Shown: positions 1 through 64,000 of the stretch, in pieces | Position numbering within the stretch: the first letter of the stretch is position 1 | How the letters are laid out: every line of letters begins with the position of its first letter | IMG/VR virus record: IMGVR_UViG_3300042484_002457 | Coordinates: 1-64,000 of that record | From: a virus | DNA: 64,000 nucleotides | Reading direction: 5' to 3' (one strand) | The notes under the pieces: generated by a model | What the model saw: only the letters and a program-made list of their open reading frames with translations | What the model was told of the DNA's origin: nothing | Databases searched by the model: none | Translations under genes and position numbers: made by a program

Positions 1-2
1 TC

Positions 3-971
3 ACAAGTACCCCTAACTCAGACGAAGACCAGTTTGCTTATATCTGGAAGGGTGCCAACAAGATTGAAGACGAATTTGGCAATCTGCGACCCAATGGCCT
101 TGGCATCAACGGTTTCAAAGCGTTTCGCGCTTTCTGGCGCGAGCATCCAGATCGTGATGATAAGTGGGCCGAAGAACAGCGTAGCCAACTGGGAGATGAA
201 CGTTTCCGTCGTGAAATGGACTGTGATTTTGTTATCAATGATGAAACATTGATTGCTCCTATCAAGCTGCTGGAAATAGAAGGGGTAGAACCCATACGTA
301 AAACAGGGCAAGTGCGTTGGTATCGCAATATAGAGCCTGACAAAATGTATATTGTTGCCCTTGACCCAAGCCTGGGCACAGGCGGAGATCCTGCAGCCAT
401 ACAGGTGTTTGAAGCAGACACCACACACCAAGTAGCAGAATGGCGCCACAATCGCAGTGATATCCCCACACAGATCAAGACCATGGTTGATATCATCAAA
501 GAGCTTCATTTGGTGACAAAGAACGAAAAACGCATTTACTTTTCAGTAGAGAACAATACCATTGGTGAAGCTGCACTGTTGAGTATTGCAGAATACGGGG
601 AAGAAAACATTCCTGGATACTTTTTGAGTGACAACAGTGTGGTAACTGGAACCAGCAGAAAGTTTCGCAAAGGGTTCAACACCACGCACAAGTCCAAGCT
701 CACAGCTTGCAACAAGTTTAAAATTCTAGTGGAATCTGGACGTATGAAAATATACTCCAAGCCCTTGGTTACTGAACTCAAAACATTTGTGGCTTCAGGC
801 ACTAGTTTTGCAGCAAAACCCGGAGAAACAGACGATCTTGTGATGTCAAGTTTGCTGGCAACTCGCATGCTGTTGCTGCTGCAAAGCTATCATACCGAGC
901 TTGACAGTCACCTCAAAGACCACACAGACAGCATAATTGAGCCTTATCCGTTCATAGCACTGCTTCGATAA
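3..971 (+). CDS. Terminase large subunit (gp17-like), C-terminal part
   Basis: The reading frame is open from the left edge, so the N-terminal ATPase part lies outside the window. The visible 322 residues match the end of T4-type large terminases. They start in the end of the ATPase domain (TSTPNSDEDQFAYIW) and continue into the RNase H-like nuclease domain, whose first acidic strand is VALDPSLGTGGDPAAI near residue 117. Further acidic residues (SVENN, ETDDL near the end) would complete the metal site. The protein cuts and pumps DNA into proheads. The next gene starts 10 bases later. Identification is from recognised motifs; only the partial state is unusual. Confidence 0.9.
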   Translation, partial: TSTPNSDEDQFAYIWKGANKIEDEFGNLRPNGLGINGFKAFRAFWREHPDRDDKWAEEQRSQLGDERFRREMDCDFVINDETLIAPIKLLEIEGVEPIRKTGQVRWYRNIEPDKMYIVALDPSLGTGGDPAAIQVFEADTTHQVAEWRHNRSDIPTQIKTMVDIIKELHLVTKNEKRIYFSVENNTIGEAALLSIAEYGEENIPGYFLSDNSVVTGTSRKFRKGFNTTHKSKLTACNKFKILVESGRMKIYSKPLVTELKTFVASGTSFAAKPGETDDLVMSSLLATRMLLLLQSYHTELDSHLKDHTDSIIEPYPFIALLR

Positions 972-974
972 ATA
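967..974 (+). promoter_or_regulatory. T4-type late promoter, GATAAATA
   Basis: GATAAATA overlaps the terminase stop and ends 8 bases before the ATG of the next gene. T4 late promoters have TATAAATA with transcription starting about 6 bases downstream, which here falls at the start codon. Confidence 0.5.
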
Positions 975-981
975 CACAACC

Positions 982-3471
982 ATGGCTACACAAAACACTA
1001 TTGAACAACAATTACAAGACACTCTTGCCACCCGGAATTTTGAAACAGAAATGCTGGGCGCAGATGGTAAACCTACAAATCAAGTACAAGACGCAAAAAC
1101 TTTTACTTTTGATTATGTGTCAGGATCAGGTAAAAACTACGGAACCATGGTCATTGTGCTTGATACTGACAATGACATGAAAATCATGTACGGTGACAAT
1201 CTGGGACGTACCATGGAGCCACAAGACAAAGATGAATTCTTTGATTTTCTAGAGCACATGGGACTCTTGGCTCGTCGCAATCGTTGGACACGTACCACAC
1301 AAGATATAAACCAACTCAAGTACACCATGCAAGGTCTTGCAGCCATCAAAGAAGGCTTGTTTGAAGGTTACTATGGTAATCGAATTGTGAGCTACAGCGG
1401 CCAGCCCACTGAAGCCAGACTCATGATCCGACACAGTCAACAGCTAGGTGAGGATGATGCTAGATATCGTCACGTGGAAAGTATTTTTATTGAAACCACT
1501 GACGGTGAAAGATTCAAACTAGAGTCTCGTAGTTTGTCAGCAGCCCGTGCCATGCTGGAACATGTGCGTCAGGGTGGCAAGCCCTATGATGTACGTGGCA
1601 GTCATATTACAGAAATGATACGAGAAGTTGCAGTATTGAGCAGATTCAATCGTGCCAGCAGCCGTCGTGTAATGGAAGGTGTCACACAGCAAATTGTAGA
1701 ACAGGCCCAGCATTACTACAAACAACTGCGTGAAAACATCAAACATCTAGCAGCACCACGTGGATACAAATCTTATTTTGAAACATGGCATCCTGCAACA
1801 ATAACTGAGCAGGATGAGTTGGTTGAAGGTATCAAGAATTTATTCATTGAGCAACGTATTGATTCCAGAATTGAAGAAGCTTTACCGTTGCTGGCTAGAT
1901 TACAAAAACAAGGACAAGATATGAAAGAAATTAAAATGTTTGAATCTTGGGTAGAGACCCTGGGCGAAGGCACTTGGGCATTGCCCGACGACCCCGAAAC
2001 TCAGCAAAAGCTCAATGACCTAATGGCCAAAGAACTCATTGTTGGCCCCGACGCTACCAATGCTACTGAACAATTATATGATGTGGTTGGCGACGATGAA
2101 TTGTTTGACATACTACAAGACCTAGCACAGAGATCTGATGGTCGCGCCAACGTCTGGGACGATACTGATGTTCAACGTAGATTGAAAGAACTTGGAGTTC
2201 AATTGCCTACACCCAGTGCAGGTCTTGAGCAACCAGCACCTACTCCCCCAGCAGGCGGCGCACCTGGTGCAGCATCCCCTCCAATGATGGAAGCAATCTT
2301 GGACGAGAGTGGCGAAACACTGGACCATATTTTGAGTAGATTCAAAAATGAAGTCAAGCGATTTGAAACTGGCGACGACTTGGACAATGATTTGTACTAT
2401 GCACTGTTTGACTATTACTCAGACGCTGGCGAAATACCTTATGGTATTGCCAAAGGTCGCGACGGTGACCCGTATGAGTGGATTACTGATCGACTTGATC
2501 AGGAATTGGGCACTGGCAACTATGCACCACGATTGCCTGAAGCTGATAACATGGCCACTTTTGTTGAAGGCAACGGCTGTAACATGACCATGGAAGGCGA
2601 ATATTGTCCAGAACACGGTTTAATGGAATGTGGCATGATGGAAATGGGAACAGTAGCCGGCGGTGTAGCTACTGTAATGGGCGAACAAGACACAGCCGAA
2701 GGCATGTTGGGTAATCCAGGGCAAGAAGACAGCCCAGCTGCACAAGCAATCACACGTAGAATTTTGATGCAACGCACAGACTTGCTGGCCAAGTACGGTC
2801 CAGAAAAAGTTATGAGTGCTATTGACGAAGTTGCTGACTTTGTGGGCGATGTAGACGAGATTGGAAGTAGTGATGTTTCAGGTTGGGTTCGACAGGTAGA
2901 GCAAATGCTGGGCAACATGAAACAAGGCATGGCTGAAGGCTCAGGAACAAACAAAACACATTTAGCAATGGCATATCTAAAAGCAGTAGTCATGGCTCCT
3001 ATGGGAACCCCAGAAAAAAGAAGAATACTAAATTGGCAACAGATACTATCAAATCAATTTGATATCGAAATGGATCCTGCTACCCTTGCTCAAATGCTAC
3101 CACAACTTGACAGTCAGTTACAGTCAGGCAATCTGGATAAACTACAAAACCGAATGGCTAGTCGTGGCGAACTTGAAATAGGCGAGAGCGAGCAAGGTGT
3201 GGCGGAGGTTAGTGATGCTACGCTAACCAGTTATCTAACAAAATTAGATAAAGATAATCTTAAACACAGAATGGATCCCACAAAACGCAGTGACACAAAA
3301 CGCATGAAAAGTGGTCCTAATTTTGTTAAAGCGTTTACCAAATTGGATAATAGAAAGCAAGGTGTGGCGGAGGCTGATGATCCGATCAACTACAATGCAG
3401 CCATAACCGGCAGCTATTATGAATCTCAAGATCCATTGGCAAGAATAAAATCGCTAGCCCTGCGCAAGTGA
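982..3471 (+). CDS. Large modular protein with QGVAE linkers, function unknown
   Basis: An 829-residue protein that I recognise as a type common in marine and freshwater T4-like phages but without known function. The N-terminal half (about 1-380) is globular with no motif I can name. A Pro/Ala-rich linker (about 410-430) follows, then acidic segments. The last 180 residues are cut into modules by the pentapeptide QG(M/V)AE at about 648, 737 and 792. The 50-residue piece between the last two (ATLTSYLTKLDKDN to AFTKLDN) is very basic. Position beside terminase and a late-type promoter suggest a virion or assembly role, which is inference. The start ATG has no clear ribosome-binding site and may be leaderless. 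Confidence 0.8.
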   Translation: MATQNTIEQQLQDTLATRNFETEMLGADGKPTNQVQDAKTFTFDYVSGSGKNYGTMVIVLDTDNDMKIMYGDNLGRTMEPQDKDEFFDFLEHMGLLARRNRWTRTTQDINQLKYTMQGLAAIKEGLFEGYYGNRIVSYSGQPTEARLMIRHSQQLGEDDARYRHVESIFIETTDGERFKLESRSLSAARAMLEHVRQGGKPYDVRGSHITEMIREVAVLSRFNRASSRRVMEGVTQQIVEQAQHYYKQLRENIKHLAAPRGYKSYFETWHPATITEQDELVEGIKNLFIEQRIDSRIEEALPLLARLQKQGQDMKEIKMFESWVETLGEGTWALPDDPETQQKLNDLMAKELIVGPDATNATEQLYDVVGDDELFDILQDLAQRSDGRANVWDDTDVQRRLKELGVQLPTPSAGLEQPAPTPPAGGAPGAASPPMMEAILDESGETLDHILSRFKNEVKRFETGDDLDNDLYYALFDYYSDAGEIPYGIAKGRDGDPYEWITDRLDQELGTGNYAPRLPEADNMATFVEGNGCNMTMEGEYCPEHGLMECGMMEMGTVAGGVATVMGEQDTAEGMLGNPGQEDSPAAQAITRRILMQRTDLLAKYGPEKVMSAIDEVADFVGDVDEIGSSDVSGWVRQVEQMLGNMKQGMAEGSGTNKTHLAMAYLKAVVMAPMGTPEKRRILNWQQILSNQFDIEMDPATLAQMLPQLDSQLQSGNLDKLQNRMASRGELEIGESEQGVAEVSDATLTSYLTKLDKDNLKHRMDPTKRSDTKRMKSGPNFVKAFTKLDNRKQGVAEADDPINYNAAITGSYYESQDPLARIKSLALRK
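3191..3208 (+). repeat. 18-bp direct repeat, copy 1 (encodes QGVAE)
   Basis: AGCAAGGTGTGGCGGAGG is repeated exactly at 3356-3373, 165 bases (55 codons) away and in the same frame. The two copies flank one basic protein module of the large protein. A diverged copy encoding QGMAE lies at 2923-2937 and another QGVAE is encoded at 32817-32831. Confidence 0.9.
3356..3373 (+). repeat. 18-bp direct repeat, copy 2 (encodes QGVAE)
   Basis: Exact second copy of AGCAAGGTGTGGCGGAGG, closing the 55-codon module that opens at 3191. Confidence 0.9.
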
Positions 3472-3479
3472 CATAAATA
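3472..3479 (+). promoter_or_regulatory. T4-type late promoter, CATAAATA
   Basis: CATAAATA directly after the stop of the large protein and 178 bases before the gp32 start. It would give gp32 a long leader. Confidence 0.5.
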
Positions 3480-3484
3480 AACGC

Positions 3485-3656
3485 ATAAAAGAAGGGCATG
3501 TAGTGGCATGCTCTTCCGTAAACAACTAGATAGGCAAAGTTCATTACCGTAAAGGTAGGAAGCACAGACAAGCTGTGTTAAAATAACTTGTAGGCAACAT
3601 TTAAGCAAGACTTAAATTTTTTAAATCATATTAACGCACATGAAAGGCAACACAAT
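3485..3656 (+). promoter_or_regulatory. Long structured leader of the gp32 gene
   Basis: About 170 untranslated bases. A 10-bp hairpin (GAAGGGCATG at 3491-3500 with CATGCTCTTC at 3507-3516, one G-T pair, loop TAGTGG) lies near the predicted mRNA 5' end. A second possible stem is CACAG/CTGTG near 3566-3580. The last 50 bases are A/T-rich and probably unstructured, running up to a GAAAGG ribosome-binding site. T4 gp32 represses its own translation by binding a leader pseudoknot and the A/U-rich stretch beside it. The layout here is similar, but I cannot show a pseudoknot. Confidence 0.4.
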
Positions 3657-4658
3657 ATGGCATCCTTAGCAGAAATTCGCGCACGTTTACAAGCATCCGA
3701 AAACAAAGGCTCTCAGAGCACAGGCGGTGGCGACAGGTCAATTTACCCGCACTGGAACATGGAAGAAGGACAAAGCGCAACGCTGCGATTCCTTCCCGAT
3801 GGAAACCCCAAAAACACATTCTTCTGGCAAGAGCGAGCCATGATCCGACTGCCCTTCAACGGCATCAAAGGTGAAATGGAAAGCAAGCAGGTCATGGTAC
3901 AAGTACCCTGCGTGGAAATGTGGGGCGATGCTTGCCCAATCTTGGCAGAAGTACGCACCTGGTTCAAGGACAAGAGTCTTGAAGACATGGGTCGCAAATA
4001 TTGGAAGAAGCGCAGCTACATCTTCCAAGGCTTTGTTCGTGAGAACCCCATCTCTGATGACACTACTCCGGACAATCCAATCCGTAAATTTATCATTGGT
4101 CCGCAATTGTTTACCTTGATCAAATCAGCTTTGATGGATCCTGAATTGGAAGAACTACCTACCGACTACATGCGTGGCCTTGACTTCCGTATCACCAAGA
4201 CTGCCAAGGGTGGATATGCTGATTACAACACTTCCAAGTGGGCACGTAAAGAGTCGGCACTAACTGAAGCAGAACAAGCAGCAGTTGACGCTCATGGCTT
4301 GTTTGACTTGAGCACATTCTTACCCAAGCGCCCAGGCGATGTCGAGTTGAAGGTGATTAAAGAGATGTTTGAAGCATCAGTTGACGGTCAACCATACGAT
4401 ACAGAACGTTGGGGTCAGTACTTCCGTCCAGCAGGTGTTAATGCACCAGGCGGCGCAAGTGGTGATGCAGAAACTCCAGCACCTGCCGCAGCACCTGCCC
4501 CGTCAGCTCGCCCAGCAGCACCTGCTCCAGTAGCAGAAACTCCTGCTTGGGAAGATGACGCAGCAGAAGCAGCAGCAGCACCGGTAGTTAAGCCAGCAGC
4601 TACTGGTCAAAATGCGCAAGACATTTTGGCTATGATTCGATCAAGACAAAAACAATAA
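3657..4658 (+). CDS. Single-stranded DNA-binding protein, gp32-like
   Basis: A 333-residue protein, close to the 301 of T4 gp32. Residues 1-20 are a basic N-terminal region, as in the cooperative-binding part of gp32. The OB-fold core contains the family pattern HWNMEEGQSATLRFLPDG (about 33-50), the Cys pair VPCVEMWGDACPI (about 82-94) expected at the zinc site, and aromatic blocks such as RKYWKKRSYIFQGFV. The tail after about 260 is Ala/Pro-rich with an acidic WEDDAAEAA patch, matching the gp32 acidic tail that binds partner proteins. It coats ssDNA in replication and recombination, working with UvsX and UvsY encoded just downstream. GAAAGG precedes the ATG. Confidence 0.93.
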   Translation: MASLAEIRARLQASENKGSQSTGGGDRSIYPHWNMEEGQSATLRFLPDGNPKNTFFWQERAMIRLPFNGIKGEMESKQVMVQVPCVEMWGDACPILAEVRTWFKDKSLEDMGRKYWKKRSYIFQGFVRENPISDDTTPDNPIRKFIIGPQLFTLIKSALMDPELEELPTDYMRGLDFRITKTAKGGYADYNTSKWARKESALTEAEQAAVDAHGLFDLSTFLPKRPGDVELKVIKEMFEASVDGQPYDTERWGQYFRPAGVNAPGGASGDAETPAPAAAPAPSARPAAPAPVAETPAWEDDAAEAAAAPVVKPAATGQNAQDILAMIRSRQKQ

Positions 4659-4661
4659 TGC

Positions 4662-5573
4662 ATGGCGTACTGTATTGATTACAGAGCAGGAAGCATGGGT
4701 AATACTATATTAACCCATGCTTTGTTTGCTTGCAATCAGATTGATATAGACTTAACTAAATTTTTTAGCAAAAGCGGAAACGCCCATGCTCTAATTAATC
4801 GTACCAATTTAATTGAAGAACACTTGATTTAATACCCACACGACTCTACTCATTGTGTTTTAGAAGTTATGTCGGTTGATTGGTGGGAAGTTTTAAGACT
4901 GAAGATGGTATACCATAAGTTATATGGAACGTGTCCTACTATAGATAACATATCAACGTTCTATAATCATGTTATAAATTTGTCTGACCAAGAACAATCA
5001 CGGTTATGGCGGGAGTTTTATACAGTTTTCAAAGATCCGTCTTGGCCTGATTGTGCATCATACAATGATATTTTAATGTTGCCACAAGAGATACAAGAAG
5101 AAATTAGTAACGCATATATCAAACCGACTGTAACACTGGAATCAGAATTACAGTTTGTAGAATGGTTAACAACTGCATACTACGATGGATTTTGCAAACA
5201 TCCAGTAAAGAACTTTGAATCTGCTAATACAATGTTATTGGGCGACTACGTGCAAGGGAGATTTCAAGAATTAATTGATGTATGTACAAAAACATTACAT
5301 TGGACTTGGGATGTTGAACGCAGCCAGCAATTTTATAATAAAGTAACTGAAGTTAACTATCCATACTTATATTGGCTAGAACAAATAAAACAAGCAACTG
5401 ATGACGTTATGAACAAACGCATAATTACTACTAAATTTGATCTTTGGGAACAAGCGATTATAATTGCAAAAGTATGTGAATTCACACAACAGTCTCCATT
5501 GAATTTAAAATGGAACAATGCTGGTCGTGATACTAACAAAAATAATTTATACTTAGATATACTAAAGGATTAA
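4662..5573 (+). pseudogene. Hypothetical protein gene interrupted by one TAA stop
   Basis: One continuous frame runs from ATG 4662 to 5573 (303 codons) with a single TAA at 4830-4832 (codon 57). Before the stop it reads like a real N-terminus (MAYCIDYRAGSMGNTIL). After it, YPHDSTHCVLEVMSVDWW leads straight into a 234-residue frame that could restart at ATG 4869. One base change, GAA to TAA, would explain the break. I recall phage proteins with a similar IDYRAGS(F/M)GNT start, but I cannot check this. Base composition is more A/T-rich than in the neighbours. Function unknown. It may be a nonsense mutant, a variant in the sampled population, or a readthrough product. The stop lies 3 bases before uvsX. 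Confidence 0.65.
4692..4730 (+). terminator. Hairpin with T-rich tail after gp32
   Basis: AGCATGGGT (4692-4700) pairs with ACCCATGCT (4713-4721), extended by AATA/TATT with one bulged base, and is followed by TTTGTTTG. It looks like an intrinsic terminator for gp32. It also lies inside the broken reading frame that follows, where it encodes SMGNTILTHAL, so the resemblance could partly be chance. Confidence 0.5.
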
Positions 5574-5575
5574 CC

Positions 5576-6631
5576 ATGGCAAAACCATTTGACATTAGCA
5601 AGTTCCGCAAGGACATCACTAAGAGCATCGACGGCCTTAGTATCGGATTTAACGATCCTACTGATTGGATTAGTACTGGCAATTTTGCCTTGAATTATCT
5701 CATCTCAGGCGACTTTAACAAGGGAATTCCTTTAGGTAAAGTCACTGTGTTTGCTGGTGAATCAGGTGCTGGTAAAAGTTACATCTGTTCTGGAAATATT
5801 GTTAAGCATGCACAAGAACAAGGTATTTTTGTTATCTTAGTTGACTCAGAAAACGCACTTGACGAGAAGTGGTTGCATGCACTTGGAGTAGATACTGACG
5901 AAAGTAAGCTACTCAAACTTAATATGGCTATGATAGATGACGTAGCTAAAACAATTTCAACATTTATGATTGATTACAAAGCACTTCCAGATGGCGAACG
6001 CATGAAAGTACTATTTGTGATTGATTCGTTGGGTATGTTGTTGACACCAACTGACGTTAATCAGTTTGAAGCAGGTGATATGAAGGGTGACATGGGTCGT
6101 AAGCCTAAAGCACTAACAGCACTTGTTCGTAATTGTGTAAACATGTTTGGCTCGCATAACGTTGGTTTAGTAGCAACTAACCACACATACGCATCACAAG
6201 ATATGTTTGACCCAGATGATAAAATCTCTGGAGGTCAAGGTTTCATTTACGCATCGTCAATCGTTGTTGCGATGAAGAAAATGAAGTTAAAAGAAGACGA
6301 AGACGGTAACAAAGTTTCTGAAGTGAACGGTATCCGTGCTGGCTGCAAGATTATGAAAACACGTTATGCAAAACCTTTTGAGGGTGTGCAAGTGAAAATT
6401 CCGTATTCAACAGGCATGAGCCCATATAGCGGAATGGTAGACCTGGCCGAGAAAAAAGGTTTGCTCAAGCGTGAAGGCAATAGTTTGGTATTCACTACAA
6501 GTGATGGAGAAATTATTAAGAAGTTTCGTAAAGCATGGGAAAAGAACGATGACGGTTGTTTAGACAAAGTCATTCAAGATTTTGGCAATCAGAAGGAAGA
6601 GGTAAGTACCGTTGAAGGAGATGAAGAATGA
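5576..6631 (+). CDS. uvsX: UvsX, RecA-like recombinase
   Basis: A 351-residue RecA-family ATPase. Walker A is GESGAGKS at about 62-69, and Walker B ends in VLFVIDSLGML at about 142-152. Further conserved features are the glutamate in LVDSENAL (about 90) and the GRKPKALTALVRN and LVATNHTY blocks typical of T4-type UvsX. UvsX forms filaments on ssDNA and catalyses strand exchange in recombination-dependent replication, displacing gp32 with help from UvsY. The acidic C-terminus (EEVSTVEGDEE) is usual. The next gene overlaps by 4 bases (ATGA), so translation is probably coupled. Confidence 0.95.
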   Translation: MAKPFDISKFRKDITKSIDGLSIGFNDPTDWISTGNFALNYLISGDFNKGIPLGKVTVFAGESGAGKSYICSGNIVKHAQEQGIFVILVDSENALDEKWLHALGVDTDESKLLKLNMAMIDDVAKTISTFMIDYKALPDGERMKVLFVIDSLGMLLTPTDVNQFEAGDMKGDMGRKPKALTALVRNCVNMFGSHNVGLVATNHTYASQDMFDPDDKISGGQGFIYASSIVVAMKKMKLKEDEDGNKVSEVNGIRAGCKIMKTRYAKPFEGVQVKIPYSTGMSPYSGMVDLAEKKGLLKREGNSLVFTTSDGEIIKKFRKAWEKNDDGCLDKVIQDFGNQKEEVSTVEGDEE

Positions 6632-6873
6632 GCGAATCAATTGCAGCAGAAATTTGGGGTGAACTCAAAAGGTTTGTTAACACCGTAGACCGTGCAGAAG
6701 CAGCCGAGACCTTGGTAGCGGTACTAATTGATCATGACGAAAGTGCAGAAAGCATCCGCAATGCTTTCAAAGGAGACGCAGACGTCAAACGTGCTTTGGC
6801 AGTTTATTTAGATACCGACGCCGAATACGAAGACGAAGAGCCCGAAGACGACGACAACGATTGGGAAAACTAA
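6628..6873 (+). CDS. Small acidic protein between uvsX and uvsY
   Basis: An 81-residue protein with a helical first half and a strongly acidic tail (YEDEEPEDDDNDWEN). No enzymatic motif is visible. It overlaps uvsX by 4 bases and ends directly at the uvsY start codon, so the three are one translational unit. Acidic tails like this occur on phage proteins that compete with DNA for binding partners. A role in handling UvsX, UvsY or gp32 is plausible from position only. I do not recognise a named family. Confidence 0.75.
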   Translation: MSESIAAEIWGELKRFVNTVDRAEAAETLVAVLIDHDESAESIRNAFKGDADVKRALAVYLDTDAEYEDEEPEDDDNDWEN

Positions 6874-7326
6874 ATGTGGTACAGCCGCGTGGTGGCTAGC
6901 TTGGATGCCTTGCCCGATTTTATTCAGCACTACGAGCGTGAGCTTGATGGTGCTAGGGCAGACTGCAAAGTTGGCGGTTTGATTGAACGCAACATCAAAG
7001 AACTGCCGGGCACCACAGAGTACAGATTCAACCAGCTGCAAGAAATTGAAGCTGTGTTGAACTATCTCAACATTCAGTTGCGCAAAATCCGTCGCAAACA
7101 CTTTCAGAAATATCTAGAAGGATATGCTAGAGCACTTACCAGCCGGGATGCTGAAAAGTATGTGGACGGTGAAGACGAAGTGATTGATTACGAAACCATT
7201 ATCAACGAAGTTGCATATTTGCGAAATCGTTGGTTGGGTATCATGAAAGGTCTTGACAGCAAACAGTGGATGTCGGGGCACATTGTAAAATTGCGGGCAG
7301 CCGGAATGGAAGATATATCTTTGTGA
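6874..7326 (+). CDS. uvsY: UvsY, recombination mediator
   Basis: A 150-residue protein (T4 UvsY has 137). It carries blocks I know from T4-type UvsY: LPGTTEYRFNQLQEIEAVLNYLNIQLRK (about 49-76), the helix KYLEGYARALTSRDAEKYVDGEDEV, and the end RNRWLGIMKGLDSKQWMSGHI. It loads UvsX onto gp32-coated ssDNA. It follows the acidic protein with no gap, in the order uvsX, small acidic protein, uvsY. The gene ends just before a hairpin and a late-type promoter that begin the glycan island. Confidence 0.85.
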   Translation: MWYSRVVASLDALPDFIQHYERELDGARADCKVGGLIERNIKELPGTTEYRFNQLQEIEAVLNYLNIQLRKIRRKHFQKYLEGYARALTSRDAEKYVDGEDEVIDYETIINEVAYLRNRWLGIMKGLDSKQWMSGHIVKLRAAGMEDISL

Positions 7327-7338
7327 CGGTTGCGTCAC
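7323..7338 (+). promoter_or_regulatory. 6-bp hairpin just before a late promoter
   Basis: GTGACG (7323-7328) pairs with CGTCAC (7333-7338) around loop GTTG, overlapping the uvsY stop and touching the TGTAAATA element. There is no T-tract, so it is not a standard terminator. It could shield or separate the uvsY mRNA end from the next transcript. Confidence 0.35.
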
Positions 7339-7346
7339 TGTAAATA
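7339..7346 (+). promoter_or_regulatory. T4-type late promoter, TGTAAATA
   Basis: Ends 6 bases before ATG 7352, so the predicted transcript start coincides with the start codon. It heads the first glycan block (7352-10683). Confidence 0.55.
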
Positions 7347-7351
7347 ATGCT

Positions 7352-8116
7352 ATGAAAATTGTACTTGTTACCGGCGGATTTGACCCTGTTCATTCCGGAC
7401 ACCTTGCCTACTTCAAAGCTGCCCGCACCCTAGGCGATCAGCTAATTGTGGGTCTTAATTCAGATGCTTGGCTAACCCGTAAAAAAGGTCGGCCATTCAT
7501 GCCCATGAGCGAACGGTTCGCACTCACAAGCAACCTTGTGATGGTAGACGAAGTTGTGACATTTGATGACTCAGATGGTTCTAGCTCAGACGCTATTAGA
7601 ATAGTCCGTGCTAGATATCCTGATGCTGATATTGTGTTTGCCAACGGTGGCGATAGAACCCAAGACAACATTCCTGAAATGAGTGTGCAAGATCCACACC
7701 TGGAATTTGCGTTTGGGGTCGGTGGTGAAGACAAAAAGAACAGTTCAAGTTGGATTCTTGAAGACTGGAAAAAACCCCGAACTGAACGTGCCTGGGGCCA
7801 TTATCGTGTGTTGCACGAAGTGGGCAATCATGTCAAACTCAAAGAACTTACAGTTACACCAAAAACATGCCTGAGCATGCAACGGCATGAAAATCGTGCG
7901 GAGTTTTGGTTTGTGGCCGAAGGTGAAGCCACAGTGTACACCGTGGACCCACACAGTACAGATTACGACTTGTTGGCCAGTCCAGCAAGGCACCAGCATA
8001 CTTGGATTCAACTCAACGAATGGCATCAGCTGTGCAACGAAACAGACCAACCTCTACGACTGATTGAAATCCAATACGGCGAAAACTGTGTGGAAGAAGA
8101 TATTGAACGCCGATGA
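7352..8116 (+). CDS. Cytidylyltransferase-like domain fused to a cupin
   Basis: A 254-residue, two-domain protein. Residues 1-135 form a nucleotidyltransferase of the glycerol-3-phosphate/heptose type: VTGGFDPVHSGHLAYF carries the HxGH-type motif, and related enzymes join CTP or ATP to a sugar or alcohol phosphate. The usual late ISSTKIR-type motif is not obvious. Residues 145-254 are a cupin like the C-terminal domain of mannose-6-phosphate isomerase type II (GHYRVL, SMQRHENRAEFWFVAEGEA, NEWHQLCN). It probably makes an activated sugar or alditol for the glycan genes that follow. The fusion order differs from the usual ManC. The next gene overlaps by 4 bases. Confidence 0.75.
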   Translation: MKIVLVTGGFDPVHSGHLAYFKAARTLGDQLIVGLNSDAWLTRKKGRPFMPMSERFALTSNLVMVDEVVTFDDSDGSSSDAIRIVRARYPDADIVFANGGDRTQDNIPEMSVQDPHLEFAFGVGGEDKKNSSSWILEDWKKPRTERAWGHYRVLHEVGNHVKLKELTVTPKTCLSMQRHENRAEFWFVAEGEATVYTVDPHSTDYDLLASPARHQHTWIQLNEWHQLCNETDQPLRLIEIQYGENCVEEDIERR

Positions 8117-8796
8117 AACCAATTCCTGTATTTGTGGGATACGACCCACGTGAAGCTATTGCTTACCATACCTGTGCAAACTCAATCATACGCAACAGTT
8201 CACAGCCTGTGGCCATTGTGCCAGTGGCACTGAATCTGTTTCAAGACTATGCAGAAACCCACACAGACGGATCTAACCACTTTATCTACACACGCTTCCT
8301 GGTACCTTATCTTTGTGATTTTGCTGGTCATGCTATTTTCATTGATGGCGACATGATTGTGCGAGGCGATATTGCGGAACTATGGGCACTGCGTGACGCT
8401 AGCAAAGACGTACAAGTGGTCAAGCATGACTACAAGACTCGTATGCCAGTAAAATATCTAGGAGCAAAAAATGAAGACTATCCTCGAAAAAATTGGAGTA
8501 GTGTTATTCTGTGGAATTGTAATAGCTTTCCTAACAGGAAACTTACTCCCGAGTTCATCCAACAATCCACGGGCAGTGAGCTCCACCGCTTCTCGTGGCT
8601 AGAAGATGAACGTATTGACGAACTTCCGCCCGAATGGAACTGGTTGCCTGATGAATATGGGCCAAATGCCGACGCCAAGTTACTGCATTACACACTTGGC
8701 ACGCCATGCTTTCAGGAGTTTGCTGATACCCCACAAGGCAATGAGTGGCACCGTGAACGTATACTCACTGAATACTGCCAACAAAGAGATATTTAA
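8113..8796 (+). CDS. GT-A glycosyltransferase
   Basis: A 227-residue transferase. The start PVFVGYDPREAIAYHTCANSIIRNS is typical of GT8-like phage and bacterial transferases, and IFIDGDMIVRGD (about 75-86) carries the metal-binding DxD (DGD). The late YTLGTPCFQEF resembles the closing segment of that fold. It would move a sugar from a nucleotide-sugar donor to an unknown acceptor, for example a virion protein or host surface glycan. It overlaps its neighbours by 4 bases upstream and 1 base (TAATG) downstream, so it is part of the same operon. The exact substrate cannot be read from sequence. Confidence 0.75.
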   Translation: MKPIPVFVGYDPREAIAYHTCANSIIRNSSQPVAIVPVALNLFQDYAETHTDGSNHFIYTRFLVPYLCDFAGHAIFIDGDMIVRGDIAELWALRDASKDVQVVKHDYKTRMPVKYLGAKNEDYPRKNWSSVILWNCNSFPNRKLTPEFIQQSTGSELHRFSWLEDERIDELPPEWNWLPDEYGPNADAKLLHYTLGTPCFQEFADTPQGNEWHRERILTEYCQQRDI

Positions 8797-9767
8797 TGGA
8801 ACAAGAACAACTAGCGCCGCCACCTCGACATATGTTTGACATGGTGCCTGATAACATACGTGCTGTTTTTGACGCTGTATTACAGTATCGTGTAGACCCA
8901 GCTGGCGAATATTATGGAGTGACTGCAAACAGTTTGATGCAACAAATCAACCAACTGTCTAGTGCAGGTGTAGTGGCGATTGACGTTGAGCCTGGCGAAA
9001 CAAAATACAAGGAAAAAGGAAAAATGTTTGATCCAGTTTTACAAAGTTTTGTGCAGGGCTGCGGTGGTCAAATCGGCACCTGGAGCAAGCACGAACAAAG
9101 CATGGCGCCAGCGGTGTTTCGTGGCGTAACCAAACGCAAAGAAATGAAAATTTGCAAAGACACCGGTAGAGATTTCTACTACATTGACACTGGCTATTTT
9201 GGTAATGGTAAAAAGAAAATCTATCATCGTATTACCAAAAACGATGTACAAAATTTTGGTCCTATTATTGATCGCCCAAGTGATCGCGTGGACAGATGCA
9301 ATATTCAGTTGGCCAAGTTTCGCAAACAAGGCAGCAAGGTATTGATTGCTCCACCTAGTCAGAAACTGTTAAATCTCTATAACATCAATCTTGAAGATTG
9401 GTTAACTGAAACACAACAAGAAATAAAAAAACACACTGATCGTCCCATAGACATACGATTGAAAAAAGGACGAACTGAACGTGTAAACACTGACACCATG
9501 GAAATGGCTCTAGCTGACGATGTATACTGCTTGGTTACATTTAGCAGCATTGCAGCAGGAGAAGCTCTGTTACTAGGTAAACCGGCTATTACTCTAGGGC
9601 CAAATGCAGCCGCTGCACTGTGCAGTAACAGCATTAGCGAAATTGAAAACATCAAGATACCCACACTAGATGAAGTTGCTGCGTGGTGTAGACATATTTC
9701 CTATTGTCAATTTACCGAAGCAGAAATGCGTGATGGAACAGCCTGGCGGATTCTCAACGGTGGTTGA
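8796..9767 (+). CDS. Polysaccharide-transferase-like protein, paralogue 1
   Basis: A 323-residue protein clearly related to the minus-strand gene at 12577-13389. Both have DTGYFGN, then YHRI, then the pattern HTDRPI(D/Q)IR, then LVTF(S/N)S(I/V)AA(G/T)E, and both end QFTEAEMRDGTAWRILN or an equivalent. The second half (about 180-300) resembles the C-terminal half of GT-B folds in capsule or CDP-glycerol-type transferases, with a nucleotide-sugar site near LVTFSSIAAGEALLLGKPAI. The family name is uncertain. Position among sugar genes supports a transferase role. The start overlaps the previous stop (TAATG). Confidence 0.6.
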   Translation: MEQEQLAPPPRHMFDMVPDNIRAVFDAVLQYRVDPAGEYYGVTANSLMQQINQLSSAGVVAIDVEPGETKYKEKGKMFDPVLQSFVQGCGGQIGTWSKHEQSMAPAVFRGVTKRKEMKICKDTGRDFYYIDTGYFGNGKKKIYHRITKNDVQNFGPIIDRPSDRVDRCNIQLAKFRKQGSKVLIAPPSQKLLNLYNINLEDWLTETQQEIKKHTDRPIDIRLKKGRTERVNTDTMEMALADDVYCLVTFSSIAAGEALLLGKPAITLGPNAAAALCSNSISEIENIKIPTLDEVAAWCRHISYCQFTEAEMRDGTAWRILNGG

Positions 9768-10683
9768 TTGTGTTGTTTATGTAAGTTCAGTAGCAAACCC
9801 CAACAAGCACTCACGCAAGATTGCTTGTCTTGAGAACTTTGCTGCTGGTGTTCGCGCCACTGGTCACACAGTTGCAGTAGAGTGGGACTATCGATATCAG
9901 CCTTCAAAACTGGCAGTAATTCTGGGCTGGGCTACCACAAACACTGGTGGCCGAAACATCACACTACGCAAACAAATCATTGCTGAACAAAATAGACATG
10001 GATTTAAAACCATGTGCATTGATGCCAGTTGTTTCAAATACCTGGATGACACTGGAACATACTTGCGCTACAGCCTAGGCGGCCCGTTTTATGATCGCGC
10101 TGAATATGCAAATGCCAATAGTGATAGCACCAAATGGTTAGAAATACAACAACGTCTTGGTATTGTGTTAAAACCTCATCGTACCAATTTGCAAGGTTAT
10201 ATCTTGATTGGCATGCAACGAGATGGCGGCTTTGCAATGAAAACGCTAAGTCCCATGACATGGCTTCAGCAAAAAATTGTTGACATTAGAAAACATACTC
10301 GTCGCCCTATTGTGATTCGACCACATCCGGGACAATACAATATGCAAGACTTTGCTGCTTATTCTGGCAAGGATGCCTCAAGAAACAATGTTAGAGTTAT
10401 TGACCCCAAAGACTCCAAACTGATTGATGATCTACAACAAGCTCACGCTGCGGTATTTTTTAATAGTAGTGCCAGTGTTGCATCAGTACTAGAAGGTATT
10501 CCCACATATGTAGATGATGCATCAGCAGTGACTTGGCAGGTAGCACATCATGATGTTGCTGCGATTGAATCTCCACAACAGTTTGCAAGAGATCAATGGA
10601 TATACAATCTAGCTGCGGCCCACTGGAGCGACAATGATGGACTCGCAGGCCACATATATCAAAAATTTATTCCTTATCTATAA
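9733..10683 (+). CDS. Polysaccharide-transferase-like protein, paralogue 2
   Basis: About 316 residues. It shares the layout of the other three relatives in the island: a poorly conserved N-terminal half, then HTRRPIVIRPHPGQ (about 209-222) and a late AAVFFNSSASVASVLEGIPTYVDD block, both usual in the donor half of capsule-type GT-B transferases. It is closest to the gene at 14180 (HTDRPVVVRPHPRS). The start is uncertain: ATG 9733 overlaps the previous gene by 35 bases, while GTG 9760 would overlap by only 8 and has GGCGGA upstream. The end overlaps the convergent gene at 10678 by 6 bases. Confidence 0.6.
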   Translation: MEQPGGFSTVVDCVVYVSSVANPNKHSRKIACLENFAAGVRATGHTVAVEWDYRYQPSKLAVILGWATTNTGGRNITLRKQIIAEQNRHGFKTMCIDASCFKYLDDTGTYLRYSLGGPFYDRAEYANANSDSTKWLEIQQRLGIVLKPHRTNLQGYILIGMQRDGGFAMKTLSPMTWLQQKIVDIRKHTRRPIVIRPHPGQYNMQDFAAYSGKDASRNNVRVIDPKDSKLIDDLQQAHAAVFFNSSASVASVLEGIPTYVDDASAVTWQVAHHDVAAIESPQQFARDQWIYNLAAAHWSDNDGLAGHIYQKFIPYL

Positions 10684-11379
10684 CAGTTCAGGATTACCAG
10701 TAAGAGATAGTTCACCTATTCTTTGAAAATAATCTGGATGTAATCGTACAATGGTGGGTGTGGTAACTTGTATGTCCACGATTGCATCGCCTATTTGTTG
10801 GTCAGCTGGCACAAACCCATTGACAGCAATCCAGTTGATTAGTTTTTTAGCAGCGCCAGGTTTGATGATATATCCGTATGCTCCCCTCATGTAGTTACCA
10901 GTTTGAATCTTTGCATGCCATTTTGATTGTGGATCAAGCGTTTTTGCTTGATTGTTGTGATATTTTTGTACCGTAATATCAAGATTTTGTTGCTGAGTCA
11001 ACAGGGTGTTGTACTGCTTTGAGAACGGATCTAATCCATCCAATTTTAATATATCTGTAAACGTATTCAACACATCAGCTGGTAGTGGCTGAACAAAGTA
11101 ACCGTCGTGTTCTAAAATCAACAGCGGCTGACTAGATTCAACACATTTTTTCCAAAGGTAGTAATGACTCAAGAAACATCCAAACACCCCGGCACGACCT
11201 TTTTTGAATTTGTATCTTGGTTCAATGCCTAATCGTGCCACATGCTGTTGATATTCCAGTCCGTTGATGCCGTCAAAATACTCAACATCTATGCCAAATT
11301 TGCGTGCCTGGGCAACACCAAGGTCTGCGTATTTCTCAGACATGGCGTTGTTTTTCAGTCGAATTATGTATGCTTTCAT
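10678..11379 (-). CDS. GT25-like glycosyltransferase
   Basis: A 233-residue protein with the pattern of LPS beta-1,4-galactosyltransferase-like (GT25) enzymes: MKAYIIRLKNN start, AGVFGCFLSHYYLWKKCVES (about 62-81), LLILEHDGYF (about 85-94, the acidic donor-site segment), and GAYGYIIKPGAAKKLINW near 168. These enzymes add a sugar to lipopolysaccharide core or to protein. Last gene of the five-gene minus-strand glycan operon; it overlaps the methyltransferase upstream by 4 bases and meets the plus-strand operon tail to tail. Confidence 0.78.
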   Translation of the reverse strand: MKAYIIRLKNNAMSEKYADLGVAQARKFGIDVEYFDGINGLEYQQHVARLGIEPRYKFKKGRAGVFGCFLSHYYLWKKCVESSQPLLILEHDGYFVQPLPADVLNTFTDILKLDGLDPFSKQYNTLLTQQQNLDITVQKYHNNQAKTLDPQSKWHAKIQTGNYMRGAYGYIIKPGAAKKLINWIAVNGFVPADQQIGDAIVDIQVTTPTIVRLHPDYFQRIGELSLTGNPELL

Positions 11380-11906
11380 AGCTCTAATAGATATACTCCG
11401 ATGATGTTACCAGTCCATGATCGTTTAATTTGAGGGAAAGTTTCTAACATTTCTGTGTGTGACCAATCGTCCTTTACATGTGCTTCGTAAGGATTTCCTT
11501 CCTCCTCGCCTTGTGGAAAATGCACAATAGGAATACTAACGATAATTCTTTTAGCAACCTTTAATAGATCGTCAACTACTTTAATTGCTTCTTCTTTGGT
11601 TATATGTTCCAATACATCACCGGCAAACACTAGATCTATTGGACTCAAGGTGTTGAAATCTACTGTTCTAATATCTGCGTTGATAATCTTATTATATCTT
11701 GTTAACAAATCAAATTCACGAATATAGGGCTCCCATGCTTCGACACCAATCCAGTATGCTTCTTTAAGAGCTGGCGACTTCCTGGTATACAGCCTATGAT
11801 AAGTTCCGTTCCCGACTCCAAGATCTAGTACAGTTTTTACGTCAGGACCAAATTCTGTAACCCATTCTCTTATTACTGACTTACCTTCTTTATTACTTGA
11901 TGGCAT
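11376..11906 (-). CDS. Class I SAM-dependent methyltransferase
   Basis: A 176-residue Rossmann methyltransferase. Motif I is TVLDLGVGNGTYHRLY (about 25-40), the acidic end of strand 2 is in WIGVEAWEP, and DLVFAGDVLEHI (about 88-99) is the usual post-II/III segment seen in Methyltransf_11/23-type proteins. The substrate is probably a sugar or lipid intermediate, judging from the operon. It overlaps the GT25 gene by 4 bases and follows the FkbM gene after a 27-base gap. Confidence 0.75.
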   Translation of the reverse strand: MPSSNKEGKSVIREWVTEFGPDVKTVLDLGVGNGTYHRLYTRKSPALKEAYWIGVEAWEPYIREFDLLTRYNKIINADIRTVDFNTLSPIDLVFAGDVLEHITKEEAIKVVDDLLKVAKRIIVSIPIVHFPQGEEEGNPYEAHVKDDWSHTEMLETFPQIKRSWTGNIIGVYLLEL

Positions 11907-11933
11907 GCTATTTCCTATTTTATAATCTTATTA

Positions 11934-12584
11934 TCAGTTCCAACCCATGATCCAGTCATCCTTGACTTGGTCTAGCCGGGTCATGCCCCAGGACTGTAGC
12001 AGTGCAATAGCAGCATGTTGACTGTATTCTTTGGAATACATGTCATGTGGTTTTTGTTCTAGCACAATTAGAGGCCTGCAACGCCGTATGGTTTGTTCAG
12101 CGCCACGAATTACTTTGTATTCATAACCTTCACAATCAATCTTGATGTAATCAACGTTTTCCATATTCAAGTTGTCCAGGCGCACAACCTGCACATTGCC
12201 TTGGTTCACCTTGTTGGGATCAATATGACTGTGCCCAGTGTTGCCCTCTGTAATCACCATAGTGGCTTGCATGTCTGTGTCGCCCAGGGCCATGGGGCTG
12301 GCCCATAATCGATCGCTAGTAACGTTCTTGGCCAAACACTCGCGAAACATGTCCACGGGCTCAAACGCAATGACTTTTTCAAAGTGTTGACAAAGATCCC
12401 GACTCCACAGCCCCACATTAGCTCCAACGTCTAGAGCTACTCGCTTGTTCTTTACATAGCTCAGGCTACGCAATCTAACTGGCTGCTGATATTCAGCGGG
12501 CCCGCCCTTGTCCACGCTTTTCTTCAGCATCTTTGGAAAGTGGCTTTCAATGTCAGGAAAGTGCCATCCCATGAATTCACGCAT
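11934..12584 (-). CDS. FkbM-family methyltransferase
   Basis: A 216-residue protein with the FkbM signature: VALDVGANVGLWSRDLCQHF (about 49-68) as SAM motif I, VIAFEPVDMFRECLAKNV (about 71-88), VQVVRLDNL, and VDYIKIDCEGYEYKVIRGAE (about 144-163). FkbM enzymes O-methylate sugars or related hydroxyls. In this operon the likely target is a capping sugar of the glycan being made. It overlaps the upstream gene by 8 bases. Confidence 0.85.
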   Translation of the reverse strand: MREFMGWHFPDIESHFPKMLKKSVDKGGPAEYQQPVRLRSLSYVKNKRVALDVGANVGLWSRDLCQHFEKVIAFEPVDMFRECLAKNVTSDRLWASPMALGDTDMQATMVITEGNTGHSHIDPNKVNQGNVQVVRLDNLNMENVDYIKIDCEGYEYKVIRGAEQTIRRCRPLIVLEQKPHDMYSKEYSQHAAIALLQSWGMTRLDQVKDDWIMGWN

Positions 12585-13389
12585 TTGATATCTCCTTGGT
12601 CTCGTTTAGTATACGAGCTGCTGTTCCATCAGCTAGCTCAGTGGTATGAAATTGTCCGTATGCAAGATGGCAAGCCCAGGCATGCACTTGATCTGATTCA
12701 GGAAACCAAGGATCTTCAATGCGACTTAAATCTATATTGGCCATGGGTCGTGCAGCATTGCAAGGTGCAGTTACAAACACTGGTACACCGGCCAACACAC
12801 TTTCAGTTGCAGCAACTGAATTGAATGTTACTAGAGCATGCACATCTGTGAGCCATTCTTCAGCAGATTGTGTTTTTCTTGCAGTACGGGCCACTGGTCG
12901 TTGTCTTATTTGTATAGGCCGGTCAGTGTGCTGTTTTATTGTAGCAATGGTTTGCTCTAGCCAGTCATGCAAAGTAATGCCATAGAATGCACAAGGCTTT
13001 TCGTCAGGGGCAGCAATCAGTATGGTCTTACTGTGTTGTTGATGCGGTCTCATTTGCAGTCCCAATCGTTCCCAACGATCAGCAGGCCTGGCAATAACTT
13101 GATCGTGTTGTAGGTTGTTGGGCACAATGCGATGATAAAATTTCCAACCATTGGGATTGCGTGGACCAGGTCTGTTGCCAAAATAACCAGTGTCCATGTA
13201 TCTAAATTGACGACCGTCCTGCCAGCAGCGTTTGATAATCTTGTGTTTCATGATGCCGCGTAGTACCAAGGGATCAGTGTTGCTGTCGTAGTCAAAAGAC
13301 TCCAGCGCAGTTATACCACTGCCTGAACCAGCAGCAAACATCTGCATGTATTCGTCAATGCCGTTTTTGCTGAGATAAGTCCAGTTCAT
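12577..13389 (-). CDS. Polysaccharide-transferase-like protein, paralogue 3
   Basis: A 270-residue close relative of the plus-strand gene at 8796 (shared RYMDTGYFGN, FYHRI, YGITLHDWLEQTIATIKQHTDRPIQIR, LVTFNSVAATESVLAGVPVFVTAPCNAA, and the end YGQFHTTELADGTAARILNE). It lacks about 50 N-terminal residues of that relative. The two look like duplicates that moved to opposite strands. Role is inferred as a sugar- or polyol-phosphate transferase in surface glycan synthesis. It overlaps its neighbours on both sides. Confidence 0.6.
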   Translation of the reverse strand: MNWTYLSKNGIDEYMQMFAAGSGSGITALESFDYDSNTDPLVLRGIMKHKIIKRCWQDGRQFRYMDTGYFGNRPGPRNPNGWKFYHRIVPNNLQHDQVIARPADRWERLGLQMRPHQQHSKTILIAAPDEKPCAFYGITLHDWLEQTIATIKQHTDRPIQIRQRPVARTARKTQSAEEWLTDVHALVTFNSVAATESVLAGVPVFVTAPCNAARPMANIDLSRIEDPWFPESDQVHAWACHLAYGQFHTTELADGTAARILNETKEISNA

Positions 13390-14168
13390 TGCCAGTATTT
13401 CTCTTTGCGTTTGACCAGCAAATCGTCTTGTCCACTACGACCTTTTGTTTTGCGATTGCCTTTGAGATGGTCAATATACGCACCCCAGGCACAGTTGATT
13501 AGCGGGTGTCCCTCACCAGTGATGAGTCCTGCGCTCCAATTCAATTCTGCAACTGATACACGTGATCTAACAGCATCAAACACAAAGCTATCGTGCCACT
13601 CTTTCAGCGTAAAGATACCATTGTCAGCATCATCATACATGCGCTGAAATTCTGTTAGCCACTCACGTATCCTAGGCGATGTCAAGTTCATGCCGTATAA
13701 ACCACATTCGCTAAATTTGTTGGTACGCCCTGCAAAACACAAGTCGACTAAATCTGGGAAAAACTTACCAAGCTGTTGGTGATCAATAGTACTGTGGCAC
13801 ACCATGTCTCCATCCATCCAAATCAACCACTTGCTGTTGGCCGTTGCTGCTGCATGAAATATAGCGTACACTTTGTGGCTAAAACGCACCGCTTGCCATT
13901 TGAATGCTTTTTTCTCTGCTCCGGGGAATGGATGACCATTGGCCTTGGGCACATTGCGCCACTGGTTTTTGAATGCCACAAGTTCAGGACTGCTCACAGC
14001 TAGGTCTAGTACACGAACGTTTGGGGCTGGGGATTTGATAGCAAAGCCTTCTGTGTACACCAATAGTTCTACATCCTGGGGCCATGTTTTTACAAAAGTT
14101 TCAATCATGCGTTGACCATAAACATTGTAACCTTCTTGATTAAATGTGGTAACTACTGTATATTTCAT
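13386..14168 (-). CDS. Glycosyltransferase with DGD motif
   Basis: 260 residues from MKYTVVTTFNQEGYNVYG. WLIWMDGDMVCHS (about 118-130) is the donor/metal site of a GT-A transferase, and FAGRTNKFSECGLYGMNL and EWHDSFVFDAVR resemble the acceptor-side segments of the same fold. I chose the start at 14168 because a CTAAATA late element ends 6 bases upstream. A longer frame reaches 14417 but would overlap the divergent gene at 14180 with no support. First gene of the minus-strand glycan operon (13386 down to 10678). Confidence 0.75.
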   Translation of the reverse strand: MKYTVVTTFNQEGYNVYGQRMIETFVKTWPQDVELLVYTEGFAIKSPAPNVRVLDLAVSSPELVAFKNQWRNVPKANGHPFPGAEKKAFKWQAVRFSHKVYAIFHAAATANSKWLIWMDGDMVCHSTIDHQQLGKFFPDLVDLCFAGRTNKFSECGLYGMNLTSPRIREWLTEFQRMYDDADNGIFTLKEWHDSFVFDAVRSRVSVAELNWSAGLITGEGHPLINCAWGAYIDHLKGNRKTKGRSGQDDLLVKRKEKYWQ

Positions 14169-14173
14169 AGGGA

Positions 14174-14181
14174 TATTTAGT
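14174..14181 (-). promoter_or_regulatory. T4-type late promoter, ACTAAATA (minus strand)
   Basis: Ends 6 bases before the ATG at 14168 and so fits the leaderless pattern. It overlaps the GTG start of the divergent gene at 14180. Confidence 0.5.
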
Positions 14182-15034
14182 GATACGTTCAGCGGCGTAT
14201 TTTCCTTTGCAGTCAGCATTGAACTCAGCACCAATAATGGCTGCTGTGCTCGATAGCTTGAGCAGCTCAGGAATTGCAACTCAAGAAAACAGCATGGACT
14301 CAGATTGCGCAGTGATCTGGAGTGTGCTTTGGTCTGGCCGTATGGCACCAAATCGCACAGTGTACGAGCACTATCGTGCCCTAAACCGTCCAGTAATTGT
14401 AATTGAAGTAGGTGCACTGAAACGAGGTATTACCTGGAAAGTTGCTGTAAACAATGTTACAGCTCAGGGCTACTATGGACATCGTGACAATCTGGATTGG
14501 GACCGTCCAAAACATTTGGGTATCAACCCAACAACACCATCAAACACCAAGTCTGGAATTGTTATAGCACTGCAACATCAGCACAGCCTGCAAGTGGCCA
14601 ACATTGCCAACATGTCGCAGTGGGTTTACCACACTGTGCAACAGGTGCGTGAGCACACTGATCGTCCAGTTGTTGTTAGACCACACCCAAGATCCAGAAT
14701 TGCGTTGCCCCAATTGCCGCCTGATGTAAAATTTGAGCAGCCGCGTCGTCTGCACAACACCTATGATTCGTTTGACTTTGATCTTGGGTATCACGCAGTG
14801 ATAAATTATAACTCAGGACCAGGAATACAGGCAGCTATTGCAGGCACAAGGCCCTTGGTGGATCACACCAGCTTGGCTGCACCTGTGGGAATTGACTTGG
14901 CCAGTATTGAACGCCCGTACTTGATAGATCGAGCACAATGGCTGGTAGAAATATGTCACACTGAATACACACTAGAAGAATTGCAAAAAGGAACATGGCT
15001 AAAAAGAATCGCCCCAGCATTACAGGCACAATAG
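14180..15034 (+). CDS. Polysaccharide-transferase-like protein, paralogue 4
   Basis: 284 residues with a GTG start. It is related to the gene at 9733: HTDRPVVVRPHPRS (about 157-170), a GYHAVINYNSGPGIQAAIAGTRPLVD block (about 204-229) and a final DRAQWLVEICHTEYTLEELQKGT resembling the last segment of the relatives at 8796 and 12577. This is the donor half of a GT-B-like transferase. The gene is divergent from the minus-strand operon with only 11 bases between starts, and it overlaps the next transferase by 40 bases. I see no plus-strand promoter in the gap. Confidence 0.6.
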   Translation: MIRSAAYFPLQSALNSAPIMAAVLDSLSSSGIATQENSMDSDCAVIWSVLWSGRMAPNRTVYEHYRALNRPVIVIEVGALKRGITWKVAVNNVTAQGYYGHRDNLDWDRPKHLGINPTTPSNTKSGIVIALQHQHSLQVANIANMSQWVYHTVQQVREHTDRPVVVRPHPRSRIALPQLPPDVKFEQPRRLHNTYDSFDFDLGYHAVINYNSGPGIQAAIAGTRPLVDHTSLAAPVGIDLASIERPYLIDRAQWLVEICHTEYTLEELQKGTWLKRIAPALQAQ

Positions 15035-15732
15035 ACTGTGCTTGTGTAATCCACGGCTCGGGCTATTCCTGGGAGTATGTGGAAAAGCTCTACAACATGT
15101 TGATGCGTGTGTTTGAAAACAACATACGATTTCATGTGTATACTGAACATGATCGTTCAGTGCCTCCTCACATGATCAAGCATATACTAGACGACTGGGG
15201 TATTTCGGGACCCAAAAAGTCCTGGTGGTACAAGCTACAGTTGTTTAATCCTCAGCACTATGATGGTAACATGTTGTATTTTGATCTTGACATGGTAGTA
15301 GTGCGTGAATTGGATTTTGTACGTGATCTTGATCCTGCTTATTTTTGGAGCATACGAGATTTTAAGTATCTGCAACGTCCAGTATTGCAAACAATAAACT
15401 CCAGTGTGATGTGGTTCAATGTGCCACAGTTTGCAGATGTTTGGCAGAAGTTCACAGCTCGCCCCTTGGATGTGACCACACAAGGGTATCCTGGAGATCA
15501 AGACTACATTGCTGCTGTGATAGATCACAATCGCAGGCGCTTTTTTCAAGATCAATATTTTGAAAGCTATCGTTGGCAATGCCTGGATGGCGGATATGAT
15601 TTTGCACGCCGACGATATCGACAACCCAGCAGTGGGGTAAACATAGCGCCCAACACCGCAGCAGTGGTATTTCACGGAATACCCAAACCACATCAAGTCA
15701 CTGCACCTGTGATTCAAGAATTATGGCGATAA
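14995..15732 (+). CDS. GT-A glycosyltransferase
   Basis: A 245-residue transferase: SWWYKLQLFNPQHYDGNMLYFDLDMVVVREL (about 72-102) holds the DLD metal site, SSVMWFNV (about 138) and YPGDQDYIAAVID (about 164-176) are the catalytic and acceptor segments usual for this phage-encoded family, and VVFHGIPKPHQV (about 223) carries the late histidine. It overlaps the previous gene by 40 bases. No hairpin or terminator is visible downstream. It closes the glycan island. Confidence 0.75.
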   Translation: MAKKNRPSITGTIDCACVIHGSGYSWEYVEKLYNMLMRVFENNIRFHVYTEHDRSVPPHMIKHILDDWGISGPKKSWWYKLQLFNPQHYDGNMLYFDLDMVVVRELDFVRDLDPAYFWSIRDFKYLQRPVLQTINSSVMWFNVPQFADVWQKFTARPLDVTTQGYPGDQDYIAAVIDHNRRRFFQDQYFESYRWQCLDGGYDFARRRYRQPSSGVNIAPNTAAVVFHGIPKPHQVTAPVIQELWR

Positions 15733-15829
15733 AAACAACCTAGGACCATCTTTGCACGCCGGGGTCAGGCAAGAATTCTAGACTAGACCTACTACAATAT
15801 TCATGCAAATATGTATACTTTTGTAGTAC

Positions 15830-15858
15830 TTGACCAAAAATTCCCATTTTGCTATAAT
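15830..15858 (+). promoter_or_regulatory. Sigma70-type promoter (shared early cassette 1)
   Basis: TTGACC at 15830-15835, 17-base spacer, TATAAT at 15853-15858 preceded by TGC. The spacer (AAAAATTCCCATTTTGC) and the leader (GCAAAAAGGAGTC) are near-copies of those at 16289, 16531 and 49761. Confidence 0.85.
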
Positions 15859-15886
15859 ACAAGAACAGTAGCAAAAAGGAGTCGCA

Positions 15887-16090
15887 ATGTCGTATGTTGT
15901 TTTTAAACACGCCAAAGAGTACGGTGCCCGCAAAGGCCTCGAAGGCCCGTTCCACTATCCCAACGGGCAGGTCTTGTACTACGATGTGAAAGAAGGAATG
16001 TACTACGATCCTACTACTGATTTTTACGTGGAACTGGACCAAGTCAACGAACTGCAAAATCAGATTTTTGACCTGTTGAAAAAGCAATAA
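15887..16090 (+). CDS. Small hypothetical protein (early)
   Basis: 67 residues behind a strong sigma70-type promoter and an AAAAAGGAG ribosome-binding site. The Tyr-rich middle (FHYPNGQVLYYDVKEGMYYDP) looks like a small beta structure, and the C-terminus is helical (ELQNQIFDLLKKQ). I do not recognise the family. It sits in a run of small early genes, a usual place for host-takeover proteins. Confidence 0.75.
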   Translation: MSYVVFKHAKEYGARKGLEGPFHYPNGQVLYYDVKEGMYYDPTTDFYVELDQVNELQNQIFDLLKKQ

Positions 16091-16091
16091 A

Positions 16092-16292
16092 ATGTATACT
16101 TTGTTGTACATCACTACAATGGCGTTCATGGGCACTTATGCTGACCTGCCCAGTTGCGAAAACGCTGTTCGCGAAATTGTAACTGTGCAAATGAACCCGC
16201 CAGGGCAGCGTTTGCCTGCTGTAAACGAAAGCATTAATTTACGGATTGCCATGCAAAAATCGTTTGTATGTGTTCCGGTGAAAAAAGGTTGA
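16092..16292 (+). CDS. Small hypothetical protein, possibly exported
   Basis: 66 residues that start 1 base after the previous stop. The N-terminus (MYTLLYITTMAFMGTYADLPS) is hydrophobic and could be a weak signal peptide or a buried strand. Two cysteines (CENAV and FVCVPV) could form a disulfide if it is exported. No known family. It is co-transcribed with the gene at 15887 and is followed by another early promoter. Confidence 0.6.
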   Translation: MYTLLYITTMAFMGTYADLPSCENAVREIVTVQMNPPGQRLPAVNESINLRIAMQKSFVCVPVKKG

Positions 16293-16317
16293 CCAGAATT
16301 TCCCAATTTGCTATAAT
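16289..16317 (+). promoter_or_regulatory. Sigma70-type promoter (shared early cassette 2)
   Basis: TTGACC 16289-16294, 17-base spacer AGAATTTCCCAATTTGC, TATAAT 16312-16317. It overlaps the stop of the previous gene and drives the 58-residue gene at 16350. Confidence 0.85.
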
Positions 16318-16349
16318 ATACACATAGCAAAGCAAAACAGGAGCCAGAA

Positions 16350-16526
16350 ATGAACTTTACCCAAGCACTTGAAGTGGTCCAGGATTATCAGCAAAATTGG
16401 GCCTTGCCCGGGCTGTTGGAAACTCTGGAACAGATGCAAGATTCCCTGGACCAGCTCACTGATCAGGAATGCCGTGCATTCCGTGTGGTGTTTCGCGAAA
16501 TGGGTAAACTGTTTGCCCCAGCCTAA
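16350..16526 (+). CDS. Very small early protein, 58 residues
   Basis: Reads MNFTQALEVVQDYQQ... and ends ...GKLFAPA, behind its own sigma70-type promoter and CAGGAG ribosome-binding site. It is almost wholly helical, with a regular spacing of leucines and glutamines (LLETLEQMQDSLDQL), so a short coiled coil or helical hairpin is likely. No family recognised. The promoter, ribosome-binding site and the next promoter right after its stop make it a convincing gene despite its size. Confidence 0.75.
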   Translation: MNFTQALEVVQDYQQNWALPGLLETLEQMQDSLDQLTDQECRAFRVVFREMGKLFAPA

Positions 16527-16530
16527 GCGA

Positions 16531-16559
16531 TTGACCAATAAATCGCAATCTGCTATAAT
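16531..16559 (+). promoter_or_regulatory. Sigma70-type promoter (shared early cassette 3)
   Basis: TTGACC 16531-16536, 17-base spacer AATAAATCGCAATCTGC, TATAAT 16554-16559, then an AAAAAGGAGCC leader for the ATPase gene at 16590. Confidence 0.85.
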
Positions 16560-16589
16560 ATATTTTTAACGCACAAAAAGGAGCCAACT

Positions 16590-17612
16590 ATGAGTGCAAT
16601 TCGAGTCTTAAATGGTGTTTATCGTAACAAGCCTGTGAAAGATGTCACGTTCCAACTGGTCAAGGGTTTCCAGACTGGTGCCCGCGGCGGCTTTGTAACT
16701 GTGCAAAGCGATGGTTACTTTGGAGCAGAATTTGATGTGGTAAGAATCAAGGTTGACAACATCGCAGACATTGCATACACTAACGACATGACGCAAGATA
16801 ACCCCGTACACTTTGAGAAGTCTGTAGCTCCAGTCGAAACTGACGAGCAGGCCATGGATCGTATCCGTGAGCGTTTTGACATCCTGCACGAAATGACCAA
16901 GGCCACTGTGAGTGGTGACATCCGTGCCATGATTGTGAGCGGTCCCCCCGGCGTTGGCAAGAGCTTTGGTGTCGAGCAAGAAATTGACAAAGCCACTATG
17001 TTTGACAAACTGGCAGGCAAGCGCCTCCGTGCCGAAGTTGTCAAAGGCTCGGCTACTCCAATTGGCCTGTACCAAACCCTGTACAAATATTCAGATGAGA
17101 ACTGCGTGGTTGTGTTTGACGACTGTGACAGTATCTTGCTGGATGACGTTGCCTTGAACTTGCTCAAGGGCGCATTAGACTCTGGCAAAAAGCGCAAGAT
17201 CTCCTGGTTGAGTGAATCCAGCAGCCTGCGCCGTGAAGGTATTCCGGACAGTTTTGAGTTCAAAGGCAGTGCTATCTTTATCACTAACTTGAAATTTGAC
17301 AAGATGAAGTCGCAGAAGCTGCGGGACCACTTGGATGCACTGCAAAGCCGATGCCACTACTTGGACTTGACCTTGGACACCATGCGTGACAAGATCCTGC
17401 GTATCAAGCAGATTGCCAAAGACGGTGTGTTGTTTGCGGACTATGACTTTGAACCCTGTGTGCAAGATGAGATCATTGACTTCATGAATGATAATCAGAA
17501 TCGGTTGCGTGAAATGAGCCTGCGTATGGCAATCAAGATTGCAGACTTGCGCAAGAGCTTTCCTGGTAACTGGAAGCGCATGGCCGAAACAACTTGTATG
17601 AAAGCATCTTAA
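16590..17612 (+). CDS. AAA family ATPase
   Basis: A 340-residue protein. Residues 1-85 form a separate N-terminal domain. The ATPase has Walker A GPPGVGKS (about 113-120), Walker B CVVVFDDCDSILLD (about 172-185), a sensor-1-like SAIFITNLKFDK (about 227), and a C-terminal helical part with RLREMSLRMAIKIADL. This small AAA protein is common in T4-like phages of aquatic bacteria, but its substrate is unknown. It is not a clamp-loader subunit: the lid and length differ. Expressed early from its own promoter, with the membrane-protein genes downstream. Confidence 0.8.
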   Translation: MSAIRVLNGVYRNKPVKDVTFQLVKGFQTGARGGFVTVQSDGYFGAEFDVVRIKVDNIADIAYTNDMTQDNPVHFEKSVAPVETDEQAMDRIRERFDILHEMTKATVSGDIRAMIVSGPPGVGKSFGVEQEIDKATMFDKLAGKRLRAEVVKGSATPIGLYQTLYKYSDENCVVVFDDCDSILLDDVALNLLKGALDSGKKRKISWLSESSSLRREGIPDSFEFKGSAIFITNLKFDKMKSQKLRDHLDALQSRCHYLDLTLDTMRDKILRIKQIAKDGVLFADYDFEPCVQDEIIDFMNDNQNRLREMSLRMAIKIADLRKSFPGNWKRMAETTCMKAS

Positions 17613-17622
17613 GGAGTAACTG

Positions 17623-17841
17623 ATGATCAAAAATGCTGTTGAAATGTTTGGTACTGTAGTTGGTGCTGTGGCAGTGATGGTGGGCATAAGCTTCCTACTG
17701 AGCTGGCCAGTTTACATGCTGTGGAACGGATGCTTGGTTGATGCGATCACCGGAGTTCGAGAAGTCACCTGGCTGCAGGCCTGGGGCTTGAATATTCTAG
17801 CTGGCTTCCTGTTCAAGACCACAGTCAGTACCAAGGCGTAA
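17623..17841 (+). CDS. Small two-segment membrane protein
   Basis: 72 residues with AAGGAG upstream. It has two likely transmembrane segments: VGAVAVMVGISFLLSWPVYML (about 13-33) and a weaker one at LQAWGLNILAGFLFKT (about 51-66). It lies 10 bases after the ATPase gene and 3 before another membrane peptide. Size and layout would suit a holin, an antiholin or a superinfection-exclusion protein. Early expression argues against a holin. No family recognised. Confidence 0.65.
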   Translation: MIKNAVEMFGTVVGAVAVMVGISFLLSWPVYMLWNGCLVDAITGVREVTWLQAWGLNILAGFLFKTTVSTKA

Positions 17842-17844
17842 CAA

Positions 17845-17961
17845 ATGATAATGGGATGGCTCGCAGTATTGGTGCTGGTACTCACTGGCAATCTTGTGTG
17901 GAGTTTGGTACTGACTGCGGTGCAGTTGCTGTGTGAGAGATACGGTTTCCCTGGACAATAA
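17845..17961 (+). CDS. 38-residue single-span membrane peptide
   Basis: Reads MIMGWLAVLVLVLTGNLVW and on to CERYGFPGQ, one long hydrophobic helix with a short polar tail. It starts 3 bases after the previous stop and ends 26 bases before a strong terminator, so it closes the early operon 16590-17961. The tight packing supports it as real. Function unknown. Confidence 0.55.
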   Translation: MIMGWLAVLVLVLTGNLVWSLVLTAVQLLCERYGFPGQ

Positions 17962-17987
17962 ACGGTTGGCTCCGGTCCAGGTTTTGA

Positions 17988-18018
17988 CAGGTACCCCTAA
18001 AAAGGTACCTGTTTTTTT
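17988..18018 (+). terminator. Intrinsic terminator
   Basis: CAGGTACC (17988-17995) pairs perfectly with GGTACCTG (18004-18011) around an 8-base loop and is followed by seven T. It ends the early operon, and its T-tract overlaps the -35 box of the next promoter. Confidence 0.88.
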
Positions 18019-18045
18019 GACTTGTTGTTGCAGTAAGTATATAAT
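18017..18045 (+). promoter_or_regulatory. Sigma70-type promoter overlapping a terminator tail
   Basis: TTGACT 18017-18022, 17-base spacer, TATAAT 18040-18045. The expected start near 18052 is at the ATG of the next gene (18051), so that mRNA would be nearly leaderless or the gene would start later. Confidence 0.65.
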
Positions 18046-18050
18046 GTTAT

Positions 18051-18914
18051 ATGTTTAAATTTTTGCGCATCAGTCTAGGGCATAACAAAGATCTTGATCT
18101 GCGATTTCGAATCATTCCTTCGCCGCTGGCTGAACGCTGGGTTGAGCGTATGCTACAACGCACAGCCTGGCCCATGGACAACCCTGACAGATTCTACGGA
18201 TTTGGCACTCCAGCACAAGAGCATGATCGCGCTGTGGCCATGATTCAGGATTGTGTGCATACCATCAACAGCCACCAACACATCATACATGGCAAGTTTG
18301 AATTATCGCAAGACTATCTCAATTATCTGCACCACATATTTGAAGTGCATCACGGCTTGCTAGATCAGCAAACATCAGACTTTTGGAAATCAGCACCCGA
18401 GTCTGTGCGCCAAGCTCTGGCCAATTTGAACTTGGCAGTGCATCGTTGTGAAAGTGTGGCGGCAGGAACTCACCCAAGATTTGTGTGCACTTGGTTTGGT
18501 ATGCCCAAGGCTCACAAACTAGATCCAGATCTGCAAGGTATGTACGGCACTTGGGACATACAATTTGGCACAGTTTATCTAAACTATTGCGAAATTGGCA
18601 AAACTGTAGAAGATCTTGCCAACGACAACGATAAGTACATAGGCCAAGATGCGTTCCGGCCATTCAGTCACTACAGTGCAGACTTCAATGTTGCATTTTA
18701 CGATCGTAACCTAAGTGACATTTATGGCCGTGTTCAAAACTACATTGATCAACATCAAGACTTTTTTGTTGCACACAACATCAAGAGTGTGTATAATATA
18801 AAAGCACAACCACTGCGCTTTCCTGTTGCCAAACTAGAGTTTGACGGCAATCGAGAAAAGTTGTTGTTTGAAATAGCCCAGCGCCAATGGGTGCAACAAG
18901 TAATACTAGAATGA
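18051..18914 (+). CDS. Hypothetical protein upstream of uvsW
   Basis: A 287-residue cytosolic protein without a catalytic motif I can name. It is rich in His, Asp and aromatic residues. Features are QEHDRAVAMIQDCVHTINSHQH (about 56-77), VHRCESVAAGTHPRFVCTWFGMPKAH (about 137-162) and a conserved-looking YLNYCEIGKTVEDL. I think I have seen similar proteins in aquatic T4-like phages, but no function is known to me. It overlaps uvsW by 4 bases (ATGA), so the two are translated together. Confidence 0.75.
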   Translation: MFKFLRISLGHNKDLDLRFRIIPSPLAERWVERMLQRTAWPMDNPDRFYGFGTPAQEHDRAVAMIQDCVHTINSHQHIIHGKFELSQDYLNYLHHIFEVHHGLLDQQTSDFWKSAPESVRQALANLNLAVHRCESVAAGTHPRFVCTWFGMPKAHKLDPDLQGMYGTWDIQFGTVYLNYCEIGKTVEDLANDNDKYIGQDAFRPFSHYSADFNVAFYDRNLSDIYGRVQNYIDQHQDFFVAHNIKSVYNIKAQPLRFPVAKLEFDGNREKLLFEIAQRQWVQQVILE

Positions 18915-20380
18915 AACAAGCAACCATTGTTATCCGCGACGAAGTAAACATCAAAATTGAGGGCTTGGATCTTGACATGCGCAAGCGCCTGGTCACAGCA
19001 TTCAAATACGAAAACCCTGCCGCACGTTACATGCCAGCGGTGCGTCTAGGAAGATGGGACGGCAAGATAGCATACTTCCAGTTAGGAGGCAGTACCTACA
19101 CAAACTTGCTACCTGAAATCATTCCCATCCTTGAGAAGTTTGATTATGATATTGAACTGGATGACCAACGCGACTATTCAAACACTTTTAACTTTGAACA
19201 GGTACGTGAGGATTCATTTGCACATGTGAAGTGGCCCAAAGGACACCCTGCCACAGGTGAACCCATAATGATGCGGGACTACCAGGTTGAAATCGTAAAC
19301 AACTTTTTAGCCAATCCGCAATGCCTGCAAGAAGTAGCAACAGGTGCAGGTAAAACAATCATGACAGCGGCCCTGAGCAATGCAGTTGCACCTTATGGGC
19401 GAAGCATTGTGATTGTGCCCAACAAGAGTCTAGTAACACAAACAGAAAAAGATTACATCAACATGCAACAAGATGTTGGTGTTTATTTTGGCGATAGAAA
19501 AGAGTACGGCCGCACTCACACTATTTGCACCTGGCAGAGTTTGAATATCTTGTTAAAGAATACCAAGGCAGGGGTAGGCGACTGTACCATTGGTGAGTTC
19601 CTTGAAGGCGTTGTATGTGTTATTGTAGACGAAGTACACATGGCCAAGGCAGATGCACTGAAAACTCTGCTGACAGGTGTAATGGCTAGAGTGCCAATTC
19701 GCTGGGGTTTGACCGGAACTATTCCCAAAGAGAAGTTTGAGAGTCAAGCATTGTTAGTAGGACTTGGTCCTGTAGTTGGTCGCTTGAGTGCCAACGAACT
19801 GCAACAGCAAGGTGTTTTGGCCAACTGTCACGTGAATATTGTGCAACTGGTAGATCATGTGGAGTACAAAGAATATCAAAGCGAGCTTAAATACTTGCTG
19901 GAAGAGTCGGGTCGTTTAGACACCATGGCTGAACTTATACGCAAGGTAAACGAAACTGGAAATACGTTGGTGTTGGTTGACAGAGTTGCGGCGGGCCACG
20001 CATTATTAGAACGCCTAGGCGATTGTGCTGTGTTTGTATCGGGCGCAACAAAAGGAACAAAAAGACAAGAAGAATATGACAAAGTTGCGGACAGCGTTGA
20101 TAAGATTATTGTGGCTACCTATGGTGTTGCCGCTGTGGGCATTAACATCCCTAGGATTTTTAATCTGGTTCTTATTGAACCTGGAAAAAGTTTTGTCCGT
20201 GTTATCCAAAGCATTGGCCGCGGCATAAGAAAAGCAGAGGACAAGGATCATGTTCAAATTTGGGACATTACCAGTACCTGCAAGTTTGCCAAACGTCATT
20301 TGACCAAACGCAAGGCCTTCTATAAAGAAGCTAACTATCCTTTCTCTGTAGAAAAGCTGGAGTGGATGAAAATAGCATAA
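18911..20380 (+). CDS. uvsW: UvsW, superfamily 2 helicase
   Basis: 489 residues, close to T4 UvsW (503). The N-terminal 95 residues form the small UvsW-type DNA-binding domain (RLGRWDGKIAYFQLG). Helicase motif I is EVATGAGKTIMTAAL (about 146-160), motif II is VIVDEVHMAK (DEVH box), motif III is LTGTIP, and motif VI is VIQSIGRGIRK. UvsW unwinds branched DNA and R-loops, and in T4 switches replication from origin to recombination mode. ATG 18911 is chosen because it overlaps the previous stop; an upstream start at 18887 is also possible. It is followed tail to tail by a homing endonuclease. Confidence 0.93.
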   Translation: MKQATIVIRDEVNIKIEGLDLDMRKRLVTAFKYENPAARYMPAVRLGRWDGKIAYFQLGGSTYTNLLPEIIPILEKFDYDIELDDQRDYSNTFNFEQVREDSFAHVKWPKGHPATGEPIMMRDYQVEIVNNFLANPQCLQEVATGAGKTIMTAALSNAVAPYGRSIVIVPNKSLVTQTEKDYINMQQDVGVYFGDRKEYGRTHTICTWQSLNILLKNTKAGVGDCTIGEFLEGVVCVIVDEVHMAKADALKTLLTGVMARVPIRWGLTGTIPKEKFESQALLVGLGPVVGRLSANELQQQGVLANCHVNIVQLVDHVEYKEYQSELKYLLEESGRLDTMAELIRKVNETGNTLVLVDRVAAGHALLERLGDCAVFVSGATKGTKRQEEYDKVADSVDKIIVATYGVAAVGINIPRIFNLVLIEPGKSFVRVIQSIGRGIRKAEDKDHVQIWDITSTCKFAKRHLTKRKAFYKEANYPFSVEKLEWMKIA

Positions 20381-21191
20381 GTTTTTTGCAGTTATCACCA
20401 TGCCAGCGATTGTAATTTGACTGTCCCCCAACTATACTAACGCAATGCGGGCACTTAAATTTAGGCTTTGGTCCTTGTAGTTTAGCAACTGTTTCTGCGG
20501 AATGTGCAACTCCTCGGTTGTGCGCAGGCTTACCTACTAACCAAGTTGGCGTCTTCCCTTTTTTAGCGTCAGACATTTTTTGTCTCGATTCAACAGTGTG
20601 CGTGGTTGTTTTTCCTTTGTTACCAGCAGATATCTTTTGTTTTGTTTCTTCTGAATGTCGATAGTGCTTGCGTGATTCTAAAATTTTAGCAACTGTTTCG
20701 GGAGAAGTAATTTTACCTTTATGTGCTGCTGACAATTTTTGTTTTGCTTCGGCAGAATGTGTTTTTCCTTTAAAAGCTGACAGCCTGCCTGCGCAAGATT
20801 TAGACAGTTTTTCTCTTGTCTCTTTGGATACAGTTTTACCTTTGTGCAATTGTGATGAGTTTTTTGCCACTTCTATCTTGGCAAGATTGAAAGCACTTCC
20901 TTTGGATATTTTTCTTTGTTGGGCAACATTTTTTGTTCTTAACATCATCCACAGTGCATACCACATACTTTTTGTATGAGCAGGATCAATGGTCATCCGA
21001 GGTAATAAAATATGAACAAGGCGATGTTCTTTTGCAGTAAGTCTTATTAGATTATTTTGATCATTTGCCCCACCTAGACTTTTTGGGATAATGTGATGTT
21101 TTTCTGTATAAGTTTCTTTTGGCAAATCTCTTGACTTTGCACGATTAATGATGCTATAATAACATTTAGTATATTTGTTTTGTAAATACAT
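20331..21191 (-). CDS. HNH homing endonuclease with NUMOD3 repeats
   Basis: 286 residues. The HNH core is EKHHIIPKSLGGANDQNNLIRLTAKEHRLVHILL (about 30-63). After it come at least five copies of the KGK..S.E...K.S DNA-binding repeat (NUMOD3-like), then a zinc-finger-like end CPHCVSIVGGQSNYNRWHGDNC that is shared with the GIY-YIG endonuclease at 52381. Such free-standing endonucleases cut a related phage genome so that their gene is copied in. It lies head-in between uvsW and the next gene, on the opposite strand. The start at 21191 follows AAGGA and the shared hairpin leader. It overlaps the uvsW end by 50 bases. Confidence 0.88.
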   Translation of the reverse strand: MYLQNKYTKCYYSIINRAKSRDLPKETYTEKHHIIPKSLGGANDQNNLIRLTAKEHRLVHILLPRMTIDPAHTKSMWYALWMMLRTKNVAQQRKISKGSAFNLAKIEVAKNSSQLHKGKTVSKETREKLSKSCAGRLSAFKGKTHSAEAKQKLSAAHKGKITSPETVAKILESRKHYRHSEETKQKISAGNKGKTTTHTVESRQKMSDAKKGKTPTWLVGKPAHNRGVAHSAETVAKLQGPKPKFKCPHCVSIVGGQSNYNRWHGDNCKKLMLFSSTPAFLQRKDS

Positions 21192-21249
21192 GGCTGATAG
21201 TTCCTTGTAAACTGTTAGAGTCAATGGATCCTGCAAGATCGCGATTGAC
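21192..21249 (-). promoter_or_regulatory. Shared hairpin leader of homing endonuclease genes, copy 1
   Basis: On the minus strand, GTCAAT-CGC-GATC-TTGCAG-GATC-C-ATTGAC (30 bases, 21249 to 21220), then TCTAAC, AAGGA and ATCAGC before the ATG. Outer stem GTCAAT/ATTGAC and inner stem GATC/GATC differ in sequence from copies 2 and 3 but keep the pairing. CGC, C and TCTAAC are constant. Confidence 0.75.
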
Positions 21250-21254
21250 ATTTT

Positions 21255-21262
21255 TATTTATG
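21255..21262 (-). promoter_or_regulatory. T4-type late promoter, CATAAATA (minus strand)
   Basis: Ends 5 bases before the leader hairpin, so the predicted transcript start (about 6 bases on) is the first base of the hairpin. It overlaps the ATG of the divergent gene at 21260. Confidence 0.6.
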
Positions 21263-21775
21263 ACGGAGAAAAAAATTCGGATCCTCACACTAGACAACAG
21301 TCACTACGACCTAGATCATCTGCCTGAAGAAATTGATGACATGCGTTTTGCTATCTTGGACAACAGCAATCCTGCAGATCCTGATTATCTTTTTATCCCG
21401 CTAATTTTTCTAGAGAGTTTTAACAGCCCTGCTTTGGTACTGCGCATTGGTACACAAACAATCAAGATGCCCATGGATTGGCAGGTACTAATTGGTGAAC
21501 CTGATGTAGGCGATCTAGAAGTGTTACCACTGACATCAATCAACGATCGCGGCTTTAAAGTATTTCAATTCAATCCCCTTACCAGCTATCGCCCCAGCTT
21601 TCCTGACATTGAAATTTTAGATGTGTATCATGATGTTTCATGGTACGCACCCAAACTCAAGAACGGACAAATGCTAGCAGTACCCATTAACGATGAACCT
21701 GAACCTGACTGTATCTATTTTGTAAAAGACGTCAGCCGCAACTGCGAAATTGTCAACTACAACAAGGCTTGGTGA
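21260..21775 (+). CDS. Hypothetical protein
   Basis: 171 residues, mostly beta strands, rich in Asp and Pro (ILDNSNPADPDYLFIPLIFLESF, DWQVLIGEPDVGDLEVLPLTS). I do not recognise a named family. It could be a small regulatory or assembly protein conserved among T4-like phages near the clamp-loader region. ATG 21260 has no good ribosome-binding site, and it is divergent from the homing endonuclease leader, which overlaps its start. Its own promoter is not obvious; before the endonuclease arrived it was probably co-transcribed with uvsW. Confidence 0.7.
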   Translation: MTEKKIRILTLDNSHYDLDHLPEEIDDMRFAILDNSNPADPDYLFIPLIFLESFNSPALVLRIGTQTIKMPMDWQVLIGEPDVGDLEVLPLTSINDRGFKVFQFNPLTSYRPSFPDIEILDVYHDVSWYAPKLKNGQMLAVPINDEPEPDCIYFVKDVSRNCEIVNYNKAW

Positions 21776-21779
21776 TAAC

Positions 21780-22037
21780 ATGGGCACACTGACACCTGGC
21801 GCAACTTACATTTACGAACGTGTTGGTGACGAAGTGTATGCTCGAGAAGCTGGCAGTCTTGAACGTAAATTGATAGGATACGACTCTCGCACCTCCGATG
21901 GCAGACCACTAAATGAACACATAAAAGAAGATCAGCTGTGGGGCAACATTAGACGAACAGCAAAGAAGAATCCTGCTTTACAAGAATGCCTGGACCGTGC
22001 TATAATGATCTATCAATTGAGTAAACCCAATGAGTGA
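21780..22037 (+). CDS. Small conserved phage protein
   Basis: 85 residues: MGTLTPGATYIYERVGDEVYAREAGSLERK at the start, then a helical end. I have a memory of the same opening in cyanophage-type T4-like genomes, without known function. It lies 4 bases after the previous gene and overlaps the gp62-like gene by 8 bases. The neighbourhood suggests replication, but that is only position. Confidence 0.75.
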   Translation: MGTLTPGATYIYERVGDEVYAREAGSLERKLIGYDSRTSDGRPLNEHIKEDQLWGNIRRTAKKNPALQECLDRAIMIYQLSKPNE

Positions 22038-22473
22038 TAAACTAAACATTGCCAATGAAATGCGGATGTTTGACCGCAAGGAGAGATCATTCTATGATGA
22101 TCTTACCCCAGAAGAACGCAAAAAATTCAGCAACTTCTTGATGATACGCTGGGGCAGTTGTGTAGAAGGCTCAAGAGAGCTACAGGAGTTTTATGTGATC
22201 AGCTGCAACGAGCGATTCAACAAACACTTTTACAGCATGAGTCGGCACCCCAAACTACAATGGCTCATGGCTACTACTGTGAGTCCAGATCTGGGGGCAC
22301 AACGACACAATTGGATTTCGCCCAAGAAGAAAGAAGCTGGTGCCAGTGCCAAACGCAAGGCCCTGCAGGAAATATTCCCGCACTACAAAAACGACGAGAT
22401 TGATGTCATGATGGCAATTACCACACAAAAAGAGATTGATCAGTATCGCAAACAGGCCGGGCAAGACAAGTGA
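22030..22473 (+). CDS. Clamp-loader small subunit, gp62-like
   Basis: 147 residues (T4 gp62 has 187). The blocks FLMIRWGSCVEGSRELQEFYVISCNERFNKHFYSMSRHPKLQWLMATTVSP and HNWISPKKK resemble the gp62 group of aquatic T4-like phages. gp62 works with the gp44 ATPase to load the gp45 sliding clamp; neither gene is in this window. The match is from memory of conserved words, so it is moderate. It overlaps both neighbours, by 8 and 4 bases. Confidence 0.6.
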   Translation: MSDKLNIANEMRMFDRKERSFYDDLTPEERKKFSNFLMIRWGSCVEGSRELQEFYVISCNERFNKHFYSMSRHPKLQWLMATTVSPDLGAQRHNWISPKKKEAGASAKRKALQEIFPHYKNDEIDVMMAITTQKEIDQYRKQAGQDK

Positions 22474-23180
22474 TTGAACAACTAGTAGTCAACGGATGCA
22501 GCTATAGCGAAAGCTATGCCATGGGCGGCGGGCATGAGTATCTTGCTGGTCAATTAGGAATTCCCCAAGCTCGCACCCTGGCTATAGGTGGTAGTGCCAA
22601 CACTCGCATACTGAGGACCACACTCAAGCACAGTTATAGTACCACGGTGCCCACGTTGTATGTGCTGGGCATGACTTTTGTGTCTAGGCTTGAGCTGCCT
22701 ATTTGTAACCCTGACAATGACTTTGAAGGACGTTGGTGCAATCCGCAAAATCAAGAGTTTTCACCGCGTTGGCAACATGAATGGACTCGCAAACAAACTG
22801 ATGAATTTGTTGCACTAAAACTTCGCAGCGAAGTTTACTCAATCTTGGACCGCACAGAAGATCTCATGTATCGCATGCTGGGCACCATTGCTGACTTACA
22901 GAGTCGCGGACATCGTGTTTTGATGTATCAACAAGCTGATAACTTGTACCAAGGTTACTTGACTGACGCCAGACTCCAGCAGTTTCGACGCCCAGAAATT
23001 ATAGGCGGATTTGAGTGGCGTGCTATTACCTGGCAACATGAGCAAGGTGTGCAACCAACAACATATACGGTTGGCTCGCCTAGTGTACCCCCAGACATGA
23101 CACACCCCAAACCAGGCCATCACAACTTGATCAACAACTATTTGACAAACTACATTCAAGAGCATAAACTGTTGACATGA
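22470..23180 (+). CDS. SGNH-hydrolase-like protein
   Basis: 236 residues with a GTG start overlapping the previous stop. NGCSYSESYAMG (about 8-19) fits the block-I GxS motif of SGNH/GDSL hydrolases, AIGGSANTRI (about 38-47) supplies the Gly, and DMTHPKPGHHNLINNYL (about 209-225) has the late D..H pair. Typical members remove acyl groups from lipids or sugars. In phages such proteins are found near glycan genes or tails. The substrate is unknown. No signal peptide is seen, so it should act in the cytoplasm or in the virion. Confidence 0.65.
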   Translation: MIEQLVVNGCSYSESYAMGGGHEYLAGQLGIPQARTLAIGGSANTRILRTTLKHSYSTTVPTLYVLGMTFVSRLELPICNPDNDFEGRWCNPQNQEFSPRWQHEWTRKQTDEFVALKLRSEVYSILDRTEDLMYRMLGTIADLQSRGHRVLMYQQADNLYQGYLTDARLQQFRRPEIIGGFEWRAITWQHEQGVQPTTYTVGSPSVPPDMTHPKPGHHNLINNYLTNYIQEHKLLT

Positions 23181-23848
23181 GTTTTGTTTGTGAATACTGC
23201 CAAAAACATTTTGTTCGAGAAAACAGTATTTCCGTTCATGTGTGCGAATCCAAACGCAGGAGACTCATGCGTGATGAACCAGGTACTAGACTGGGCTTTC
23301 AAGCATTTGTACGCTTTTATGAGCTGCATCAAAAAGGTCGAGTCAAAACATATGATGACTTTTGTGACAGCAGCTACTTCAAGGCATTTGTGAAGTTTGG
23401 CAACTACTGTGTAAGCACTCGCGTGATCAATACTGCGCGATTCATGGAGTGGTTGTTGAAGCAACAAAAAAAGATTGATCAGTGGTGCAGTGACCGAGTA
23501 TACACAGAGTATTTGGTTTGGTACTTGCCCAATGAGAACGTGAGCGATGCGCTGAGTCGTGCAGTAGAACAAAGCATACAGTGGCAGGAACGCACTGGGC
23601 ATCCTGCACATGACATGTTGCGTTACGGCAATGCAAATGCATTGTGCTACGACATCACAAGCGGACGCTTGAGTCCCTGGGCGATTTACAATTCTGATTC
23701 AGGTATGAATTTTTTGAATCAGCTGAGTACAGAACAAATTGGCATGACATGGAGTTATATCAACAGCGATGTGTGGCAACGCAAGTTTCAAGACTATCCT
23801 GATGATCAGACCTATGCTCAAGACATACTAAAAAAGGCAGGTTGGTAA
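23177..23848 (+). CDS. Zinc-finger-containing hypothetical protein
   Basis: 223 residues. The first 25 make a C2H2-like finger (CEYCQKHFVRENSISVHVCESKRR). After it come RLGFQAFVRFYELHQ and a long helical domain. I recall this finger and the phrase on RLGFQAF from other T4-like aquatic phages, where it is uncharacterised. The finger and a basic patch suggest nucleic-acid binding. Overlaps of 4 bases upstream and 1 base downstream put it in the same operon as the SGNH and DUF3307-like genes. Confidence 0.7.
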   Translation: MSFVCEYCQKHFVRENSISVHVCESKRRRLMRDEPGTRLGFQAFVRFYELHQKGRVKTYDDFCDSSYFKAFVKFGNYCVSTRVINTARFMEWLLKQQKKIDQWCSDRVYTEYLVWYLPNENVSDALSRAVEQSIQWQERTGHPAHDMLRYGNANALCYDITSGRLSPWAIYNSDSGMNFLNQLSTEQIGMTWSYINSDVWQRKFQDYPDDQTYAQDILKKAGW

Positions 23849-24201
23849 TGGAAACTGTGTTGATAATTCTTGTGCTGCTACAAATCAAACACTGGTGCAT
23901 GGACTTTGTGTATCAAACCAATGACGAGATTGCGCACAAAGGCACCTACTGGGACTGGCGCGGGATCACACACAGTCTCAAACACGGTGCAGCAACTGGC
24001 TTGATACTGATGTTCTTTGTGCCTTTTGAGTGGGCATACTTTTTGGCAGCAGTAGATTTTATGTTGCACTATCACATTGACTGGGCAAAATCAAACTATG
24101 GCAATCGTGATATTGGTACCAAGGCATTTTGGAATCACTTGGGCCTGGACCAGTTAGCACATCAACTAGTTTATATTTTTATTGTTTGGACACTATTATG
24201 A
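23848..24201 (+). CDS. DUF3307-like membrane protein
   Basis: 117 residues with several hydrophobic helices: METVLIILVLLQIKHWCMDFVYQ, TGLILMFFVPFEWAYFLAAVDFMLHY, and LAHQLVYIFIVWTLL. The pattern LQIKHWCMDFVYQTNDE, the HSLKHG middle and DFMLHYHIDWAK match the DUF3307 family, whose function is not known. The repeated His and Asp residues at membrane borders could bind a metal. TAATG overlap with the previous gene and ATGA with the next. Confidence 0.72.
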   Translation: METVLIILVLLQIKHWCMDFVYQTNDEIAHKGTYWDWRGITHSLKHGAATGLILMFFVPFEWAYFLAAVDFMLHYHIDWAKSNYGNRDIGTKAFWNHLGLDQLAHQLVYIFIVWTLL

Positions 24202-24545
24202 TTAGGAATATCACAGGCGGCCAGGGTATACACGTTTCGGGCAGTGTGTACAACGTTCCTTATATCGACACCACTAGAGCCAGTGCTGGCATAGTGCGAT
24301 ACGTCGGTGGCAACGTTGAAGTGTATGATGGCAGCTCATGGTTACCTTTACAATCCAGCTATCCGCAGATTGAACTTGACCACGAAACAATGGAAATTAT
24401 AAAGTGGGCGCAGAACCGAATGATTGAGGAAGAACGCATGACAGCACTGGCGGCCCAACATCCCACTGTGGCAGATGCACTGCTAGCCAGAGATCGTGCC
24501 CAAGATGCTTTGCGTATTGCAGTGGTCTTGTGTGATATAAAATGA
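24198..24545 (+). CDS. Small conserved phage protein, virion-type N-terminus
   Basis: 115 residues from ATG 24198. The first half (VPYIDTTRASAGIVRYVGGNVEVYDGSSWLPL) has the look of short virion modules found at the start of phage fibre proteins, where a label-like IRYVG...YDGSSW strand set is repeated. The second half is helical (DHETMEIIKWAQNRMIEEERM) and ends AARDRAQDALR-like. I know similar proteins in T4-like phages but no assigned function. Overlaps of 4 bases with both neighbours. Confidence 0.7.
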   Translation: MIRNITGGQGIHVSGSVYNVPYIDTTRASAGIVRYVGGNVEVYDGSSWLPLQSSYPQIELDHETMEIIKWAQNRMIEEERMTALAAQHPTVADALLARDRAQDALRIAVVLCDIK

Positions 24546-25111
24546 GCGCAGATATTGACATTGACATGCCCGACAGGGACGCATTGCTGAAGCTGATTCA
24601 GCATGTTCCAGCACGTCAGAGCAATGGGCGCCGTCACAACTCTGGCGTTTATGTCACAGACATACCAGTTGATGCCGTGAACCGCTGTGCTGCCCTGGAT
24701 TATGAAACAGCAGAACAGCGAGGTTATTTCAAAATTGACTTGTTGAACATGAGTGTGTACAGCTTGGTAAAAAGTCCTGAGCACTACAAAGCCATGTTGA
24801 GCCAACAACCTCCATGGAGTCGACTGTGGACCGATGGAGCCTGGGCTTCTCAGCTGGTGCATGTGGGCAATTACACAGACTTACTGAAAATCATGCGGCC
24901 AGATTCAATACCCAGGATGGCTGCTTTTATTAGTATTATTCGTCCTGGTAAGGCGCACTTGCAGCGGAGACCTTGGGACGAAGTGTTTGCGTCAGTGTGG
25001 GATGGAGACGAAAGTCAGGGCTACACGTTCAAGCGTAGCCACTCAATTTCTTATGCCGCATTAGTTACACTGCACATGAATCTGATCAGTCAAGCCGTCG
25101 AACCAGTGTAA
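24542..25111 (+). CDS. Mini DnaE-like (C-family polymerase palm) protein
   Basis: 189 residues with three segments that line up with bacterial DNA polymerase III alpha. DIDIDMPDR (about 4-12) keeps the DxD of the DnaE palm (PDFDIDF-type). GYFKIDLLNMSVYSL (about 61-75) matches the (V)KFDFLGL segment with the third catalytic Asp. IIRPGKAHL (about 128) and FKRSHSISYAALVTLHMNLI (about 164-183) match the RPGP and FxxSHAxSFALLVYxSAWL segments of the fingers. PHP, thumb, tau-binding and OB domains are missing. The family relation is my alignment by eye. Whether it polymerises, primes or only binds DNA is unknown. Confidence 0.6.
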   Translation: MSADIDIDMPDRDALLKLIQHVPARQSNGRRHNSGVYVTDIPVDAVNRCAALDYETAEQRGYFKIDLLNMSVYSLVKSPEHYKAMLSQQPPWSRLWTDGAWASQLVHVGNYTDLLKIMRPDSIPRMAAFISIIRPGKAHLQRRPWDEVFASVWDGDESQGYTFKRSHSISYAALVTLHMNLISQAVEPV

Positions 25112-25463
25112 TACTCTTGCGTTTTGACTTTTTGCGAGCTATATCTAATAGGCTACAAGTTGGACCGTGTAGGATTTCCAAGTCCTTGTTGCTAAAAGTG
25201 CGCAGTGTGCCACGAAAAGGATCCCAGTCTCTGCGCAAGAATATGTTGATGGGAATACTGCGATTGCTTTCCCACCACCAAGTTGATGCTAGTTCTAGGA
25301 ATAGAATCTTATCTTCTTGATGTTTCACTGCTCCAAAGTCGTAGATGGTTGTGACAATGTCGTCTCTGTTCTGTACTACGCCTATATACTCTGCATTGGC
25401 ATACATGCACAATGTTATGAAAGGATATTTTTCTGTCAATTTATCAAAGATGTTGTTTCCCAT
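25086..25463 (-). CDS. Conserved phage protein of unknown function (minus strand)
   Basis: 125 residues: ITLCMYANAEYIGVVQNRDDIVTTIYDFGAV and later LASTWWWESNRSIPINIFLRRDW, LHGPTCSLLDIARKKSKRKSITLVRR. I recall the WWWESNR and KSKRRSITLV-type words from many T4-like marine phages, always unassigned. The C-terminus is very basic, so it may bind nucleic acid. It is transcribed alone on the minus strand from a late-type element 7 bases before its ATG, and overlaps the end of the DnaE-like gene by 26 bases. Confidence 0.75.
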   Translation of the reverse strand: MGNNIFDKLTEKYPFITLCMYANAEYIGVVQNRDDIVTTIYDFGAVKHQEDKILFLELASTWWWESNRSIPINIFLRRDWDPFRGTLRTFSNKDLEILHGPTCSLLDIARKKSKRKSITLVRRLD

Positions 25464-25469
25464 TGCGGT

Positions 25470-25477
25470 TATTTATG
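25470..25477 (-). promoter_or_regulatory. T4-type late promoter, CATAAATA (minus strand)
   Basis: Ends 7 bases before the ATG at 25463 and drives a single minus-strand gene. Confidence 0.5.
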
Positions 25478-25496
25478 GACGGCAAATTTTGGATAA

Positions 25497-25504
25497 ACTA
25501 AATA
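25497..25504 (+). promoter_or_regulatory. T4-type late promoter, ACTAAATA
   Basis: Ends 5 bases before ATG 25509, back to back with the minus-strand late element at 25470. Confidence 0.5.
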
Positions 25505-25508
25505 TAAC

Positions 25509-26579
25509 ATGTATTCCACTACCGCATATCTATACCAACAAATTACCAAAGTATTGTTAGTTGACACCAGCGGCGGCTATTTCACAATGAGGTATGACCC
25601 TGTGTACGCAAAAACTTTAACCATTAACAAAGGGGTCGACAACGTACTCCTATTTGAATTTATCAATCAAGATCAGAAGCCTGTAAACATTGCAGGCTCT
25701 ACCTTCTTGTTTCGTTTACTTAATCAAACTGGCGATGAGCTGTTTGTTCAGAAACAGTGCGAAGTCCTTAGTTCTGCACTGGGTCGCGTAAAGGTAGTTC
25801 TATCACCTGAAGATACCAATGATATTGTGGCCCAACCTGGCAGCTACAGTATTGAACGTGTGTCGGGCAATTACCACCAAGCAGTGTATGTAAACGCCAA
25901 CAGTCAGGCCCGAGCCAACTGTGACATTGTAAATAGTGTGTTCCCAGAATTTTTGCCTAGCCCGGTGCTCACAGTTCCCGACATGTACGGCAAGAATCAA
26001 TTGGTCAGTGCTGCACCTACCAACTGGCCAGACTGGGCACTTACTCCACAACCTCTTAACGGTATTCAATCAACTGAATTCTATTCAAGCTACATTCCCA
26101 CAAACGGGCAGAGCTTGACTACCATCAAGATGGACTTGGTGCATTACACTGGCACAGTCAAAATTCAAGGCGCTGAAAACTACGAATCTGTTTGGTACAA
26201 TGTAACTGAAAGTCGTAGCTATTATGACGCCACAGAAACTGTGTATTTCAATGCAGTGGGATTCCATCCCTTGTTGAGGGTGGCACTGAACAACTCAATT
26301 GGTTATGGCGCCACTGCCAATGCAACAGTCAGCAATGGAGTAGTCACTGGAATCAGCATTACCAATTCAGGAATTGGATACGTAGCCCCTCCTTATGTGC
26401 AAATACTAGGCAACGGTGCAGGCGCCGAAGCCTATTGTACCATTGGTGACAACAACCAAGTTGCTGCAATTGTGGTCACAAATGGTGGATCAGGTTATCT
26501 GCCGTTGCAATTCAACAACACTGTTTTTGCCACAGTGCTGCTCACTAACGGCAAAGTTGAAAATCTACAGTACCGATAA
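25509..26579 (+). CDS. Virion structural protein, fibre or neck type
   Basis: 356 residues. The first 110 (LTINKGVDNVLLFEFINQDQKPVNIAG) form a beta domain seen at the start of many phage structural proteins. The C-terminal third has two glycine-rich repeats of the kind GISITNSGIGYVAPPYVQILGNGAGAEA and AIVVTNGGSGYLPL, which occur in tail fibres and neck proteins. Expression from a late-type promoter agrees with a virion role. The exact position in the particle cannot be told. There is an almost leaderless start and no ribosome-binding site. Confidence 0.7.
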   Translation: MYSTTAYLYQQITKVLLVDTSGGYFTMRYDPVYAKTLTINKGVDNVLLFEFINQDQKPVNIAGSTFLFRLLNQTGDELFVQKQCEVLSSALGRVKVVLSPEDTNDIVAQPGSYSIERVSGNYHQAVYVNANSQARANCDIVNSVFPEFLPSPVLTVPDMYGKNQLVSAAPTNWPDWALTPQPLNGIQSTEFYSSYIPTNGQSLTTIKMDLVHYTGTVKIQGAENYESVWYNVTESRSYYDATETVYFNAVGFHPLLRVALNNSIGYGATANATVSNGVVTGISITNSGIGYVAPPYVQILGNGAGAEAYCTIGDNNQVAAIVVTNGGSGYLPLQFNNTVFATVLLTNGKVENLQYR

Positions 26580-26617
26580 GCATTGCTTGATACCAAAAAA
26601 TCTGTTAAACTAAACAG

Positions 26618-27604
26618 ATGATTGATATTACGATTTACTTGCCCGCAAAACGCAAGCAAAGTCCCAGTGGTTGGGTCAGCTTCAATGCGGTATGCTGTAC
26701 TCATAATGGCAACAGTGCAGACAAGCGCCAGCGTGGCGGAATCAAAATAACTGAACAAGGCTGGAGCTATCACTGTTTCAATTGTTCATACACTGCTAGT
26801 TTTGTACTGGGACGCACTGTAAGTTTCAAAGCACGTAGATTACTGACTTGGTTGGGTGTTTCTGAAAATGAAATTGAACACTTGAATCTTGAAAGCCTGC
26901 GTCATCGCAGCATACACGGAATTATTCAAGATCGTCAGCGTGTGGCCAACATACTACAAGGCATTGACTTTGAAGAACGCGACGATTTCCCACCGTTCTC
27001 AGAAGTGATTACTCCTGAGTTTCCGTTGTATTGGGATTACATTCAAAGTCGATGCGTACCAAAAGATTACCCACTGATGACAGCCATCAAGACTGATGGC
27101 ATACATTGGGTAAGACCATTTGTGCTGGTACCGTTCACATACGAAAACAAAGTAGTAGGTTGGAGTGCTAGGTTTTTAGACAACAAACTCCCCAAGTACA
27201 TCAATCACTCACAGCCCGGTTATGTGTTTGGAACAGATCTACAGCAACCTGGTTGGCAGCATGTGTTGGTAATGGAAGGTTTGTTTGATGCACTGAGTAT
27301 TGGTGGCCTGGCGGTGATGCACAATACCATAAGTGATAGTCAAGCAAGATTGATTCGCAATCTTGGTCGAGAGATCACTGTGGTACCAGATCAAGATCAA
27401 GCTGGACTAGAACTTGTTGATCGTGCTGTTGAACTAGGATGGGCAGTAAGCATACCCAACTGGGAAGGCTGCAAAGATGTCAACGACGCTGTAAAGAAAT
27501 ATGGTAAATTGGGCGCACTGCTAACTATTATGCAGGCTCGAGAAACCAGCCGTATCAAAATAGAATTAAGAAAGAGACAACTTGTTAAAAGATTACTCAG
27601 TTGA
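26618..27604 (+). CDS. DNA primase, gp61-like
   Basis: A 328-residue primase (T4 gp61 has 342). The zinc-binding module is VCCTHNGNSADKR to YHCFNCSYTA (about 23-55). The Toprim core has HVLVMEGLFDALSIGG (about 214-229) with the catalytic Glu, and TVVPDQDQAGLEL (about 254-266) with the DxD. It makes the RNA primers for lagging-strand synthesis with the gp41 helicase encoded next. The helicase gene starts 23 bases inside its 3' end. Confidence 0.9.
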   Translation: MIDITIYLPAKRKQSPSGWVSFNAVCCTHNGNSADKRQRGGIKITEQGWSYHCFNCSYTASFVLGRTVSFKARRLLTWLGVSENEIEHLNLESLRHRSIHGIIQDRQRVANILQGIDFEERDDFPPFSEVITPEFPLYWDYIQSRCVPKDYPLMTAIKTDGIHWVRPFVLVPFTYENKVVGWSARFLDNKLPKYINHSQPGYVFGTDLQQPGWQHVLVMEGLFDALSIGGLAVMHNTISDSQARLIRNLGREITVVPDQDQAGLELVDRAVELGWAVSIPNWEGCKDVNDAVKKYGKLGALLTIMQARETSRIKIELRKRQLVKRLLS

Positions 27605-29030
27605 TGTACAACGACTGTTTTTGGAAATGATGCTGGAGGATGCAAGTTCTTATGTACGAGTCCAAAACATCTACAACCCACAGAACTTTGACCGAAGTCT
27701 AAGAGCCGCGGCTGAATTCGTCAAGGAACATTCAGACAAGTACAAGACACTGCCAGATCGTACACAGATTTCTGCGGCTACTGGAGTTAAACTTAGTCCT
27801 GTGCCTGAACTAAACGAAGGACACTTTGATTGGTTCATGGCCGAGTTTGAAAGCTTTACCAAGCGCCAAGAACTTGAACGTGCAATTTTAAAAGCAGCAG
27901 ACTTGTTGGAAAAGGGCGAATACGATCCTGTTGAAAAATTAATCAAAGACGCTGTGCAAATTTCGTTAACCAAAGATCTAGGCATGGATTTTTGGCAGGA
28001 CCCTGAAGGCATGTTCACAAGATATTTTGATTCTGGTGGACAAGTTAGCACAGGTTGGCCACAACTGGATAGACTGTTGTATGGCGGATTCAGTCGTGGT
28101 GAATTAAACATCTTTGCAGGTGGATCAGGATCAGGTAAAAGCTTGGTCATGATGAACATTGCCTTGAACTGGGTACAACTGGGTCTGCATGGTGTTTATA
28201 TAACACTGGAACTCTCAGAAGAACTTACAGGTTTGAGAACAGCAGCCATGCTTACAGACATGAGCACCAAGGACATTCGCAAAGACAAAGGTACAGCAGC
28301 ACTAAAAATCAAGATGGTGGGCAAAAAGGCCGGTAGCTATCAGGTCAAGGCACTGCCAGCACAAAGCAACATCAATGACATTCGTGCATTCTTGAAAGAA
28401 TATCAGATCAAGACAGGACACCGTGTGGACTTTATCATGATTGACTACTTGGATTTGTTGATGCCCGTGAGTGCAAAAGTCAGCCCCAATGACTTGTTTG
28501 TGAAAGACAAATATGTGAGTGAGGAACTGCGCAACTTGGCCAAGGAGCTGGGTATACTAATGGTAACAGCTAGTCAGTTGAACCGATCAGCTGTGGAAGA
28601 AATTGAATTTGATCACTCGCACATTTCGGGTGGTATCAGCAAGATCAACACAGCAGACAACGTGTTTGGTATTTTTACAAGTCGGGCTATGAAAGAGCGT
28701 GGCAAGTATCAAATTCAGTGTATGAAGTCGCGTAGTAGTACAGGCGTGGGGCAAAAGATTGATCTAGAATACAACATCGAAACCATGCGTATCACTGATG
28801 AAGGCGGCGATAATCCTGACTCGTATCGTGGCGGCCCGTCGGCTAGTGTCATGGATTCAATCAAGGCCAAGAGCCAAGTCAAGGCAGCAGAAGCTGATGG
28901 CAATGCCACTGCACCTTGGGAACCGGCAGCTAGTACCAAAGGGCGTTACTCAGATGATACTGGCAAAGTCACAGCAGATGTTCAAAGTACCAAACTCAAA
29001 CAGCTACTGGGCAAAATCAAGTCATCATGA
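27582..29030 (+). CDS. Replicative DNA helicase, gp41-like (DnaB family)
   Basis: 482 residues (T4 gp41 has 475). The N-terminal helical domain covers about 1-130. The RecA-like domain has Walker A AGGSGSGKSLVM (about 184-195), the Glu in TLELSEEL, Walker B DFIMIDYLDLLMP (about 283-295), the TASQLNRSA sensor segment (about 327) and CMKSRSSTG with the arginine finger region. It unwinds the fork ahead of the polymerase and carries primase gp61. TTG at 27582 is the best in-frame start; the next ATG (27630) would remove part of the first helix. The Ser/Ala-rich C-terminal tail is variable. Confidence 0.93.
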   Translation: MLKDYSVDVQRLFLEMMLEDASSYVRVQNIYNPQNFDRSLRAAAEFVKEHSDKYKTLPDRTQISAATGVKLSPVPELNEGHFDWFMAEFESFTKRQELERAILKAADLLEKGEYDPVEKLIKDAVQISLTKDLGMDFWQDPEGMFTRYFDSGGQVSTGWPQLDRLLYGGFSRGELNIFAGGSGSGKSLVMMNIALNWVQLGLHGVYITLELSEELTGLRTAAMLTDMSTKDIRKDKGTAALKIKMVGKKAGSYQVKALPAQSNINDIRAFLKEYQIKTGHRVDFIMIDYLDLLMPVSAKVSPNDLFVKDKYVSEELRNLAKELGILMVTASQLNRSAVEEIEFDHSHISGGISKINTADNVFGIFTSRAMKERGKYQIQCMKSRSSTGVGQKIDLEYNIETMRITDEGGDNPDSYRGGPSASVMDSIKAKSQVKAAEADGNATAPWEPAASTKGRYSDDTGKVTADVQSTKLKQLLGKIKSS

Positions 29031-30142
29031 ACAGCGACCTGTATTGCTCTCTAATACACGGCGGACTTGAACTAAACTTCAAAGGCGGTGAAGCCACTGC
29101 CCAACATTGTTGTTTGCGCCCAGGTAGATTTGACATAGATCCCAATACTGATTTTTGGAAGGATCCCAGGTTCATTCCTTTGAGAAAACTAAACGATCAA
29201 AATCGTTGGGCACCCGGCTGCGAAAACTGCCAATCAGTAGAGTCAATTGGGTTGCCAAGCTTTCGCACAGGTATGAACGCAGGACTCAGTGGCAGCAACA
29301 ACAATCTTTCAGGACCCACACGCATTGATCTCATGTTTGATATCAGTTGCAATATTGCATGCAGAACCTGTGGAACACATTCTAGTACCTTTTGGCAAAA
29401 GCATCTCAAACAGCACAACGAGTGGACAGCGCCAATCTCTGTTGGCCAAAATCACAGCACTGTGATTGCTGCACTAGAACAGCTTGACCTGAGTAATTTA
29501 CAAATGCTAGTGTTCAGCGGCGGAGAGACTTTGCTGGGCAACTCACACTGGGAAGTGGCCAAGTGGTTGGCTGATCATGTGCCCAACGCTCAACAACAAC
29601 TGACCGTGTGTTTTCAAACCAATGGAACTCAGTCAATCAATTCACGAAATTACGAACTAATACATAAGTTTCGATTGGTCAAACTGCATCTAAGTCTTGA
29701 TGGAGTTGGCGAACAATTTGAGTATTTGCGTTGGCCTGCTAGTTGGAATCAAGTGGTTGACAACATGCTGGAAATTCGTGATAGTGCACCCAGCAACATG
29801 ATGTTTCACATTGAAGAGACGGTGAGCATCTTTAATCTGTATTACACACAGCGACTGGAATCTTGGGCCCGGGAAAATTTTGCTGCCAATCGTGAAGGTG
29901 ATGTTGTCAATCACAACAAACATGTGGCACGTGGAACGTTTGCCCTGGCAAATTGCACTCAAGAATATGTAGATGCAATGCAACAAAGTGAATACAAAAA
30001 TCTAATTCCAAAAAACTGGAAAGAAAATCCATCACGCATTTCTGCAATGATGGATTCCATACGCAAGTTTGATACTTTCAGGTCTGAATCGTTTGAGCAC
30101 ACGTTCCCTGAAGTGGCAAAGTTGTATACAAGATATCTTTAA
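29027..30142 (+). CDS. Radical SAM protein with extra Cys clusters
   Basis: 371 residues. CNIACRTC (about 106-113) is the CxxxCxxC cluster that binds the 4Fe-4S/SAM centre, followed by MLVFSGGETLL (GGE motif) and VCFQTNGT, HLSLDGVGEQFEYLRW. Before it, CCLRPG (about 28) and CENCQS (about 65) are further cysteines, as in SPASM/twitch-type radical SAM enzymes. Such phage proteins are frequent in aquatic T4-like genomes, but the substrate is unknown. Candidates are a peptide, tRNA or nucleotide. It overlaps the helicase stop by 4 bases and is convergent with the next gene. Confidence 0.85.
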   Translation: MNSDLYCSLIHGGLELNFKGGEATAQHCCLRPGRFDIDPNTDFWKDPRFIPLRKLNDQNRWAPGCENCQSVESIGLPSFRTGMNAGLSGSNNNLSGPTRIDLMFDISCNIACRTCGTHSSTFWQKHLKQHNEWTAPISVGQNHSTVIAALEQLDLSNLQMLVFSGGETLLGNSHWEVAKWLADHVPNAQQQLTVCFQTNGTQSINSRNYELIHKFRLVKLHLSLDGVGEQFEYLRWPASWNQVVDNMLEIRDSAPSNMMFHIEETVSIFNLYYTQRLESWARENFAANREGDVVNHNKHVARGTFALANCTQEYVDAMQQSEYKNLIPKNWKENPSRISAMMDSIRKFDTFRSESFEHTFPEVAKLYTRYL

Positions 30143-30144
30143 GG

Positions 30145-31071
30145 TTAGGTAATTGATCCCTTGATCACTGCATATCGCAGTACCAAGGCTTCACTTAACG
30201 GACCAGCAGTAACGTTGCGCACAGTGATCACAGCAGATCCTGTGGTACAGTTAGCGCCAAATGTGTAAGCTCCAGCGGTGCCGCCGCCAACTAAGTTGAT
30301 CGTTAATAGATCTCTAGGGCCAATGACACTATTGGTCAATGTAAAACTCACTGATGTAGCAGCACTTAATGCAGCGGCCTGCATGGTAATCTCACCTGAA
30401 GGTTTGTTTAGCACAACTGCTGTGGATTTGTCAGTGGCCTGTGTGACTGTGCCTCCGGCACCAGTGGTGTAGCCAAATGCATTGGTATACGCTGCAAGTG
30501 GGCGATTTAAATCATATACGGTTACAGCAATGCCACCATTGCTGGTACTAAATGCAAACTGGTATGTACCTGTTGCAGCAAAAGTAATTACTCCACCTGA
30601 GTAACCCTGGATTCCTGTAGTACCAAGTGTTACCTCTGCAGGCAAGGTCAATGTATGAGAAGTATTAGTTACATTAATTGCAATTTGCACTATGCCAGCA
30701 CCCAAGGTGCTTTCTGGCCAGTTTGTAAAGCTCAAACTAATTGGGCCTGTAGTAGAAATAAACTGATACTGGGCAGCACTATAATCAATAGGTATTGATC
30801 CAGCGGTGGCAGTTTGTTGCAAATAGGTATAACTAACGTCTTGCAGTTTCACAGCGTACAACAGATTGTTATTCATGTTGTTGTCCAGTGTGGTGCCAGT
30901 CAAGGCCTGTTTCAAAATTACCTTGCTTTGTAAGTCATTGATTTCAGTTTGAGCATACTCAAAGTTGGTTTTGGTATTGGTAAAGTTATCCCTGAAACCT
31001 TGAGTGTTGTTGGGCTGTCCAGCAACTGGATAGTTGCCGTCGATGTTGTTTGGATTGATAGAGCTTGTCAT
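30145..31071 (-). CDS. Virion structural protein, tail-fibre type
   Basis: 308 residues on the minus strand. The start (INPNNIDGNYPVAGQPNNTQGFRDNFTNTKTNFEYAQTEINDLQSK) is a module I know from aquatic T4-like phages at the base of fibre-like proteins: a short coiled coil of 30 residues after a Pro/Asn-rich leader. The rest is Thr/Ser/Gly-rich beta sequence (SFTNWPESTLGAGIVQIAINVTN, GGAGTVTQATDK-like), typical of a secreted or virion surface protein. It has its own late-type promoter and an AAGGA ribosome-binding site. It is convergent with the radical SAM gene. Confidence 0.7.
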   Translation of the reverse strand: MTSSINPNNIDGNYPVAGQPNNTQGFRDNFTNTKTNFEYAQTEINDLQSKVILKQALTGTTLDNNMNNNLLYAVKLQDVSYTYLQQTATAGSIPIDYSAAQYQFISTTGPISLSFTNWPESTLGAGIVQIAINVTNTSHTLTLPAEVTLGTTGIQGYSGGVITFAATGTYQFAFSTSNGGIAVTVYDLNRPLAAYTNAFGYTTGAGGTVTQATDKSTAVVLNKPSGEITMQAAALSAATSVSFTLTNSVIGPRDLLTINLVGGGTAGAYTFGANCTTGSAVITVRNVTAGPLSEALVLRYAVIKGSIT

Positions 31072-31090
31072 GAGGTGTTCCTTGCTTCAA

Positions 31091-31098
31091 TATTTATT
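31091..31098 (-). promoter_or_regulatory. T4-type late promoter, AATAAATA (minus strand)
   Basis: 20 bases before the ATG at 31071, giving a leader of about 14 bases that contains AAGGA. Confidence 0.5.
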
Positions 31099-31112
31099 TG
31101 ATGCTATAATAC

Positions 31113-31120
31113 ACTAAATA
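31113..31120 (+). promoter_or_regulatory. T4-type late promoter, ACTAAATA, beside a TATAAT box
   Basis: Ends 23 bases before ATG 31143. A TATAAT (31105-31110) lies just upstream with a poor -35 (TTGCTT, 17-base spacer), so early and late starts may be combined. Confidence 0.45.
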
Positions 31121-31142
31121 ATACAAAGGTTTATGACCCCAA

Positions 31143-31391
31143 ATGCAAAAAAAGACCCGCAGTTTATTAGAAGAATTAGAGTCGCTGTACATTGAAAGAG
31201 ACCGCCGCCATCTAATAGAAAGCCGCGCCAGCAACATTATCACCAGTGCAATCAGACTGGTTGAACAGATTGAAGCAGAATTTCCCGCTGATCAAGCAGA
31301 AAATCTCACAAGAAAATTACTCAATGCCATACGTACCAAGGACGCTGGAAAATTCTCCAGGTCAGTAAGGAGAACCAATGCAGATTCATGA
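31143..31391 (+). CDS. Small helical conserved phage protein
   Basis: 82 residues, all helical and highly charged (KKTRSLLEELESLYIERDRRHLIESRASNIITSAIRLVEQI). The family is known to me only as a short conserved protein in T4-like phages, placed before head or assembly genes. It overlaps the next gene by 14 bases. It may be an assembly chaperone or a scaffold partner, which is inferred from charge and position. Confidence 0.7.
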   Translation: MQKKTRSLLEELESLYIERDRRHLIESRASNIITSAIRLVEQIEAEFPADQAENLTRKLLNAIRTKDAGKFSRSVRRTNADS

Positions 31392-32100
31392 AATTACAGC
31401 TCGTAAACTAAATGAAATATCCTTGGCCGGAGGATTTGCCGGTGCTCTTGCAAACAAGTTTGTTTCGTCAACTCTGGGTATTGATGCCAGAGATACTCCG
31501 TCTGACGATCCCTTGGCAAGATCCAAAGGTGCCATGGAGATCAATAAACAGCTCGCTGGAAAAATGGGGCAAGAGCTGAACAAGATGTGGGGTCAGGTGG
31601 TTCAAAATTTCATGGCCACCCATAAGGACACCAGCGGCTATCCATTGAACAATATAAAAAGTGCGGCGCCAGCAGATGCTGCCAAGTTGAGTCAGGAATT
31701 AGATAAAATCGTTGTAGATATGTCTCGCGTCGGCAAAGCCCTGGACCAATGGGCAGCAGGAATCAACACTGGTGATCCCAAGGATGCTGCTGAAGCCAGA
31801 GTAATGGTAGGACAACTCAAAGACATCAAAGATGCTATCTGGAAAGAAACACTAGATCCATCAGATACTAGTGGCCAGGCCCGAGCTCAAGCGTTTGCCA
31901 AGCTTGGTACAGCCATTGCACAAATACAAAACATCAATAGCTTTGTTGAACAATCTAAAAAATCAGGTGCTGCACCCGGAACACCAAGAGTAACAACAGA
32001 TCCAAGAACAAACGCTTTCATGGTTGATCGTCAACCATATGATCCAAAGAACCCCGTTCACGTAACAGCCGTGAAAGACTTTATAAACTCAAAAAAATGA
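31378..32100 (+). CDS. Hypothetical protein, possible assembly/virion protein
   Basis: 240 residues beginning MQIHEITARKLNEIS, an opening shared in style with other genes of this cluster (MRINEVES at 36585, MKLNELAAP at 35680). The middle is helical (INKQLAGKMGQELNKMWGQVVQNFM), and the end DPRTNAFMVDRQPYDPKNPVHVTAVKDFI looks like a short conserved tail. A common N-terminal tag on several proteins of one cluster fits prohead components with a shared targeting or cleavage sequence, but no protease site has been shown. The next gene overlaps by 4 bases. Confidence 0.65.
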   Translation: MQIHEITARKLNEISLAGGFAGALANKFVSSTLGIDARDTPSDDPLARSKGAMEINKQLAGKMGQELNKMWGQVVQNFMATHKDTSGYPLNNIKSAAPADAAKLSQELDKIVVDMSRVGKALDQWAAGINTGDPKDAAEARVMVGQLKDIKDAIWKETLDPSDTSGQARAQAFAKLGTAIAQIQNINSFVEQSKKSGAAPGTPRVTTDPRTNAFMVDRQPYDPKNPVHVTAVKDFINSKK

Positions 32101-34001
32101 ATCTTTTAAAAGAAGGCGGCAATGTTTTCAAAGACAAACAAGGCCAACCACTAACACAACGAATCAACCAAGCTGATGTGCCAGGCACTGTACAATGGCT
32201 GGAATCTGTGCTGGGCATGGATCTCAGCGGAGAAAAAGACCCTGCTACTGGATACCCCAGTCGTTGGCTGGGCAGCACAGGAAAAAAAGCCACGTCAGGT
32301 GACCTTGACATTGCCATAGACACAAACGAAATCAGCAAAGGTGAACTGGCCAACAAGCTCACAAATTTTATCGTCAAGCAGCAGTTAGATCCAAAAGAAT
32401 GGGTCAGGCAAGGCGGGGAAGTACACTTCCGCACTCCCATCAATGGTGACCCTGATCGGGGCTATGTGCAGACTGATTTTATGTTTTTCCCTAATCTTGA
32501 CTGGGGCCAATTCTTTTATGGCGGCGCAATAGACTCTGCTTACAAAGGCATGAACCGTAATGTGCTCATGAGCAGCATTGCCAAGAGCCTGGGACTCAAA
32601 GTGGGTGCCAACGGTGTATTCAGCAGAGCTAGCGAAAAGCTGGTAAGTCAAGATCCTGATCAATTAGCACAGTGGCTACTGGGATCCAACTTTGATCGTG
32701 GGCACTTAAAAAATGTTGAAAGCATTTATGCAGCACTCAGTAATGATCCTGCCATGGATGCCAAGCTTAAAGATTTTCGTGATTATCTAGCTCGAGAAGG
32801 TTTACAAGAACCACAGCAGGGCGTGGCCGAAAGTGAAGCAGGCTTTTTGGGACGACTGCGTGATCGTATTGTGAATCGTGGATATGTTGCTCTTGTAGAA
32901 GCAGAAGCAGCCGGAGTAGGCGGTAGAGCCAAGGGCATCGAACACCTGGAAGACTATGTGTTTCGCAAAGGCACAGCTGGCATACAACAGGCCTTGGAAA
33001 TTGTGCAGCAGGCCACAGCGGCTCCCAAGACTACCACAGCCAAATGGGATGGTAAGCCTGCTGTGATATTTGGACGCAAACCTGACACAGGCGAGTTTGT
33101 GCTCACAGACGGGTCAGGATTTGAAGCCAAGGGCTACGATGGCCTGGCCACAAGTCCCCAAATGATGGCTGACATTCAGAACCGTCGATCTGGTGATAGA
33201 ACTGAGTTGATTCAGATCTATGCCACATTGTTTCCTTTGCTAGAAGCATCACTGCCGCAAAACTTTCGAGGATATGTCAAGGGTGATTTGTTGTACATGA
33301 GCACCCCGCCCCTGCAAGCCGGCAATTATGTGTTCAAGCCCAACACTATTGAATACCGTATTCCAGCAAAGAGTGCCCTGGGCCAGCGCATCAGCAACAG
33401 TACCATTGGCATTGCTATTCACTCAATGTATGCTGATGTGGGCGAGCCACGTCAGCCACTGAGTGGAGTAGCATTTAATCCAGTACCTGGACTGATGCTG
33501 GAAAAACCAGCTACTCCCAAGGCTTTGCAGACTGAGACCAATGCTGAAAAACAACTCAGAGAGATAGTTCGCACACACGGCAAAGACATTGATACCTTGT
33601 TTAATCCAGTTGAACTGCGAGCACACAAGATTACTGACCTAGCCAAACTAGCAGTAGACTACATCAACTCCAAGGTTGGTGCACCGCTAAACAAGCAAAC
33701 CCTGTTGCCAGAATTTGGTGACTGGCTACAACAAAAAGTTACCCCACAAAAGTTCAACAACATCGTGGAATATCTACGTAGTCCAACATCCAACACCACT
33801 GCATTGGCCGCTGCATTCACAGCATTTGTTCTGTTACATGATCTAAAAATGTACCTTAAACAGCAGGCCGATACTGAGTACCCAGGGCAAGAAGGCTGGG
33901 TTATGGCTACCCCTGCTGGCTACGCCAAATTGGTCGGCAGATTTGATCCCAAAGCTTTTGCTGCTCAAAATCGCGCCCAAAACAACCCTCAACAGGCATA
34001 A
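32097..34001 (+). CDS. Two-domain nucleotidyltransferase / ligase-like protein
   Basis: 634 residues. The N-terminal part has LGSTGKKATSGDLDIAID (about 58-75), the G-S...D-x-D pattern of the polymerase-beta-type nucleotidyltransferase fold. QGVAE at about 241 separates it from the second part. There, TTAKWDGKPAVIFGRK (about 313-328) looks like motif I (KxDG) of ATP-dependent ligases and capping enzymes, FRGYVKGDLLYM (about 390) like motif III, and EGWVMATPAGYAKLVG (about 600-615) like motifs IV and V. I recall the second part as a conserved unknown (DUF6267-type) in T4-like phages. A role in RNA end repair or nucleotidylation is inference. Confidence 0.6.
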   Translation: MNLLKEGGNVFKDKQGQPLTQRINQADVPGTVQWLESVLGMDLSGEKDPATGYPSRWLGSTGKKATSGDLDIAIDTNEISKGELANKLTNFIVKQQLDPKEWVRQGGEVHFRTPINGDPDRGYVQTDFMFFPNLDWGQFFYGGAIDSAYKGMNRNVLMSSIAKSLGLKVGANGVFSRASEKLVSQDPDQLAQWLLGSNFDRGHLKNVESIYAALSNDPAMDAKLKDFRDYLAREGLQEPQQGVAESEAGFLGRLRDRIVNRGYVALVEAEAAGVGGRAKGIEHLEDYVFRKGTAGIQQALEIVQQATAAPKTTTAKWDGKPAVIFGRKPDTGEFVLTDGSGFEAKGYDGLATSPQMMADIQNRRSGDRTELIQIYATLFPLLEASLPQNFRGYVKGDLLYMSTPPLQAGNYVFKPNTIEYRIPAKSALGQRISNSTIGIAIHSMYADVGEPRQPLSGVAFNPVPGLMLEKPATPKALQTETNAEKQLREIVRTHGKDIDTLFNPVELRAHKITDLAKLAVDYINSKVGAPLNKQTLLPEFGDWLQQKVTPQKFNNIVEYLRSPTSNTTALAAAFTAFVLLHDLKMYLKQQADTEYPGQEGWVMATPAGYAKLVGRFDPKAFAAQNRAQNNPQQA

Positions 34002-34014
34002 TTTTTACCAAAAG

Positions 34015-34022
34015 ACTAAATA
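34015..34022 (+). promoter_or_regulatory. T4-type late promoter, ACTAAATA
   Basis: 43 bases before ATG 34065. The predicted start (about 34028) is next to a small hairpin GGAAC-AACAT-GTTCC (34029-34043), followed by AAAGGA. Confidence 0.55.
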
Positions 34023-34064
34023 AGAGTAGGAACAACATGTTCCACTAACTTAAAGGAAATTATC

Positions 34065-34481
34065 ATGGCAGTATTAACAAAAGTAAACGGCACAACACAA
34101 CCAGTGTTTGCCATCGACGTACAAAACGGTACCATCGCTAACACAGCTAACATCGCGGCTGGCGGCCCAGTGCAAATGGCTGGTCCCAAGCTGGACTTCT
34201 TCAGCTTGACAGCCAACAGCGCTCTTAGTGCTAGTGGTGCTGCTAATGCTACTGGTTATATCAACAACGTGTTGCAAGCCGTTCAGCAAACAGCTACCAT
34301 TGCTATGTATCAAGTTACACCAACTGCACCAACTGTGTTGAACATTGCGTTGTACCCAACAGGTGCATACACAACAGCTACCCTGGTTACTGCTGCTCAA
34401 ACAGCCAACGCCACAGGTGGCTTGAACATTGGTATCCCAACTGCCAACGTTGCAGCGAGTGCTACTTTCACAAACGTCTAA
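34065..34481 (+). CDS. Small abundant-type virion protein
   Basis: 138 residues, Ala/Thr/Asn-rich with very few charges (AVLTKVNGTTQPVFAIDVQNGTIANTANIAAGG, MAGPKLDFFSLTANSA). It has its own late-type promoter, a 5' hairpin, AAAGGA and a strong terminator, making a single-gene unit. That is the arrangement expected for a highly expressed capsid-decoration or tube-like protein. I recall similar small proteins in aquatic T4-like phages as virion proteins. The exact role is not established. Confidence 0.7.
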   Translation: MAVLTKVNGTTQPVFAIDVQNGTIANTANIAAGGPVQMAGPKLDFFSLTANSALSASGAANATGYINNVLQAVQQTATIAMYQVTPTAPTVLNIALYPTGAYTTATLVTAAQTANATGGLNIGIPTANVAASATFTNV

Positions 34482-34503
34482 TTCTAGACTCACCGTGAGA
34501 CAA

Positions 34504-34531
34504 CCCCGGATTAATTCCGGGGTTTTCTTTT
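34504..34531 (+). terminator. Intrinsic terminator
   Basis: CCCCGGA (34504-34510) and TCCGGGG (34516-34522) around loop TTAAT, then TTTTCTTTT. It ends the single-gene unit at 34065, and a late promoter starts 4 bases later. Confidence 0.88.
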
Positions 34532-34534
34532 GTC

Positions 34535-34542
34535 GTTAAATA
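34535..34542 (+). promoter_or_regulatory. T4-type late promoter, GTTAAATA
   Basis: Followed by CT and ending 8 bases before ATG 34550; it fits the leaderless pattern. Confidence 0.55.
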
Positions 34543-34549
34543 CTTCGAA

Positions 34550-34972
34550 ATGAAAGTATTGTGTCGCACACTGTTTGATTGTACTCGCACCGGGGTAACT
34601 GGTCGCTTCCGCGGCCCTGAATTGCCGTTTGTTGATGCTGCTGGACAATCAGTTGTGACACTTCAAGACTGGACCAGAAGTCGTAACCAACAGCGCAACT
34701 ATGAAACATTGTTGCAGATATTTGGATTGAGAACACAGCCACAAGAAATAAGTGAACCACAGTGCAATAACACACGGTGGTCATTTACATTTGAGAGTGA
34801 AAACGAAAAAGTGTTTTCCGTTGATGGCAACACTGATGAACTTGCTGCTCTAAAACAAGACTGTAATGGCATACCCATGATGTTGGCTCTAACAGAAGCT
34901 GCTGGCGTTGAGCCAGTGTTGGTGTGTCAAGATAGCAAACAGAACATTTGGTTTGAACTGGTAAATAACTAA
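34550..34972 (+). CDS. Conserved phage protein, possible virion component
   Basis: 140 residues. The opening LCRTLFDCTRTGVTGRF and the middle SRNQQRNYETLLQIFGLRTQP are words I recall from several aquatic T4-like phages, always unassigned. The end (QNIWFELVNN) is a beta strand. It is expressed late by promoter context. A GGTAAATA sequence at its very end lies 8 bases before the next ATG and could be a further late promoter. Confidence 0.7.
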   Translation: MKVLCRTLFDCTRTGVTGRFRGPELPFVDAAGQSVVTLQDWTRSRNQQRNYETLLQIFGLRTQPQEISEPQCNNTRWSFTFESENEKVFSVDGNTDELAALKQDCNGIPMMLALTEAAGVEPVLVCQDSKQNIWFELVNN

Positions 34973-34974
34973 CT

Positions 34975-35238
34975 ATGGTTGACACTACCGATATTGAAAA
35001 AAAGAGCCTTGAAGCTCACGTGGAGCTCTGCGCTGAGAGATATCGCATGCTTGAACTCAAACTGGAAACAGTAGAGTCGACCGTGAGCGAAGTAAAAGAT
35101 ATCATGCACGAAACACACGATTTAGTGCATGCGCTGGCTGAAAAACGCAATAGTCAATTAATTGGCTGGAGCATAGGTATTATAGGATTTTTGATTGCAG
35201 CCCTGGGTTATGTGATCAAAGAATACATATTAAAATGA
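34975..35238 (+). CDS. Coiled-coil protein with one C-terminal membrane span
   Basis: 87 residues: a charged heptad region (AHVELCAERYRMLELKLETVESTVSEVKDIMHETHDLVHAL) followed by a single span GWSIGIIGFLIAALGYVI and a short basic end. This layout occurs in phage proteins of the lysis or tail-tape region, and in Rz-like or holin partners, but orientation (span at the C-terminus) differs from a spanin. Function unknown. The next gene overlaps by 4 bases. Confidence 0.65.
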   Translation: MVDTTDIEKKSLEAHVELCAERYRMLELKLETVESTVSEVKDIMHETHDLVHALAEKRNSQLIGWSIGIIGFLIAALGYVIKEYILK

Positions 35239-35693
35239 ACCATCAACAAAAAGTAGAGCGTTGGGCTGAAAAAGAGATTCGCCGCAATTTTGATCACTTG
35301 ATAATTGACGATGGTAATCAGCTGATTGCTTTTGGGTTCTATTACCTAGAACAACGTGATCAGGGCTGGGTAGTAAGTGATCAAGATCGCGTTATCCATC
35401 AATTTCAAAACAAAAAAACAGCCATAAGTTGGTGTGTGGCTGACAAATACAAACGATACCAATTGGCCAATAACATAATAAATCTTGATCGCAAGAAACA
35501 AACAATTGCAGCAGACATATACTGTCGCAGAACACTGGGTGAGCGCAGTCGATCTGAATCTTTTTATGAAACTGTGACAGCAAAAATACAGCCCAAAATT
35601 ATGCAGTACAACGGGATAACATCCGAACTTGAAAAATGCATAAATCAGACTAAATATCTACAAATTAGAGGATTCTCAAATGAAACTAAATGA
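35235..35693 (+). CDS. Hypothetical protein
   Basis: 152 residues, with an N-terminal alpha/beta part (NFDHLIIDDGNQLIAFGFYYLEQRDQGWVVSDQD) and a helical C-terminus. No motif or family recognised. It overlaps the upstream gene by 4 bases and the downstream one by 14, so it belongs to the 34550-36935 operon of conserved phage proteins. Confidence 0.65.
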   Translation: MNHQQKVERWAEKEIRRNFDHLIIDDGNQLIAFGFYYLEQRDQGWVVSDQDRVIHQFQNKKTAISWCVADKYKRYQLANNIINLDRKKQTIAADIYCRRTLGERSRSESFYETVTAKIQPKIMQYNGITSELEKCINQTKYLQIRGFSNETK

Positions 35694-36582
35694 ACTTGCG
35701 GCACCCAAGCCCAGTAAACAAATTGGCAAAGTATTCGAAAGTTACTTTGGTCGCACTATCAAATTTGATCAACTTGATCGTGGTCAAGCTCGACTCATGT
35801 TGAGAAAAGTGCAAGGGCTATTGAGCGAACAGCGTAACTCTGTAACTCGTCATCAAAGCGAGCGCAACCCTGCGTACTTGAAGCTGGTTATGATGGAGTC
35901 TGCCTTGGTAGCTCGTATCAAAGAAGAACAAATACCGGTGCCCCCAACAACCACTACACCCGCGCCAGGTGCAAAAATTGAAGTCAAGGACCCCAAGTTG
36001 GCCGCTGCACTGAAAAAGAGCACAGCTGGTCAGCAGTTGAATCCTGAAGAACAAAAGCTTGTGGCCGGAGCTGCCATGATGAAGGCCGAAAGTCGCCTAC
36101 GTCGAGCAATGACACGCCTGAACGAAAGCGAAGTTCAACAAGCACAAGTGGTTCTTGCTGCCCAAGACATGGTGGACCGCATGCAAGGCATGTTGGAAGA
36201 TGTTAGCGAACTACAATTCAAAGAACTACCTGCTCTAATAGACTCTATCAAGAATCAAGTCGGTATTGATCAAGCAACACAGTTCAACGCTGATGCTACC
36301 GCAGCCCTGGCAGGACTATTACAGAACATCCAAGGCGCCAAACAACAGCTTGACTCTGCATTGAATGTGGTAACTGGTGCAGCGCCTGCTGGTGGAGTTG
36401 ATGCTGCTGCCGATGCTGCTATGGCTGGTGCCGACATGGGAGCTGCTGCTGGTGCCGACATGGGCGCTGCTGGTGCCGAAATGGATGCTGCTGACATGGG
36501 CGCTGCTGATGATTTAGCTGCTGAGTTACCTGAACCTGGTGCAGAACCAACTGGTGCTGTACTTGGACGTGGCAAGAGATAA
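35680..36582 (+). CDS. Probable scaffold or assembly protein
   Basis: 300 residues. The N-terminal segment (IGKVFESYFGRTIKFDQLDRGQARLMLRKVQGLLSEQRNS, NPAYLKLVMMESALVARI) is a conserved helical block I associate with T4-like aquatic phages. The middle is predicted helical. The last 80 residues are low complexity, with repeated GADMGAA / GAEMDAADMG units, acidic and methionine-rich. High helix content and low-complexity tail fit a scaffold or internal head protein. This is inference; no protease motif has been confirmed. Confidence 0.6.
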   Translation: MKLNELAAPKPSKQIGKVFESYFGRTIKFDQLDRGQARLMLRKVQGLLSEQRNSVTRHQSERNPAYLKLVMMESALVARIKEEQIPVPPTTTTPAPGAKIEVKDPKLAAALKKSTAGQQLNPEEQKLVAGAAMMKAESRLRRAMTRLNESEVQQAQVVLAAQDMVDRMQGMLEDVSELQFKELPALIDSIKNQVGIDQATQFNADATAALAGLLQNIQGAKQQLDSALNVVTGAAPAGGVDAAADAAMAGADMGAAAGADMGAAGAEMDAADMGAADDLAAELPEPGAEPTGAVLGRGKR

Positions 36583-36584
36583 AA

Positions 36585-36935
36585 ATGCGAATCAACGAAG
36601 TTGAATCTTCGCCAACGCCGGCCCCAAATCAACTAATGGGGTTGGCGGATTTTCTTGCGGGCCGGGCCAAAGACACAAATGGCCCTAAACAAATAGACAA
36701 GGCCACATTCACCGAATTGGCCAGCAGTATGGGAATCATACTAACAAACAATCAATTAGTAGATATTGTTTCTAAACCACCATTAAGCAACATGTTTGAA
36801 CCGGTGGATCCCAATTCTGACAAACTCATGTTCAAAGGTGCTGAACAGCTTGACGTAGGCATGCCAGTTAACAAAGCACAGGACGTTGTGGCTCAATCAG
36901 CCAAAAAGGCCATGAATCGAGACCGCGGCGTCTAA
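36585..36935 (+). CDS. Small conserved phage protein
   Basis: 116 residues opening MRINEVESSPTPAPNQLMGLADFLAGRAKD. The middle has an EF-hand-like helix pair (KATFTELASSMGIILTNNQLVDIVSKPPLSNMFEPVDPNSD), though without a complete calcium loop. It starts 2 bases after the scaffold-like protein and shares the (K/R)(L/I)NE(L/V) opening with it. An assembly role is suggested by position only. Confidence 0.65.
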   Translation: MRINEVESSPTPAPNQLMGLADFLAGRAKDTNGPKQIDKATFTELASSMGIILTNNQLVDIVSKPPLSNMFEPVDPNSDKLMFKGAEQLDVGMPVNKAQDVVAQSAKKAMNRDRGV

Positions 36936-36955
36936 CCAAATTGGATCAACAAAGG

Positions 36956-36984
36956 TTGACCTAAAACGTTAAATATAGTATAGT
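36956..36984 (+). promoter_or_regulatory. Sigma70-type promoter overlapping a late promoter
   Basis: TTGACC 36956-36961, 17-base spacer, TATAGT 36979-36984. The late element GTTAAATA (36968-36975) sits inside the spacer. A bulged hairpin (GGATCAAC/GTTGACC) overlaps the -35 box. Confidence 0.65.
36968..36975 (+). promoter_or_regulatory. T4-type late promoter, GTTAAATA
   Basis: 40 bases before ATG 37015 and within the spacer of the sigma70-type promoter, so the unit could be read early and late. Confidence 0.45.
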
Positions 36985-37014
36985 GTTGTTACTGTGTTTA
37001 TTTAGGAGTCTAAA

Positions 37015-37299
37015 ATGAAAAAAGCTGCAATTGTTGTTTTAATGAGTGCATTGGTTAGTACTAACGCCCTGGCCTGGGGCGATCGTGAACAAGGCATCCT
37101 AGCTGGCATGGCAGCATTGTGGGCCTTCCAGAAACTTAACCAAGCCGATGCTGCCCCACCGCAGCCTGTTTATGTTAGACCTCAACCAGTGTACGTCGAT
37201 CGCCCTGTGGTTGAATATCAGCGGCAACAGTGTAGTCCCTGGATCGAAACTCGTAACTGGGACGGTACTGTGACTAGATCTAGAACCTGTAACTACTAA
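37015..37299 (+). CDS. Small exported protein
   Basis: 94 residues with a clear Sec signal peptide (MKKAAIVVLMSALVSTNALA, cut before WGDR). The mature part has a Pro/Val/Tyr-rich region (PQPVYVRPQPVYVDRPVVEY) and two cysteines (QQCSPW, RTCNY) that can form a disulfide in the periplasm. The end motif W.....GT.T(R)SR(T)C resembles small bacterial envelope proteins. TAGGAG precedes the start. It leads the Fe-S operon, with the next start overlapping by one base. Confidence 0.75.
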   Translation: MKKAAIVVLMSALVSTNALAWGDREQGILAGMAALWAFQKLNQADAAPPQPVYVRPQPVYVDRPVVEYQRQQCSPWIETRNWDGTVTRSRTCNY

Positions 37300-37682
37300 T
37301 GGCATATTCAGAAAAAGTAATTGAGCATTACGAAAACCCACGCAACGTGGGTAGCTTTGCCAAGGATGACCCCGAAGTGGGTACTGGCATGGTTGGTGCA
37401 CCGGCCTGCGGTGATGTAATGAAACTACAAATCAAAGTGCAAGATGGCATCATCACAGACGCAAGATTCAAAACCTACGGTTGCGGTAGTGCGATCGCAA
37501 GTTCCTCTCTTGTTACCGAGTGGGTTAAAGGCAAGACGCTGGACCAAGCCGCAGCTCTTAAAAATTCAGAGATTGCTGAAGAACTTGCCCTGCCCCCAGT
37601 CAAAATCCATTGCAGCATCCTTGCTTCTGATGCCATCGCTGCTGCAATCAAAGACTATAAGGAAAAACACGATCAAACATAG
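37299..37682 (+). CDS. iscU: IscU-like Fe-S scaffold protein
   Basis: 127 residues, full length for IscU. All three cluster-ligand cysteines are present: GAPACGDVM (about 36), TYGCGSAIASSS (about 62) and KIHCSILA (about 105). LPPVK, the segment bound by the HscA chaperone, is also intact. IscU assembles 2Fe-2S and 4Fe-4S clusters on sulfur delivered by IscS and passes them on. Phage clients could include the radical SAM enzyme encoded at 29027. It is followed by a homing endonuclease and then iscA. Confidence 0.95.
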   Translation: MAYSEKVIEHYENPRNVGSFAKDDPEVGTGMVGAPACGDVMKLQIKVQDGIITDARFKTYGCGSAIASSSLVTEWVKGKTLDQAAALKNSEIAEELALPPVKIHCSILASDAIAAAIKDYKEKHDQT

Positions 37683-37695
37683 AGCAAATAACTTT

Positions 37696-37703
37696 GATAA
37701 ATA
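37696..37703 (+). promoter_or_regulatory. T4-type late promoter, GATAAATA
   Basis: Ends 6 bases before ATG 37709 (the endonuclease) and fits the leaderless pattern. Confidence 0.5.
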
Positions 37704-37708
37704 AAGTT

Positions 37709-38473
37709 ATGAAAAATCTATGTAACTGTGGTTGTGGTATTCCTCTAAGAAAAGATAACAAAACTGGATATCAAAAAGGTCACAAGCCTTGCCCTGTATG
37801 CGGAACTCTTGTTAAAGGGTCAGGAATAGAATGCTGTTCAAAATCTTGTGCAGCAAAGTTGCATTGGCAGCGAAATCCAGATATGAAAGAGTCACGAATA
37901 TGGAATGCTGATCGGTATGCGACTCGAGAAAAAAATAGAGACACCTGGACTAAAAAGTTGTCTGACTCTTGCAAAGGCAGAATACCTTGGAATAAAAATA
38001 CACAAGGATTACAAACAGCCTGGAACAAAAACTTACCAGCCAATCAGCAACCGTTTTACGGCAAAACTCATAGTGCAGAATATTATCAAAAACGGGACAA
38101 AACTGTTTTTGAAAAATACGGCGTTGCCTGTGCCCTTGAATTAGCAAAAACATCTCCGAGAAGCAAAAAAGAAAAACTCTTAGAAAATGTGTTAGTTGGA
38201 TATCAATCAAATAAGCGAGTGGGTAGATACAAACCTGATTACGTAAATGAAACCACAAAACACATAGTTGAAGTTTATGGTGATTATTGGCATTGTAATC
38301 CAACTGTATTCAAAGAAGATTTTTATCATCCTCAGTTAAAGAAAACTGCCAAAGAAAAATGGCAATTGGATTTTGAAAGACAGACCAGCCTGGAATCAAT
38401 GGGATATAATGTTACTATTGTTTGGGAGAGTAAGTTGGAAGAATTTATAAAACAATATGATAACGTTCACTGA
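37709..38473 (+). CDS. Homing endonuclease, Vsr/EDxHD-like nuclease domain
   Basis: 254 residues. The N-terminal part has two small zinc-finger-like pairs (CNCGCG, CPVCGTL...CCSKSC). The middle has NUMOD-like repeats (KLSDSCKGRIPWNKNTQG, FYGKTHSAEYYQKR). The end is a Vsr-like nuclease: YKPDYVNETTKHIVEVYGDYWHCNP, then KWQLDFERQTSLESMGYNVTIVWES. It resembles free-standing T4-like homing endonucleases of that fold. It sits exactly between iscU and iscA, and its last 17 bases overlap the iscA start. A short upstream in-frame extension to 37694 (TTG) is less likely. Confidence 0.82.
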   Translation: MKNLCNCGCGIPLRKDNKTGYQKGHKPCPVCGTLVKGSGIECCSKSCAAKLHWQRNPDMKESRIWNADRYATREKNRDTWTKKLSDSCKGRIPWNKNTQGLQTAWNKNLPANQQPFYGKTHSAEYYQKRDKTVFEKYGVACALELAKTSPRSKKEKLLENVLVGYQSNKRVGRYKPDYVNETTKHIVEVYGDYWHCNPTVFKEDFYHPQLKKTAKEKWQLDFERQTSLESMGYNVTIVWESKLEEFIKQYDNVH

Positions 38474-38780
38474 CACAGCCCGAAAAAAAATCGCCAAACT
38501 AGTTGCAGTCAAGGGCTATGCAGGAATTCGGCTGGGCGTTAAAACTACAGGTTGCTCAGGACTTGCTTATGTGTTAGAATACGTAAACACCTACCAACCC
38601 CAATCGGGCTGTATCAACTATGCTCAACCTGAGTTTATTGTGTTGGTAGATCAAAAACACGATGTGTACTTGCAAAACACCGAAGTTGATTATGTTCGAC
38701 AAGGCCTTAACGAAGGCTTTGAATTTGTCAACCCCAACGAACGCGATCGCTGCGGATGTGGCGAAAGTTTTAGAGTTTGA
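38457..38780 (+). CDS. iscA: IscA-like Fe-S carrier protein
   Basis: 107 residues of the HesB/IscA family. The three ligand cysteines are present: TTGCSGLAY (about 35) and RCGCGESF (about 99 and 101). It accepts clusters or iron and hands them to target proteins. A Y/N/S-rich insertion (NTYQPQSGCIN) gives one extra cysteine. It forms an Fe-S unit with iscU, now separated by the endonuclease gene. The dCMP deaminase gene starts 4 bases inside its end. Confidence 0.93.
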   Translation: MITFTDTARKKIAKLVAVKGYAGIRLGVKTTGCSGLAYVLEYVNTYQPQSGCINYAQPEFIVLVDQKHDVYLQNTEVDYVRQGLNEGFEFVNPNERDRCGCGESFRV

Positions 38781-39205
38781 AACAAAAATACATTGATTTA
38801 TACATGGACTGGGCTCGCCGTGCTGCTGAACTCAGTCATGCTCGTCGCCTGCACGTGGGTGCTGTGATAGTCAAGGACGACACAGTGATCAGTTACGGCT
38901 ACAACGGCATGCCAGCTGATTGGGACAACAACTGTGAAGATGAAGTATATCAGCAAGATGGTACAATAGGGCTAAAAACCAAACCTGAGGTGTTGCATGC
39001 AGAAAGCAATGCTATTTCTAAATTGGCAAAGGGCCATAATAGTGGTGCTGGCGCTGACATCTTTATTACTCATGCGCCCTGCATTGAATGTGCAAAATTA
39101 ATCTATCAATCAGGAATTCGTCAAGTGTATTATAGTCAAGCATACCGAGATAACTCTGGCATTGAATTCTTAGAAAAATCCAACATTGAAGTAAACAAAA
39201 TATGA
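38777..39205 (+). CDS. dCMP deaminase family protein
   Basis: 142 residues with a TTG start overlapping the previous stop. Zinc-site motifs are VLHAESNAISK (HAE) and THAPCIECAKLI (PCxxC). The N-terminal helix (MDWARRAAELSHARRLHVGAVIVKDD) matches phage dCMP deaminases, which convert dCMP to dUMP for thymidylate synthesis. The usual extra zinc site of T4 Cd is only partly visible. It works with NrdA/NrdB (42146-45760) to adjust nucleotide pools. Confidence 0.88.
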   Translation: MKQKYIDLYMDWARRAAELSHARRLHVGAVIVKDDTVISYGYNGMPADWDNNCEDEVYQQDGTIGLKTKPEVLHAESNAISKLAKGHNSGAGADIFITHAPCIECAKLIYQSGIRQVYYSQAYRDNSGIEFLEKSNIEVNKI

Positions 39206-39912
39206 TCGCTCAACGTTACAATTACACACCCTTGGATCGTACCACCATTGACGGCAAACGCCATTACTGTTTGCCTGATGGCAGCAAGGTTCCCAGCGTT
39301 ACAACTATCTTGGACAAAACCAAATCCCAAGAGTCACGGGAAGCTCTGGCCAATTGGAAAAAGCGTGTGGGCGAAGCCAAGGCACAAGAAATTACAACAG
39401 AAGCTGCTAATCGTGGCACACGTATGCATGCCTATTTAGAGCACTATGTTTTAAGTGAGGACATGAAACCCTTGCCAGGTAATCCTTATGCACACCCTTC
39501 GTGGTTTATGGCAGCAGAAGTCATACTCAAGGGTCTGAGCAATGTTGACGAATTTTGGGGTGTAGAAGTTCCATTGTATTATTCAGGCCTGTATGCAGGT
39601 ACCACAGACTGTGTGGGTGTATGGAAGGGCCGGCCTGCAATCCTAGACTTTAAACAGTCAAATCGTCCCAAAAAGCGTGAGTGGATTGAAGACTACTTTT
39701 TGCAGTTGGCAGCATATGCAGCAGCACACAACGAAATGCATGGTACAGAGATTGATACTGGTGTTATTTTAATGGCTGTGCAGCCCAAGTTACAAGCAGA
39801 CGACACATATTCTACCCCAGAATATCTAGAATTTGTTGTGGAAAAACAGGAGTTTGCACACTGGTCCAACGAGTGGATGAAACGAGTGGAGCTATACTAT
39901 TTGACACGCTAA
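39202..39912 (+). CDS. PD-(D/E)XK nuclease, RecB/Cas4-like
   Basis: 236 residues. The nuclease core shows the order expected of RecB-like enzymes: a His-containing helix (NRGTRMHAYLEHYV, about 72-85), the acidic GTTDCVGVWKGRPAILDFKQS (about 134-154, D then DxK) and QLAAYAAAHNEMHG (the QxxxY motif). It probably trims phage DNA ends or degrades host DNA. It overlaps the dCMP deaminase gene by 4 bases. It is not a homing endonuclease; no DNA-binding repeat is present. Confidence 0.85.
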   Translation: MIAQRYNYTPLDRTTIDGKRHYCLPDGSKVPSVTTILDKTKSQESREALANWKKRVGEAKAQEITTEAANRGTRMHAYLEHYVLSEDMKPLPGNPYAHPSWFMAAEVILKGLSNVDEFWGVEVPLYYSGLYAGTTDCVGVWKGRPAILDFKQSNRPKKREWIEDYFLQLAAYAAAHNEMHGTEIDTGVILMAVQPKLQADDTYSTPEYLEFVVEKQEFAHWSNEWMKRVELYYLTR

Positions 39913-39915
39913 ATA
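39908..39915 (+). promoter_or_regulatory. T4-type late promoter, GCTAAATA, with hairpin leader
   Basis: 25 bases before GTG 39940. GTGATA (39917-39922) pairs with TATCAC (39933-39938), and the loop holds the CAAGGA ribosome-binding site, so folding would change access to it. Confidence 0.5.
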
Positions 39916-39939
39916 TGTGATATCGCAAGGACTATCACT

Positions 39940-41718
39940 GTGGCAATAGTACAAATTTCAAGAGTCACCCAACGCAAGGGTTTAGCATCAGATTTACCTC
40001 AACCCTTGGCCAGCGCCGAACTTGGCTGGGCCACTGACGAACGTAGACTGTTTATTGGTAACGGTACGCTGGAGGACGGCGCCCCAGTTATTGGTAACAC
40101 CGAAGTCCTTACTGAATTTTCAGACATTCTGGGCTTTGCTACATCCTACATTTATCGAGGCGAAGCAGCAGGATACACTGTACAAACTGGCCCCACACTG
40201 GGCAGTCCTGCGACGCAGAGTATTCAAACTAGACTTGACAGCTATGCAGTAATCACAGATTTTGGTCCCACAGGTGATGGCATTACTGATGTCACAGCAG
40301 ATATCAATCGTGCACTGTATCAAATTTATTGCAGAGAAGTAAACCCTGCTATTCGACGCAGTTTGTTTTTCCCCGCAGGTGTGTATGTGATCACAGACAC
40401 CTTGGACATTCCTCCCTATGCCAAGTTGTATGGCGAAGGCGCTGAAAGCACCATAATTTATTTCAACGTGCAAAACTGGACCAGTGCAATTTCCTATGCA
40501 TCGGGCGTGTTGGTTTACAACGTATCAACTGGTTTTTATTATCGTTCCAACTATGTTGTGCCAGTTGGCAAAAACATAGGCGACAACAATCCTGACGGCG
40601 ATCCTTACTGGACACAGGAAACACTGCCTGGTTATATTTTTAGAACAGCTGACAGTCTGCAACAGATTGATGCCAACATTGAAACCAACGGTGCTTTGCC
40701 ACCGGGCAATGTTGAAGTATCTGGCATGAAGTTTGTAACCAATCGCACAAACAGTGCAGCACTGATTCAAAACGCTTCTTCGTGCTTGTTTGATGCTGTG
40801 AATTTTGAAGGATCATTGAGCTCTGCAGAGCTAGTATCGTCTGCAGCAGGCAGCATGGCTGTTGATTGGGCCAGTACCAGTAGCTCGGTGTCCAGCAATG
40901 CCACATTCAACAACTGCAAATTCTCCAAGTTCACATATGCCACAAACACTGACCAACAGATCAAGGGTGTTACATTCAGCAACTCTGAATTCACAACCCT
41001 GTATCAAGGTGTGGTACTGGGTGGATCAACACCGGTCAACGGTGGTGCCACTGGTGTTAGAATTACACAAAACACATTTGATGATGTGTACAAAGAAGGT
41101 ATTGTGATTGAGAATGTTGGGTTGAATTGCTCGGCCTACAACACCTTTTATGATGTGGGCAATCACTTCCAAGGAGTCGGTACTCCTGAAACTGCTATTA
41201 TCAACATAGATGGCGACAACAACGTGTCTGTTGGAGACATGTTTGAGCGTACCACAGCAAACTCTGGCGACCTGCATCCAAGAATTGCACTAAACAATCG
41301 CAACAACATGGCCATGAGCATGAATGCTCGCAGCCTAACGTTCTATCAAGCTGGCTCGGCAGTTGACACATTCAGCAACACACTAGACCTTGGCACTTAT
41401 CAACGCACAGCCGGTATTGAAGATACCTTGGTCAACAACAGCACAAACGATCTTGTGGTGATATCACAAACTGGCTTGGCCCCAATTTACGCATTTAAAA
41501 TTGACTATACCATTATCCGCGGAACCGCATACCGTACTGGAACTATCAGTGCCAGCAGCGGCACTGGCTTTTCCTATACAGATGATTTTACTGAAAACTC
41601 TACCACTGGCGTAACACTGTCACTAGTGGATAATTCAGGTGATGTCACGGTGTCATACACAACAACTTCAACCGGTACCAACGGCAGCATTAAATACAGC
41701 ATTACAAATCTCAGTTAA
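39940..41718 (+). CDS. Tail spike/fibre with beta-helix
   Basis: 592 residues, GTG start. The first 50 residues (VTQRKGLASDLPQPLASAELGWATDERRLFIGNG) are the virion-binding module found at the N-terminus of many phage fibres. From about 100 to 470 the protein looks like a right-handed beta-helix of the pectate-lyase type: DFGPTGDGITDVTADINRAL, LYGEGAESTIIYFN, FNNCKFSKFTYATN, NNVSVGDMF. The end is Thr/Ser-rich beta. It should bind or cut a host surface polysaccharide. No chaperone gene is obvious downstream. Its late promoter and hairpin leader agree with a virion role. Confidence 0.82.
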   Translation: MAIVQISRVTQRKGLASDLPQPLASAELGWATDERRLFIGNGTLEDGAPVIGNTEVLTEFSDILGFATSYIYRGEAAGYTVQTGPTLGSPATQSIQTRLDSYAVITDFGPTGDGITDVTADINRALYQIYCREVNPAIRRSLFFPAGVYVITDTLDIPPYAKLYGEGAESTIIYFNVQNWTSAISYASGVLVYNVSTGFYYRSNYVVPVGKNIGDNNPDGDPYWTQETLPGYIFRTADSLQQIDANIETNGALPPGNVEVSGMKFVTNRTNSAALIQNASSCLFDAVNFEGSLSSAELVSSAAGSMAVDWASTSSSVSSNATFNNCKFSKFTYATNTDQQIKGVTFSNSEFTTLYQGVVLGGSTPVNGGATGVRITQNTFDDVYKEGIVIENVGLNCSAYNTFYDVGNHFQGVGTPETAIINIDGDNNVSVGDMFERTTANSGDLHPRIALNNRNNMAMSMNARSLTFYQAGSAVDTFSNTLDLGTYQRTAGIEDTLVNNSTNDLVVISQTGLAPIYAFKIDYTIIRGTAYRTGTISASSGTGFSYTDDFTENSTTGVTLSLVDNSGDVTVSYTTTSTGTNGSIKYSITNLS

Positions 41719-42143
41719 TGCTGCCCCGAACTTTTGCTGAAAGACTTGAGTCTTGGAAAGACCTAAGACTCAATGCTCAAAATCTTCCCTTACAACAATC
41801 GTTGGAATTGATTAACTCTTGGTGGTTTCAAACCCCATGGAGAGTTTACCATTTGCACTGGGATGATCGGCCCACATGGCCTGATCCTTGGCAACTCTTG
41901 GATGACAACATGTATTGTTCTCTTGCTCGAGGACTGGGAATAATGTATACTCTAGCTATTATAGAGCGTGATGATACGCAGGATGCCGCGTTGGTCGAAG
42001 TTGGCGGCGACAATTTAGTCCAGGTCTCAGGAAAGAAATATATACTGAATTGGGAAGCCAATGAGATTGTAAATATCAACCTAGAAGCAACAAAAATGTC
42101 ACGTTGTGTGACACTGGATCAGATACAACAAAAATTAAGGTAA
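41718..42143 (+). CDS. Conserved phage protein after the tail spike
   Basis: 141 residues: LELINSWWFQTPWRVYHLHWDDRPTWPDPWQLLDDNMYCSLARGLGIMYTL. The Trp-rich stretch is characteristic, and I recall it from other T4-like aquatic phages without a function. It starts on the last base of the tail spike stop (TAATG). It may be a virion assembly or fibre-attachment protein. No enzyme motif seen. Confidence 0.72.
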   Translation: MLPRTFAERLESWKDLRLNAQNLPLQQSLELINSWWFQTPWRVYHLHWDDRPTWPDPWQLLDDNMYCSLARGLGIMYTLAIIERDDTQDAALVEVGGDNLVQVSGKKYILNWEANEIVNINLEATKMSRCVTLDQIQQKLR

Positions 42144-42145
42144 CG

Positions 42146-44467
42146 ATGAAGCAAATTACTGTTTTAAAGCGGGATGGAACTCGCGAGCCCCTTGCCCTTG
42201 AAAAATGGCAGACACAAATTGCAAAAGTTTGTTCAGGAATAGCTGACGTGAGTCAGAGCATGGTAGAAATCAAAGCCCAATTACACTTTTACGATGGCAT
42301 CACTACCAAAGAAATTGATGGGATTACGCTGAGGGCCATAGTTGATCTAATTGATGTAGAATCAAACCCAGACGTGGGCCACACCAACTATCAATATGTA
42401 GCAGGTAAACAACGACTCAGCATGCTGCGCAAAGATGTGTATGGCAGTTATCAGCCACCTCGCTTGTATGATATTGTTAAAAAGAATGTGGCCACTGGCC
42501 TGTACACACCTGAGCTACTAGAGTGGTACACTCAAGAAGAGTGGGACAAGATGGAAGACATCATTGACCACGCCAAGGACGAACAATACGGCTATGCTGC
42601 TATTGAACAACTGATTGAAAAGTACCTGGTGCGCAATCGCAGCACAAAAGAAATTTACGAAACACCGCAGGTGCGTTACATGATTGCTGCTGCCACAGTG
42701 TTTCACAAAGAAGAGCCCAACAGTGCTCGGATGAAATACATCAAGGAATATTACAATGCTGCTAGTGATGGCCTATTCACTCTTGCTACTCCTGTGCTTG
42801 CTGGTCTTGGAACTCCTACTAAGCAATTCTCTAGCTGCGTTCTTATTCGCAGTGATGATGACCTGGACAGTATTTTTGCTAGTGGAGAAATGATGGCCAA
42901 GTATGCCAGCAAGCGAGCTGGCATTGGATTAGAAATTGGACGCTTACGTCCACTAGGCTCGCCCATTCGCGGCGGTGAAATCATGCACACTGGCATGATC
43001 CCGTTCTTGAAGAAATGGTTTGGTGATTTACGATCATGTTCACAAGGAGGTATTCGTAATGCAAGTGCTACTGTTTTTTATCCTATTTGGCATCATCAGT
43101 TTGATGATCTTATTGTGCTCAAGAACAACCAAGGAACAGAAGAAACCCGAGTCCGTCATATGGATTATGGGGTTGTGCTTAGTGCTTTCTTCTGGAGACG
43201 ATTCAAACACAAACAAGACATAACCTTCTTTGACCCCAACGAAGTACCTGATTTATACCAAGCCTTCTACTCTAATACAGAGTTGTTTGAAGAACTCTAC
43301 GTCAAGTATGAAAAGCGCAAAGACCTTCGTAAAAAGACCATGAGTGCTGAAGAAGTATTCAAGAGTGGTATCTTAAAGGAACGAACAGACACTGGTCGTA
43401 TCTATCTAGTGTTCATTGACAACGTGATGAAACAAGGACCATTTGATCCTGAATACCATACCATTTACCAGAGTAACCTTTGCTGTGAAATCCTATTACC
43501 TACTCGGTCTTTTAAACGTCTTGATGATGCTGATGGTCGCATTGCTTTATGCACACTGGGCAGTATCAACTGGGGAGCTTTCCGGAACCCAGAAGATATG
43601 CGTAGGGCTTGCCGTATACTTCACCGCAGTCTTAACAATATCCTTGATTACCAAGACTTCTTGAGCATCCAATCCAAGTTAAGCAATGACGAGATTCGTC
43701 CATTAGGCATAGGTATCACTAACCTTGCATACTGGCATGCCAAGCGTGGTCTTGAATACGGTGACAAAGATGCCTTGCACGAAGTCAAAACTTGGATGGA
43801 GCATCAGGCATTTTATCTCACTGAAATGAGTGTTGAACTGGCCAAAGAACGTGGAGCCTGTTTGGGCAGTGATCAAACACGTTACGGCAAAGGTGTGTTC
43901 CCGTGGGAACTGCGAGCCAAGGGTGTAAATGAACTTACTGACTTCAAACCAGAATTGAACTGGGATGGACTTCGTGCACAGATGCGAGCTTATGGTGTTC
44001 GTAATGCCACTAGCATGGCCATTGCTCCAGTTGAGTCTAGTAGTGTTGTAATCAACTCAACCAATGGTATTGAAATGCCCATGAGCCTGATCTCAGTAAA
44101 AGAATCCAAGGCCGGCAGTTTGACACAAGTGGTTCCTGAATATCACAAGTTGAAAAACAAGTACCAACTGATGTGGGCACAAAAAGACTGTGACGGTTAC
44201 CTAAAGACTGCGGCTGTGTTGGCAGCCTATGTTGATCAGTCAATCAGCACCAACACATTTTACAATCCAGCACACTTTCCAGATCGCAAAGTTCCTACAA
44301 CATTGATTGCCAAGAACTTGATGCAGGCGCATTACTGGGGACTCAAGACGTTCTACTACAGCTTGATCAACAAAGCAGGCAGCAAAATGGTCAAAGAAGA
44401 CGCATCTGTGCCCTTGCTTGAGATTGATTTTGATCTTGAAGAAGATTGCGAAGCTTGTAAGCTATGA
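42146..44467 (+). CDS. nrdA: Ribonucleotide reductase large subunit (class Ia)
   Basis: 773 residues with all expected sites: FSSCVLIRSDD (first redox Cys), NLCCEILLPTR (the Asn-x-Cys-x-Glu radical site), LCTLGSINWG (second Cys), LKTFYYSL (Tyr pair of the radical path) and a C-terminal CEACKL for reduction by thioredoxin or glutaredoxin. The ATP-cone at the N-terminus (LKRDGTREPLALEKWQTQIAKVCSG) is complete. ATG 42146 is chosen because AAGG lies just upstream. It makes deoxynucleotides with NrdB. A 63-residue gene separates the two. Confidence 0.97.
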   Translation: MKQITVLKRDGTREPLALEKWQTQIAKVCSGIADVSQSMVEIKAQLHFYDGITTKEIDGITLRAIVDLIDVESNPDVGHTNYQYVAGKQRLSMLRKDVYGSYQPPRLYDIVKKNVATGLYTPELLEWYTQEEWDKMEDIIDHAKDEQYGYAAIEQLIEKYLVRNRSTKEIYETPQVRYMIAAATVFHKEEPNSARMKYIKEYYNAASDGLFTLATPVLAGLGTPTKQFSSCVLIRSDDDLDSIFASGEMMAKYASKRAGIGLEIGRLRPLGSPIRGGEIMHTGMIPFLKKWFGDLRSCSQGGIRNASATVFYPIWHHQFDDLIVLKNNQGTEETRVRHMDYGVVLSAFFWRRFKHKQDITFFDPNEVPDLYQAFYSNTELFEELYVKYEKRKDLRKKTMSAEEVFKSGILKERTDTGRIYLVFIDNVMKQGPFDPEYHTIYQSNLCCEILLPTRSFKRLDDADGRIALCTLGSINWGAFRNPEDMRRACRILHRSLNNILDYQDFLSIQSKLSNDEIRPLGIGITNLAYWHAKRGLEYGDKDALHEVKTWMEHQAFYLTEMSVELAKERGACLGSDQTRYGKGVFPWELRAKGVNELTDFKPELNWDGLRAQMRAYGVRNATSMAIAPVESSSVVINSTNGIEMPMSLISVKESKAGSLTQVVPEYHKLKNKYQLMWAQKDCDGYLKTAAVLAAYVDQSISTNTFYNPAHFPDRKVPTTLIAKNLMQAHYWGLKTFYYSLINKAGSKMVKEDASVPLLEIDFDLEEDCEACKL

Positions 44468-44655
44468 ACAGCATTGAAAAAGTCTGGGCCCGGGCCACCG
44501 GGCACTTGATGGGCGAGAGTGATCATGACCGCCCAGATGTGCCAATCCTCACTTTGCGAGAAGCCCAAATAGCCTTGTTCTTTAAAACATTTTGGGTTAT
44601 AATACATGTTGTGACCTGTGGGTTCATCATAGCAAACACAATAAGACACTGGTAA
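44464..44655 (+). CDS. Small membrane protein between nrdA and nrdB
   Basis: 63 residues overlapping the nrdA stop (ATGA). A polar start (EKVWARATGHLMGESDHDRPDVPILTLREAQ) leads to one span (ALFFKTFWVIIHVVTCGFIIANTI). I recall a similar protein in this position in cyanophage-type genomes, so it is likely real and conserved. Function unknown. Its 3' half contains a TATAAT box that may serve nrdB. Confidence 0.75.
   Translation: MNSIEKVWARATGHLMGESDHDRPDVPILTLREAQIALFFKTFWVIIHVVTCGFIIANTIRHW
44575..44603 (+). promoter_or_regulatory. Possible weak sigma70-type promoter for nrdB
   Basis: TTGTTC 44575-44580, 17-base spacer, TATAAT 44598-44603, inside the small membrane protein gene and 57 bases before nrdB. 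The -35 is weak. Confidence 0.35.
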
Positions 44656-44659
44656 AATT

Positions 44660-45760
44660 ATGTCAAAACAACAATATGATTTAAAAACAAAAACAGACTA
44701 TCTCAATAGAAAGATGTTTCTAGACCCAGCAGGGCCAGTTACCATTCAACGATTTGAGGAGGTTAAATATCAGAAACTAGTCAAGTACGAACAAGAAGCA
44801 CGTGGCTTCTTCTGGGTACCAGAAGAGATCTCATTAACCAAAGACTCACAAGATTTCAAAGACGCTAGTGATACTGTCAAGCACATCTTTACATCAAACT
44901 TGTTACGCCAAACTGCCTTGGACAGTTTGCAAGGACGTGGTCCCAGCCAAATCTTTACACCTGTTGTTTCAATTCCTGAACTGGAAGCCTTGGTCTACAA
45001 CTGGACATTCTTTGAAACAAACATTCACTCACGCAGTTACAGTCACATTATACGTAACATCTACAACGTGCCCAAGGATGTGTTTAACACCATCCATGAC
45101 ACACAAGAAATTGTGGACATGGCCAGTTCAGTTGGCAACTACTACGAAGCATTGCACATGGTCAACTGTCGTAAGCAACTAGGCGAGTCTGTTACAGAGC
45201 ACGAACATATTCGAGCAATCTATATGGCTCTACATGCTAGCTATGCGCTAGAAGCATTCCGCTTCATGGTTAGCTTTGCCACAAGTCTTGCCATGGTAGA
45301 GAATCGCATCTTTATGGGCAATGGTAATATTATTGGGCTAATCTTACAAGACGAGATTCTGCACAAAGAATGGACAGCTTGGTTGATCAATCAAGTGGTC
45401 AAAGAAGATCCGCGCTTTGCCAAGGCCAAAGTAGAATGTGAAGCTGAAGTGTACCAGATGTACTTGGATGTGATCCGTGAAGAAAAAGCCTGGGCTGAAT
45501 ACTTGTTCAAGAAGGGTCCAGTTATTGGTCTTAATGCAAATATTCTTAAAGACTTTGTGGACTACACAGCAGTAGGTGCACTGAAAGAAATTGGCATCAA
45601 GTATCTTGAGCCTGCTCCGCGTAACACACCAATCCCGTGGTTTAACAAGCATGTGGACACAAGCAAGAAACAATCGGCCTTACAGGAAAACGAATCAACC
45701 AATTATGTAATTGGAGCGATGAGCGAGAATATTGATTACGACGAGTTACCAAATCTATGA
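44660..45760 (+). CDS. nrdB: Ribonucleotide reductase small subunit (class Ia)
   Basis: 366 residues. The iron and radical sites are in place: SQDF (first Asp), FFETNIHSRSYSHIIRNI (Glu, His and the Tyr radical in one segment, about 114-131), and the second Glu/His pair in the helices around LILQDEILHKEWTAW (about 228). It supplies the tyrosyl radical to NrdA. The C-terminus ends [10 protein letters not shown], the acidic tail that docks on NrdA. The next gene overlaps by 4 bases. Confidence 0.96.
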   Translation: MSKQQYDLKTKTDYLNRKMFLDPAGPVTIQRFEEVKYQKLVKYEQEARGFFWVPEEISLTKDSQDFKDASDTVKHIFTSNLLRQTALDSLQGRGPSQIFTPVVSIPELEALVYNWTFFETNIHSRSYSHIIRNIYNVPKDVFNTIHDTQEIVDMASSVGNYYEALHMVNCRKQLGESVTEHEHIRAIYMALHASYALEAFRFMVSFATSLAMVENRIFMGNGNIIGLILQDEILHKEWTAWLINQVVKEDPRFAKAKVECEAEVYQMYLDVIREEKAWAEYLFKKGPVIGLNANILKDFVDYTAVGALKEIGIKYLEPAPRNTPIPWFNKHVDTSKKQSALQENESTNYVIGAMSENIDYDELPNL

Positions 45761-46053
45761 TATTGTCAAGACTGGAGTTTATAGATTACTTCAAAACTTT
45801 AGACTCCAGGATTGACGGCAACGATCCTGATTGTCCGCTGTGGATACCCGAGCATGATAGCAAACCATCTAGTTGGTTTGTGCGAGTAGTACCCATTAAG
45901 GCACATAGATTCAAGCGGAAATATTACGATTGGTGCAACAACACACTAGCAGATGTTGTTCGCTGTTATAGCAGTGATCCAGACCACCAACAAGAGTGGT
46001 GGGGATTTACCAATCAAAAGGATATTGTACCATGGTTGTTAAAGTGGTCTTAA
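45757..46053 (+). CDS. Hypothetical protein after nrdB
   Basis: 98 residues overlapping nrdB by 4 bases. It has a Trp-rich C-terminus (HHQ-like [19 protein letters not shown]) and a basic middle ([12 protein letters not shown]). I cannot assign a family. Its end overlaps the homing endonuclease on the other strand by 15 bases. It may have been cotranslated with a longer downstream operon before the endonuclease was inserted. Confidence 0.65.
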
Positions 46054-46689
46054 AATCCATCCTTTAACAACTTTGCGTTTTGCCTTAACTAAGTTGTTCA
46101 CGCCGCCACTGTCGAGCTTATATGTAGTTCGAAAGTCATACTGAGTCATACTAACTTCCTCGTTGGTGATGGTATTAAAGAAACAATATATAGTATGATC
46201 ATACCGTACACTGCCTGAACCAGTATATAATTTGCGATATAGATCTTTGTTTTTCTGACTGTGCCCCGGATTAGCAGGCCCGGACATACGTAAGCTAGCA
46301 GACAGATTAGTACGACCAAGCAAAGATGTGCTAGTATTTGGGCGTTTTTGTCCTGTTTGTTTTTTTATGTTTATAGCAACACGATGGGCGATTTGTTCTT
46401 TAGTTTGTTTCATCCCGCAAGATCCGTCGCCGCCGTTTGTTTTATTTCGAAGAATACCTGTGCCAATATCTTTGCGACCATACCAGCGTATCATCCTGCG
46501 TTCAATAGCTAACGCACCAACATCGGTTAGATTACTTTCAAGTATTATAATTCTTGAACGATCAACTGGAGGATGAACTTCGCCTTTTCCTTTGATCCAG
46601 GCTCGACGATCTTTGCCTTTTCCTATATAATAAGGAGTTCCGTCTTCTCGCAAATATGCATAGACGTAAAAATTGTTAGTTAAATACAT
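46039..46689 (-). CDS. GIY-YIG homing endonuclease
   Basis: 216 residues. The nuclease signature is [25 protein letters not shown] (about 7-31), followed by [15 protein letters not shown] (about 57-71), where the Glu binds the metal, and [17 protein letters not shown]-like region ([22 protein letters not shown]) and a C-terminal [28 protein letters not shown] that resembles a small DNA-binding helix-turn-helix follow. It sits on the opposite strand between the nrdB unit and glutaredoxin. Its leader is the same hairpin type as the HNH gene at 20331 and the GIY-YIG gene at 52381. Confidence 0.88.
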
Positions 46690-46745
46690 TGCTGATGTTC
46701 CTCCAGAACGTTAGAGTAGTTGGGAACGCCAATTCCGCGAACTAC
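46690..46745 (-). promoter_or_regulatory. Shared hairpin leader of homing endonuclease genes, copy 2
   Basis: On the minus strand, GTAGTT-CGC-GGAA-TTGGCG-TTCC-C-AACTAC (30 bases, 46745 to 46716), then TCTAAC, GGAGGA and ATCAGC before the ATG. Same lengths of stems, loop and internal loop as copy 1, but different stem sequences. Confidence 0.75.
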
Positions 46746-46750
46746 ACCTA

Positions 46751-46758
46751 TATTTATG
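46751..46758 (-). promoter_or_regulatory. T4-type late promoter, CATAAATA (minus strand)
   Basis: Five bases separate it from the leader hairpin, so the predicted start is the first base of the hairpin. Confidence 0.6.
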
Positions 46759-46773
46759 AAAGAAAATAAAAAT

Positions 46774-46998
46774 ATGACAAAAGCTATAGTCTGGAGCAAG
46801 GACGGTTGTAGCCACTGCGTTCAAGCCAAGAGTCTATTAGAGAGCCGCGGTATTGAATATGAAGAACGCAATGTAAGCCAGGACTGGACCCGAGAACAAC
46901 TATTAGAAGCTGTACCAACAGCCCGAACACTTCCGCAAATCTTCTTGAATGAAGAACATGTGGGCGGATTTACAGAACTCAGAAAGAAACTAGCATAA
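46774..46998 (+). CDS. Glutaredoxin
   Basis: 74 residues, full size for a phage glutaredoxin. The active site is DGCSHCVQAKSLL (CSHC, about 10-13), the cis-Pro segment is ARTLPQIFLN (about 47-56), and EHVGGFTEL (about 57-65) is the GG glutathione-binding segment. It reduces NrdA (its C-terminal CxxC lies at 44447-44458) and other proteins. ATG 46774 gives a normal N-terminus; ATG 46756 adds 6 basic residues and lies inside the divergent late promoter. The next gene overlaps the last base of its stop. Confidence 0.92.
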   Translation: MTKAIVWSKDGCSHCVQAKSLLESRGIEYEERNVSQDWTREQLLEAVPTARTLPQIFLNEEHVGGFTELRKKLA

Positions 46999-47303
46999 TG
47001 CAAATAGCACTCGAACTAAATCAAGTATACACATTCAAAATGAACTCAGGCGAAGAAATGGTAGCCAAAGTCAAACAATCTGGCGGTGATTGGATCACTC
47101 TAGAAGAACCGGTAAGTATTGCTCCGGGTCCTCAAGGCATGGGTCTTGTGCCCAGTTTGTTTACTGCAGATCCCAAAGAAGAAATCAGGTTAAATACTAA
47201 CAGCGTTGCTTTGGTATCCAAAACTGATGACTCAGTCAAAATGAAATATCTAGAAGCAACAACTGGTATCAAGGTACCAGAAAAGAAACTTATACTAGGA
47301 TAA
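46998..47303 (+). CDS. Small beta-barrel-like conserved phage protein
   Basis: 101 residues. The start (LNQVYTFKMNSGEEMVAKVKQSGGDWITLEEPVSIAPGPQGMGL) has the strand spacing of LSm-type or SH3-like barrels, ending in LVSKTDDSVKMKYLEATTGI. A protein of this kind sits near the PAAR gene in several T4-like genomes. The function is unknown to me; RNA binding of an Sm type is a possible role but not shown. It overlaps glutaredoxin by 1 base. Confidence 0.65.
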   Translation: MQIALELNQVYTFKMNSGEEMVAKVKQSGGDWITLEEPVSIAPGPQGMGLVPSLFTADPKEEIRLNTNSVALVSKTDDSVKMKYLEATTGIKVPEKKLILG

Positions 47304-47304
47304 T

Positions 47305-47595
47305 ATGCCAGCAGTGCAGCGAAATGGTGATTCAAACGCAGGGGGTGGCGTGGCCCAAGGAGGCGTGACGTCAGTGCGAATCAACGGACTTCCGGTAATG
47401 ATACCTGGCCAGAGTGTAACACCGCATCCTCCTTACCCAAAAGATGGCCGCAATGAACACAACAATGGTAGCCAGGCCACCGCTGGTGGGAACGGTTCAG
47501 TTCGTGCTGGCGGCCAACCAATTGTTGTAACTGGCAATACAGACACTTGCGGCCATCCTCGAGCCGGTGGTAGTCCGGATGTAAGGATTGGCTAA
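47305..47595 (+). CDS. PAAR-domain spike-tip protein
   Basis: 96 residues made of the PAAR pattern: PAVQRNGDSNAGGGVAQGGVTSVRINGLPVMIPGQ, NEHNNGSQATAGGNGSVRAGGQPIVVTGNTDTCGH. PAAR proteins cap the membrane-puncturing spike of contractile tails (T4 gp5.4) with a zinc-stabilised cone. The closing TDTCGHPRAGGSPDVRIG carries a Cys and His for the metal. It lies directly before a 703-residue baseplate-type gene, with TAATG overlap. Confidence 0.9.
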   Translation: MPAVQRNGDSNAGGGVAQGGVTSVRINGLPVMIPGQSVTPHPPYPKDGRNEHNNGSQATAGGNGSVRAGGQPIVVTGNTDTCGHPRAGGSPDVRIG

Positions 47596-49706
47596 TGGTA
47601 CAAAGTATTGTATCGCCTTTACAGCTTACCGCTGCTGCTAGCCTGTTGCAAAATCAAGGTCTGCGGTCCCTGCCCACAAGTTTGACCGCAGCAATCCATG
47701 CATACAATGCAACCACGCTGGCCATCAATATAAAGTCTGCACTGGATTGGTACAAAGCACAAGCATTTTACACTGAGTCTACTTTTGATGCTTTGCTAAG
47801 TTTGGGCAGCACAACATGCCCTGCACTGGGAAACTCTATTCCTGCTGGTGCCCTAGGCACTTTTGCGTACCTTGATCAAGAATATCTTACCAACAACCCT
47901 CCCGACGATGGCAGTACCTTTCAACCATCAGGATTTACAAATCTAATAGAACAAGTGGCCAGCGCATACCTGGGCAATGGCAGTGCAGCAAAGTTTGCTC
48001 AAGGATTCATGGGCGTAGTAGGATATACCAACACAGTAAATCAATTTATTACCAGCAGTGTCAATGCCAACGAATATCTTGGCCCAACATTTGCTGGCAT
48101 GGACGCACTGACCACTGCCAGCATCAGCGCAATTAATCCTGTGTTTGATCGTTTTGGCACTGACATTGCTCGCCAAGGCAACCTTGTAAATTTGGCCAAC
48201 CTTGACAATTACGGAACGCCCAGCGCATTGATACAGCAAATAAGCAAGCTGGCAAAACTGCAGGGAAGAACTTTGCCTGCAATTCAAAGTGCGCTGATTC
48301 GCGTGGGTGTTACCACAGACGAAATCAAAGACATTGTTGACAACAATCGAGCCAGTTTGCTCAACCCCAATGGCCTAACACAAAATCAGTGGGACCGACT
48401 ACAAAAGCGAGCATATCAAGGTTTCAGTCAACTCAAGGGCGCTGAACTACAGCAAGTGTTAGACATATTAGATGTTACCACCCCCAACATCACCAGCTTG
48501 GATCAGTTACTGGATCCAACAAAAACGTTTCCCTTGAGCTATCCCACCATGCAGACATTGTCTCCAGAAGGCTCAATTTTTATTTTTTCGCCTGACGGCA
48601 GTGTTAATTCCAGCATTACACCTGTTGTAGATTTGTATCTGCCCACAGCAACTGGTTGCGATGAACTGGGAAAAATTATTCCACAGGCCGACGCCACAGC
48701 AAACAAGGCCATACAAGTGGCTTTACAAAACGTTCCCAACATAACAGCCACAACTTGGCCTGATTTTGGCAATAGCATATCTGGCAACAACAATATTGTA
48801 ACTGGGTTTACAAATACAGAATGGACTCCAGACCAAGAGTATTTGCCAAATCAAATTGTGGCGGTAGCGTCTGGCGAACTCAATTTGTATTATCAAAGTC
48901 AACAAGATGTACCTGTGGGTGTTAACATAACCAACACCAGTTACTGGGAACCTATCAGCCTGGGTGGTCTTGTGACCATGGAAGGATTAGATCTAATTCA
49001 AGCACAGACCACAGCAGTGTATCCCAGTGTTACTGATTATTTTTCCACTGAAGTTGCAAACGGTTCAGGCGCCTACGGTACAATTACTATTCTTGATGTT
49101 CTTGGAGTGACCTTGGATAGTGGTGACTTTGCAACCAAGCTCAATTCAGTAACTGCCAAGATTGACGCATTACAAACTGCTGGCACATTAAACACACTAA
49201 ACACCATATTATCAACAACATTACAGGCACAAATCAATGATGCCGGAGTATTAACTCAAATCGCCGCAGCAAACGCAGCCATTAATGGTATTTCATCCAC
49301 TGACAAAGATTTATTAAACAGTTATTGGATACCAATGGCCACAGCATTGAATTTCTCAGCAAAGATTGTACAAGAAGCTGGTATAGATTACTTTGTGTTG
49401 ACTGGGGCAGAAAATGTTTCAGTATATTCATTTGTTCAGTCATTGTCAACCTATGCTGCTAATGATACTCCTGGTGGCACCTGGGATTATCTAAGTCAAA
49501 TAGCTGATACTGATACTCTTGGCGGACAAGCAATAGTGGGTTGTTTACGCGAAGCCAATAATAGAAATAGATTAGATCAAACTCAAATCAGGAGTCGACC
49601 ACCAACAGAAATACCAGTTGGTGCAGTACCTGGGGGTAATTTTGTTACTCCTGCCCCTGACAGCGAATTATACAGTACATACCCACAAAATATTAGTCAA
49701 ATCTAA
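47595..49706 (+). CDS. Large virion protein, baseplate/tail type
   Basis: 703 residues, Thr/Asn/Ala/Gln-rich, with no enzyme motif. The N-terminus is helical (SPLQLTAAASLLQNQG). About 390-460 has a WTPDQEYLPNQIVAVASGELNLYYQSQQDVPVG insertion of the carbohydrate-binding (WxxxxxY) fibre type, and the end is a long helical part. Its position beside the PAAR spike tip and before a terminator indicates a baseplate or tail structural protein. I cannot match it to a specific T4 gene. Its stop is at 49704-49706. Confidence 0.7.
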   Translation: MVQSIVSPLQLTAAASLLQNQGLRSLPTSLTAAIHAYNATTLAINIKSALDWYKAQAFYTESTFDALLSLGSTTCPALGNSIPAGALGTFAYLDQEYLTNNPPDDGSTFQPSGFTNLIEQVASAYLGNGSAAKFAQGFMGVVGYTNTVNQFITSSVNANEYLGPTFAGMDALTTASISAINPVFDRFGTDIARQGNLVNLANLDNYGTPSALIQQISKLAKLQGRTLPAIQSALIRVGVTTDEIKDIVDNNRASLLNPNGLTQNQWDRLQKRAYQGFSQLKGAELQQVLDILDVTTPNITSLDQLLDPTKTFPLSYPTMQTLSPEGSIFIFSPDGSVNSSITPVVDLYLPTATGCDELGKIIPQADATANKAIQVALQNVPNITATTWPDFGNSISGNNNIVTGFTNTEWTPDQEYLPNQIVAVASGELNLYYQSQQDVPVGVNITNTSYWEPISLGGLVTMEGLDLIQAQTTAVYPSVTDYFSTEVANGSGAYGTITILDVLGVTLDSGDFATKLNSVTAKIDALQTAGTLNTLNTILSTTLQAQINDAGVLTQIAAANAAINGISSTDKDLLNSYWIPMATALNFSAKIVQEAGIDYFVLTGAENVSVYSFVQSLSTYAANDTPGGTWDYLSQIADTDTLGGQAIVGCLREANNRNRLDQTQIRSRPPTEIPVGAVPGGNFVTPAPDSELYSTYPQNISQI

Positions 49707-49728
49707 AAATAATACTCTAGTACTACAA

Positions 49729-49758
49729 AGACCCTGCAAGCAGCAGGGTCTTTCTTTT
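49729..49758 (+). terminator. Intrinsic terminator
   Basis: AGACCCTGC (49729-49737) and GCAGGGTCT (49743-49751) around loop AAGCA, followed by TTTCTTTT. It separates the structural unit from the early genes that follow. Confidence 0.88.
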
Positions 49759-49760
49759 GG

Positions 49761-49789
49761 TTGACCCAAATTTTCCAATTTGCTATAAT
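49761..49789 (+). promoter_or_regulatory. Sigma70-type promoter (shared early cassette 4)
   Basis: TTGACC 49761-49766, 17-base spacer CAAATTTTCCAATTTGC, TATAAT 49784-49789, then GCAAAAAGGAGACC. It is nearly the same as the cassettes at 15830, 16289 and 16531, over 33 kb away. Confidence 0.87.
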
Positions 49790-49819
49790 AGTGGCATACA
49801 AAGCAAAAAGGAGACCAAA

Positions 49820-49963
49820 ATGACCATAGCAGATTTGATAGCACTATTGCAACAATTGCCACAAGATGCAGACGTTTGGGTTTCGCAGAACGGTGGCGAG
49901 TATTTGGGAGACATGAGCGGTGACGTTGATGTCCAAGACGGTCGCGTGATATTTTTGGATTAA
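49820..49963 (+). CDS. 47-residue early protein
   Basis: Reads MTIADLIALLQQLPQDADVWVSQNGG and ends VQDGRVIFLD. A helix and three strands suggest a compact fold; the QLPQDADVWV...DVDVQDGRVIFLD pattern is met in small phage and plasmid proteins of unknown function. It stands behind early cassette 4 and AAAAAGGAG. The longer frame from 49757 overlaps the promoter and is rejected. Confidence 0.7.
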   Translation: MTIADLIALLQQLPQDADVWVSQNGGEYLGDMSGDVDVQDGRVIFLD

Positions 49964-49973
49964 GGAGACTGAT

Positions 49974-50108
49974 ATGAGTTTACTCAGAGGCGGAAAGACA
50001 GGTGCTGATCCCGGACTTTTGCAGGACGATTCTAGGGCCCTGTTCCGCTGGTTTGCTTCGCGGTTGGACTCTCGCTGGACACTCCGCAGAGTCTTGACAG
50101 AATATTGA
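49974..50108 (+). CDS. 44-residue early protein
   Basis: Reads MSLLRGGKTGADPGLLQDD and then a basic, Trp- and Arg-rich end (FRWFASRLDSRWTLRRVLTEY). AAGGAG precedes the ATG by 6 bases, and it lies 10 bases after the previous stop. The basic amphipathic end could bind nucleic acid or membrane. Its 3' end overlaps the -35 box of the next promoter. No family recognised; support is the ribosome-binding site and spacing. Confidence 0.5.
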   Translation: MSLLRGGKTGADPGLLQDDSRALFRWFASRLDSRWTLRRVLTEY

Positions 50109-50122
50109 TTTGGTGTTATAAT
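50094..50122 (+). promoter_or_regulatory. Sigma70-type promoter
   Basis: TTGACA 50094-50099, 17-base spacer, TATAAT 50117-50122. The -35 is consensus, but the spacer differs from the shared cassette. Leader CTAGGAGC for the gene at 50152. Confidence 0.82.
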
Positions 50123-50151
50123 ACAAACTGTTCACTAACTAGGAGCTCTCA

Positions 50152-50433
50152 ATGTCCGATCTCACTATTCAACAAGTTAACTCTGCAATCATGTTTGGTA
50201 AATTTACCAACACTGAACTCACCAGCATCATCGACGCTGTGAAATATGCCCGGGCTCAACTCACACAGAAAACCAAACGTAGCCTGTTCCTGGGAGACAC
50301 TGTGAAATTTACCAGCACCAAGAACGGCTTGACATTTGTTGGCACAGTGAGCAAGATTGCTATCAAGTATGTAACAGTTCATACCCAGCAAGGCTTGTGG
50401 AAAGTGCCAGCCAACATGTTGGAGGCAGTATAA
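50152..50433 (+). CDS. Small conserved phage protein, KOW-like end
   Basis: 93 residues. The first half is helical (IQQVNSAIMFGKFTNTELTSIIDAVKYARAQLT). The second half is a small barrel (LFLGDTVKFTSTKNGLTFVGTVSKIAIKYVTVHTQQGLWKVPANML), similar to KOW or SH3-like domains. I recall close relatives in T4-like aquatic phages, without function. Strong early promoter and AGGAG. The next gene overlaps by a base (TAATG). Confidence 0.78.
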   Translation: MSDLTIQQVNSAIMFGKFTNTELTSIIDAVKYARAQLTQKTKRSLFLGDTVKFTSTKNGLTFVGTVSKIAIKYVTVHTQQGLWKVPANMLEAV

Positions 50434-50786
50434 TGGGCCTGGATATGTATGCATATGTTGGCACCAAAGGCCAGCGCGATGATTACTATGACAACCGAGA
50501 AATTGCTTACTGGCGCAAGCACCCTAACCTGCATGGTTGGATGCAACGTCTTTGGGAAAGCCAAGGCAACTCGGGTGACTTCAATGGCGACGAACTTGAA
50601 CTGACTTGGGCAGATCTTGATGCGCTGGAACAGGCAGTAACACACGGGCAGTTGCCTGCCACAGGTGGATTCTTTTTTGGCAACAATGCTGACGAGCACT
50701 ATCGCAAAAGTGACTTGGAGTTCATCAAGCATGCTCGTGCTGAGTTGTTCTTGGGACTCCGAGTGTTCTACAATAGTTCGTGGTGA
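50433..50786 (+). CDS. Conserved small protein (MGLDMY family)
   Basis: 117 residues from ATG 50433. The opening MGLDMYAYVGTK and the YWRKHPNLHGWMQRLWE stretch mark a small family found in phages and bacteria, function unknown to me. It also has a Cys-free, aromatic and acidic middle. Co-translated with the preceding gene. It ends 10 bases before the ligase start. Confidence 0.72.
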   Translation: MGLDMYAYVGTKGQRDDYYDNREIAYWRKHPNLHGWMQRLWESQGNSGDFNGDELELTWADLDALEQAVTHGQLPATGGFFFGNNADEHYRKSDLEFIKHARAELFLGLRVFYNSSW

Positions 50787-50796
50787 AAGCGTAAAT

Positions 50797-52173
50797 ATGA
50801 TTAATGAAATTGACTTTAGCAACAATCGGTTTGAGGGTGTAATGGCCGCAGGATGGATCCGCGATCTTGAATCCAGCGACAGTAGAATTCACAAAGAAAA
50901 AACAATTGAAAAAGCCTTGATGGCTGCAAAACTGGGCAGTACAGACGCACAGATTTTCTTGTTCAACTGCTATCAGGCCTACAATCCTTTCTACACATTC
51001 AATGTGCGGCAAGTGCCAGAAACGTCGGATCTAACTGGCCGCGACAATCCTTGGCCAGTGTTCTGGGCCTTGTTGGAAAATCTACGCACCCGTGGTATCA
51101 CAGGACACCGTGCTCGTGATCGTATTCAAGAAGTAGCTGAACAGTTTGACTCAGACGAGTGGAATAACTTGGCCCGCAGAGTGATCATCAAAGATCTGCG
51201 TTGCGGCATCAGTGAAAAAACCATCAACAAAGTTGTAGGCAACACAGAGTGGCGGATCCCGGTGTTTAGTGTGCAGTTGGCTCAGGACAGTGCTGGACAG
51301 CCCAAAAAGATGAAGGGTATCAAGCGCCTGGAGGTCAAACTAGACGGCGTTCGTGTGGTGGCTGTGGTACAGGGCGATGTTTGCACACTGTACAGCCGCA
51401 ATGGCAAGGTGTTTGAAAACTTCCCGCAGATTGCTGAAGCCATTGAAGCCAACCGCAAGGCGTTTCAATACGGTCGCGGCACCGGTGGCCAATTTGTACT
51501 GGACGGTGAAATTGTGGGCGAGAGCTTTCAAAAGCTCATGAAACAGGCACATCGCAAGAGTGATGCCGAAACTTCGGGTATGGTGTATCATATTTTTGAT
51601 GTGTTGCCCCTGGATGCACTCAAAGAAGGTCATTGGAATGTGAAACAACAAGCTCGCCTGGAATGGTTGGACAGTGCCAAATTGGCCTTAGAAGAGACTG
51701 ACAACCTGCGAATTATGCCGGGCATGGATGTAGACTTGGACACAGCAGAAGGACATGACATCATGCGCCGATTTGCTGAAGCATCAGTGAAACAGGGCTA
51801 CGAAGGCATCATGATCAAGAATCTGGATGCACCTTATCTCTGCAAGCGTAGCGATTCATGGATGAAATGGAAACCCACCATCACTGTGGACTTGACCATT
51901 GTGGGGTTTGAAGAAGGCACTGGTCGCAATGAGGGTCGGTTGGGTGCTATAATTTACGAAGGAGTTGACAATGAACGAAATATTCGGGTTAATGTTGGTA
52001 CTGGTTATAGTGATAGCGATCGTGATGAGTTTTGGGCTGCACGGCATCGGCTACTTGGTGTCATCGGTGAAGTTGAAGCTGATGCAGTTACGCAAAACCA
52101 AGACGGAACATACTCACTAAGATTCCCCCGTCACAAACGATTCCGTGGATTTGAACCTGGAGAAAAATTATGA
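50797..52173 (+). CDS. ATP-dependent DNA ligase (gp30-like)
   Basis: 458 residues (T4 gp30 has 487). Motif I is EVKLDGVRVVAVV, with the adenylated Lys (about 179), motif III is VLDGEIVGES (about 234), motif IV is YEGIMIKNLDAPY (about 337), and motif V is DSWMKWKPTITVD (about 354). The N-terminal 170 residues form the DNA-binding domain. The OB domain ends the protein. ATG 50797 is selected; a longer frame from 50665 overlaps the preceding gene. It seals nicks in replication and repair. A late-like GCGTAAATA abuts the ATG. It overlaps the next gene by 4 bases. Confidence 0.95.
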   Translation: MINEIDFSNNRFEGVMAAGWIRDLESSDSRIHKEKTIEKALMAAKLGSTDAQIFLFNCYQAYNPFYTFNVRQVPETSDLTGRDNPWPVFWALLENLRTRGITGHRARDRIQEVAEQFDSDEWNNLARRVIIKDLRCGISEKTINKVVGNTEWRIPVFSVQLAQDSAGQPKKMKGIKRLEVKLDGVRVVAVVQGDVCTLYSRNGKVFENFPQIAEAIEANRKAFQYGRGTGGQFVLDGEIVGESFQKLMKQAHRKSDAETSGMVYHIFDVLPLDALKEGHWNVKQQARLEWLDSAKLALEETDNLRIMPGMDVDLDTAEGHDIMRRFAEASVKQGYEGIMIKNLDAPYLCKRSDSWMKWKPTITVDLTIVGFEEGTGRNEGRLGAIIYEGVDNERNIRVNVGTGYSDSDRDEFWAARHRLLGVIGEVEADAVTQNQDGTYSLRFPRHKRFRGFEPGEKL

Positions 52174-52400
52174 GCAAACGCATTGGACCTATTACATTGG
52201 ACGGCGACGCAGCTGATCGCATCACTGTGCTCACGCTGAAAGAACAACGATCCTACCTCAAGAAAGAACTTGCAGAGTGGAAGAAAAATCCACGTACAGA
52301 TACCAATCCTGAGGGTGTTTGGATGCACCCTGAAGACGTGGAACTCAACACTCGCATGATTGAATCGTTGAACACTGTGATCAAATACTTTGGCGGATAA
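52170..52400 (+). CDS. Small helical hypothetical protein
   Basis: 76 residues. KEQRSYLKKELAEWKKNPR and VELNTRMIESLNTVIKYFGG form two charged helices joined by a TDTNPEGVWMHPED loop. It overlaps the ligase stop and the minus-strand endonuclease end (20 bases). No family recognised. Confidence 0.68.
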   Translation: MSKRIGPITLDGDAADRITVLTLKEQRSYLKKELAEWKKNPRTDTNPEGVWMHPEDVELNTRMIESLNTVIKYFGG

Positions 52401-53034
52401 ATGAACAACGATCAAAGTGCCAACGAGTCATAGCAGATATTCCTCCAGTTTTGCTGCAATGCGGGCAAGTGGCTAATGGTTTAGATTTTCCTCTATTGCT
52501 ATTACCAATTTTTTCTTTTGTTTCTTCAGAAATAACTTGCAACGATCTTGCCGCCTTAATTTTTTGTTTAGTTTCATTGGTATGAGCTCGGTGGTGTCCG
52601 GTCCCTTTTCCAGTTCTTCCTTTGCTAATTTTTATCCTATCACCAACTGATCGAGTCTTGCCTTTCCAGAAACCAACTGCACCCTTGTGTCCTTTGTTCG
52701 GAGGGGGTCGTCCAAGCCCTGCAATAGAAATCTTATTTCTTGATTCGGCGCTTAATTTTCCTCGGGCATCACCAGTTTCTTCTTTAAGATTAGCCCATTC
52801 ATTGCTTTCGACTATATTCCAAAGATTACTATAAAACAATCCCCAGTATGAAAATTCATCTTTAGTATGACACTCTTTTATAATTTCTGTGCGATAATCT
52901 TTTCCGTGTTTTTTTAAATGTGATTTCCAATAAGTGCCTGATCCAGGATACTTGTGAGGATCTTTTGACTCGGTCTTGCCAAGATATTTGAGACCAGTAA
53001 CATTGTGGGTTTTGACGTACAGGTAAATAGTCAT
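52381..53034 (-). CDS. GIY-YIG homing endonuclease with NUMOD3 repeats
   Basis: 217 residues. The GIY-YIG signature is IYLYVKTHNVTGLKYLGKTES (about 3-23), with DEFSYWGLFYSNLWNIVES (about 57) carrying the Glu-containing helix. NUMOD3-like repeats follow (RGKLSAESRNKIS, FWKGKTRSVGDRIKIS, HTNETKQKIKA). The end CPHCSKTGGISAMTRWHFDRC is a zinc-finger-like motif also present in the HNH gene at 20331. This type (Seg-like) moves phage DNA. It is placed between the ligase unit and the next early unit on the opposite strand. It uses the shared hairpin leader. Confidence 0.9.
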   Translation of the reverse strand: MTIYLYVKTHNVTGLKYLGKTESKDPHKYPGSGTYWKSHLKKHGKDYRTEIIKECHTKDEFSYWGLFYSNLWNIVESNEWANLKEETGDARGKLSAESRNKISIAGLGRPPPNKGHKGAVGFWKGKTRSVGDRIKISKGRTGKGTGHHRAHTNETKQKIKAARSLQVISEETKEKIGNSNRGKSKPLATCPHCSKTGGISAMTRWHFDRCSFIRQSI

Positions 53035-53092
53035 GCTGATTGCTCCTTGTTAGCGTTAGAGTAGTTGGGGAGGTGAGATACCCGCGAACTAC
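53035..53092 (-). promoter_or_regulatory. Shared hairpin leader of homing endonuclease genes, copy 3
   Basis: On the minus strand, GTAGTT-CGC-GGG...CCC-C-AACTAC (32 bases, 53092 to 53061), then TCTAAC, AAGGAG and ATCAGC before the ATG. Outer stem as in copy 2, inner stem changed to GGG/CCC. Confidence 0.73.
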
Positions 53093-53097
53093 ACTTC

Positions 53098-53105
53098 TAT
53101 TTATC
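53098..53105 (-). promoter_or_regulatory. T4-type late promoter, GATAAATA (minus strand)
   Basis: Five bases before the leader hairpin; it lies back to back with the sigma70-type promoter at 53108. Confidence 0.58.
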
Positions 53106-53107
53106 TC

Positions 53108-53136
53108 TTGACTTTAATCTACGTGTTGTGTATAAT
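53108..53136 (+). promoter_or_regulatory. Sigma70-type promoter
   Basis: TTGACT 53108-53113, 17-base spacer, TATAAT 53131-53136; expected start near 53143 and GAAAGG before ATG 53164. Confidence 0.78.
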
Positions 53137-53163
53137 GTAAGTTCAAACATTGAAAGGCATGTT

Positions 53164-53562
53164 ATGCGTATAGGATTGAGTCTTAGTCGTTGCGTTCGCG
53201 ATATTGTTGAGGGTCAAGTCAACATTGATGATGTGTTGATACTGATCACTCGCACTGACTTTGACCCTACAGTTCCGGAACAATGGGACAGCATTTGGGA
53301 TGGGTACACCTCAATGAATCCTGAGTGGTACGGCCTGGAGCATGACGCTGTGTACGCAGTTGTTATGAAGTTGTGGTCCACTGGTCGCATTCATCAACCC
53401 CGCAAGTTTGGATATAATCCACCTCGCCGGCGAGAGTTTTGGCTGGAAACTGTGTTGCCTGATTCAGAACTGGCGTCGCGTCCTGCTGTGAAAGAAGCTT
53501 GGGATCAGTTTCAAATGCTAGCCGGTCTTACCAACACCAAACTGGACAAGAACTATCAATGA
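53164..53562 (+). CDS. Hypothetical early protein
   Basis: 132 residues. The start (RIGLSLSRCVRDIVEGQVNIDDVLILITRTDFDP) and the IHQPRKFGYNPPRRREFWLETVLP segment are words I recall from several T4-like phages, without function. It has a strong early promoter and GAAAGG. The GTG start at 53128 would lie in the promoter and is rejected. Overlaps the next gene by 4 bases. Confidence 0.75.
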   Translation: MRIGLSLSRCVRDIVEGQVNIDDVLILITRTDFDPTVPEQWDSIWDGYTSMNPEWYGLEHDAVYAVVMKLWSTGRIHQPRKFGYNPPRRREFWLETVLPDSELASRPAVKEAWDQFQMLAGLTNTKLDKNYQ

Positions 53563-53861
53563 ACTACGAACATATCGGTTGGTGTCGTGAAGGTACCTCT
53601 GACAAAGTATGGGGAGCTATCTGTTTGAGTCACTCAGGGACATCCTATGGTGACAACAAGTATGTTACCTTTTGGGGTCGCCGTGGTAAAAAACTTCAAA
53701 CTAAAATTGTTGAAGGTAATAACTGGACAATCAATTTGATGTTTATTAAGAAACAAGACAAGGGATACGTTTCAGTTGATATCAAAAGACTCAACGAAGT
53801 GTATCCAGAGTTCCAACAAGATTTAGAAAAGACTGCCTTCTGGGCAACATTACGAGCATGA
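53559..53861 (+). CDS. WGR-like small protein
   Basis: 100 residues. The middle (KVWGAICLSHSGTSYGDNKYVTFWGRRGKKLQTKIVEG) has the YxxxxxWGRxG pattern of WGR domains. These bind nucleic acid ends or partners in PARP and other proteins. As a free-standing phage protein its role is unknown. A helical end follows (IKRLNEVYPEFQQDLEKTAFW). It is the second gene of a three-gene early operon. Confidence 0.65.
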   Translation: MNYEHIGWCREGTSDKVWGAICLSHSGTSYGDNKYVTFWGRRGKKLQTKIVEGNNWTINLMFIKKQDKGYVSVDIKRLNEVYPEFQQDLEKTAFWATLRA

Positions 53862-54325
53862 AAAAAGTCTACTATGTCAAAGAGGGTCGCAGGTACAAAC
53901 CAGTGGCCGAGTACGACAATGATCTTATGGATAGTTTTCACAAAGGTGCTCATCTTGTGATGGTATATCCAGGCGGCCAGTCTCGCCGTTTTAACATTGA
54001 CCCAAATTATGCTGCTATGATTGCAGCTGGCCGAGTGGCCGAGGATGCTATGTGCAAGGCCATGATGGAGTCTAGCGAATTAAGACCACAGCGAACTCCA
54101 TTGACCCCTGGTCAACTAAGGGCATGGAAAAAATTAGCCAAAGAGTTCGGGGAAGAACTCTGCACTCTACAAGGTTCAAGCACACGTGACATTGTAGAAG
54201 CCGGAGTGCAGGCCATGCAGGCCGAAGCTGATCTTCTGATGCAACACCCAGCGGTTCAAGATGCATATCAGCAGTTTCAACTGGTGTGTGAATTAGTAAA
54301 GCACAAAGATTGCCATACCGATTGA
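53858..54325 (+). CDS. Hypothetical early protein
   Basis: 155 residues. The start (KKVYYVKEGRRYKPVAEYDNDLMDSFHKGAHLVMVYPGGQSRRFNIDPNYA) is beta-rich. The rest is helical, with LTPGQLRAWKKLAKEFGEELCTL and EAGVQAMQAEADLLMQHPAVQDAYQQFQLVC. It overlaps the WGR-like gene by 4 bases. It is likely a small cytosolic protein; I know no family name. A new early promoter starts at its stop. Confidence 0.7.
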   Translation: MKKVYYVKEGRRYKPVAEYDNDLMDSFHKGAHLVMVYPGGQSRRFNIDPNYAAMIAAGRVAEDAMCKAMMESSELRPQRTPLTPGQLRAWKKLAKEFGEELCTLQGSSTRDIVEAGVQAMQAEADLLMQHPAVQDAYQQFQLVCELVKHKDCHTD

Positions 54326-54351
54326 CCTCAGTACCAATGCTGTTGTATAAT
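54322..54351 (+). promoter_or_regulatory. Sigma70-type promoter
   Basis: TTGACC 54322-54327, 18-base spacer, TATAAT 54346-54351. It overlaps the preceding stop and is followed by about 190 untranslated bases. Confidence 0.7.
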
Positions 54352-54357
54352 TACTGT

Positions 54358-54547
54358 GCATAGCGTTGGACCTGGCCAGGATATTATGGTTGCCAAACGG
54401 AAGCAAGGATAGCTTTAAGTCGACCCTTGCTATTATCTGTGGCTCTTTGGTGTAAATCCATGAGGTGTGGCACTGTCCTAGACGCAAGTCAAAACCTGGC
54501 TGATACCCGGGAGTAAGCCCATTAGGATAAAACAGTGAAAGGACTTT
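54358..54547 (+). ncRNA. Untranslated 190-base transcript region, possible ncRNA or structured leader
   Basis: There is no reading frame longer than a few codons. It has several inverted repeats, for example GCAAGG with CCTTGC near 54402-54430, and GGTTGCC and CTCTTTGG segments that could pair within the region. It ends with a GAAAGGA ribosome-binding site for ATG 54548. It could be a leader with regulatory structure or a small RNA. I do not recognise a known RNA family. Confidence 0.35.
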
Positions 54548-54871
54548 ATGTCTGTTAATATTGAAACCGCTGCCGGTAACGGTACGTTGCAGTCTCTTGA
54601 CCCGCTTAAAACAACGACCGATGCTATGCACCTATATCGCGTCGTGGTTGAATTGGAAAATACTGATGAATGGTATGCCATCATCCGCGAAGCACAACGA
54701 CTGTTTGGCCCTGGAAACTGGGACAGTCAACCCAGAGTAAAACGCAAGCTAGAACGCAATCGCTGGACCCAAGCCAAGGTTCGAGTTTGGTTTGATGTTC
54801 CTGAGGTCAGTTTTGGTACCTGGGTTGGTGTTAAACTAGCAGTTAGGGTGCTGAGTGTGGCCAATAAATAA
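54548..54871 (+). CDS. Hypothetical protein with a Trp/Arg-rich core
   Basis: 107 residues. The middle (HLYRVVVELENTDEWYAIIREAQRLFGPGNWDSQPRVKRKLERNRWTQAKVRVWFDVPEVSFGTWVGVKLAVRVL) is an alpha/beta fold with several Trp; the N-terminal 25 residues are polar. I recall a similar core in T4-like phages but no function. It follows the 190-base leader, so its translation may be regulated. Confidence 0.7.
   Translation: MSVNIETAAGNGTLQSLDPLKTTTDAMHLYRVVVELENTDEWYAIIREAQRLFGPGNWDSQPRVKRKLERNRWTQAKVRVWFDVPEVSFGTWVGVKLAVRVLSVANK
54863..54870 (+). promoter_or_regulatory. T4-type late promoter, AATAAATA
   Basis: Ends 6 bases before ATG 54876; it overlaps the stop of the preceding gene and fits the leaderless pattern. 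Confidence 0.5.
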
Positions 54872-54875
54872 TCTT

Positions 54876-56261
54876 ATGTTCCTCAGTTATATTACTTTGG
54901 CAGTTGCACTAAGCCTGTCAGTTATTGCCGCCTACTACTCCATTGCTGGCCTCACCGCAATCTTTGCCGCTGCTGTGATCCCTATTGTGATCATGGGTGG
55001 CATATTGGAAGTGGGCAAAGTTGTAGTTACCCTGTGGCTGCACGAGTACTGGCAACAGTGTCGTTTGCTGATGAAAATGTACCTGGTTCCAGCTGTGGCT
55101 GTGCTGATGCTGATCACCAGCATGGGCATTTTTGGTTTCTTGAGCAAGGCACACAGTGATCAAAGCATGGTATCAGGAGACGTGCAGGCCAAGATTGCAG
55201 TCTACGACGAAAAAATAAAAGTATCACAGGACAACATTGATGTTAATCGCAAAGCACTTAAACAGCTCGATGAGGCGGTGGATCAAAGCATGGCACGCTC
55301 GACAACAGAAACGGGTGCTGACAAAGCAGTGGCCATCCGTAAGTCGCAAGCAAAAGAAAGATCTAGACTACTGGCTGAAATTGCAGCCGAACAGAAAACA
55401 ATTAGTGCTCTTAGACAAGAACGAGCACCCATATCGGCCGAAGTACGAAAGGTTGAAGCCGAAGTTGGACCTATAAAATACATAGCCAAGTTGATCTACG
55501 GGGACAACCCCGATGCCAACCTGCTGGAAAAAGCAGTGACCTGGGTTATCATTGTGATTGTTGCGGTGTTTGATCCATTGGCTATCATGATGTTGTTGGC
55601 TGCAACAGAAAGTTTGAAGTGGGGGCGAGAAAAGCGATTGGCGCCGCAACCAACAGAATCCAACAGTGAACCAGAAGTAGAGGAACAGCCACCTGCAGAA
55701 CCAGAACCTGAAAAATCTATACTGGAACAACATCCGTACCTTACCCAAGGATTTGCGCACTTTACAGACTTGCAGCCCATAGTACACAAACCTGAGCCAA
55801 AAATTGATCCAGTGCCGGTTGAAGTTGCTCAGTCAGTAGAAGATGAAGAAGAGCGACCTGAGGTACAAGATGCAATTCGTCGATGGAAAGCAGAGAATCC
55901 CAACGACACATTGAAAAATCAGCGAGCACGCCTGGCACGTGGGGAAATTGACGAGCTGCCTTGGATGCAGTTGATCCAAGTATTGCCAGCTGCCACTAAC
56001 TCAGGGTATGGGAATCAGTTCCCGGGTAATGCCAACAAAGGCGACATATTTGTAAGAATTGACAAACTGCCCAATTTGGTCTATAAGTACAATGGTAATA
56101 ACTGGATTAAAATTGACAAAAATCTAACAGACAGTTACACTTATGATGTTGCCTACATTGATCACCTAATTGACAGAATCAGTTGTGGTGAGTACGACAC
56201 CGAGCTTTTGAGCGAAAGCGAAAAAGAACAAGTTAAACAACGTTTAGAAAATCGAGCATGA
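54876..56261 (+). CDS. Membrane protein with long coiled coil
   Basis: 461 residues. Two or three spans at the N-terminus (LSYITLAVALSLSVIAAYYSI, IFAAAVIPIVIMGGILEVGKVVVTLWL, and YLVPAVAVLMLITSMGIFGFLS). A long charged coiled coil follows (about 105-200), then a further hydrophobic part (VTWVIIVIVAVFDPLAIMMLLAATESL) and a Pro/Glu-rich tail of 180 residues. The layout is that of a cell-envelope protein and is common in aquatic T4-like phages. The proposed start at ATG 54876 follows the late element; a GTG at 54855 is upstream. Function unknown. It overlaps clpX by 4 bases. Confidence 0.72.
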   Translation: MFLSYITLAVALSLSVIAAYYSIAGLTAIFAAAVIPIVIMGGILEVGKVVVTLWLHEYWQQCRLLMKMYLVPAVAVLMLITSMGIFGFLSKAHSDQSMVSGDVQAKIAVYDEKIKVSQDNIDVNRKALKQLDEAVDQSMARSTTETGADKAVAIRKSQAKERSRLLAEIAAEQKTISALRQERAPISAEVRKVEAEVGPIKYIAKLIYGDNPDANLLEKAVTWVIIVIVAVFDPLAIMMLLAATESLKWGREKRLAPQPTESNSEPEVEEQPPAEPEPEKSILEQHPYLTQGFAHFTDLQPIVHKPEPKIDPVPVEVAQSVEDEEERPEVQDAIRRWKAENPNDTLKNQRARLARGEIDELPWMQLIQVLPAATNSGYGNQFPGNANKGDIFVRIDKLPNLVYKYNGNNWIKIDKNLTDSYTYDVAYIDHLIDRISCGEYDTELLSESEKEQVKQRLENRA

Positions 56262-57460
56262 AACAAACTGAAACCCAAGATACTTGCAACTTTTGCGGTA
56301 AACACAAAGATGCAGTGGCCAAGCTCATAGTAGGTGAAGATGTGGCCATCTGCAATGAGTGTGTGGAGTTGTGCCAAACGTTGTTGAAAGACGACACACC
56401 AGTCAAAGCTGCTGTTAATGCAATCCTAGATCCACTAAAAGTCAAACAACATCTAGACCAATACGTGATTGGACAAACACGAGCCAAGCAGTTGTTGAGC
56501 GTGGCTATTGTAAACCACTACAAGCGCATCAATAACCCCAATCCTGAAACTGAAATTGAAAAGACCAACATCCTCATGCTTGGCCCCACAGGCTCAGGAA
56601 AAACTTTGTTGGCTCGCAGTGTAGCACGTTATCTTGACGTGCCCTTTGTTATTGCTGATGCCACCAGTTTGACCGAAGCTGGTTATGTAGGCGATGATGT
56701 AGAAAGCTTGATCTCAAGACTTTTTGCTGCCGCTGAATACAGTGTTGAACGTTGCCAGCGTGGCATTGTGTTCATTGACGAAATTGACAAAATTAGTCGT
56801 CGCAGCGAAAGTGCCAGTATCACACGAGATGTCAGCGGCGAGGGTGTTCAGCAGGCCCTGCTCAAGCTGGTAGAAGGCACCAAGTGCCGCATCACTCCAC
56901 AGGGCGGGCGCAAGCACCCATCAGGTGAGACCGTGGAAATTGACACCACAAACATTTTGTTCATTGCTGGCGGAGCATTTGTGGGACTGGACAATCTTGT
57001 CAAGAGTCGTATCAAGGGCACCAGCATTGGGTTTAATGCACAGGTGGTCAAGGACTCCAAGCCCAGCTTGGATCATACCACACCTGAAGACCTTATCAAG
57101 TTTGGCATGATTCCTGAGTTTGTGGGGCGTTTCCCCAGTTGGGTGGCACTCAGTGAGCTTTCCAAGCAGGATCTTGTGCACATTCTGCAAGACGTCAAGC
57201 ACAGCTATGTGTCGCAGTATTCATGGTTGTTTGGTGTTGACGAAATTGAACTGGACTTTACACCTGAAAGCCTGGATCTCATTGCTGAACGCACTCTTGC
57301 TAACAAAACTGGAGCTCGTGGGCTGCACAGTGAACTAGAACGTGTGTTGCTGCCACACATGTTTTACCTTGCAGAGTATCGCAGACAAGGCATCAAGACC
57401 GTGACAATTGACGTTGAGCAAGTAAATACTCCAAAGGAGCTTCGAGTTGTAAATGGGTAA
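56258..57460 (+). CDS. clpX: ClpX, AAA+ unfoldase
   Basis: 400 residues, full length (E. coli 424). The N-terminal zinc-binding domain is [30 protein letters not shown] (about 10-39). Walker A is [11 protein letters not shown] (about 109), the GYVGDD pore loop is at about 142, Walker B is [10 protein letters not shown] (about 170), [10 protein letters not shown] is the RKH loop, and [10 protein letters not shown] (about 257) is the IGF loop that docks ClpP. All parts needed to feed a ClpP are present; no clpP gene is in the window, so it would use the host's. It could redirect proteolysis or remodel proteins alone. Confidence 0.95.
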
Positions 57461-57677
57461 ACTTTATGGTAGATCAGTGTTGGTACAAGACGGCCAAGTT
57501 GATCGAGCACTGCGTAAATTAAAAAAGAAGGTACAGGCATCAGGTTTGATGGAAGAGCTGCAACAACGAGCACACTACATCAAACCCACAACGGCCCGCA
57601 AAATCCAGGCAGGCGCTGCAAGATCGCGCTGGCGCAAAAAGCTTCGTGAGCAAGAACTGCCTAAAAAACTGTACTAA
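57453..57677 (+). CDS. bS21-like ribosomal protein
   Basis: 74 residues. The pattern VLVQDGQVDRALRKLKKKVQASGLMEELQQRAHYIKPTTARK and a basic end RKKLREQELPKKLY match bacterial ribosomal protein S21 (typical start VREGEPFDxALRRFKR, then YEKPTxxRK). S21 helps the 30S bind initiation sites. A phage copy could replace the host one and favour phage mRNA, many of which here seem leaderless or late. It overlaps clpX by 8 bases and the next gene by 1. Confidence 0.85.
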   Translation: MGKLYGRSVLVQDGQVDRALRKLKKKVQASGLMEELQQRAHYIKPTTARKIQAGAARSRWRKKLREQELPKKLY

Positions 57678-57940
57678 TGTACATTGAGTTCAGTCTGGTT
57701 GGGTGGTCAATTCGAGCAAGCTACGAGATTGACCACGCTCTACAGGAGTGGAGCAACAAATACAATATCCCTTATAACGTAAAAAACGTCAAGGAGTTCA
57801 AACGCACAACGTTTGATCAGGACGAGTATTATTCATTGTTTGCTATGACATGGAATCCTGATCAAAAACATCCTGCTTTGGGCAGGTGGCGCATTGTGTC
57901 TGACCTAAATAACAAAATAGAATTCAGTTCTAGTGTATAA
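57677..57940 (+). CDS. Hypothetical protein
   Basis: 87 residues: IEFSLVGWSIRASYEIDHALQEWSNKYNIPYNVKNVKEFKRTTFDQDEYYSLFAMTWNP. A ferredoxin-like alpha/beta fold is likely, and the sequence suggests a family of conserved phage proteins, unknown to me by name. It overlaps the S21-like gene by one base and leads into the Hsp20 promoter. Confidence 0.7.
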   Translation: MYIEFSLVGWSIRASYEIDHALQEWSNKYNIPYNVKNVKEFKRTTFDQDEYYSLFAMTWNPDQKHPALGRWRIVSDLNNKIEFSSSV

Positions 57941-57946
57941 TAAATA
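57939..57946 (+). promoter_or_regulatory. T4-type late promoter, AATAAATA
   Basis: 65 bases before ATG 58011, followed by CT. Confidence 0.55.
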
Positions 57947-57949
57947 CTC

Positions 57950-57979
57950 TTGTAAAGTGCTGATAAGCAGGCTTTACAA
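57950..57979 (+). promoter_or_regulatory. Hairpin at the 5' end of the Hsp20 mRNA
   Basis: TTGTAAAG (57950-57957) pairs with CTTTACAA (57972-57979); TGC/GCA (57958-57960, 57967-57969) extends it. The late start is predicted at about 57952, so the hairpin is essentially the 5' end. An RNA thermometer is possible because heat-shock genes often have one, but the AAAGGAG site is outside the stem. Confidence 0.45.
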
Positions 57980-58010
57980 AGTCATAAATCGCTTAATAAA
58001 GGAGAATAAC

Positions 58011-58463
58011 ATGACAAAAACTTTAACTCTTCGTTCTTTCGACATTCCCGCAATCACCAAATTTGGTATCGGCTTTGATAACATGTTTGATGAACTCATG
58101 CGGGTAAGCGCCCAACAAGGCTCAACAAATTATCCACCCTACAACATTGTACAAATCAACGAAGATGAGTACATGATTAGTCTTGCTGTGGCTGGTTTTG
58201 GGCTTGATAATCTCTCAGTTACCAAGGACAAAAATTTCTTGATCATTGAAGGCAAAGAATATCAGTCTGACAGCGAAAAGATTGTGCCAAACTACCTGCA
58301 CAAAGGTATTAGCAATAGAGATTTCCGTCGTGAATTCCAACTTGCAGATCATGTGGAAATCAACAATGCGCACCTTGAACTTGGTATCTTGAATGTGCGT
58401 TTAAAGCGCGAAGTTCCTGAGGAAGCCAGGCCTAAAACTATTGCTATCACTTACAAAACTTGA
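58011..58463 (+). CDS. Small heat-shock protein, Hsp20/IbpA type
   Basis: 150 residues. The alpha-crystallin domain starts at PPYNIVQINEDEYMISLAVAGFGLDNLSV (about 44-72) and includes LIIEGKEYQSDSEK, YLHKGISNRDFRREFQLADHVEINNAHLELGILNVRLKREVPEE. It holds unfolding proteins in solution. ATG 58011 with AAAGGAG is the start; an in-frame extension to 57933 overlaps the promoter. A T4-like phage Hsp20 is usual in aquatic phages and may help assembly. Confidence 0.93.
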   Translation: MTKTLTLRSFDIPAITKFGIGFDNMFDELMRVSAQQGSTNYPPYNIVQINEDEYMISLAVAGFGLDNLSVTKDKNFLIIEGKEYQSDSEKIVPNYLHKGISNRDFRREFQLADHVEINNAHLELGILNVRLKREVPEEARPKTIAITYKT

Positions 58464-58469
58464 TATAAT
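58441..58469 (+). promoter_or_regulatory. Possible sigma70-type promoter for clpS
   Basis: TTGCTA 58441-58446, 17-base spacer, TATAAT 58464-58469; the late element TGTAAATA is 3 bases downstream. Confidence 0.4.
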
Positions 58470-58471
58470 AG

Positions 58472-58479
58472 TGTAAATA
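58472..58479 (+). promoter_or_regulatory. T4-type late promoter, TGTAAATA, with hairpin leader
   Basis: 41 bases before ATG 58520. CAGTGGCGGC (58480-58489) pairs with GCTGCCACTG (58495-58504), ten base pairs with one G-T. The predicted start lies within the 5' arm. Confidence 0.5.
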
Positions 58480-58519
58480 CAGTGGCGGCGCAGTGCTGCC
58501 ACTGGCAACAAGGAACAAA

Positions 58520-58834
58520 ATGTCACAATCAGAAACACGTACAAAAATCAAACCCTTGGAATCTATCATTGAGCCTCCAATGTTTCGAGTAATTTATCTT
58601 AACGATAATACCACTACCTATGACTTTGTTGTTGAAACCTTGGTTGACTATTTTAACTACACTGAAGAAACTGCTGATCAGATCACTGTGGATATTCATG
58701 AATCAGGATCGGCTATTGTGGCTGTGCTGCCCTATGAAATTGCCGAACAAAAAGGCGTTGAAGTCACAATGTTGGCTCGTGCACAAAGCTATCCTTTGCA
58801 GATCAAGCTTGAGCCTGAATCAGTAACTCAGTAA
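58520..58834 (+). CDS. clpS: ClpS-like adaptor
   Basis: 104 residues, right size for ClpS. FRVIYLNDNTTTYDFVVETLVDYF (about 22-45) keeps the NDx(T) segment, the Asn-Asp pair that binds N-degrons; VDIHESGSAIVAVLPYEIAEQK (about 61-82) has the conserved His and the AE-x-K helix; ends LQIKLEPE. ClpS normally brings N-end-rule substrates to ClpA. The window encodes ClpX and not ClpA, so it would act on the host ClpAP or with another partner. ATG 58520 chosen for AAGGA upstream. Confidence 0.9.
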   Translation: MSQSETRTKIKPLESIIEPPMFRVIYLNDNTTTYDFVVETLVDYFNYTEETADQITVDIHESGSAIVAVLPYEIAEQKGVEVTMLARAQSYPLQIKLEPESVTQ

Positions 58835-59616
58835 TCAATTACAATTCTTTGCGGGTAATACACATATTTTGAATACTGTGTATTGGCCCTGCCCCGACAG
58901 TTGTTGACAAATCGTATACCCGAGCGCACCTGATCTACACTGCCGTGATAGTGTCCAAAGCACCAGGTATGGATTTTGTTTTCAGTGTCAGCAGCGGCAG
59001 CCTGCATCATGTAACGATTGCCCATGACATTGAATCTCATGCTACCTTCAAGGTCAATATCATGCATGATCAAGGCAGGATCTGGCACAGTGTGAGTTAC
59101 CATCACAATCTTTTTGACATCTTGATGTGTTTGTAAACGTTTCACACTGTTGATCATGTACTGTGCGTCAGTAACTGCCATTTTACTAATGCTTTTTGCA
59201 GCCTGCGGGGAAATCATGTATTTTTCTTGTGCCCACATGCTGACTTGGTCCGGACTGATTGAAAAATCAAAATCGTATCCCCACCAGCCGTTGGTGCCAA
59301 GTATGGCAACACCATCTACTACAACCACGTTGTCTTGTAGATACACAACATTGGGGATTTTTTCAATTTGTTTGGCCAAAGGCACATAACTGGCGCTTAG
59401 GTTTTCAATGTAGTCAATATGCTCGTCATTGCCGTCAACATAGAACACTGCCTGATACACATTGCCCAGGTGTCGTAGTGTTTTTAGCAACAACTGACGA
59501 TCACGGGCAACATCACCAGCCACAACACAAATAGTGCTGGTGGGTTGGTGGTCCCAATTAAAATTGCCCCAGGTATCAACGTGCAAATCAGAAATTAAAT
59601 CAAATGCGAATCTCAT
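58828..59616 (-). CDS. Calcineurin-like metallophosphoesterase
   Basis: 262 residues on the minus strand. Metal motifs are all visible: DLISDLHVD (about 6-14), VVAGDVARD (GD, about 31-39), YVDGNDEHIDYI (GNxxH position, about 60), VTHTVP (about 170) and FGHYHG (about 218). It cleaves phosphate esters, such as RNA ends or cyclic nucleotides. Similar to T4-like phage phosphatases of unknown substrate. Its late element TTTAAATA ends 7 bases upstream. It is convergent with clpS by 7 bases. Confidence 0.88.
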   Translation of the reverse strand: MRFAFDLISDLHVDTWGNFNWDHQPTSTICVVAGDVARDRQLLLKTLRHLGNVYQAVFYVDGNDEHIDYIENLSASYVPLAKQIEKIPNVVYLQDNVVVVDGVAILGTNGWWGYDFDFSISPDQVSMWAQEKYMISPQAAKSISKMAVTDAQYMINSVKRLQTHQDVKKIVMVTHTVPDPALIMHDIDLEGSMRFNVMGNRYMMQAAAADTENKIHTWCFGHYHGSVDQVRSGIRFVNNCRGRANTQYSKYVYYPQRIVIDY

Positions 59617-59622
59617 GATACA

Positions 59623-59630
59623 TATTTAAA
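59623..59630 (-). promoter_or_regulatory. T4-type late promoter, TTTAAATA (minus strand)
   Basis: Ends 7 bases before the ATG at 59616. Confidence 0.4.
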
Positions 59631-59642
59631 AGGAAATACACT

Positions 59643-59996
59643 ATGAACATTATATTTGGCGATGCAGTAAAAGAGATACCCGATAGCTACACAATTCTAG
59701 AACTTGACACATTTCGACTACCAAATGCTCCGGATCCTGTGCCGTTTTATTGCTTGATTGAAAAGATTCCCATGGGAGACTTTGCAACCCTGGAGCACTG
59801 GAAAAAGATACATGCTGATTTGATCACACTGTATCGACAACAGCAGTGGAACTATTGCGAAAAAGCCCTGGAAAGCTTGTTGGGCAAATGGAACGGAGAA
59901 GTTGACACATTCTATCAAAGCTTGCTAGAGCGCATCAAAGACCACAAAGAAAACCCACCGCCCAAGGGCTGGGACGGCATACTAGACAAAAAATAA
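59643..59996 (+). CDS. Conserved phage protein
   Basis: 117 residues: FGDAVKEIPDSYTILELDTFRLPNAPDPVPFYCLIEKIPMGDFATLEHWKKIHADLITLYRQQQWNYCEKALESLLGKWNGEVDTFYQSLLERI. I recall this N-terminal half in cyanophage-type T4-like genomes, unassigned. The gene starts 26 bases after the divergent metallophosphoesterase start, with AAAGGA upstream. It ends near a terminator. Confidence 0.72.
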   Translation: MNIIFGDAVKEIPDSYTILELDTFRLPNAPDPVPFYCLIEKIPMGDFATLEHWKKIHADLITLYRQQQWNYCEKALESLLGKWNGEVDTFYQSLLERIKDHKENPPPKGWDGILDKK

Positions 59997-60017
59997 AGCA
60001 CTGTTTTATAAAATTAC

Positions 60018-60047
60018 AAACCCCGCGTAAATACTATGCGGGGTTTT
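60018..60047 (+). terminator. Intrinsic terminator with a late promoter in its loop
   Basis: AAACCCCGC (60018-60026) pairs with GCGGGGTTT (60038-60046) and the loop (60027-60037) is GTAAATACTAT. The T-tail TTTT follows. The loop holds most of a late promoter for csgF. Confidence 0.78.
60026..60033 (+). promoter_or_regulatory. T4-type late promoter, CGTAAATA, nested in a terminator
   Basis: Followed by CTAT as in the T4 late consensus. It would start transcripts about 60039, 11 bases before ATG 60050. The leader has no strong ribosome-binding site. Confidence 0.58.
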
Positions 60048-60049
60048 CC

Positions 60050-60487
60050 ATGAAAAACATAATAATAATAGCCTTGCTTGCTGTTTCAACACGGGCCGGA
60101 GCCACGGAGCTAGTACATCAATTCAATTCGCCTGCCTTTTCAGGAATGGGCTACAGTAGTCACGTGCTTACAATTGAGCAACTGGAAGCTACCCGTCGTC
60201 AAAAACTACGAGAAGAAGAAGCCAGCAGGCTGGCCCGGGCCGAGCTTGCGGCCAAACAAACCAACATAGCTAAATTCCTAGTCAACGTAGAAAGTCGCAT
60301 CTATGCTCAGTTGAGCAAGCAGTTGGCAGACTCGTTATTCAGCGGTGGCGGCACCACTGGCAGTTTGGATTTTCAAGGCACCAACATCAGCTGGGTCAAG
60401 ACTTCTACTGATGTCACCATGACCATTCTAGAAAGCAATGGTAATCGCACAGAGATCACTGTGCCACTAGCGAGTTTTGCATTTTGA
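60050..60487 (+). CDS. csgF: CsgF-like curli assembly factor
   Basis: 145 residues (E. coli CsgF 138). Signal peptide MKNIIIIALLAVSTRAGA, then the mature start (about 20) ELVHQFNSPAFSGMGYSSHVLTIEQLE. This matches the CsgF N-terminal region that plugs CsgG (FxNPxFGGN...LLxxA). A charged helix follows, then a long beta end (TGSLDFQGTNISWVKTSTDVTMTILESNGNRTEITVPLASF). CsgF sits in the CsgG pore and nucleates fibre on the outer face. It overlaps csgG by one base. Confidence 0.88.
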   Translation: MKNIIIIALLAVSTRAGATELVHQFNSPAFSGMGYSSHVLTIEQLEATRRQKLREEEASRLARAELAAKQTNIAKFLVNVESRIYAQLSKQLADSLFSGGGTTGSLDFQGTNISWVKTSTDVTMTILESNGNRTEITVPLASFAF

Positions 60488-61311
60488 TGAAAGCACTATT
60501 TTTATCATTGTTGTTGGCCTTGACTGGGTGTGCCAGTCTGGACCAAACTCAGTTTGATTCGCAGCCACCTCAGTTGGTGCCGCGACAAAACTTGTTGGCC
60601 ATGTTACCCGAACTGGATGGTCCACGAATACCTATTGCTGTATATGGTTTCACAGACAAGACTGGTCAGAAAAAAAGCAGTGAGAAGTTGGCGCTGTTTT
60701 CTACAGCAGTAACACAAGGTGCCGAAGTGTTCTTGATCAAGGCCTTACAAGATACTCCCAACTGGTTCACAGTGGTAGAACGTGTGAGTCTAGACAATCT
60801 GATCAAAGAGCGCCAGCTGATTAGAAATCAGCGCGAAGTATACGAAGGCAAAGAAGCCAAGCCGCTCAAGCCATTGCTGGTAGCCGGCCTTATGATTGAA
60901 GGTGGCATCATAGGTTATGACACCAACATCACGTCAGGCGGCAGTGGTGCTAGAATACTAGGCATTGGGGCCAGTACACAATATCGTGTGGATGAAATTG
61001 TTATTTCCATGCGAGTAGTTTCAGTTAACACTGGGGAAGTGTTGCTGAATACGGCTGTGAGTAAAACTGTTTTTAGCACAGCTCACAACCAAGGAGTTCT
61101 CAAATTTGTCGATGTTGGCACAATCAGCATTGAACTTGAGAATGGGGCTGCTATCAACGAGCCTACAACATACGCAGTTCGAATAGCCATTGAACAAGCG
61201 GTGTATGAAATGATCCAAGAAGGGGCAAAACGAAAACTTTGGTCATACAAAAAGGGTACACCCCCAAGGAGTGGCGTAGAGGATAGTAACTCACCCACAA
61301 AACAAAAATGA
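60487..61311 (+). CDS. csgG: CsgG-like outer-membrane secretion lipoprotein
   Basis: 274 residues (E. coli CsgG 277). Lipoprotein signal MKALFLSLLLALTGC with LTGC lipobox (Cys about 15). CsgG features are PRIPIAVYGFTDKTGQKK (about 47-64), GAEVFLIKALQDTPNWFTVVERVSLDNLIKERQLIR (about 80-115), LKPLLVAGLMIEGGIIGYDTNITSGGSGARILGIGAS, the YRVDEIVISMRVVSVNTGEVLLNTAVSKTVFS strands and EQAVYEMIQEGA. Nine copies should form a diffusion pore for curlin. In a phage it may secrete curlin-like protein, admit molecules, or help lysis. Confidence 0.92.
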   Translation: MKALFLSLLLALTGCASLDQTQFDSQPPQLVPRQNLLAMLPELDGPRIPIAVYGFTDKTGQKKSSEKLALFSTAVTQGAEVFLIKALQDTPNWFTVVERVSLDNLIKERQLIRNQREVYEGKEAKPLKPLLVAGLMIEGGIIGYDTNITSGGSGARILGIGASTQYRVDEIVISMRVVSVNTGEVLLNTAVSKTVFSTAHNQGVLKFVDVGTISIELENGAAINEPTTYAVRIAIEQAVYEMIQEGAKRKLWSYKKGTPPRSGVEDSNSPTKQK

Positions 61312-61934
61312 AAATAACAAGATCTCTCAAAGGGACAATATTTGCATTGGGCATGATGGCGTTATCGCATGCACAGGCTGCAAATGAAATTTATATAGAG
61401 CAAGTTGGCGATAATGCCACTGTTACGTTGAAACAAGCTGGCAACAACAACACTATTGGTGATGCCCTGGCGCCAGCCTTTATTGGCGGTGGACAGAACA
61501 CAGTATACATTGAACAATCAGGCAGTGGCAATCAGCTGGCTATGTTGGTCAACGGTGCTGGCACCAATGTCACTTCCATAGTCACAGGCGACAGCAACCA
61601 ACAGACCATCACATGCGGAACCAGCATCAGCGCCAGCTGTAGCGGATCTGCAATCACGCATACCATAACAGGTGACAACAACGATGTGCAAAGTTTGCTG
61701 GGCACCACCGGAGGAGCACACACCAGCAATATCACAGTGCTAGGGGATTACAACCATGTCACACACAACAGTTCAGGATCAGGCGCCAACTCCGCCACAA
61801 TCAATGTTAGTGGGTCAGGTTCTGGTGCAACTCCCAACGCAATTACTGTGTCTCAAAGCGGTATGAATACTCAGAGTGCCACTGTCAATGCTTCAGGCAA
61901 TAACCTTAACATTAGCATTATTCAGTCTGACTAA
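61308..61934 (+). CDS. Curlin-like exported repeat protein
   Basis: 208 residues. Signal peptide MKITRSLKGTIFALGMMALSHAQA; the mature protein holds curlin-type repeats with spaced N/Q-x-(V/I)-x-(I/V)-x-Q-x-G-x-x-N: NEIYIEQVGDNATVTLKQAGNNN, NTVYIEQSGSGNQLAML, NAITVSQSGMNTQSATV. The composition (Ser, Gly, Asn, Gln, Thr) is as in CsgA and CsgB. A CGTSISASCSGS pair of cysteines in the middle is unusual. It is the likely substrate of the CsgG/CsgF pore. It overlaps csgG by 4 bases, and the next gene starts inside its end. Confidence 0.82.
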   Translation: MKITRSLKGTIFALGMMALSHAQAANEIYIEQVGDNATVTLKQAGNNNTIGDALAPAFIGGGQNTVYIEQSGSGNQLAMLVNGAGTNVTSIVTGDSNQQTITCGTSISASCSGSAITHTITGDNNDVQSLLGTTGGAHTSNITVLGDYNHVTHNSSGSGANSATINVSGSGSGATPNAITVSQSGMNTQSATVNASGNNLNISIIQSD

Positions 61935-62964
61935 TGCCTGGGCCGGCGTAGGCAAGGTCACAGAAATGTCGGGGCCGACAGAAATAATACGGGCTCAAAA
62001 AAGCATATCCAGTGCTGTGAATACTGCGGTGGAAATGAATGACACCATTGTCACGGCTCGATCCCGAGCTGAACTGACTTTTGAAGATGCCACCAAAGTA
62101 AAAATTACCGAGCAGTCAAAGCTGATAATTGATGACTTCGTATACGACCCCAAGCAAGGAACAGGCAAGTTGGCCATGAAAGTGGCCTTGGGCACAGCTA
62201 GATATGCATCGGGCCAAATAGCCAAAAATAATCCTCAACAGGTATCAGTCAAAACCCCTACAGCGTCAATTACTGTCAGGGGCACAGACTTTTCAATGAC
62301 AGTGGACGAGTTAGGTCGTAGCCTTGTTATGCTACTGCCCAGCTGCGATGACAAAACGTGTGTGACTGGGGCTATTGAAGTCAGTAACGAGGCTGGCAGC
62401 ATTTTGATGACCCAGGCCTATCAAGCCACCTTGGTTTCATCAGCAGACACTCTGCCTACAAGACCAGTTGTGTTAACCATTGATCAAGCCAACATCAACA
62501 ACATGTTGATCATTAGCCGACCTCGGGAAATCAGCGAAGACAACCGAGACAACAAACGCGATGTTCGAACAGCCTTGGACGTGAATTTTCTTGATCAAGA
62601 CTTTTTAAAACCTGCAGACTTGGACAATCAGCTGGATGCGTTTAATCAACTGGATCGCAATGAACTAGAAGATGACCTGTTGCCCAACGCATTGGATGCT
62701 GTAAATGCTGCTTTGTCAGCCACGCAAGAAGCCATGTCAACTACACTCAGCATGCTACCGGGCTATGACGCAGGCTCAGGGTTGAAATGGCGCACAACCG
62801 ATTCAGAACAGCTGGTTTTGACTAGATACAGCACTCATATTTTTGAACTAACTGTGCCCCGAGAACAAGGGGCAATCTTGGATCTACAACAGGACGGTAT
62901 TCCTGTGTATCAAAAAATCAACACAGGTGGAACCACCACCATCACAGTTATCCAGAGTCAATAA
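61888..62964 (+). CDS. FecR-domain exported protein
   Basis: 358 residues from ATG 61888. Signal peptide MLQAITLTLALFSLTNAWA, then a FecR-like beta domain (about 20-175): GKVTEMSGPTEIIRAQKSISSAVNTAVEMNDTIVTARSRAELTFEDATKVKI, ending in VSVKTPTASITVRGTDFSMTV. The rest is a helical linker rich in Asp and Leu (LDQDFLKPADLDNQLDAFNQLDRNELEDDLLPNALDAVNAA) and a small C-terminal domain. FecR domains bind peptidoglycan or control assembly of surface structures. The first 47 bases overlap the curlin-like gene in another frame. A GTG at 61876 would add four residues. Function with curli is inferred. Confidence 0.8.
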   Translation: MLQAITLTLALFSLTNAWAGVGKVTEMSGPTEIIRAQKSISSAVNTAVEMNDTIVTARSRAELTFEDATKVKITEQSKLIIDDFVYDPKQGTGKLAMKVALGTARYASGQIAKNNPQQVSVKTPTASITVRGTDFSMTVDELGRSLVMLLPSCDDKTCVTGAIEVSNEAGSILMTQAYQATLVSSADTLPTRPVVLTIDQANINNMLIISRPREISEDNRDNKRDVRTALDVNFLDQDFLKPADLDNQLDAFNQLDRNELEDDLLPNALDAVNAALSATQEAMSTTLSMLPGYDAGSGLKWRTTDSEQLVLTRYSTHIFELTVPREQGAILDLQQDGIPVYQKINTGGTTTITVIQSQ

Positions 62965-62967
62965 ATA
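62960..62967 (+). promoter_or_regulatory. T4-type late promoter, AATAAATA
   Basis: Followed by CTATT, an exact match to the T4 late consensus continuation. 25 bases before GTG 62992, with AAGGAG between. Confidence 0.6.
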
Positions 62968-62991
62968 CTATTATAAAAACAAGGAGCCATT

Positions 62992-63273
62992 GTGGGTGAA
63001 TTTTTTAAATTGGTAGCCGAAGTAGGCTTCCCGATAGCAGCAGCTATAGGTGCAGGATATTTTGTATTCTTGACATTGAAATTTATTTTGGCTGGCGTAA
63101 CCAGCAGCGTAAATGGTATCAAAGGCATCATTGGAGCACTGGACAATCGAGTCAAAACCATGAATCACGACGTGATACGCATTGACACTATTGTGAGCAA
63201 TGCTCTTGGACTTAGGCCTGATGTGGACCGTATTGCACGAGCAGATGGCAAGAACGATGCTCGGAGAGACTGA
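62992..63273 (+). CDS. Small membrane protein, copy 1 of a tandem pair
   Basis: 93 residues, GTG start with AAGGAG. One long span (FPIAAAIGAGYFVFLTLKFILAGV) follows a short polar start, then a helical tail (NRVKTMNHDVIRIDTIVSNALGLRPDVDR). It is related to the gene at 63455: GFPI.AA...GY, then D.R...... D.IR....V...L.LR. Such pairs can be holin and antiholin. The short time to a desaturase gene also suggests a membrane role. No certain family. Confidence 0.65.
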   Translation: MGEFFKLVAEVGFPIAAAIGAGYFVFLTLKFILAGVTSSVNGIKGIIGALDNRVKTMNHDVIRIDTIVSNALGLRPDVDRIARADGKNDARRD

Positions 63274-63455
63274 TGTTGTACTTTGATTATCATTGGGACC
63301 TAGACAAAGATGTTATGATTCCGGATCCTGAGTTGAATACTGACCAATTAGATTGGAAACCCGGGGACTTGTTTCAGGTTCAAGAATTCAATGGGAAGAA
63401 ATTTCTTTGCAGAGTTGACCCTTTGGTTAAATTTATACGAGATGGGGTAAAATAA
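63273..63455 (+). CDS. Small hypothetical protein
   Basis: 60 residues with TGATG overlap upstream and TAATG overlap downstream. LYFDYHWDLDKDVMIPDPELNTDQLDWKPGDLFQVQEFNGKKFLCRVDPLVKFI has the pattern of a small beta barrel. It sits between the two membrane proteins as one translational unit. No family recognised. Confidence 0.68.
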   Translation: MLYFDYHWDLDKDVMIPDPELNTDQLDWKPGDLFQVQEFNGKKFLCRVDPLVKFIRDGVK

Positions 63456-63778
63456 TGGACATAGCTGAACTCATAAACAAATATGGTTTCCCAATCGTGG
63501 CAGCTGGTGGCACCGGGTATATGATATACTATGTGTGGGAGTGGGCCACAAAAGAAATCAAGCCTGTGCTGAGCGAAGCCAACACTACTCTGATTGCCTT
63601 GATTGATCGCATTCGTATGCTGGACAATGACTTGATACGTTTGAATCAAAAAGTCAACACTGTGCTTCATTTGCGTGGCAAAATCATTGAAAGCGAACGT
63701 GTACTAGAAGCTCAAAAAGTAGACAATGAAGCTGAAAAGAAGTTTGAAGCTGCGGTCAAGACTGACACACAGAAATAA
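63455..63778 (+). CDS. Small membrane protein, copy 2 of a tandem pair
   Basis: 107 residues. One span (KYGFPIVAAGGTGYMIYYVWEWA) then a charged helical tail (ALIDRIRMLDNDLIRLNQKVNTVLHLRGKIIESERVLEAQKVDNEAEKKFEAAV). It is clearly related to the gene at 62992, so the two came from duplication. A holin-like or envelope role is possible. It ends 3 bases before the desaturase gene. Confidence 0.65.
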   Translation: MDIAELINKYGFPIVAAGGTGYMIYYVWEWATKEIKPVLSEANTTLIALIDRIRMLDNDLIRLNQKVNTVLHLRGKIIESERVLEAQKVDNEAEKKFEAAVKTDTQK

Positions 63779-63781
63779 TCA

Positions 63782-64000
63782 ATGCTAGAAATCATCCTAA
63801 CTTTGGTAATGACCCACATTACCATTATATGTGTTACTCTGTATCTACATCGCGGACAAGCACATCGTGGCATTGAATTTGATCCTGTACTAGAGCATTT
63901 TATGCGTGCTTGGCTGTGGCTCACAACAGGCATGGTAACCAAACAGTGGGTGGCCATACATCGCAAACATCATAGATACTGTGAGCAATCCAACGATCCG
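63782..64000 (+). CDS. Fatty-acid desaturase, N-terminal part
   Basis: Open to the right edge (73 codons visible). LYLHRGQAHRGIEF (about 20-33) is the first histidine box HRxxxH and AIHRKHHRYCE (about 61-71) the second, HRxHH. The start is a hydrophobic helix (MLEIILTLVMTHITIICVTLYL). These match delta-9 acyl-CoA/acyl-lipid desaturases, which put a double bond in membrane lipid chains. In phages it may change host membrane fluidity. Only the N-terminal boxes are in the window; the third box must lie beyond the edge. Confidence 0.88.
   Translation, partial: MLEIILTLVMTHITIICVTLYLHRGQAHRGIEFDPVLEHFMRAWLWLTTGMVTKQWVAIHRKHHRYCEQSNDP

What the first reader, a model, noticed from the sequence alone, without database searches (positions are those of the whole stretch)
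32097..34001. Two different nucleotidyltransferase-like domains in one protein
LGSTGKKATSGDLDIAID has the polymerase-beta-type G-S...DxD pattern. AKWDGKPAVIFG, YVKGDLLYM and EGWVM...YAKLVG resemble motifs I, III, IV and V of ATP-dependent ligases and capping enzymes. They are joined by a QGVAE linker. If real, one protein could add and seal nucleotides, as in tRNA or mRNA end repair after host anticodon nuclease damage. The gene lies among conserved virion-type genes, so it could also travel in the virion.
Basis: inference. Interest (0 to 1): 0.65.

Follow-up and report, generated by a model that had tools for sequence, protein, structure and literature searches.

The report
Phage polymerase-ligase fusion of polymerase X type
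This phage gene fuses a small repair-type DNA polymerase (related to polymerase beta) to an unusual ATP-ligase-type domain of a family until now listed as 'unknown function', so one protein can probably fill and seal a break in nucleic acid; relatives are widespread in large and marine phages.

Summary
The 634-aa ORF at 32097-34001 is real and conserved in hundreds of phage contigs. Residues 1-245 fold (AlphaFold2 pLDDT 94.6) like the palm plus thumb of family X DNA polymerases (pol beta Z 10.7; 163 residues, 3.1 A). A profile comparison agrees (score 36.3; best of 200 shuffled controls 19.4), with the three catalytic aspartates D69, D71, D127 in register. It is therefore closer to pol beta/lambda/PolX than to CCA or MNT enzymes, and is not recognised as RlaP, the known RNA-ligase partner. 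Residues 264-634 are Pfam DUF6267. Model and motifs (K316-W-D-G, E599-G, K611, 53 of 53 relatives) place it in the covalent nucleotidyltransferase/ligase superfamily, with no OB domain and a helical insert; whether it seals RNA or DNA is unresolved. The pairing is robust: 75 of 80 loci found with the polymerase domain alone carry a ligase-like domain fused or next door, in both gene orders. Best reading: a phage gap-fill-and-seal repair enzyme, probably for DNA, paralleling the PolX-ligase fusion of Phaeocystis globosa virus. tRNA repair is the main rival. A PA5oct homologue is annotated as a virion protein by mass spectrometry. No activity has been shown.

The parts
32097..34001 (+). Fused two-domain protein, 634 aa
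   Evidence: ORF; full-length homologues in IMG/VR at 64-100% identity; 36-member alignment with conserved motifs
32097..32813 (+). N domain (about residues 1-239): family X DNA-polymerase-like palm + thumb; catalytic D69, D71, D127; no 8-kDa/HhH domain
   Evidence: AF2 pLDDT 94.6; Foldseek PDB E 1e-5, prob 1.0 to PolX/lambda/mu/TdT; VIA Z 10.7 to pol beta, model 12-207 on chain 139-335; hhalign vs PolX 36.3 against a shuffled maximum of 19.4
32814..32924 (+). Linker (about residues 240-276): QGVAE / FLGRLRDRIVN / LVE
   Evidence: Linker comparison in 88 fused homologues; the first 15 residues of the C-domain model (264-278) have pLDDT below 50
32937..33998 (+). C domain (about residues 281-634): DUF6267, covalent nucleotidyltransferase (ligase-superfamily) core with helical insert; K316 (motif I), D397 (III position), E599-G600 (IV), K611 (V)
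   Evidence: Pfam PF19782 E 3e-29; AF2 pLDDT 92.3; Foldseek top 17 all ligases though E is 0.03 or weaker; VIA Z 8.6 to Naegleria RNA ligase, all 50 listed entries polynucleotide ligases; motifs invariant
31143..31391 (+). Small conserved partner gene 'S' (82 aa), upstream of the polymerase/ligase cassette
   Evidence: Homologues PA5oct EST35_0225 and Phosso 444; S precedes the cassette in most loci
31378..32100 (+). 240-aa ORF overlapping the start of the fusion gene; N-terminus MQIHEITARKLNE resembles a capsid-targeting peptide (inference)
   Evidence: ORF and reading of N-termini; no Pfam family above its cut-off and only one weak PHROG match (E 0.007)

Best explanation
The gene encodes a bifunctional gap-fill-and-seal repair enzyme. 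The N domain is a minimal family X polymerase (palm and thumb, without the 8-kDa domain) that would add one or a few nucleotides at a gap using two metals held by D69, D71 and D127. The C domain would charge K316 with AMP from ATP, pass it to a 5'-phosphate and seal the nick. Fusion, or co-production from overlapping genes, keeps polymerase and ligase at the same break. The likeliest target is damaged phage DNA, possibly straight after injection if the protein is packaged. Shown here: the two folds (by prediction), the conserved catalytic residues, and the conserved pairing. Inferred: activity, DNA as substrate, packaging.
For: N domain: Foldseek hits are led by PolX, pol lambda, mu, TdT and beta; VIA Z 10.7, 163 residues, 3.1 A over palm and thumb; profile score 36.3 vs PolX, shuffled mean 11.8, maximum 19.4, aspartates in register. 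C domain: every entry listed by VIA is a polynucleotide ligase, motifs invariant, and it is homologous to a sister family (hhalign 96%, P 2e-9) that gives sub-cut-off RNA_ligase matches (8 of 17 members, best E 1.2e-4). Pairing: 75 of 80 loci found by the N domain alone carry a ligase-like domain fused or nearby; both orders occur (N then C in the window; ligase then N in PA5oct, Phosso, Atu_ph07) and a reverse-order fusion exists (L215). DNA context: primase, DnaB-type helicase, SSB, UvsX, DNA helicase, exonuclease, ribonucleotide reductase and DNA ligase genes in the same 64 kb; no tRNA genes in the window. Precedent: PgV PolX, a PolX-NAD ligase fusion with demonstrated polymerase and ligase activity (PMC5537341).
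Against: No biochemistry. The C domain has no recognisable OB fold, which most DNA ligases need, and its nearest solved structures are RNA ligases, with weak Foldseek E-values (0.03 and above). The phage already has a T4-like DNA ligase in the window, so a second sealing activity needs a special role. The N domain lacks the 8-kDa gap-binding domain. Its sequence match to PolX rests on a small three-sequence PolX profile.
Confidence: 0.52

Rival explanations
1. RNA (tRNA) repair: the pol-beta-type domain restores nucleotides lost at an RNA break and the RNA-ligase-type domain reseals it, countering host anticodon nucleases, as proposed for RlaP with phage RNA ligases.
For: RlaP is a described RNA-ligase-associated pol-beta family in jumbo phages (PMC7824862). 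The nearest solved structures of the C domain are RNA ligases and its sister family gives weak RNA_ligase matches. No OB fold was recognised. Family X enzymes can also use ribonucleotides (general knowledge).
Against: None of 55 N-domain members matches RlaP in Pfam at E up to 1; hhalign against two RlaP proteins scores 14.5, within shuffled controls (mean 13.5; score). The N domain matches PolX palm and thumb instead. Some of these phages carry a separate real RlaP elsewhere (Atu_ph07; G006). No tRNA genes in the window and a DNA-metabolism neighbourhood.
Confidence: 0.27
2. The two catalytic domains act on something other than a nucleic-acid end: for example they nucleotidylate a protein or small molecule, in a capsid-associated modification pathway that also uses the cytidylyltransferase-like (HIGH-type) domain found next to or fused with DUF6267.
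For: DUF6267 sits beside or fused to CTP_transf_like domains (PTIM40_183, ACG-2014d_153, S-PM2 591 aa, L201, L266), which normally act on small molecules. A second NTase-like gene sits between N and C in L205. The PA5oct homologue is a virion protein.
Against: All solved structures listed for the C domain are polynucleotide ligases and for the N domain nucleic-acid polymerases. No small-molecule pathway gene is consistently linked in the loci examined.
Confidence: 0.14
3. Polyprotein reading (not exclusive of the others): the fusion is cut at V-x-E / L-x-E sites in the linker by the phage maturation protease, so polymerase and ligase act as separate virion or cell proteins.
For: The fused homologues listed keep at least one [LIV]-x-E in the linker, most of them two or more, and 'L-x-E' precedes the GGNVF start in nearly all. 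Unfused C genes start with MRAFEFLTE-type peptides at the same place. QGVAE recurs in the putative virion protein at 982-3471.
Against: The protease specificity of this phage is unknown, tripeptide motifs are weak evidence, and no peptide data exist for fused proteins.
Confidence: 0.2
4. The protein is a dead enzyme kept as a structural component.
For: ESI-MS/MS structural-protein note on the PA5oct homologue; the classical motif III glutamate is D397 here.
Against: All other catalytic residues are invariant in every relative examined; the sister family keeps a motif III glutamate (E108, 17 of 17).
Confidence: 0.06

Closest known systems
PgVPolX of Phaeocystis globosa virus (PMC5537341)
   Same: One viral protein with an N-terminal pol-beta-type (family X) polymerase and a C-terminal ligase; shown to fill gaps and seal DNA.
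   Different: PgVPolX has the 8-kDa lyase domain and an NAD+-dependent DNA ligase; the phage protein has only palm and thumb and a DUF6267 ligase-type core without a recognised OB fold. Different virus realm; no evidence of common descent of the fusion was found.
African swine fever virus PolX + AsfvLIG pair (PMC5330486, PMC6344480)
   Same: A minimal family X polymerase working with a viral ATP ligase in repair; AsfvLIG structures appear among the C-domain Foldseek matches.
   Different: Separate genes of a eukaryotic virus; AsfvLIG has its own extra DNA-binding N-terminal domain.
RlaP pol-beta NTase with phage RNA ligases (PMC7824862; Pfam PF10127, PF09414)
   Same: A pol-beta-superfamily domain genetically paired with a KxDG ligase in large phages.
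   Different: Different pol-beta family: no RlaP match and PolX-type thumb present; the ligase is DUF6267, not above the RNA_ligase cut-off.
Pfam DUF6267 (PF19782) / PHROG 455
   Same: The C domain is a member (E 3e-29); typical members are about 390-aa proteins of marine T4-like cyanophages.
   Different: Listed as unknown function; here fused to a polymerase domain and assigned to the ligase superfamily.
Bacterial LigD (NHEJ polymerase-ligase)
   Same: Polymerase and ATP ligase in one polypeptide.
   Different: LigD's polymerase is of primase (AEP) type (general knowledge); no Ku gene found in 11 records, including the window's own.

Membership tests
Family X DNA polymerase (pol beta-like) | Palm fold with GS...[G]DxD and a third Asp on the next strand | tested here: met
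   G59, D69, D71, D127 invariant in 55 of 55; hhalign puts them on the PolX aspartates
Family X DNA polymerase (pol beta-like) | PolX-type thumb after the palm | tested here: met
   VIA alignment of model 12-207 to pol beta 139-335, Z 10.7; hhalign continues through the GLKV..NGVF segment
Family X DNA polymerase (pol beta-like) | 8-kDa HhH / lyase domain | tested here: not met
   The N domain starts directly before the palm; no extra domain in the model. Also lacking in ASFV PolX (PMC5330486), so a usual rather than universal feature
Family X DNA polymerase (pol beta-like) | Recognition by curated Pfam palm/thumb models | tested here: not met
   No PolX model matches any of 55 members at E up to 1, nor the genomes by DNA_pol_B_palm: a divergent relative, not a catalogued member
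Family X DNA polymerase (pol beta-like) | Template-directed gap filling | not testable with these tools
   Needs enzyme assay
RlaP (PF10127) | Match to the RlaP profile | tested here: not met
   No match in 55 members at E up to 1; hhalign at shuffle level with two RlaP proteins only
CCA-adding / minimal NTase (MNT) | Fold closer to CCA/MNT than to other pol-beta families | tested here: inconclusive
   The 50 best listed structures are all family X; absence from the list does not exclude other families
Covalent nucleotidyltransferase (ligase/capping) superfamily | Motif I KxDG, motif IV EG, motif V K | tested here: met
   53 of 53 DUF6267 members and 17 of 17 sister-family members
Covalent nucleotidyltransferase (ligase/capping) superfamily | Motif III glutamate | tested here: inconclusive
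   Asp (D397) invariant at the presumed place in DUF6267; Glu (E108) invariant in the sister family
Covalent nucleotidyltransferase (ligase/capping) superfamily | Nucleotidyltransferase core fold | tested here: met
   VIA Z 8.6, 182 residues, 3.7 A to an RNA ligase; all 50 listed entries are ligases; weak Foldseek E-values
ATP-dependent DNA ligase | OB-fold domain and motif VI after motif V | tested here: not met
   The protein ends about 23 residues after motif V, in a helix
RNA ligase (PF09414, PF09511) | Match above the curated cut-off | tested here: not met
   No RNA_ligase match for the window protein at E up to 1; one DUF6267 member matches RNA_lig_T4_1 at E 0.016; sister-family matches to RNA_ligase stay below the cut-off where scores are shown
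DUF6267 (PF19782) | Match above the curated cut-off | tested here: met
   102.9 bits against a cut-off of 27

The most novel reading that the evidence does not exclude
DUF6267 is an overlooked ligase family of tailed phages. In marine T4-like cyanophages, where a T4-type DNA ligase is often missing, it supplies the sealing activity. In large phages it is coupled to a minimal PolX to make a virion-delivered polymerase-ligase that mends injected DNA.
Probability: 0.22. Interest if true: 0.78.

Novelty: new variant of a known kind. Interest (0 to 1): 0.58.

Why it matters
Two phage protein families of unknown function (DUF6267/PHROG 455 and the unnamed N domain) would gain a testable enzymatic role. 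A PolX-ligase fusion has been shown active in a giant algal virus (PMC5537341); a phage counterpart with different parts would be an independent solution to the same problem. DUF6267 was found in about 456 records named as cyanophages, so the assignment bears on how abundant marine phages finish and repair their DNA.

Tried and rejected
Direct sequence search of PDB with the whole protein or with domain profiles gave nothing credible. Pfam on 55 N domains gave only noise. A genome-contig scan with the N domain found no relative, so no cellular homologue was seen. RlaP membership: rejected at Pfam sensitivity, not supported by hhalign with only two RlaP proteins; attempts to collect more RlaP and phage PolX sequences found one and none. 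A single-sequence PolX template gave no significant hhalign result (P 0.096); the three-sequence profile did. NHEJ reading: no Ku in 11 records. C domain as the phage's replicative DNA ligase: rejected for this phage, which has a T4-like DNA ligase at 50665-52173. MNT/CCA structures do not appear among the 50 listed matches, which does not exclude them. Papers: no text on DUF6267; nothing found on phage PolX-ligase fusions.

Full report
Observation. The ORF at 32097-34001 encodes 634 aa. The quoted motifs are all present at residues 58-75, 241-245, 315-326, 393-401, 599-603 and 609-614. Full-length homologues at 64-100% identity were found in IMG/VR (80 of 412 kept). In 56 distinct homologues and in wider alignments of 55 (N) and 53 (C) members the catalytic residues do not vary.

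N domain. Residues 1-240 have no Pfam family. AlphaFold2 on a 55-member alignment gives pLDDT 94.6. Foldseek against PDB returns family X polymerases throughout the 50 listed rows: Thermus PolX, pol lambda, mu, TdT and beta (best E 1.3e-5, prob 1.0, TM about 0.45-0.5). VIA-align gives Z 10.7 to pol beta over 163 residues at 3.1 A, model 12-207 against chain 139-335, which is palm plus thumb. As an independent sequence test I built a small PolX profile from Thermus PolX, pol lambda and a phage PolX of Vibrio phage 2.275 (locus L348, itself matching PolX at E 1e-10). hhalign with the N-domain profile scores 36.3 (103 columns, P 5e-5) with GDLD on GDLD and QTDF on QVDL; 200 column-shuffled controls reach at most 19.4. 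Two RlaP proteins score at shuffle level (14.5). So the domain is a divergent family X relative without the 8-kDa domain.

C domain. Residues 281-617 match DUF6267 (E 3e-29). AlphaFold2 gives pLDDT 92.3 for 264-634. Foldseek E-values are weak (0.031 and above), but the first 17 matches are all DNA, RNA or tRNA ligases. VIA gives Z 8.6 to Naegleria RNA ligase (182 residues, 3.7 A), then fungal Trl1, human LIG1, T4 Rnl1 and T4 Rnl2, with no non-ligase among the 50 listed. Z 8.6 is only just above the tool's stated background of 7-8, so I lean on it together with the invariant motifs K316-x-D-G, E599-G and K611. A second family (Phosso 446, Atu_ph07, PA5oct EST35_0228; alignment A8) has KxDG, E, EG, K in 17 of 17. 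It gives weak RNA_ligase matches in 8 of 17 members (best E 1.2e-4) and DUF6267 matches in 5, and is homologous to DUF6267 by hhalign (96.2%, P 2.2e-9). In BFVD the PA5oct protein is also matched by the C model (E 1.9e-5). No OB domain was recognised; a helical region sits between the core and motif IV.

Pairing. Among 80 loci fetched with an N-domain alignment alone, 75 carry a DUF6267 or sister ligase-like domain in the same ORF or close by. Loci are partly redundant, so these are not independent events. Orders seen: N-C fused (window), N then C as overlapping genes, ligase then N as overlapping genes (Phosso, Atu_ph07; in PA5oct the ligase lies two genes upstream of N), ligase-N fused (L215), and N-DUF6267-cytidylyltransferase fused (L201). 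A small gene S (window 31143-31391) precedes the cassette in most loci. Cyanophage and Vibrio 2.275 DUF6267 proteins occur without the N domain.

Context. The window carries SSB, UvsX, DNA helicase, primase, DnaB-type helicase, exonuclease, ribonucleotide reductase and a T4-like ATP DNA ligase. There is no tRNA gene in the window. The record is a 209,543-bp virus contig; absence of a gene from it is not proof, as it may be a fragment. No Ku was found.

Virion question. PA5oct EST35_0231, the N-domain homologue, is annotated 'structural protein, ESI-MS/MS'; its ligase neighbour EST35_0228 is not. In fused homologues the N-terminus reads L-x-E-GGNVF and the linker contains V-x-E and L-x-E sites; this recalls T4-type maturation sites, from general knowledge only, and is inference.

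Mechanism. Shown by prediction and conservation: a two-metal polymerase site and a lysine-adenylate ligase site in one protein. Inferred: fill a short gap, then seal it. DNA is favoured by the PolX thumb, the genomic context and the PgV precedent (PMC5537341); RNA is favoured by the nearest solved ligases and the RlaP analogy (PMC7824862). I put about 0.5 on DNA and 0.27 on RNA.

Broader lead. DUF6267 was found in 371 Synechococcus, 61 Cyanophage and 24 Prochlorococcus records. A search with the window's DNA ligase hit 1,885 phage records, but none of these three names is among the ten most frequent, whose lowest count is 47. P-TIM40 has no match to DNA_ligase_A_M, NAD ligase or RNA_ligase models. 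A review notes that quasi-core replication genes, a group that includes gp30 ligase, are often absent in marine cyanophages (PMC2993671). DUF6267 as a substitute ligase there is a hypothesis; the five cyanophage-group proteins read (P-TIM40, syn9, ACG-2014d, S-B05, Melnitz-2) keep KxDG, EG and the motif V lysine.

Noticed in passing
window 982-3471: 829-aa ORF with a PHROG virion-structural-protein match carries three QG[VM]AE strings near its C-terminus, the same string as the linker of the finding; possibly maturation-protease sites.
   Followed up: partly
L201:1142-3862: Triple fusion: PolX-like domain, DUF6267 and a cytidylyltransferase-like (CTP_transf_like) domain in one 907-aa ORF.
   Followed up: partly
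L205:7747-8868: A second nucleotidyltransferase-like gene (GSSAY...GDVDLQ...VQIDFM) lies between the polymerase and ligase genes; hhalign relates it to the N domain (score 39.6, P 7e-5).
   Followed up: partly
L084:7983-9173 (P-TIM40), L359 (syn9), L360 (ACG-2014d): In cyanophages DUF6267 sits directly before a cytidylyltransferase-like gene; in P-TIM40 and syn9 that protein's N-terminus (MRFLDFIKEA, MKKFSAFLSEA) resembles a capsid-targeting peptide.
   Followed up: partly
G003:C1:155652-156482 and W02:C1:118290-119135: Some jumbo phages hold a second copy of the PolX-like domain elsewhere in the genome.
   Followed up: no
window 31378-32100, 35680-36582, 36585-36935: Several ORFs start with M[KRQ][IL][NH]E[ILV], similar to MRLDEI of the MS-detected PA5oct protein EST35_0230; a possible shared capsid-targeting signal.
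   Followed up: no
window 37299-37682 and 38457-38780: ORFs that read like IscU/NifU and IscA/HesB iron-sulfur assembly proteins, near a radical-SAM gene at 29027-30142 (by eye from the sequence, not tested; radical SAM match).
   Followed up: no
window 56258-57460: ORF with a PHROG ATP-dependent protease match, ClpX-like by eye.
   Followed up: no

Follow-up and report, generated by a model that had tools for sequence, protein, structure and literature searches.

Ocean viromes are rich in phage-borne curli modules (PMC9599517), and opinion on their function is divided among host capture, exclusion, uptake, and lysis. One of them lies in the window analyzed here, a stretch of 64,000 nucleotides (positions 1 to 64,000) of the IMG/VR virus record IMGVR_UViG_3300042484_002457. 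It raises the question of when in infection a phage would deploy a curli-type apparatus, and for what.

A phage-borne curli locus

Four genes on the plus strand form one overlapping block: csgF (60050-60487), encoding a pore plug/extracellular chaperone of 145 amino acids (aa); csgG (60487-61311), encoding an outer-membrane lipoprotein pore of 274 aa; a gene for a curlin-repeat protein of 208 aa with a conserved Cys pair, a candidate fibre subunit (61308-61934); and a gene for a FecR-domain protein of 358 aa (about 61888-62964). The csgF stop and the csgG ATG start share TGATG, the csgG and curlin genes overlap via ATGA, and the fecR start falls within the curlin gene, with an overlap of 47 nt. 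Pfam searches identified CsgF (E = 8.5e-13), CsgG (E = 7e-52), and FecR (E = 5e-11), each passing its cut-off. In PDB sequence searches, E. coli CsgG matched residues 3-255 of the phage CsgG (E = 1.6e-47), and the CsgF protein gave no useful match. The translations contain the LTGC lipobox of CsgG, the N-terminal plug segment of CsgF (HQFNSPAFSGMGYSSHVL), and signal peptides on CsgF and the curlin-repeat protein. The F-x-x-P-x-F-x-G plug motif of CsgF is invariant in a 26-member alignment.

The curlin assignment was made through the family. The window protein alone scored below the Curlin_rpt cut-off (17.0 bits against 20.7; E = 0.006), but 34 of 37 aligned homologues matched at E ≤ 0.01, the best at 1.7e-10. 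It has Q-x-G repeats, and its AF2 model is a beta-solenoid with a strand per ~11 residues (pLDDT 87). A Foldseek search of the PDB with this model returned nothing at E ≤ 1e-3, and the CsgA fibril appeared only at E = 0.57.

The phage thus carries a type VIII (curli) locus with genuine CsgG, CsgF, curlin-repeat, and FecR-domain proteins. The first-pass annotation had read it as such, in one operon, and the Pfam and PDB matches and the overlapping genes bear this out, as the translations do the lipobox, plug segment, and signal peptides that it described. A nonameric CsgG pore and the secretion of amyloid fibres through it are predicted for the locus. CsgG/CsgF homology and a curlin-repeat substrate are shared with bacterial curli systems, but the phage module lacks CsgE: as annotated earlier, none was found in 10 records (this one and nine large relatives), and an E. 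coli control was positive. Alphaproteobacterial curli systems are reported to be without CsgC, CsgD, and CsgE (PMC9599517), so CsgE is not strictly defining for type VIII secretion.

The functional unit is larger than four genes

All four genes were present in 77 of the 82 csgG loci examined, in the same csgF-csgG-curlin-FecR order as in the window, and were tightly arranged in 75 of those 77. (We left out one unverified short contig of 1.5 kb, a CsgG record labelled "Salmonella phage.") A survey centred on FecR found csgG in 76 of 79 viral loci as well, and the remaining three end at contig edges. Thus, curlin and FecR genes were not regularly found without csgG. Some relatives carry an extra secreted gene between csgF and csgG, whose outer-membrane-protein-like product ends in a C-terminal Phe; no Pfam domain was found in this inserted protein.

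The first-pass annotation had implied that the pore, plug, cargo, and FecR set was new. However, pelagiphages had already been described as carrying csgF-csgG-curlin-FecR, frequently alongside an adenylate cyclase and another curlin (Wittmers et al. 2022, PMC9599517), and the four genes are annotated in the GenBank entry of phage Melnitz. The Melnitz and HTVC008M modules have the same gene order, an associated adenylate cyclase, and no CsgE, and the window CsgG is about 52% identical to theirs.

Further genes accompany the block. Downstream on the plus strand are TM1 (62992-63273; GTG start, 93 aa; phrog_18771, 1.5e-35) and its phrog_18771 paralogue TM2 (63455-63778; 107 aa; 9.8e-31), both small membrane proteins. 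A second late-promoter-like TAAATA (AATAAATACTATTAT; 62962-62967, plus strand), without a hairpin, lies ahead of this pair. Beyond the window end, a CHASE2 adenylate cyclase is encoded on the minus strand (65171-67222; CHASE2 4e-39, Guanylate_cyc 8.6e-19). CHASE2 cyclases were found in 15 of 15 large records and the TM pair in 19 of 20 csgG records; in 10 of 11 TM-pair records without csgG nearby, csgG was elsewhere. The cyclase and TM1/TM2 stay with the module across relatives, while their position and orientation vary. In HTVC008M and Melnitz the TM pair is upstream of csgF, whereas here it is downstream; the cyclase also differs from that of the pelagiphage module, being encoded on the other strand. 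The cyclase and TM1/TM2 are near-obligate partners of the csgG module, and the functional unit extends beyond 62964 and beyond the window end. The four genes annotated earlier were right, but the cyclase and the TM pair had been missed.

A "histidine kinase, sometimes two" was described as preceding csgF (PMC9599517). What was described is probably the membrane-protein pair, whose members, at 92-115 aa, are too short for a kinase. In the window, csgF is preceded by a 117-aa open reading frame without a kinase match in Pfam.

In 80 top matches from bacterial genomes, the clearly bacterial csgG loci had neither FecR nor the TM pair, in contrast to the phage module. FecR and the TM pair occurred only on metagenome-assembled genome (MAG) contigs that resemble mis-binned phage.

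A late promoter inside a Shine-Dalgarno-masking hairpin

The block opens with a hairpin on the plus strand (60018-60046) that the pelagiphages HTVC008M and Melnitz lack at csgF. Its 5' arm spans 60018-60027, its loop holds the late-promoter core TAAATA (60028-60033), and its 3' arm (60037-60046) contains the GGGG Shine-Dalgarno (SD) sequence (60040-60043). The RNA fold has an energy of -18.7 kcal/mol (z = -5.0), and the stem is the best among the 107 TAAATA-centred sites of the record. Across relatives, both sides have changed in 10 of 12 pairs, with an arm covariation of 0.82, against 0.28 ± 0.06 for shuffled arms and ≤0.20 for slid ones. Among 35 distinct csgF leaders, the stem reached p ≤ 0.05 in 20 and the SD lay within the arm in 31. 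A second, separate set of csgF leaders repeated the pattern (19/50); control gene leaders gave 3/21 and 0.

That this is a T4-type late promoter, as the first-pass annotation had proposed, is upheld by the enrichment of TAAATA upstream of genes: across the 209.5-kb record it reaches 10.4-fold, the top value among the 448 AT-rich hexamers compared. The position of the promoter inside an SD-masking hairpin is an addition. We also considered TAAATA-in-hairpin as a genome-wide habit and rejected it, because stem scores at the 107 sites equalled those of control hexamers, with csgF as an outlier.

The kinship to T4 appears to be distant. Relatives of TerL, UvsX, UvsW, gp41, gp44, and DNA polymerase were found in this record, and long sister records carry a T4-type capsid and late sigma, with the late sigma present in 10 of the 10 large ones; both sets of genes indicate this kinship. 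The late sigma was not found in this record, which is a fragment, nor were the gp23 and clamp families.

T4 restricts translation of some genes to late infection by an SD-hiding hairpin with an internal late promoter (PMC3014915, PMC2988022). By analogy, the csgF leader would be the device of T4 genes e, soc, and I-TevI, with transcripts expected to start near 60039. As at T4 e, soc, 49, and I-TevI, a late promoter lies inside the SD-hiding hairpin, and the sister phages have a late sigma. Unlike in T4, it controls a secretion/fibre operon, and its arm sequences are wholly divergent among relatives. If the analogy is right, translation of the block would be confined to late infection.

Could the hairpin simply be the intrinsic terminator of the upstream gene? 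In the window, TTTT directly follows the stem. However, most relatives keep the stem without a T-run, and with the SD in its 3' arm and TAAATA in its loop, so we disfavour this explanation as very improbable.

The FecR-domain protein as a probable anchor

The FecR family was matched in Pfam by 42 of 42 homologues. In the AF2 model, a signal peptide is followed immediately, from about residue 20, by the FecR beta-domain, then by a flexible, low-confidence linker and curlin-like C-terminal strands. This tail resembles the curlin profile only modestly, with an hhalign probability of 11-22% and an equally high score in 1 of 200 shuffles. The fold also superposes on 5ix9 (63 columns, 1.0 Å), which is described as a "cell surface anchoring domain"; we take 5ix9 to be the retention region of an RTX adhesin.

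The protein had been annotated at first as a controller, and a true regulator was also suggested in PMC9599517. In that role it would sense iron, citrate, or envelope state and control the module, with either the CHASE2 cyclase (cAMP) or a sigma factor of the host relaying the signal. Its best solved-structure match in Foldseek is indeed the signalling domain of the PupR anti-sigma regulator (6ovk; E = 1.7e-4), and the cyclase is always with the module. However, although it shares the FecR fold with FecR/PupR regulators, we looked for a cytoplasmic anti-sigma region and an internal or inner-membrane helix and found neither, and its C-terminal tail resembles the substrate. A controller role is therefore unsupported, and we consider it unlikely. 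The modelled fold fits a fibre anchor or nucleator more plausibly.

A model for late fibre export, and its competitors

We propose, with moderate confidence, that the module makes anchored curlin-type fibres and comes on only toward the end of infection. Messages reading through from upstream would carry the complete hairpin and not be translated, while those begun at the late promoter would lack the 5' arm and be translated, as in T4 gene e. CsgG and CsgF would then build an outer-membrane pore, through which the curlin protein would exit to form beta-solenoid fibres outside. The FecR domain would be held in the periplasm, with its linker and curlin-like C terminus reaching into or through the pore, where the tail would nucleate and hold the fibre. 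In E. coli curli this job is divided between CsgB and CsgF, whereas here we assign it to the FecR protein. The periplasmic CHASE2 domain of the cyclase may report envelope state. The most likely use would be an adhesive cell surface shortly before or at lysis, keeping neighbouring hosts or debris near the burst.

Buchholz et al. (PMC9004378) did not see cells clump when infected with Melnitz. This counts against the adhesive-fibre reading, as does the holin-like pair, which points to lysis.

Accordingly, a pore that times lysis has to be weighed. Late CsgG-CsgF openings in the outer membrane, together with the TM pair, would aid or time progeny release, with curlin and FecR gating or anchoring the pore. 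This was proposed for Melnitz on structural grounds (PMC9004378), and the RNA switch is shared with T4 lysozyme. In addition, similarity to holin phrog_4898 at E ≤ 0.01 was found in 17 of 20 TM2 homologues (best 5e-5) and in 1 of 18 TM1 members. However, the match is weak and limited to ~25 residues, so TM1/TM2 may be called weakly holin-like from sequence, and a PDB sequence search with the TM2 profile gave no useful match. Such a switch also governs the T4 non-lysis genes soc, 49, and I-TevI, and the curlin substrate and FecR are conserved equally with the pore, although a pore acting by itself would have no need of them. We regard this explanation as doubtful.

Superinfection exclusion or surface masking was put forward in PMC9599517: a layer of fibres on the infected cell would keep competing phages out. 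The surface export machinery is certain, and the inserted outer-membrane-protein-like gene of some relatives would suit this role. However, late-only translation is poor timing for exclusion, and we think it distinctly improbable. T4 establishes its exclusion (imm, sp) early.

The anchored-fibre model can be taken further, although more tentatively. FecR may be a new type of fibre anchor, with a periplasmic retention domain, a linker through the CsgG-CsgF pore, and a curlin-like nucleating tail. The lysozyme-type RNA switch would then confine tethered amyloid to the end of infection, acting with the holin-like pair and the envelope-sensing cyclase as one "burst-time surface remodelling" machine.

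The gene set itself was already known; new here are the larger module, the SD-masking late switch, and the anchor-like FecR. A T4-lysozyme-type, late-only switch in one large-phage lineage would fix the timing of the operon and thereby narrow its possible functions. With FecR recast as a probable anchor of the fibre, and the TM pair recognized as a core partner, the choice of proteins that deserve testing shifts. If true, amyloid export dedicated to the end of infection in a phage would be new biology.

Identity of the curli-type genes

The window covers bases 1-64000 of a 209,543-bp virus record. Genes for CsgF (60050-60487), CsgG (60487-61311), a curlin-repeat protein (61308-61934), and a FecR-domain protein (61888-62964) overlap head to tail on its plus strand at 60050-62964. 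In a Pfam search of the window proteins, CsgF, CsgG, and FecR each exceeded the cut-off, and CsgG aligned with E. coli CsgG across residues 3-255 (E value of 1.6e-47). The curlin-like protein alone gave a weak Pfam match (E value of 0.006); 34 of its 37 relatives matched Curlin_rpt. Its AlphaFold2 model is a beta-solenoid with a strand every ~11 residues (pLDDT of 87, pTM of 0.79), for which Foldseek found no significant match among solved structures. No CsgE was found in the record or in nine large relatives. At 61888-61934, the end of the curlin gene also codes, in a different frame, for the FecR signal peptide; eight of nine loci compared had a similar overlap.

Genes for csgF and csgG have been described in pelagimyophages (Zaragoza-Solas et al. 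2020, PMC7029224) and in phage Melnitz (Buchholz et al. 2022, PMC9004378). From two families of phages, csgF-csgG-csgA/B-FecR was reported alongside an adenylate cyclase and a second curlin, with CsgC/D/E missing (Wittmers et al. 2022, PMC9599517), and the Melnitz GenBank annotation already names curlin and FecR proteins. Therefore, the novelty that the first-pass annotation saw in a complete pore, plug, cargo, and controller set had already been answered, and csgF-csgG-curlin-FecR is not a new gene set.

The FecR-domain protein as a putative anchor

The same annotation cast the FecR-domain protein as a controller. Regulators of the FecR family combine an anti-sigma part in the cytoplasm with an inner-membrane helix, whereas the window protein has neither: its signal peptide leads straight into the FecR fold, with no further hydrophobic segment. 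AlphaFold2 predicted a confident beta-domain (~20-200), a low-confidence stretch (~205-290), and C-terminal strands (299-356) with mostly ~10- to 11-residue spacing. Foldseek matched the domain to PupR (E value of 1.7e-4) and to a "cell surface anchoring domain" (5ix9; E value of 0.016, 63 columns at 1.0 A). Like curlin repeats, the C-terminus carries invariant Gln residues and closes with ITI-Q, and in a profile comparison its alignment to the curlin C-terminus ran end to end (P of 9e-4). With other settings P was 0.003, one of 200 column shuffles scored as high, and other module regions scored lower. Together, these features favour an anchor over a controller and suggest that a tether joins a periplasmic retention domain to a nucleating tail.

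Linkage of the module

The search for all components covered 80 csgG loci from IMG/VR and 80 FecR-centred hits. All four genes occurred together in 77 of 82 csgG loci, with a tight arrangement in 75 of these, and csgG was present in 76 of 79 newly fetched FecR-centred loci, the other three being truncated. Among the best 80 CsgG loci of bacterial genomes, the clearly bacterial ones had neither FecR nor the small membrane-protein pair described below. Only six MAG contigs (L095-L099 and L138) had the phage-like module, and they are probably mis-binned phage DNA. They carry it whole or in part under the labels Rhodobacteraceae, Pirellulales, Pelagibacter, and Sphingobacteriales.

The module extends further. 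A CHASE2 adenylate cyclase is encoded on the minus strand just past the window end (65171-67222), and CHASE2 was found in 15 of 15 large records. The membrane-protein pair (62992-63273 and 63455-63778; phrog_18771) was present in 19 of 20 csgG records, and csgG turned up elsewhere in 10 of the 11 pair-bearing records that had none within ~10 kb. In the annotated phage collection, relatives of the second protein occurred only in HTVC008M and Melnitz strains, directly upstream of csgF; this second protein had weak holin similarity in 17 of 20 members. The pair lies upstream, downstream, or inverted in different records yet mostly stays close, within ~10 kb, so its linkage is more than inherited gene order. 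The pair probably corresponds to the "histidine kinase, sometimes two" of Wittmers et al.; from their length of 92 to 115 aa, we infer that these proteins cannot be kinases.

Other neighbours were noted. A phage cluster at 56258-58834 encodes ClpX, ribosomal protein S21, Hsp20, and ClpS; in 35 loci, hsp20 and clpS again lie upstream of the curli block. Ahead of csgF, a 117-aa ORF (59643-59996) is similar to the C-terminal tail of the module cyclase, with a common P..WDGI..K ending (E value of 2e-10 against the large ORF of locus L078). In L086, a stretch of the record that runs past the window end (positions are those of the record), a fatty-acid desaturase gene (63782-64495) follows the membrane-protein pair, and a Peptidase_S11 (D-Ala-D-Ala carboxypeptidase) gene on the minus strand (64476-65174) overlaps the cyclase gene. 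Further on, an ORF at 75934-77022 looks by eye like a PstS-type phosphate-binding protein, a known phage auxiliary gene.

A putative late promoter within a hairpin

The first-pass annotation noted a T4-type late promoter before csgF. TAAATA topped 448 AT-rich hexamers for enrichment upstream of genes in the record (47 upstream, 10.4-fold), and the csgF copy (60028-60033) lies in the loop of a hairpin, AAACCCCGCG...TGCGGGGTTT, whose 3' arm contains the Shine-Dalgarno (SD) sequence. The leader folds at -18.7 kcal/mol (z of -5.0), its stem ranks first of 107 TAAATA-centred sites in the record, and by folding, RNA begun at ~60039 is unable to form it. TAAATA was suitably placed in 35 distinct csgF leaders; in 20 of these, comparison with shuffled flanks gave the stem a P of ≤0.05, and in 31 the SD was inside the arm. 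A separate, non-overlapping set gave 19 positives in 50; control leaders, from membrane-protein genes, gave 3 of 21 and 0. In seven aligned leaders, 90.5% of cells were paired and both sides had changed in 10 of 12 pairs, and the covariation score was 0.82 versus 0.28 ± 0.06 when shuffled and ≤0.20 when slid. Many relatives lack a T-run, so the hairpin is not just a terminator.

This arrangement is that of T4 genes e, soc, 49, and I-TevI, in which the SD is hidden in long early transcripts and the 5' arm is missing from late ones (PMC3014915, PMC2988022). All 10 of the large sister records contained the T4-type late sigma family, which was not found in this record, a fragment. Late-only translation of the module is therefore strongly predicted. 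The second-best TAAATA-in-hairpin leader of the record, CGTAGTT..TAAATA..AACTACGGAG, precedes an ORF read as GIY-YIG homing endonuclease-like (~191920; 3921-4503 of stretch L093); T4 I-TevI likewise has a hairpin-borne late promoter.

Variants and possible function

One sublineage has a 617- to 681-aa secreted protein with a C-terminal Phe between csgF and csgG (L015:2989-5004, L022:3109-4962, and L035:2959-5004; also loci L029, L033, L043, and L053). It had no Pfam match, and it resembles an autotransporter or outer membrane protein. For 30 of 82 csgG genes the product is longer (>320 aa; L014, L047, and others) and has a charged/proline-rich linker, and a C-terminal bacterial SH3 domain was clear in one of two tested (L047, SH3_3 at 5.6e-9; L014, subthreshold). 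This domain possibly binds peptidoglycan. Both variants are consistent with a role in the envelope or at the surface.

Conservation of the substrate and FecR equals that of the pore, which makes a fibre system more likely than a bare lysis pore. The module might instead exclude superinfecting phages, but its predicted late timing argues against this. The best fit is burst-time adhesion, the "sibling capture" idea (PMC7029224), followed by assistance with lysis.
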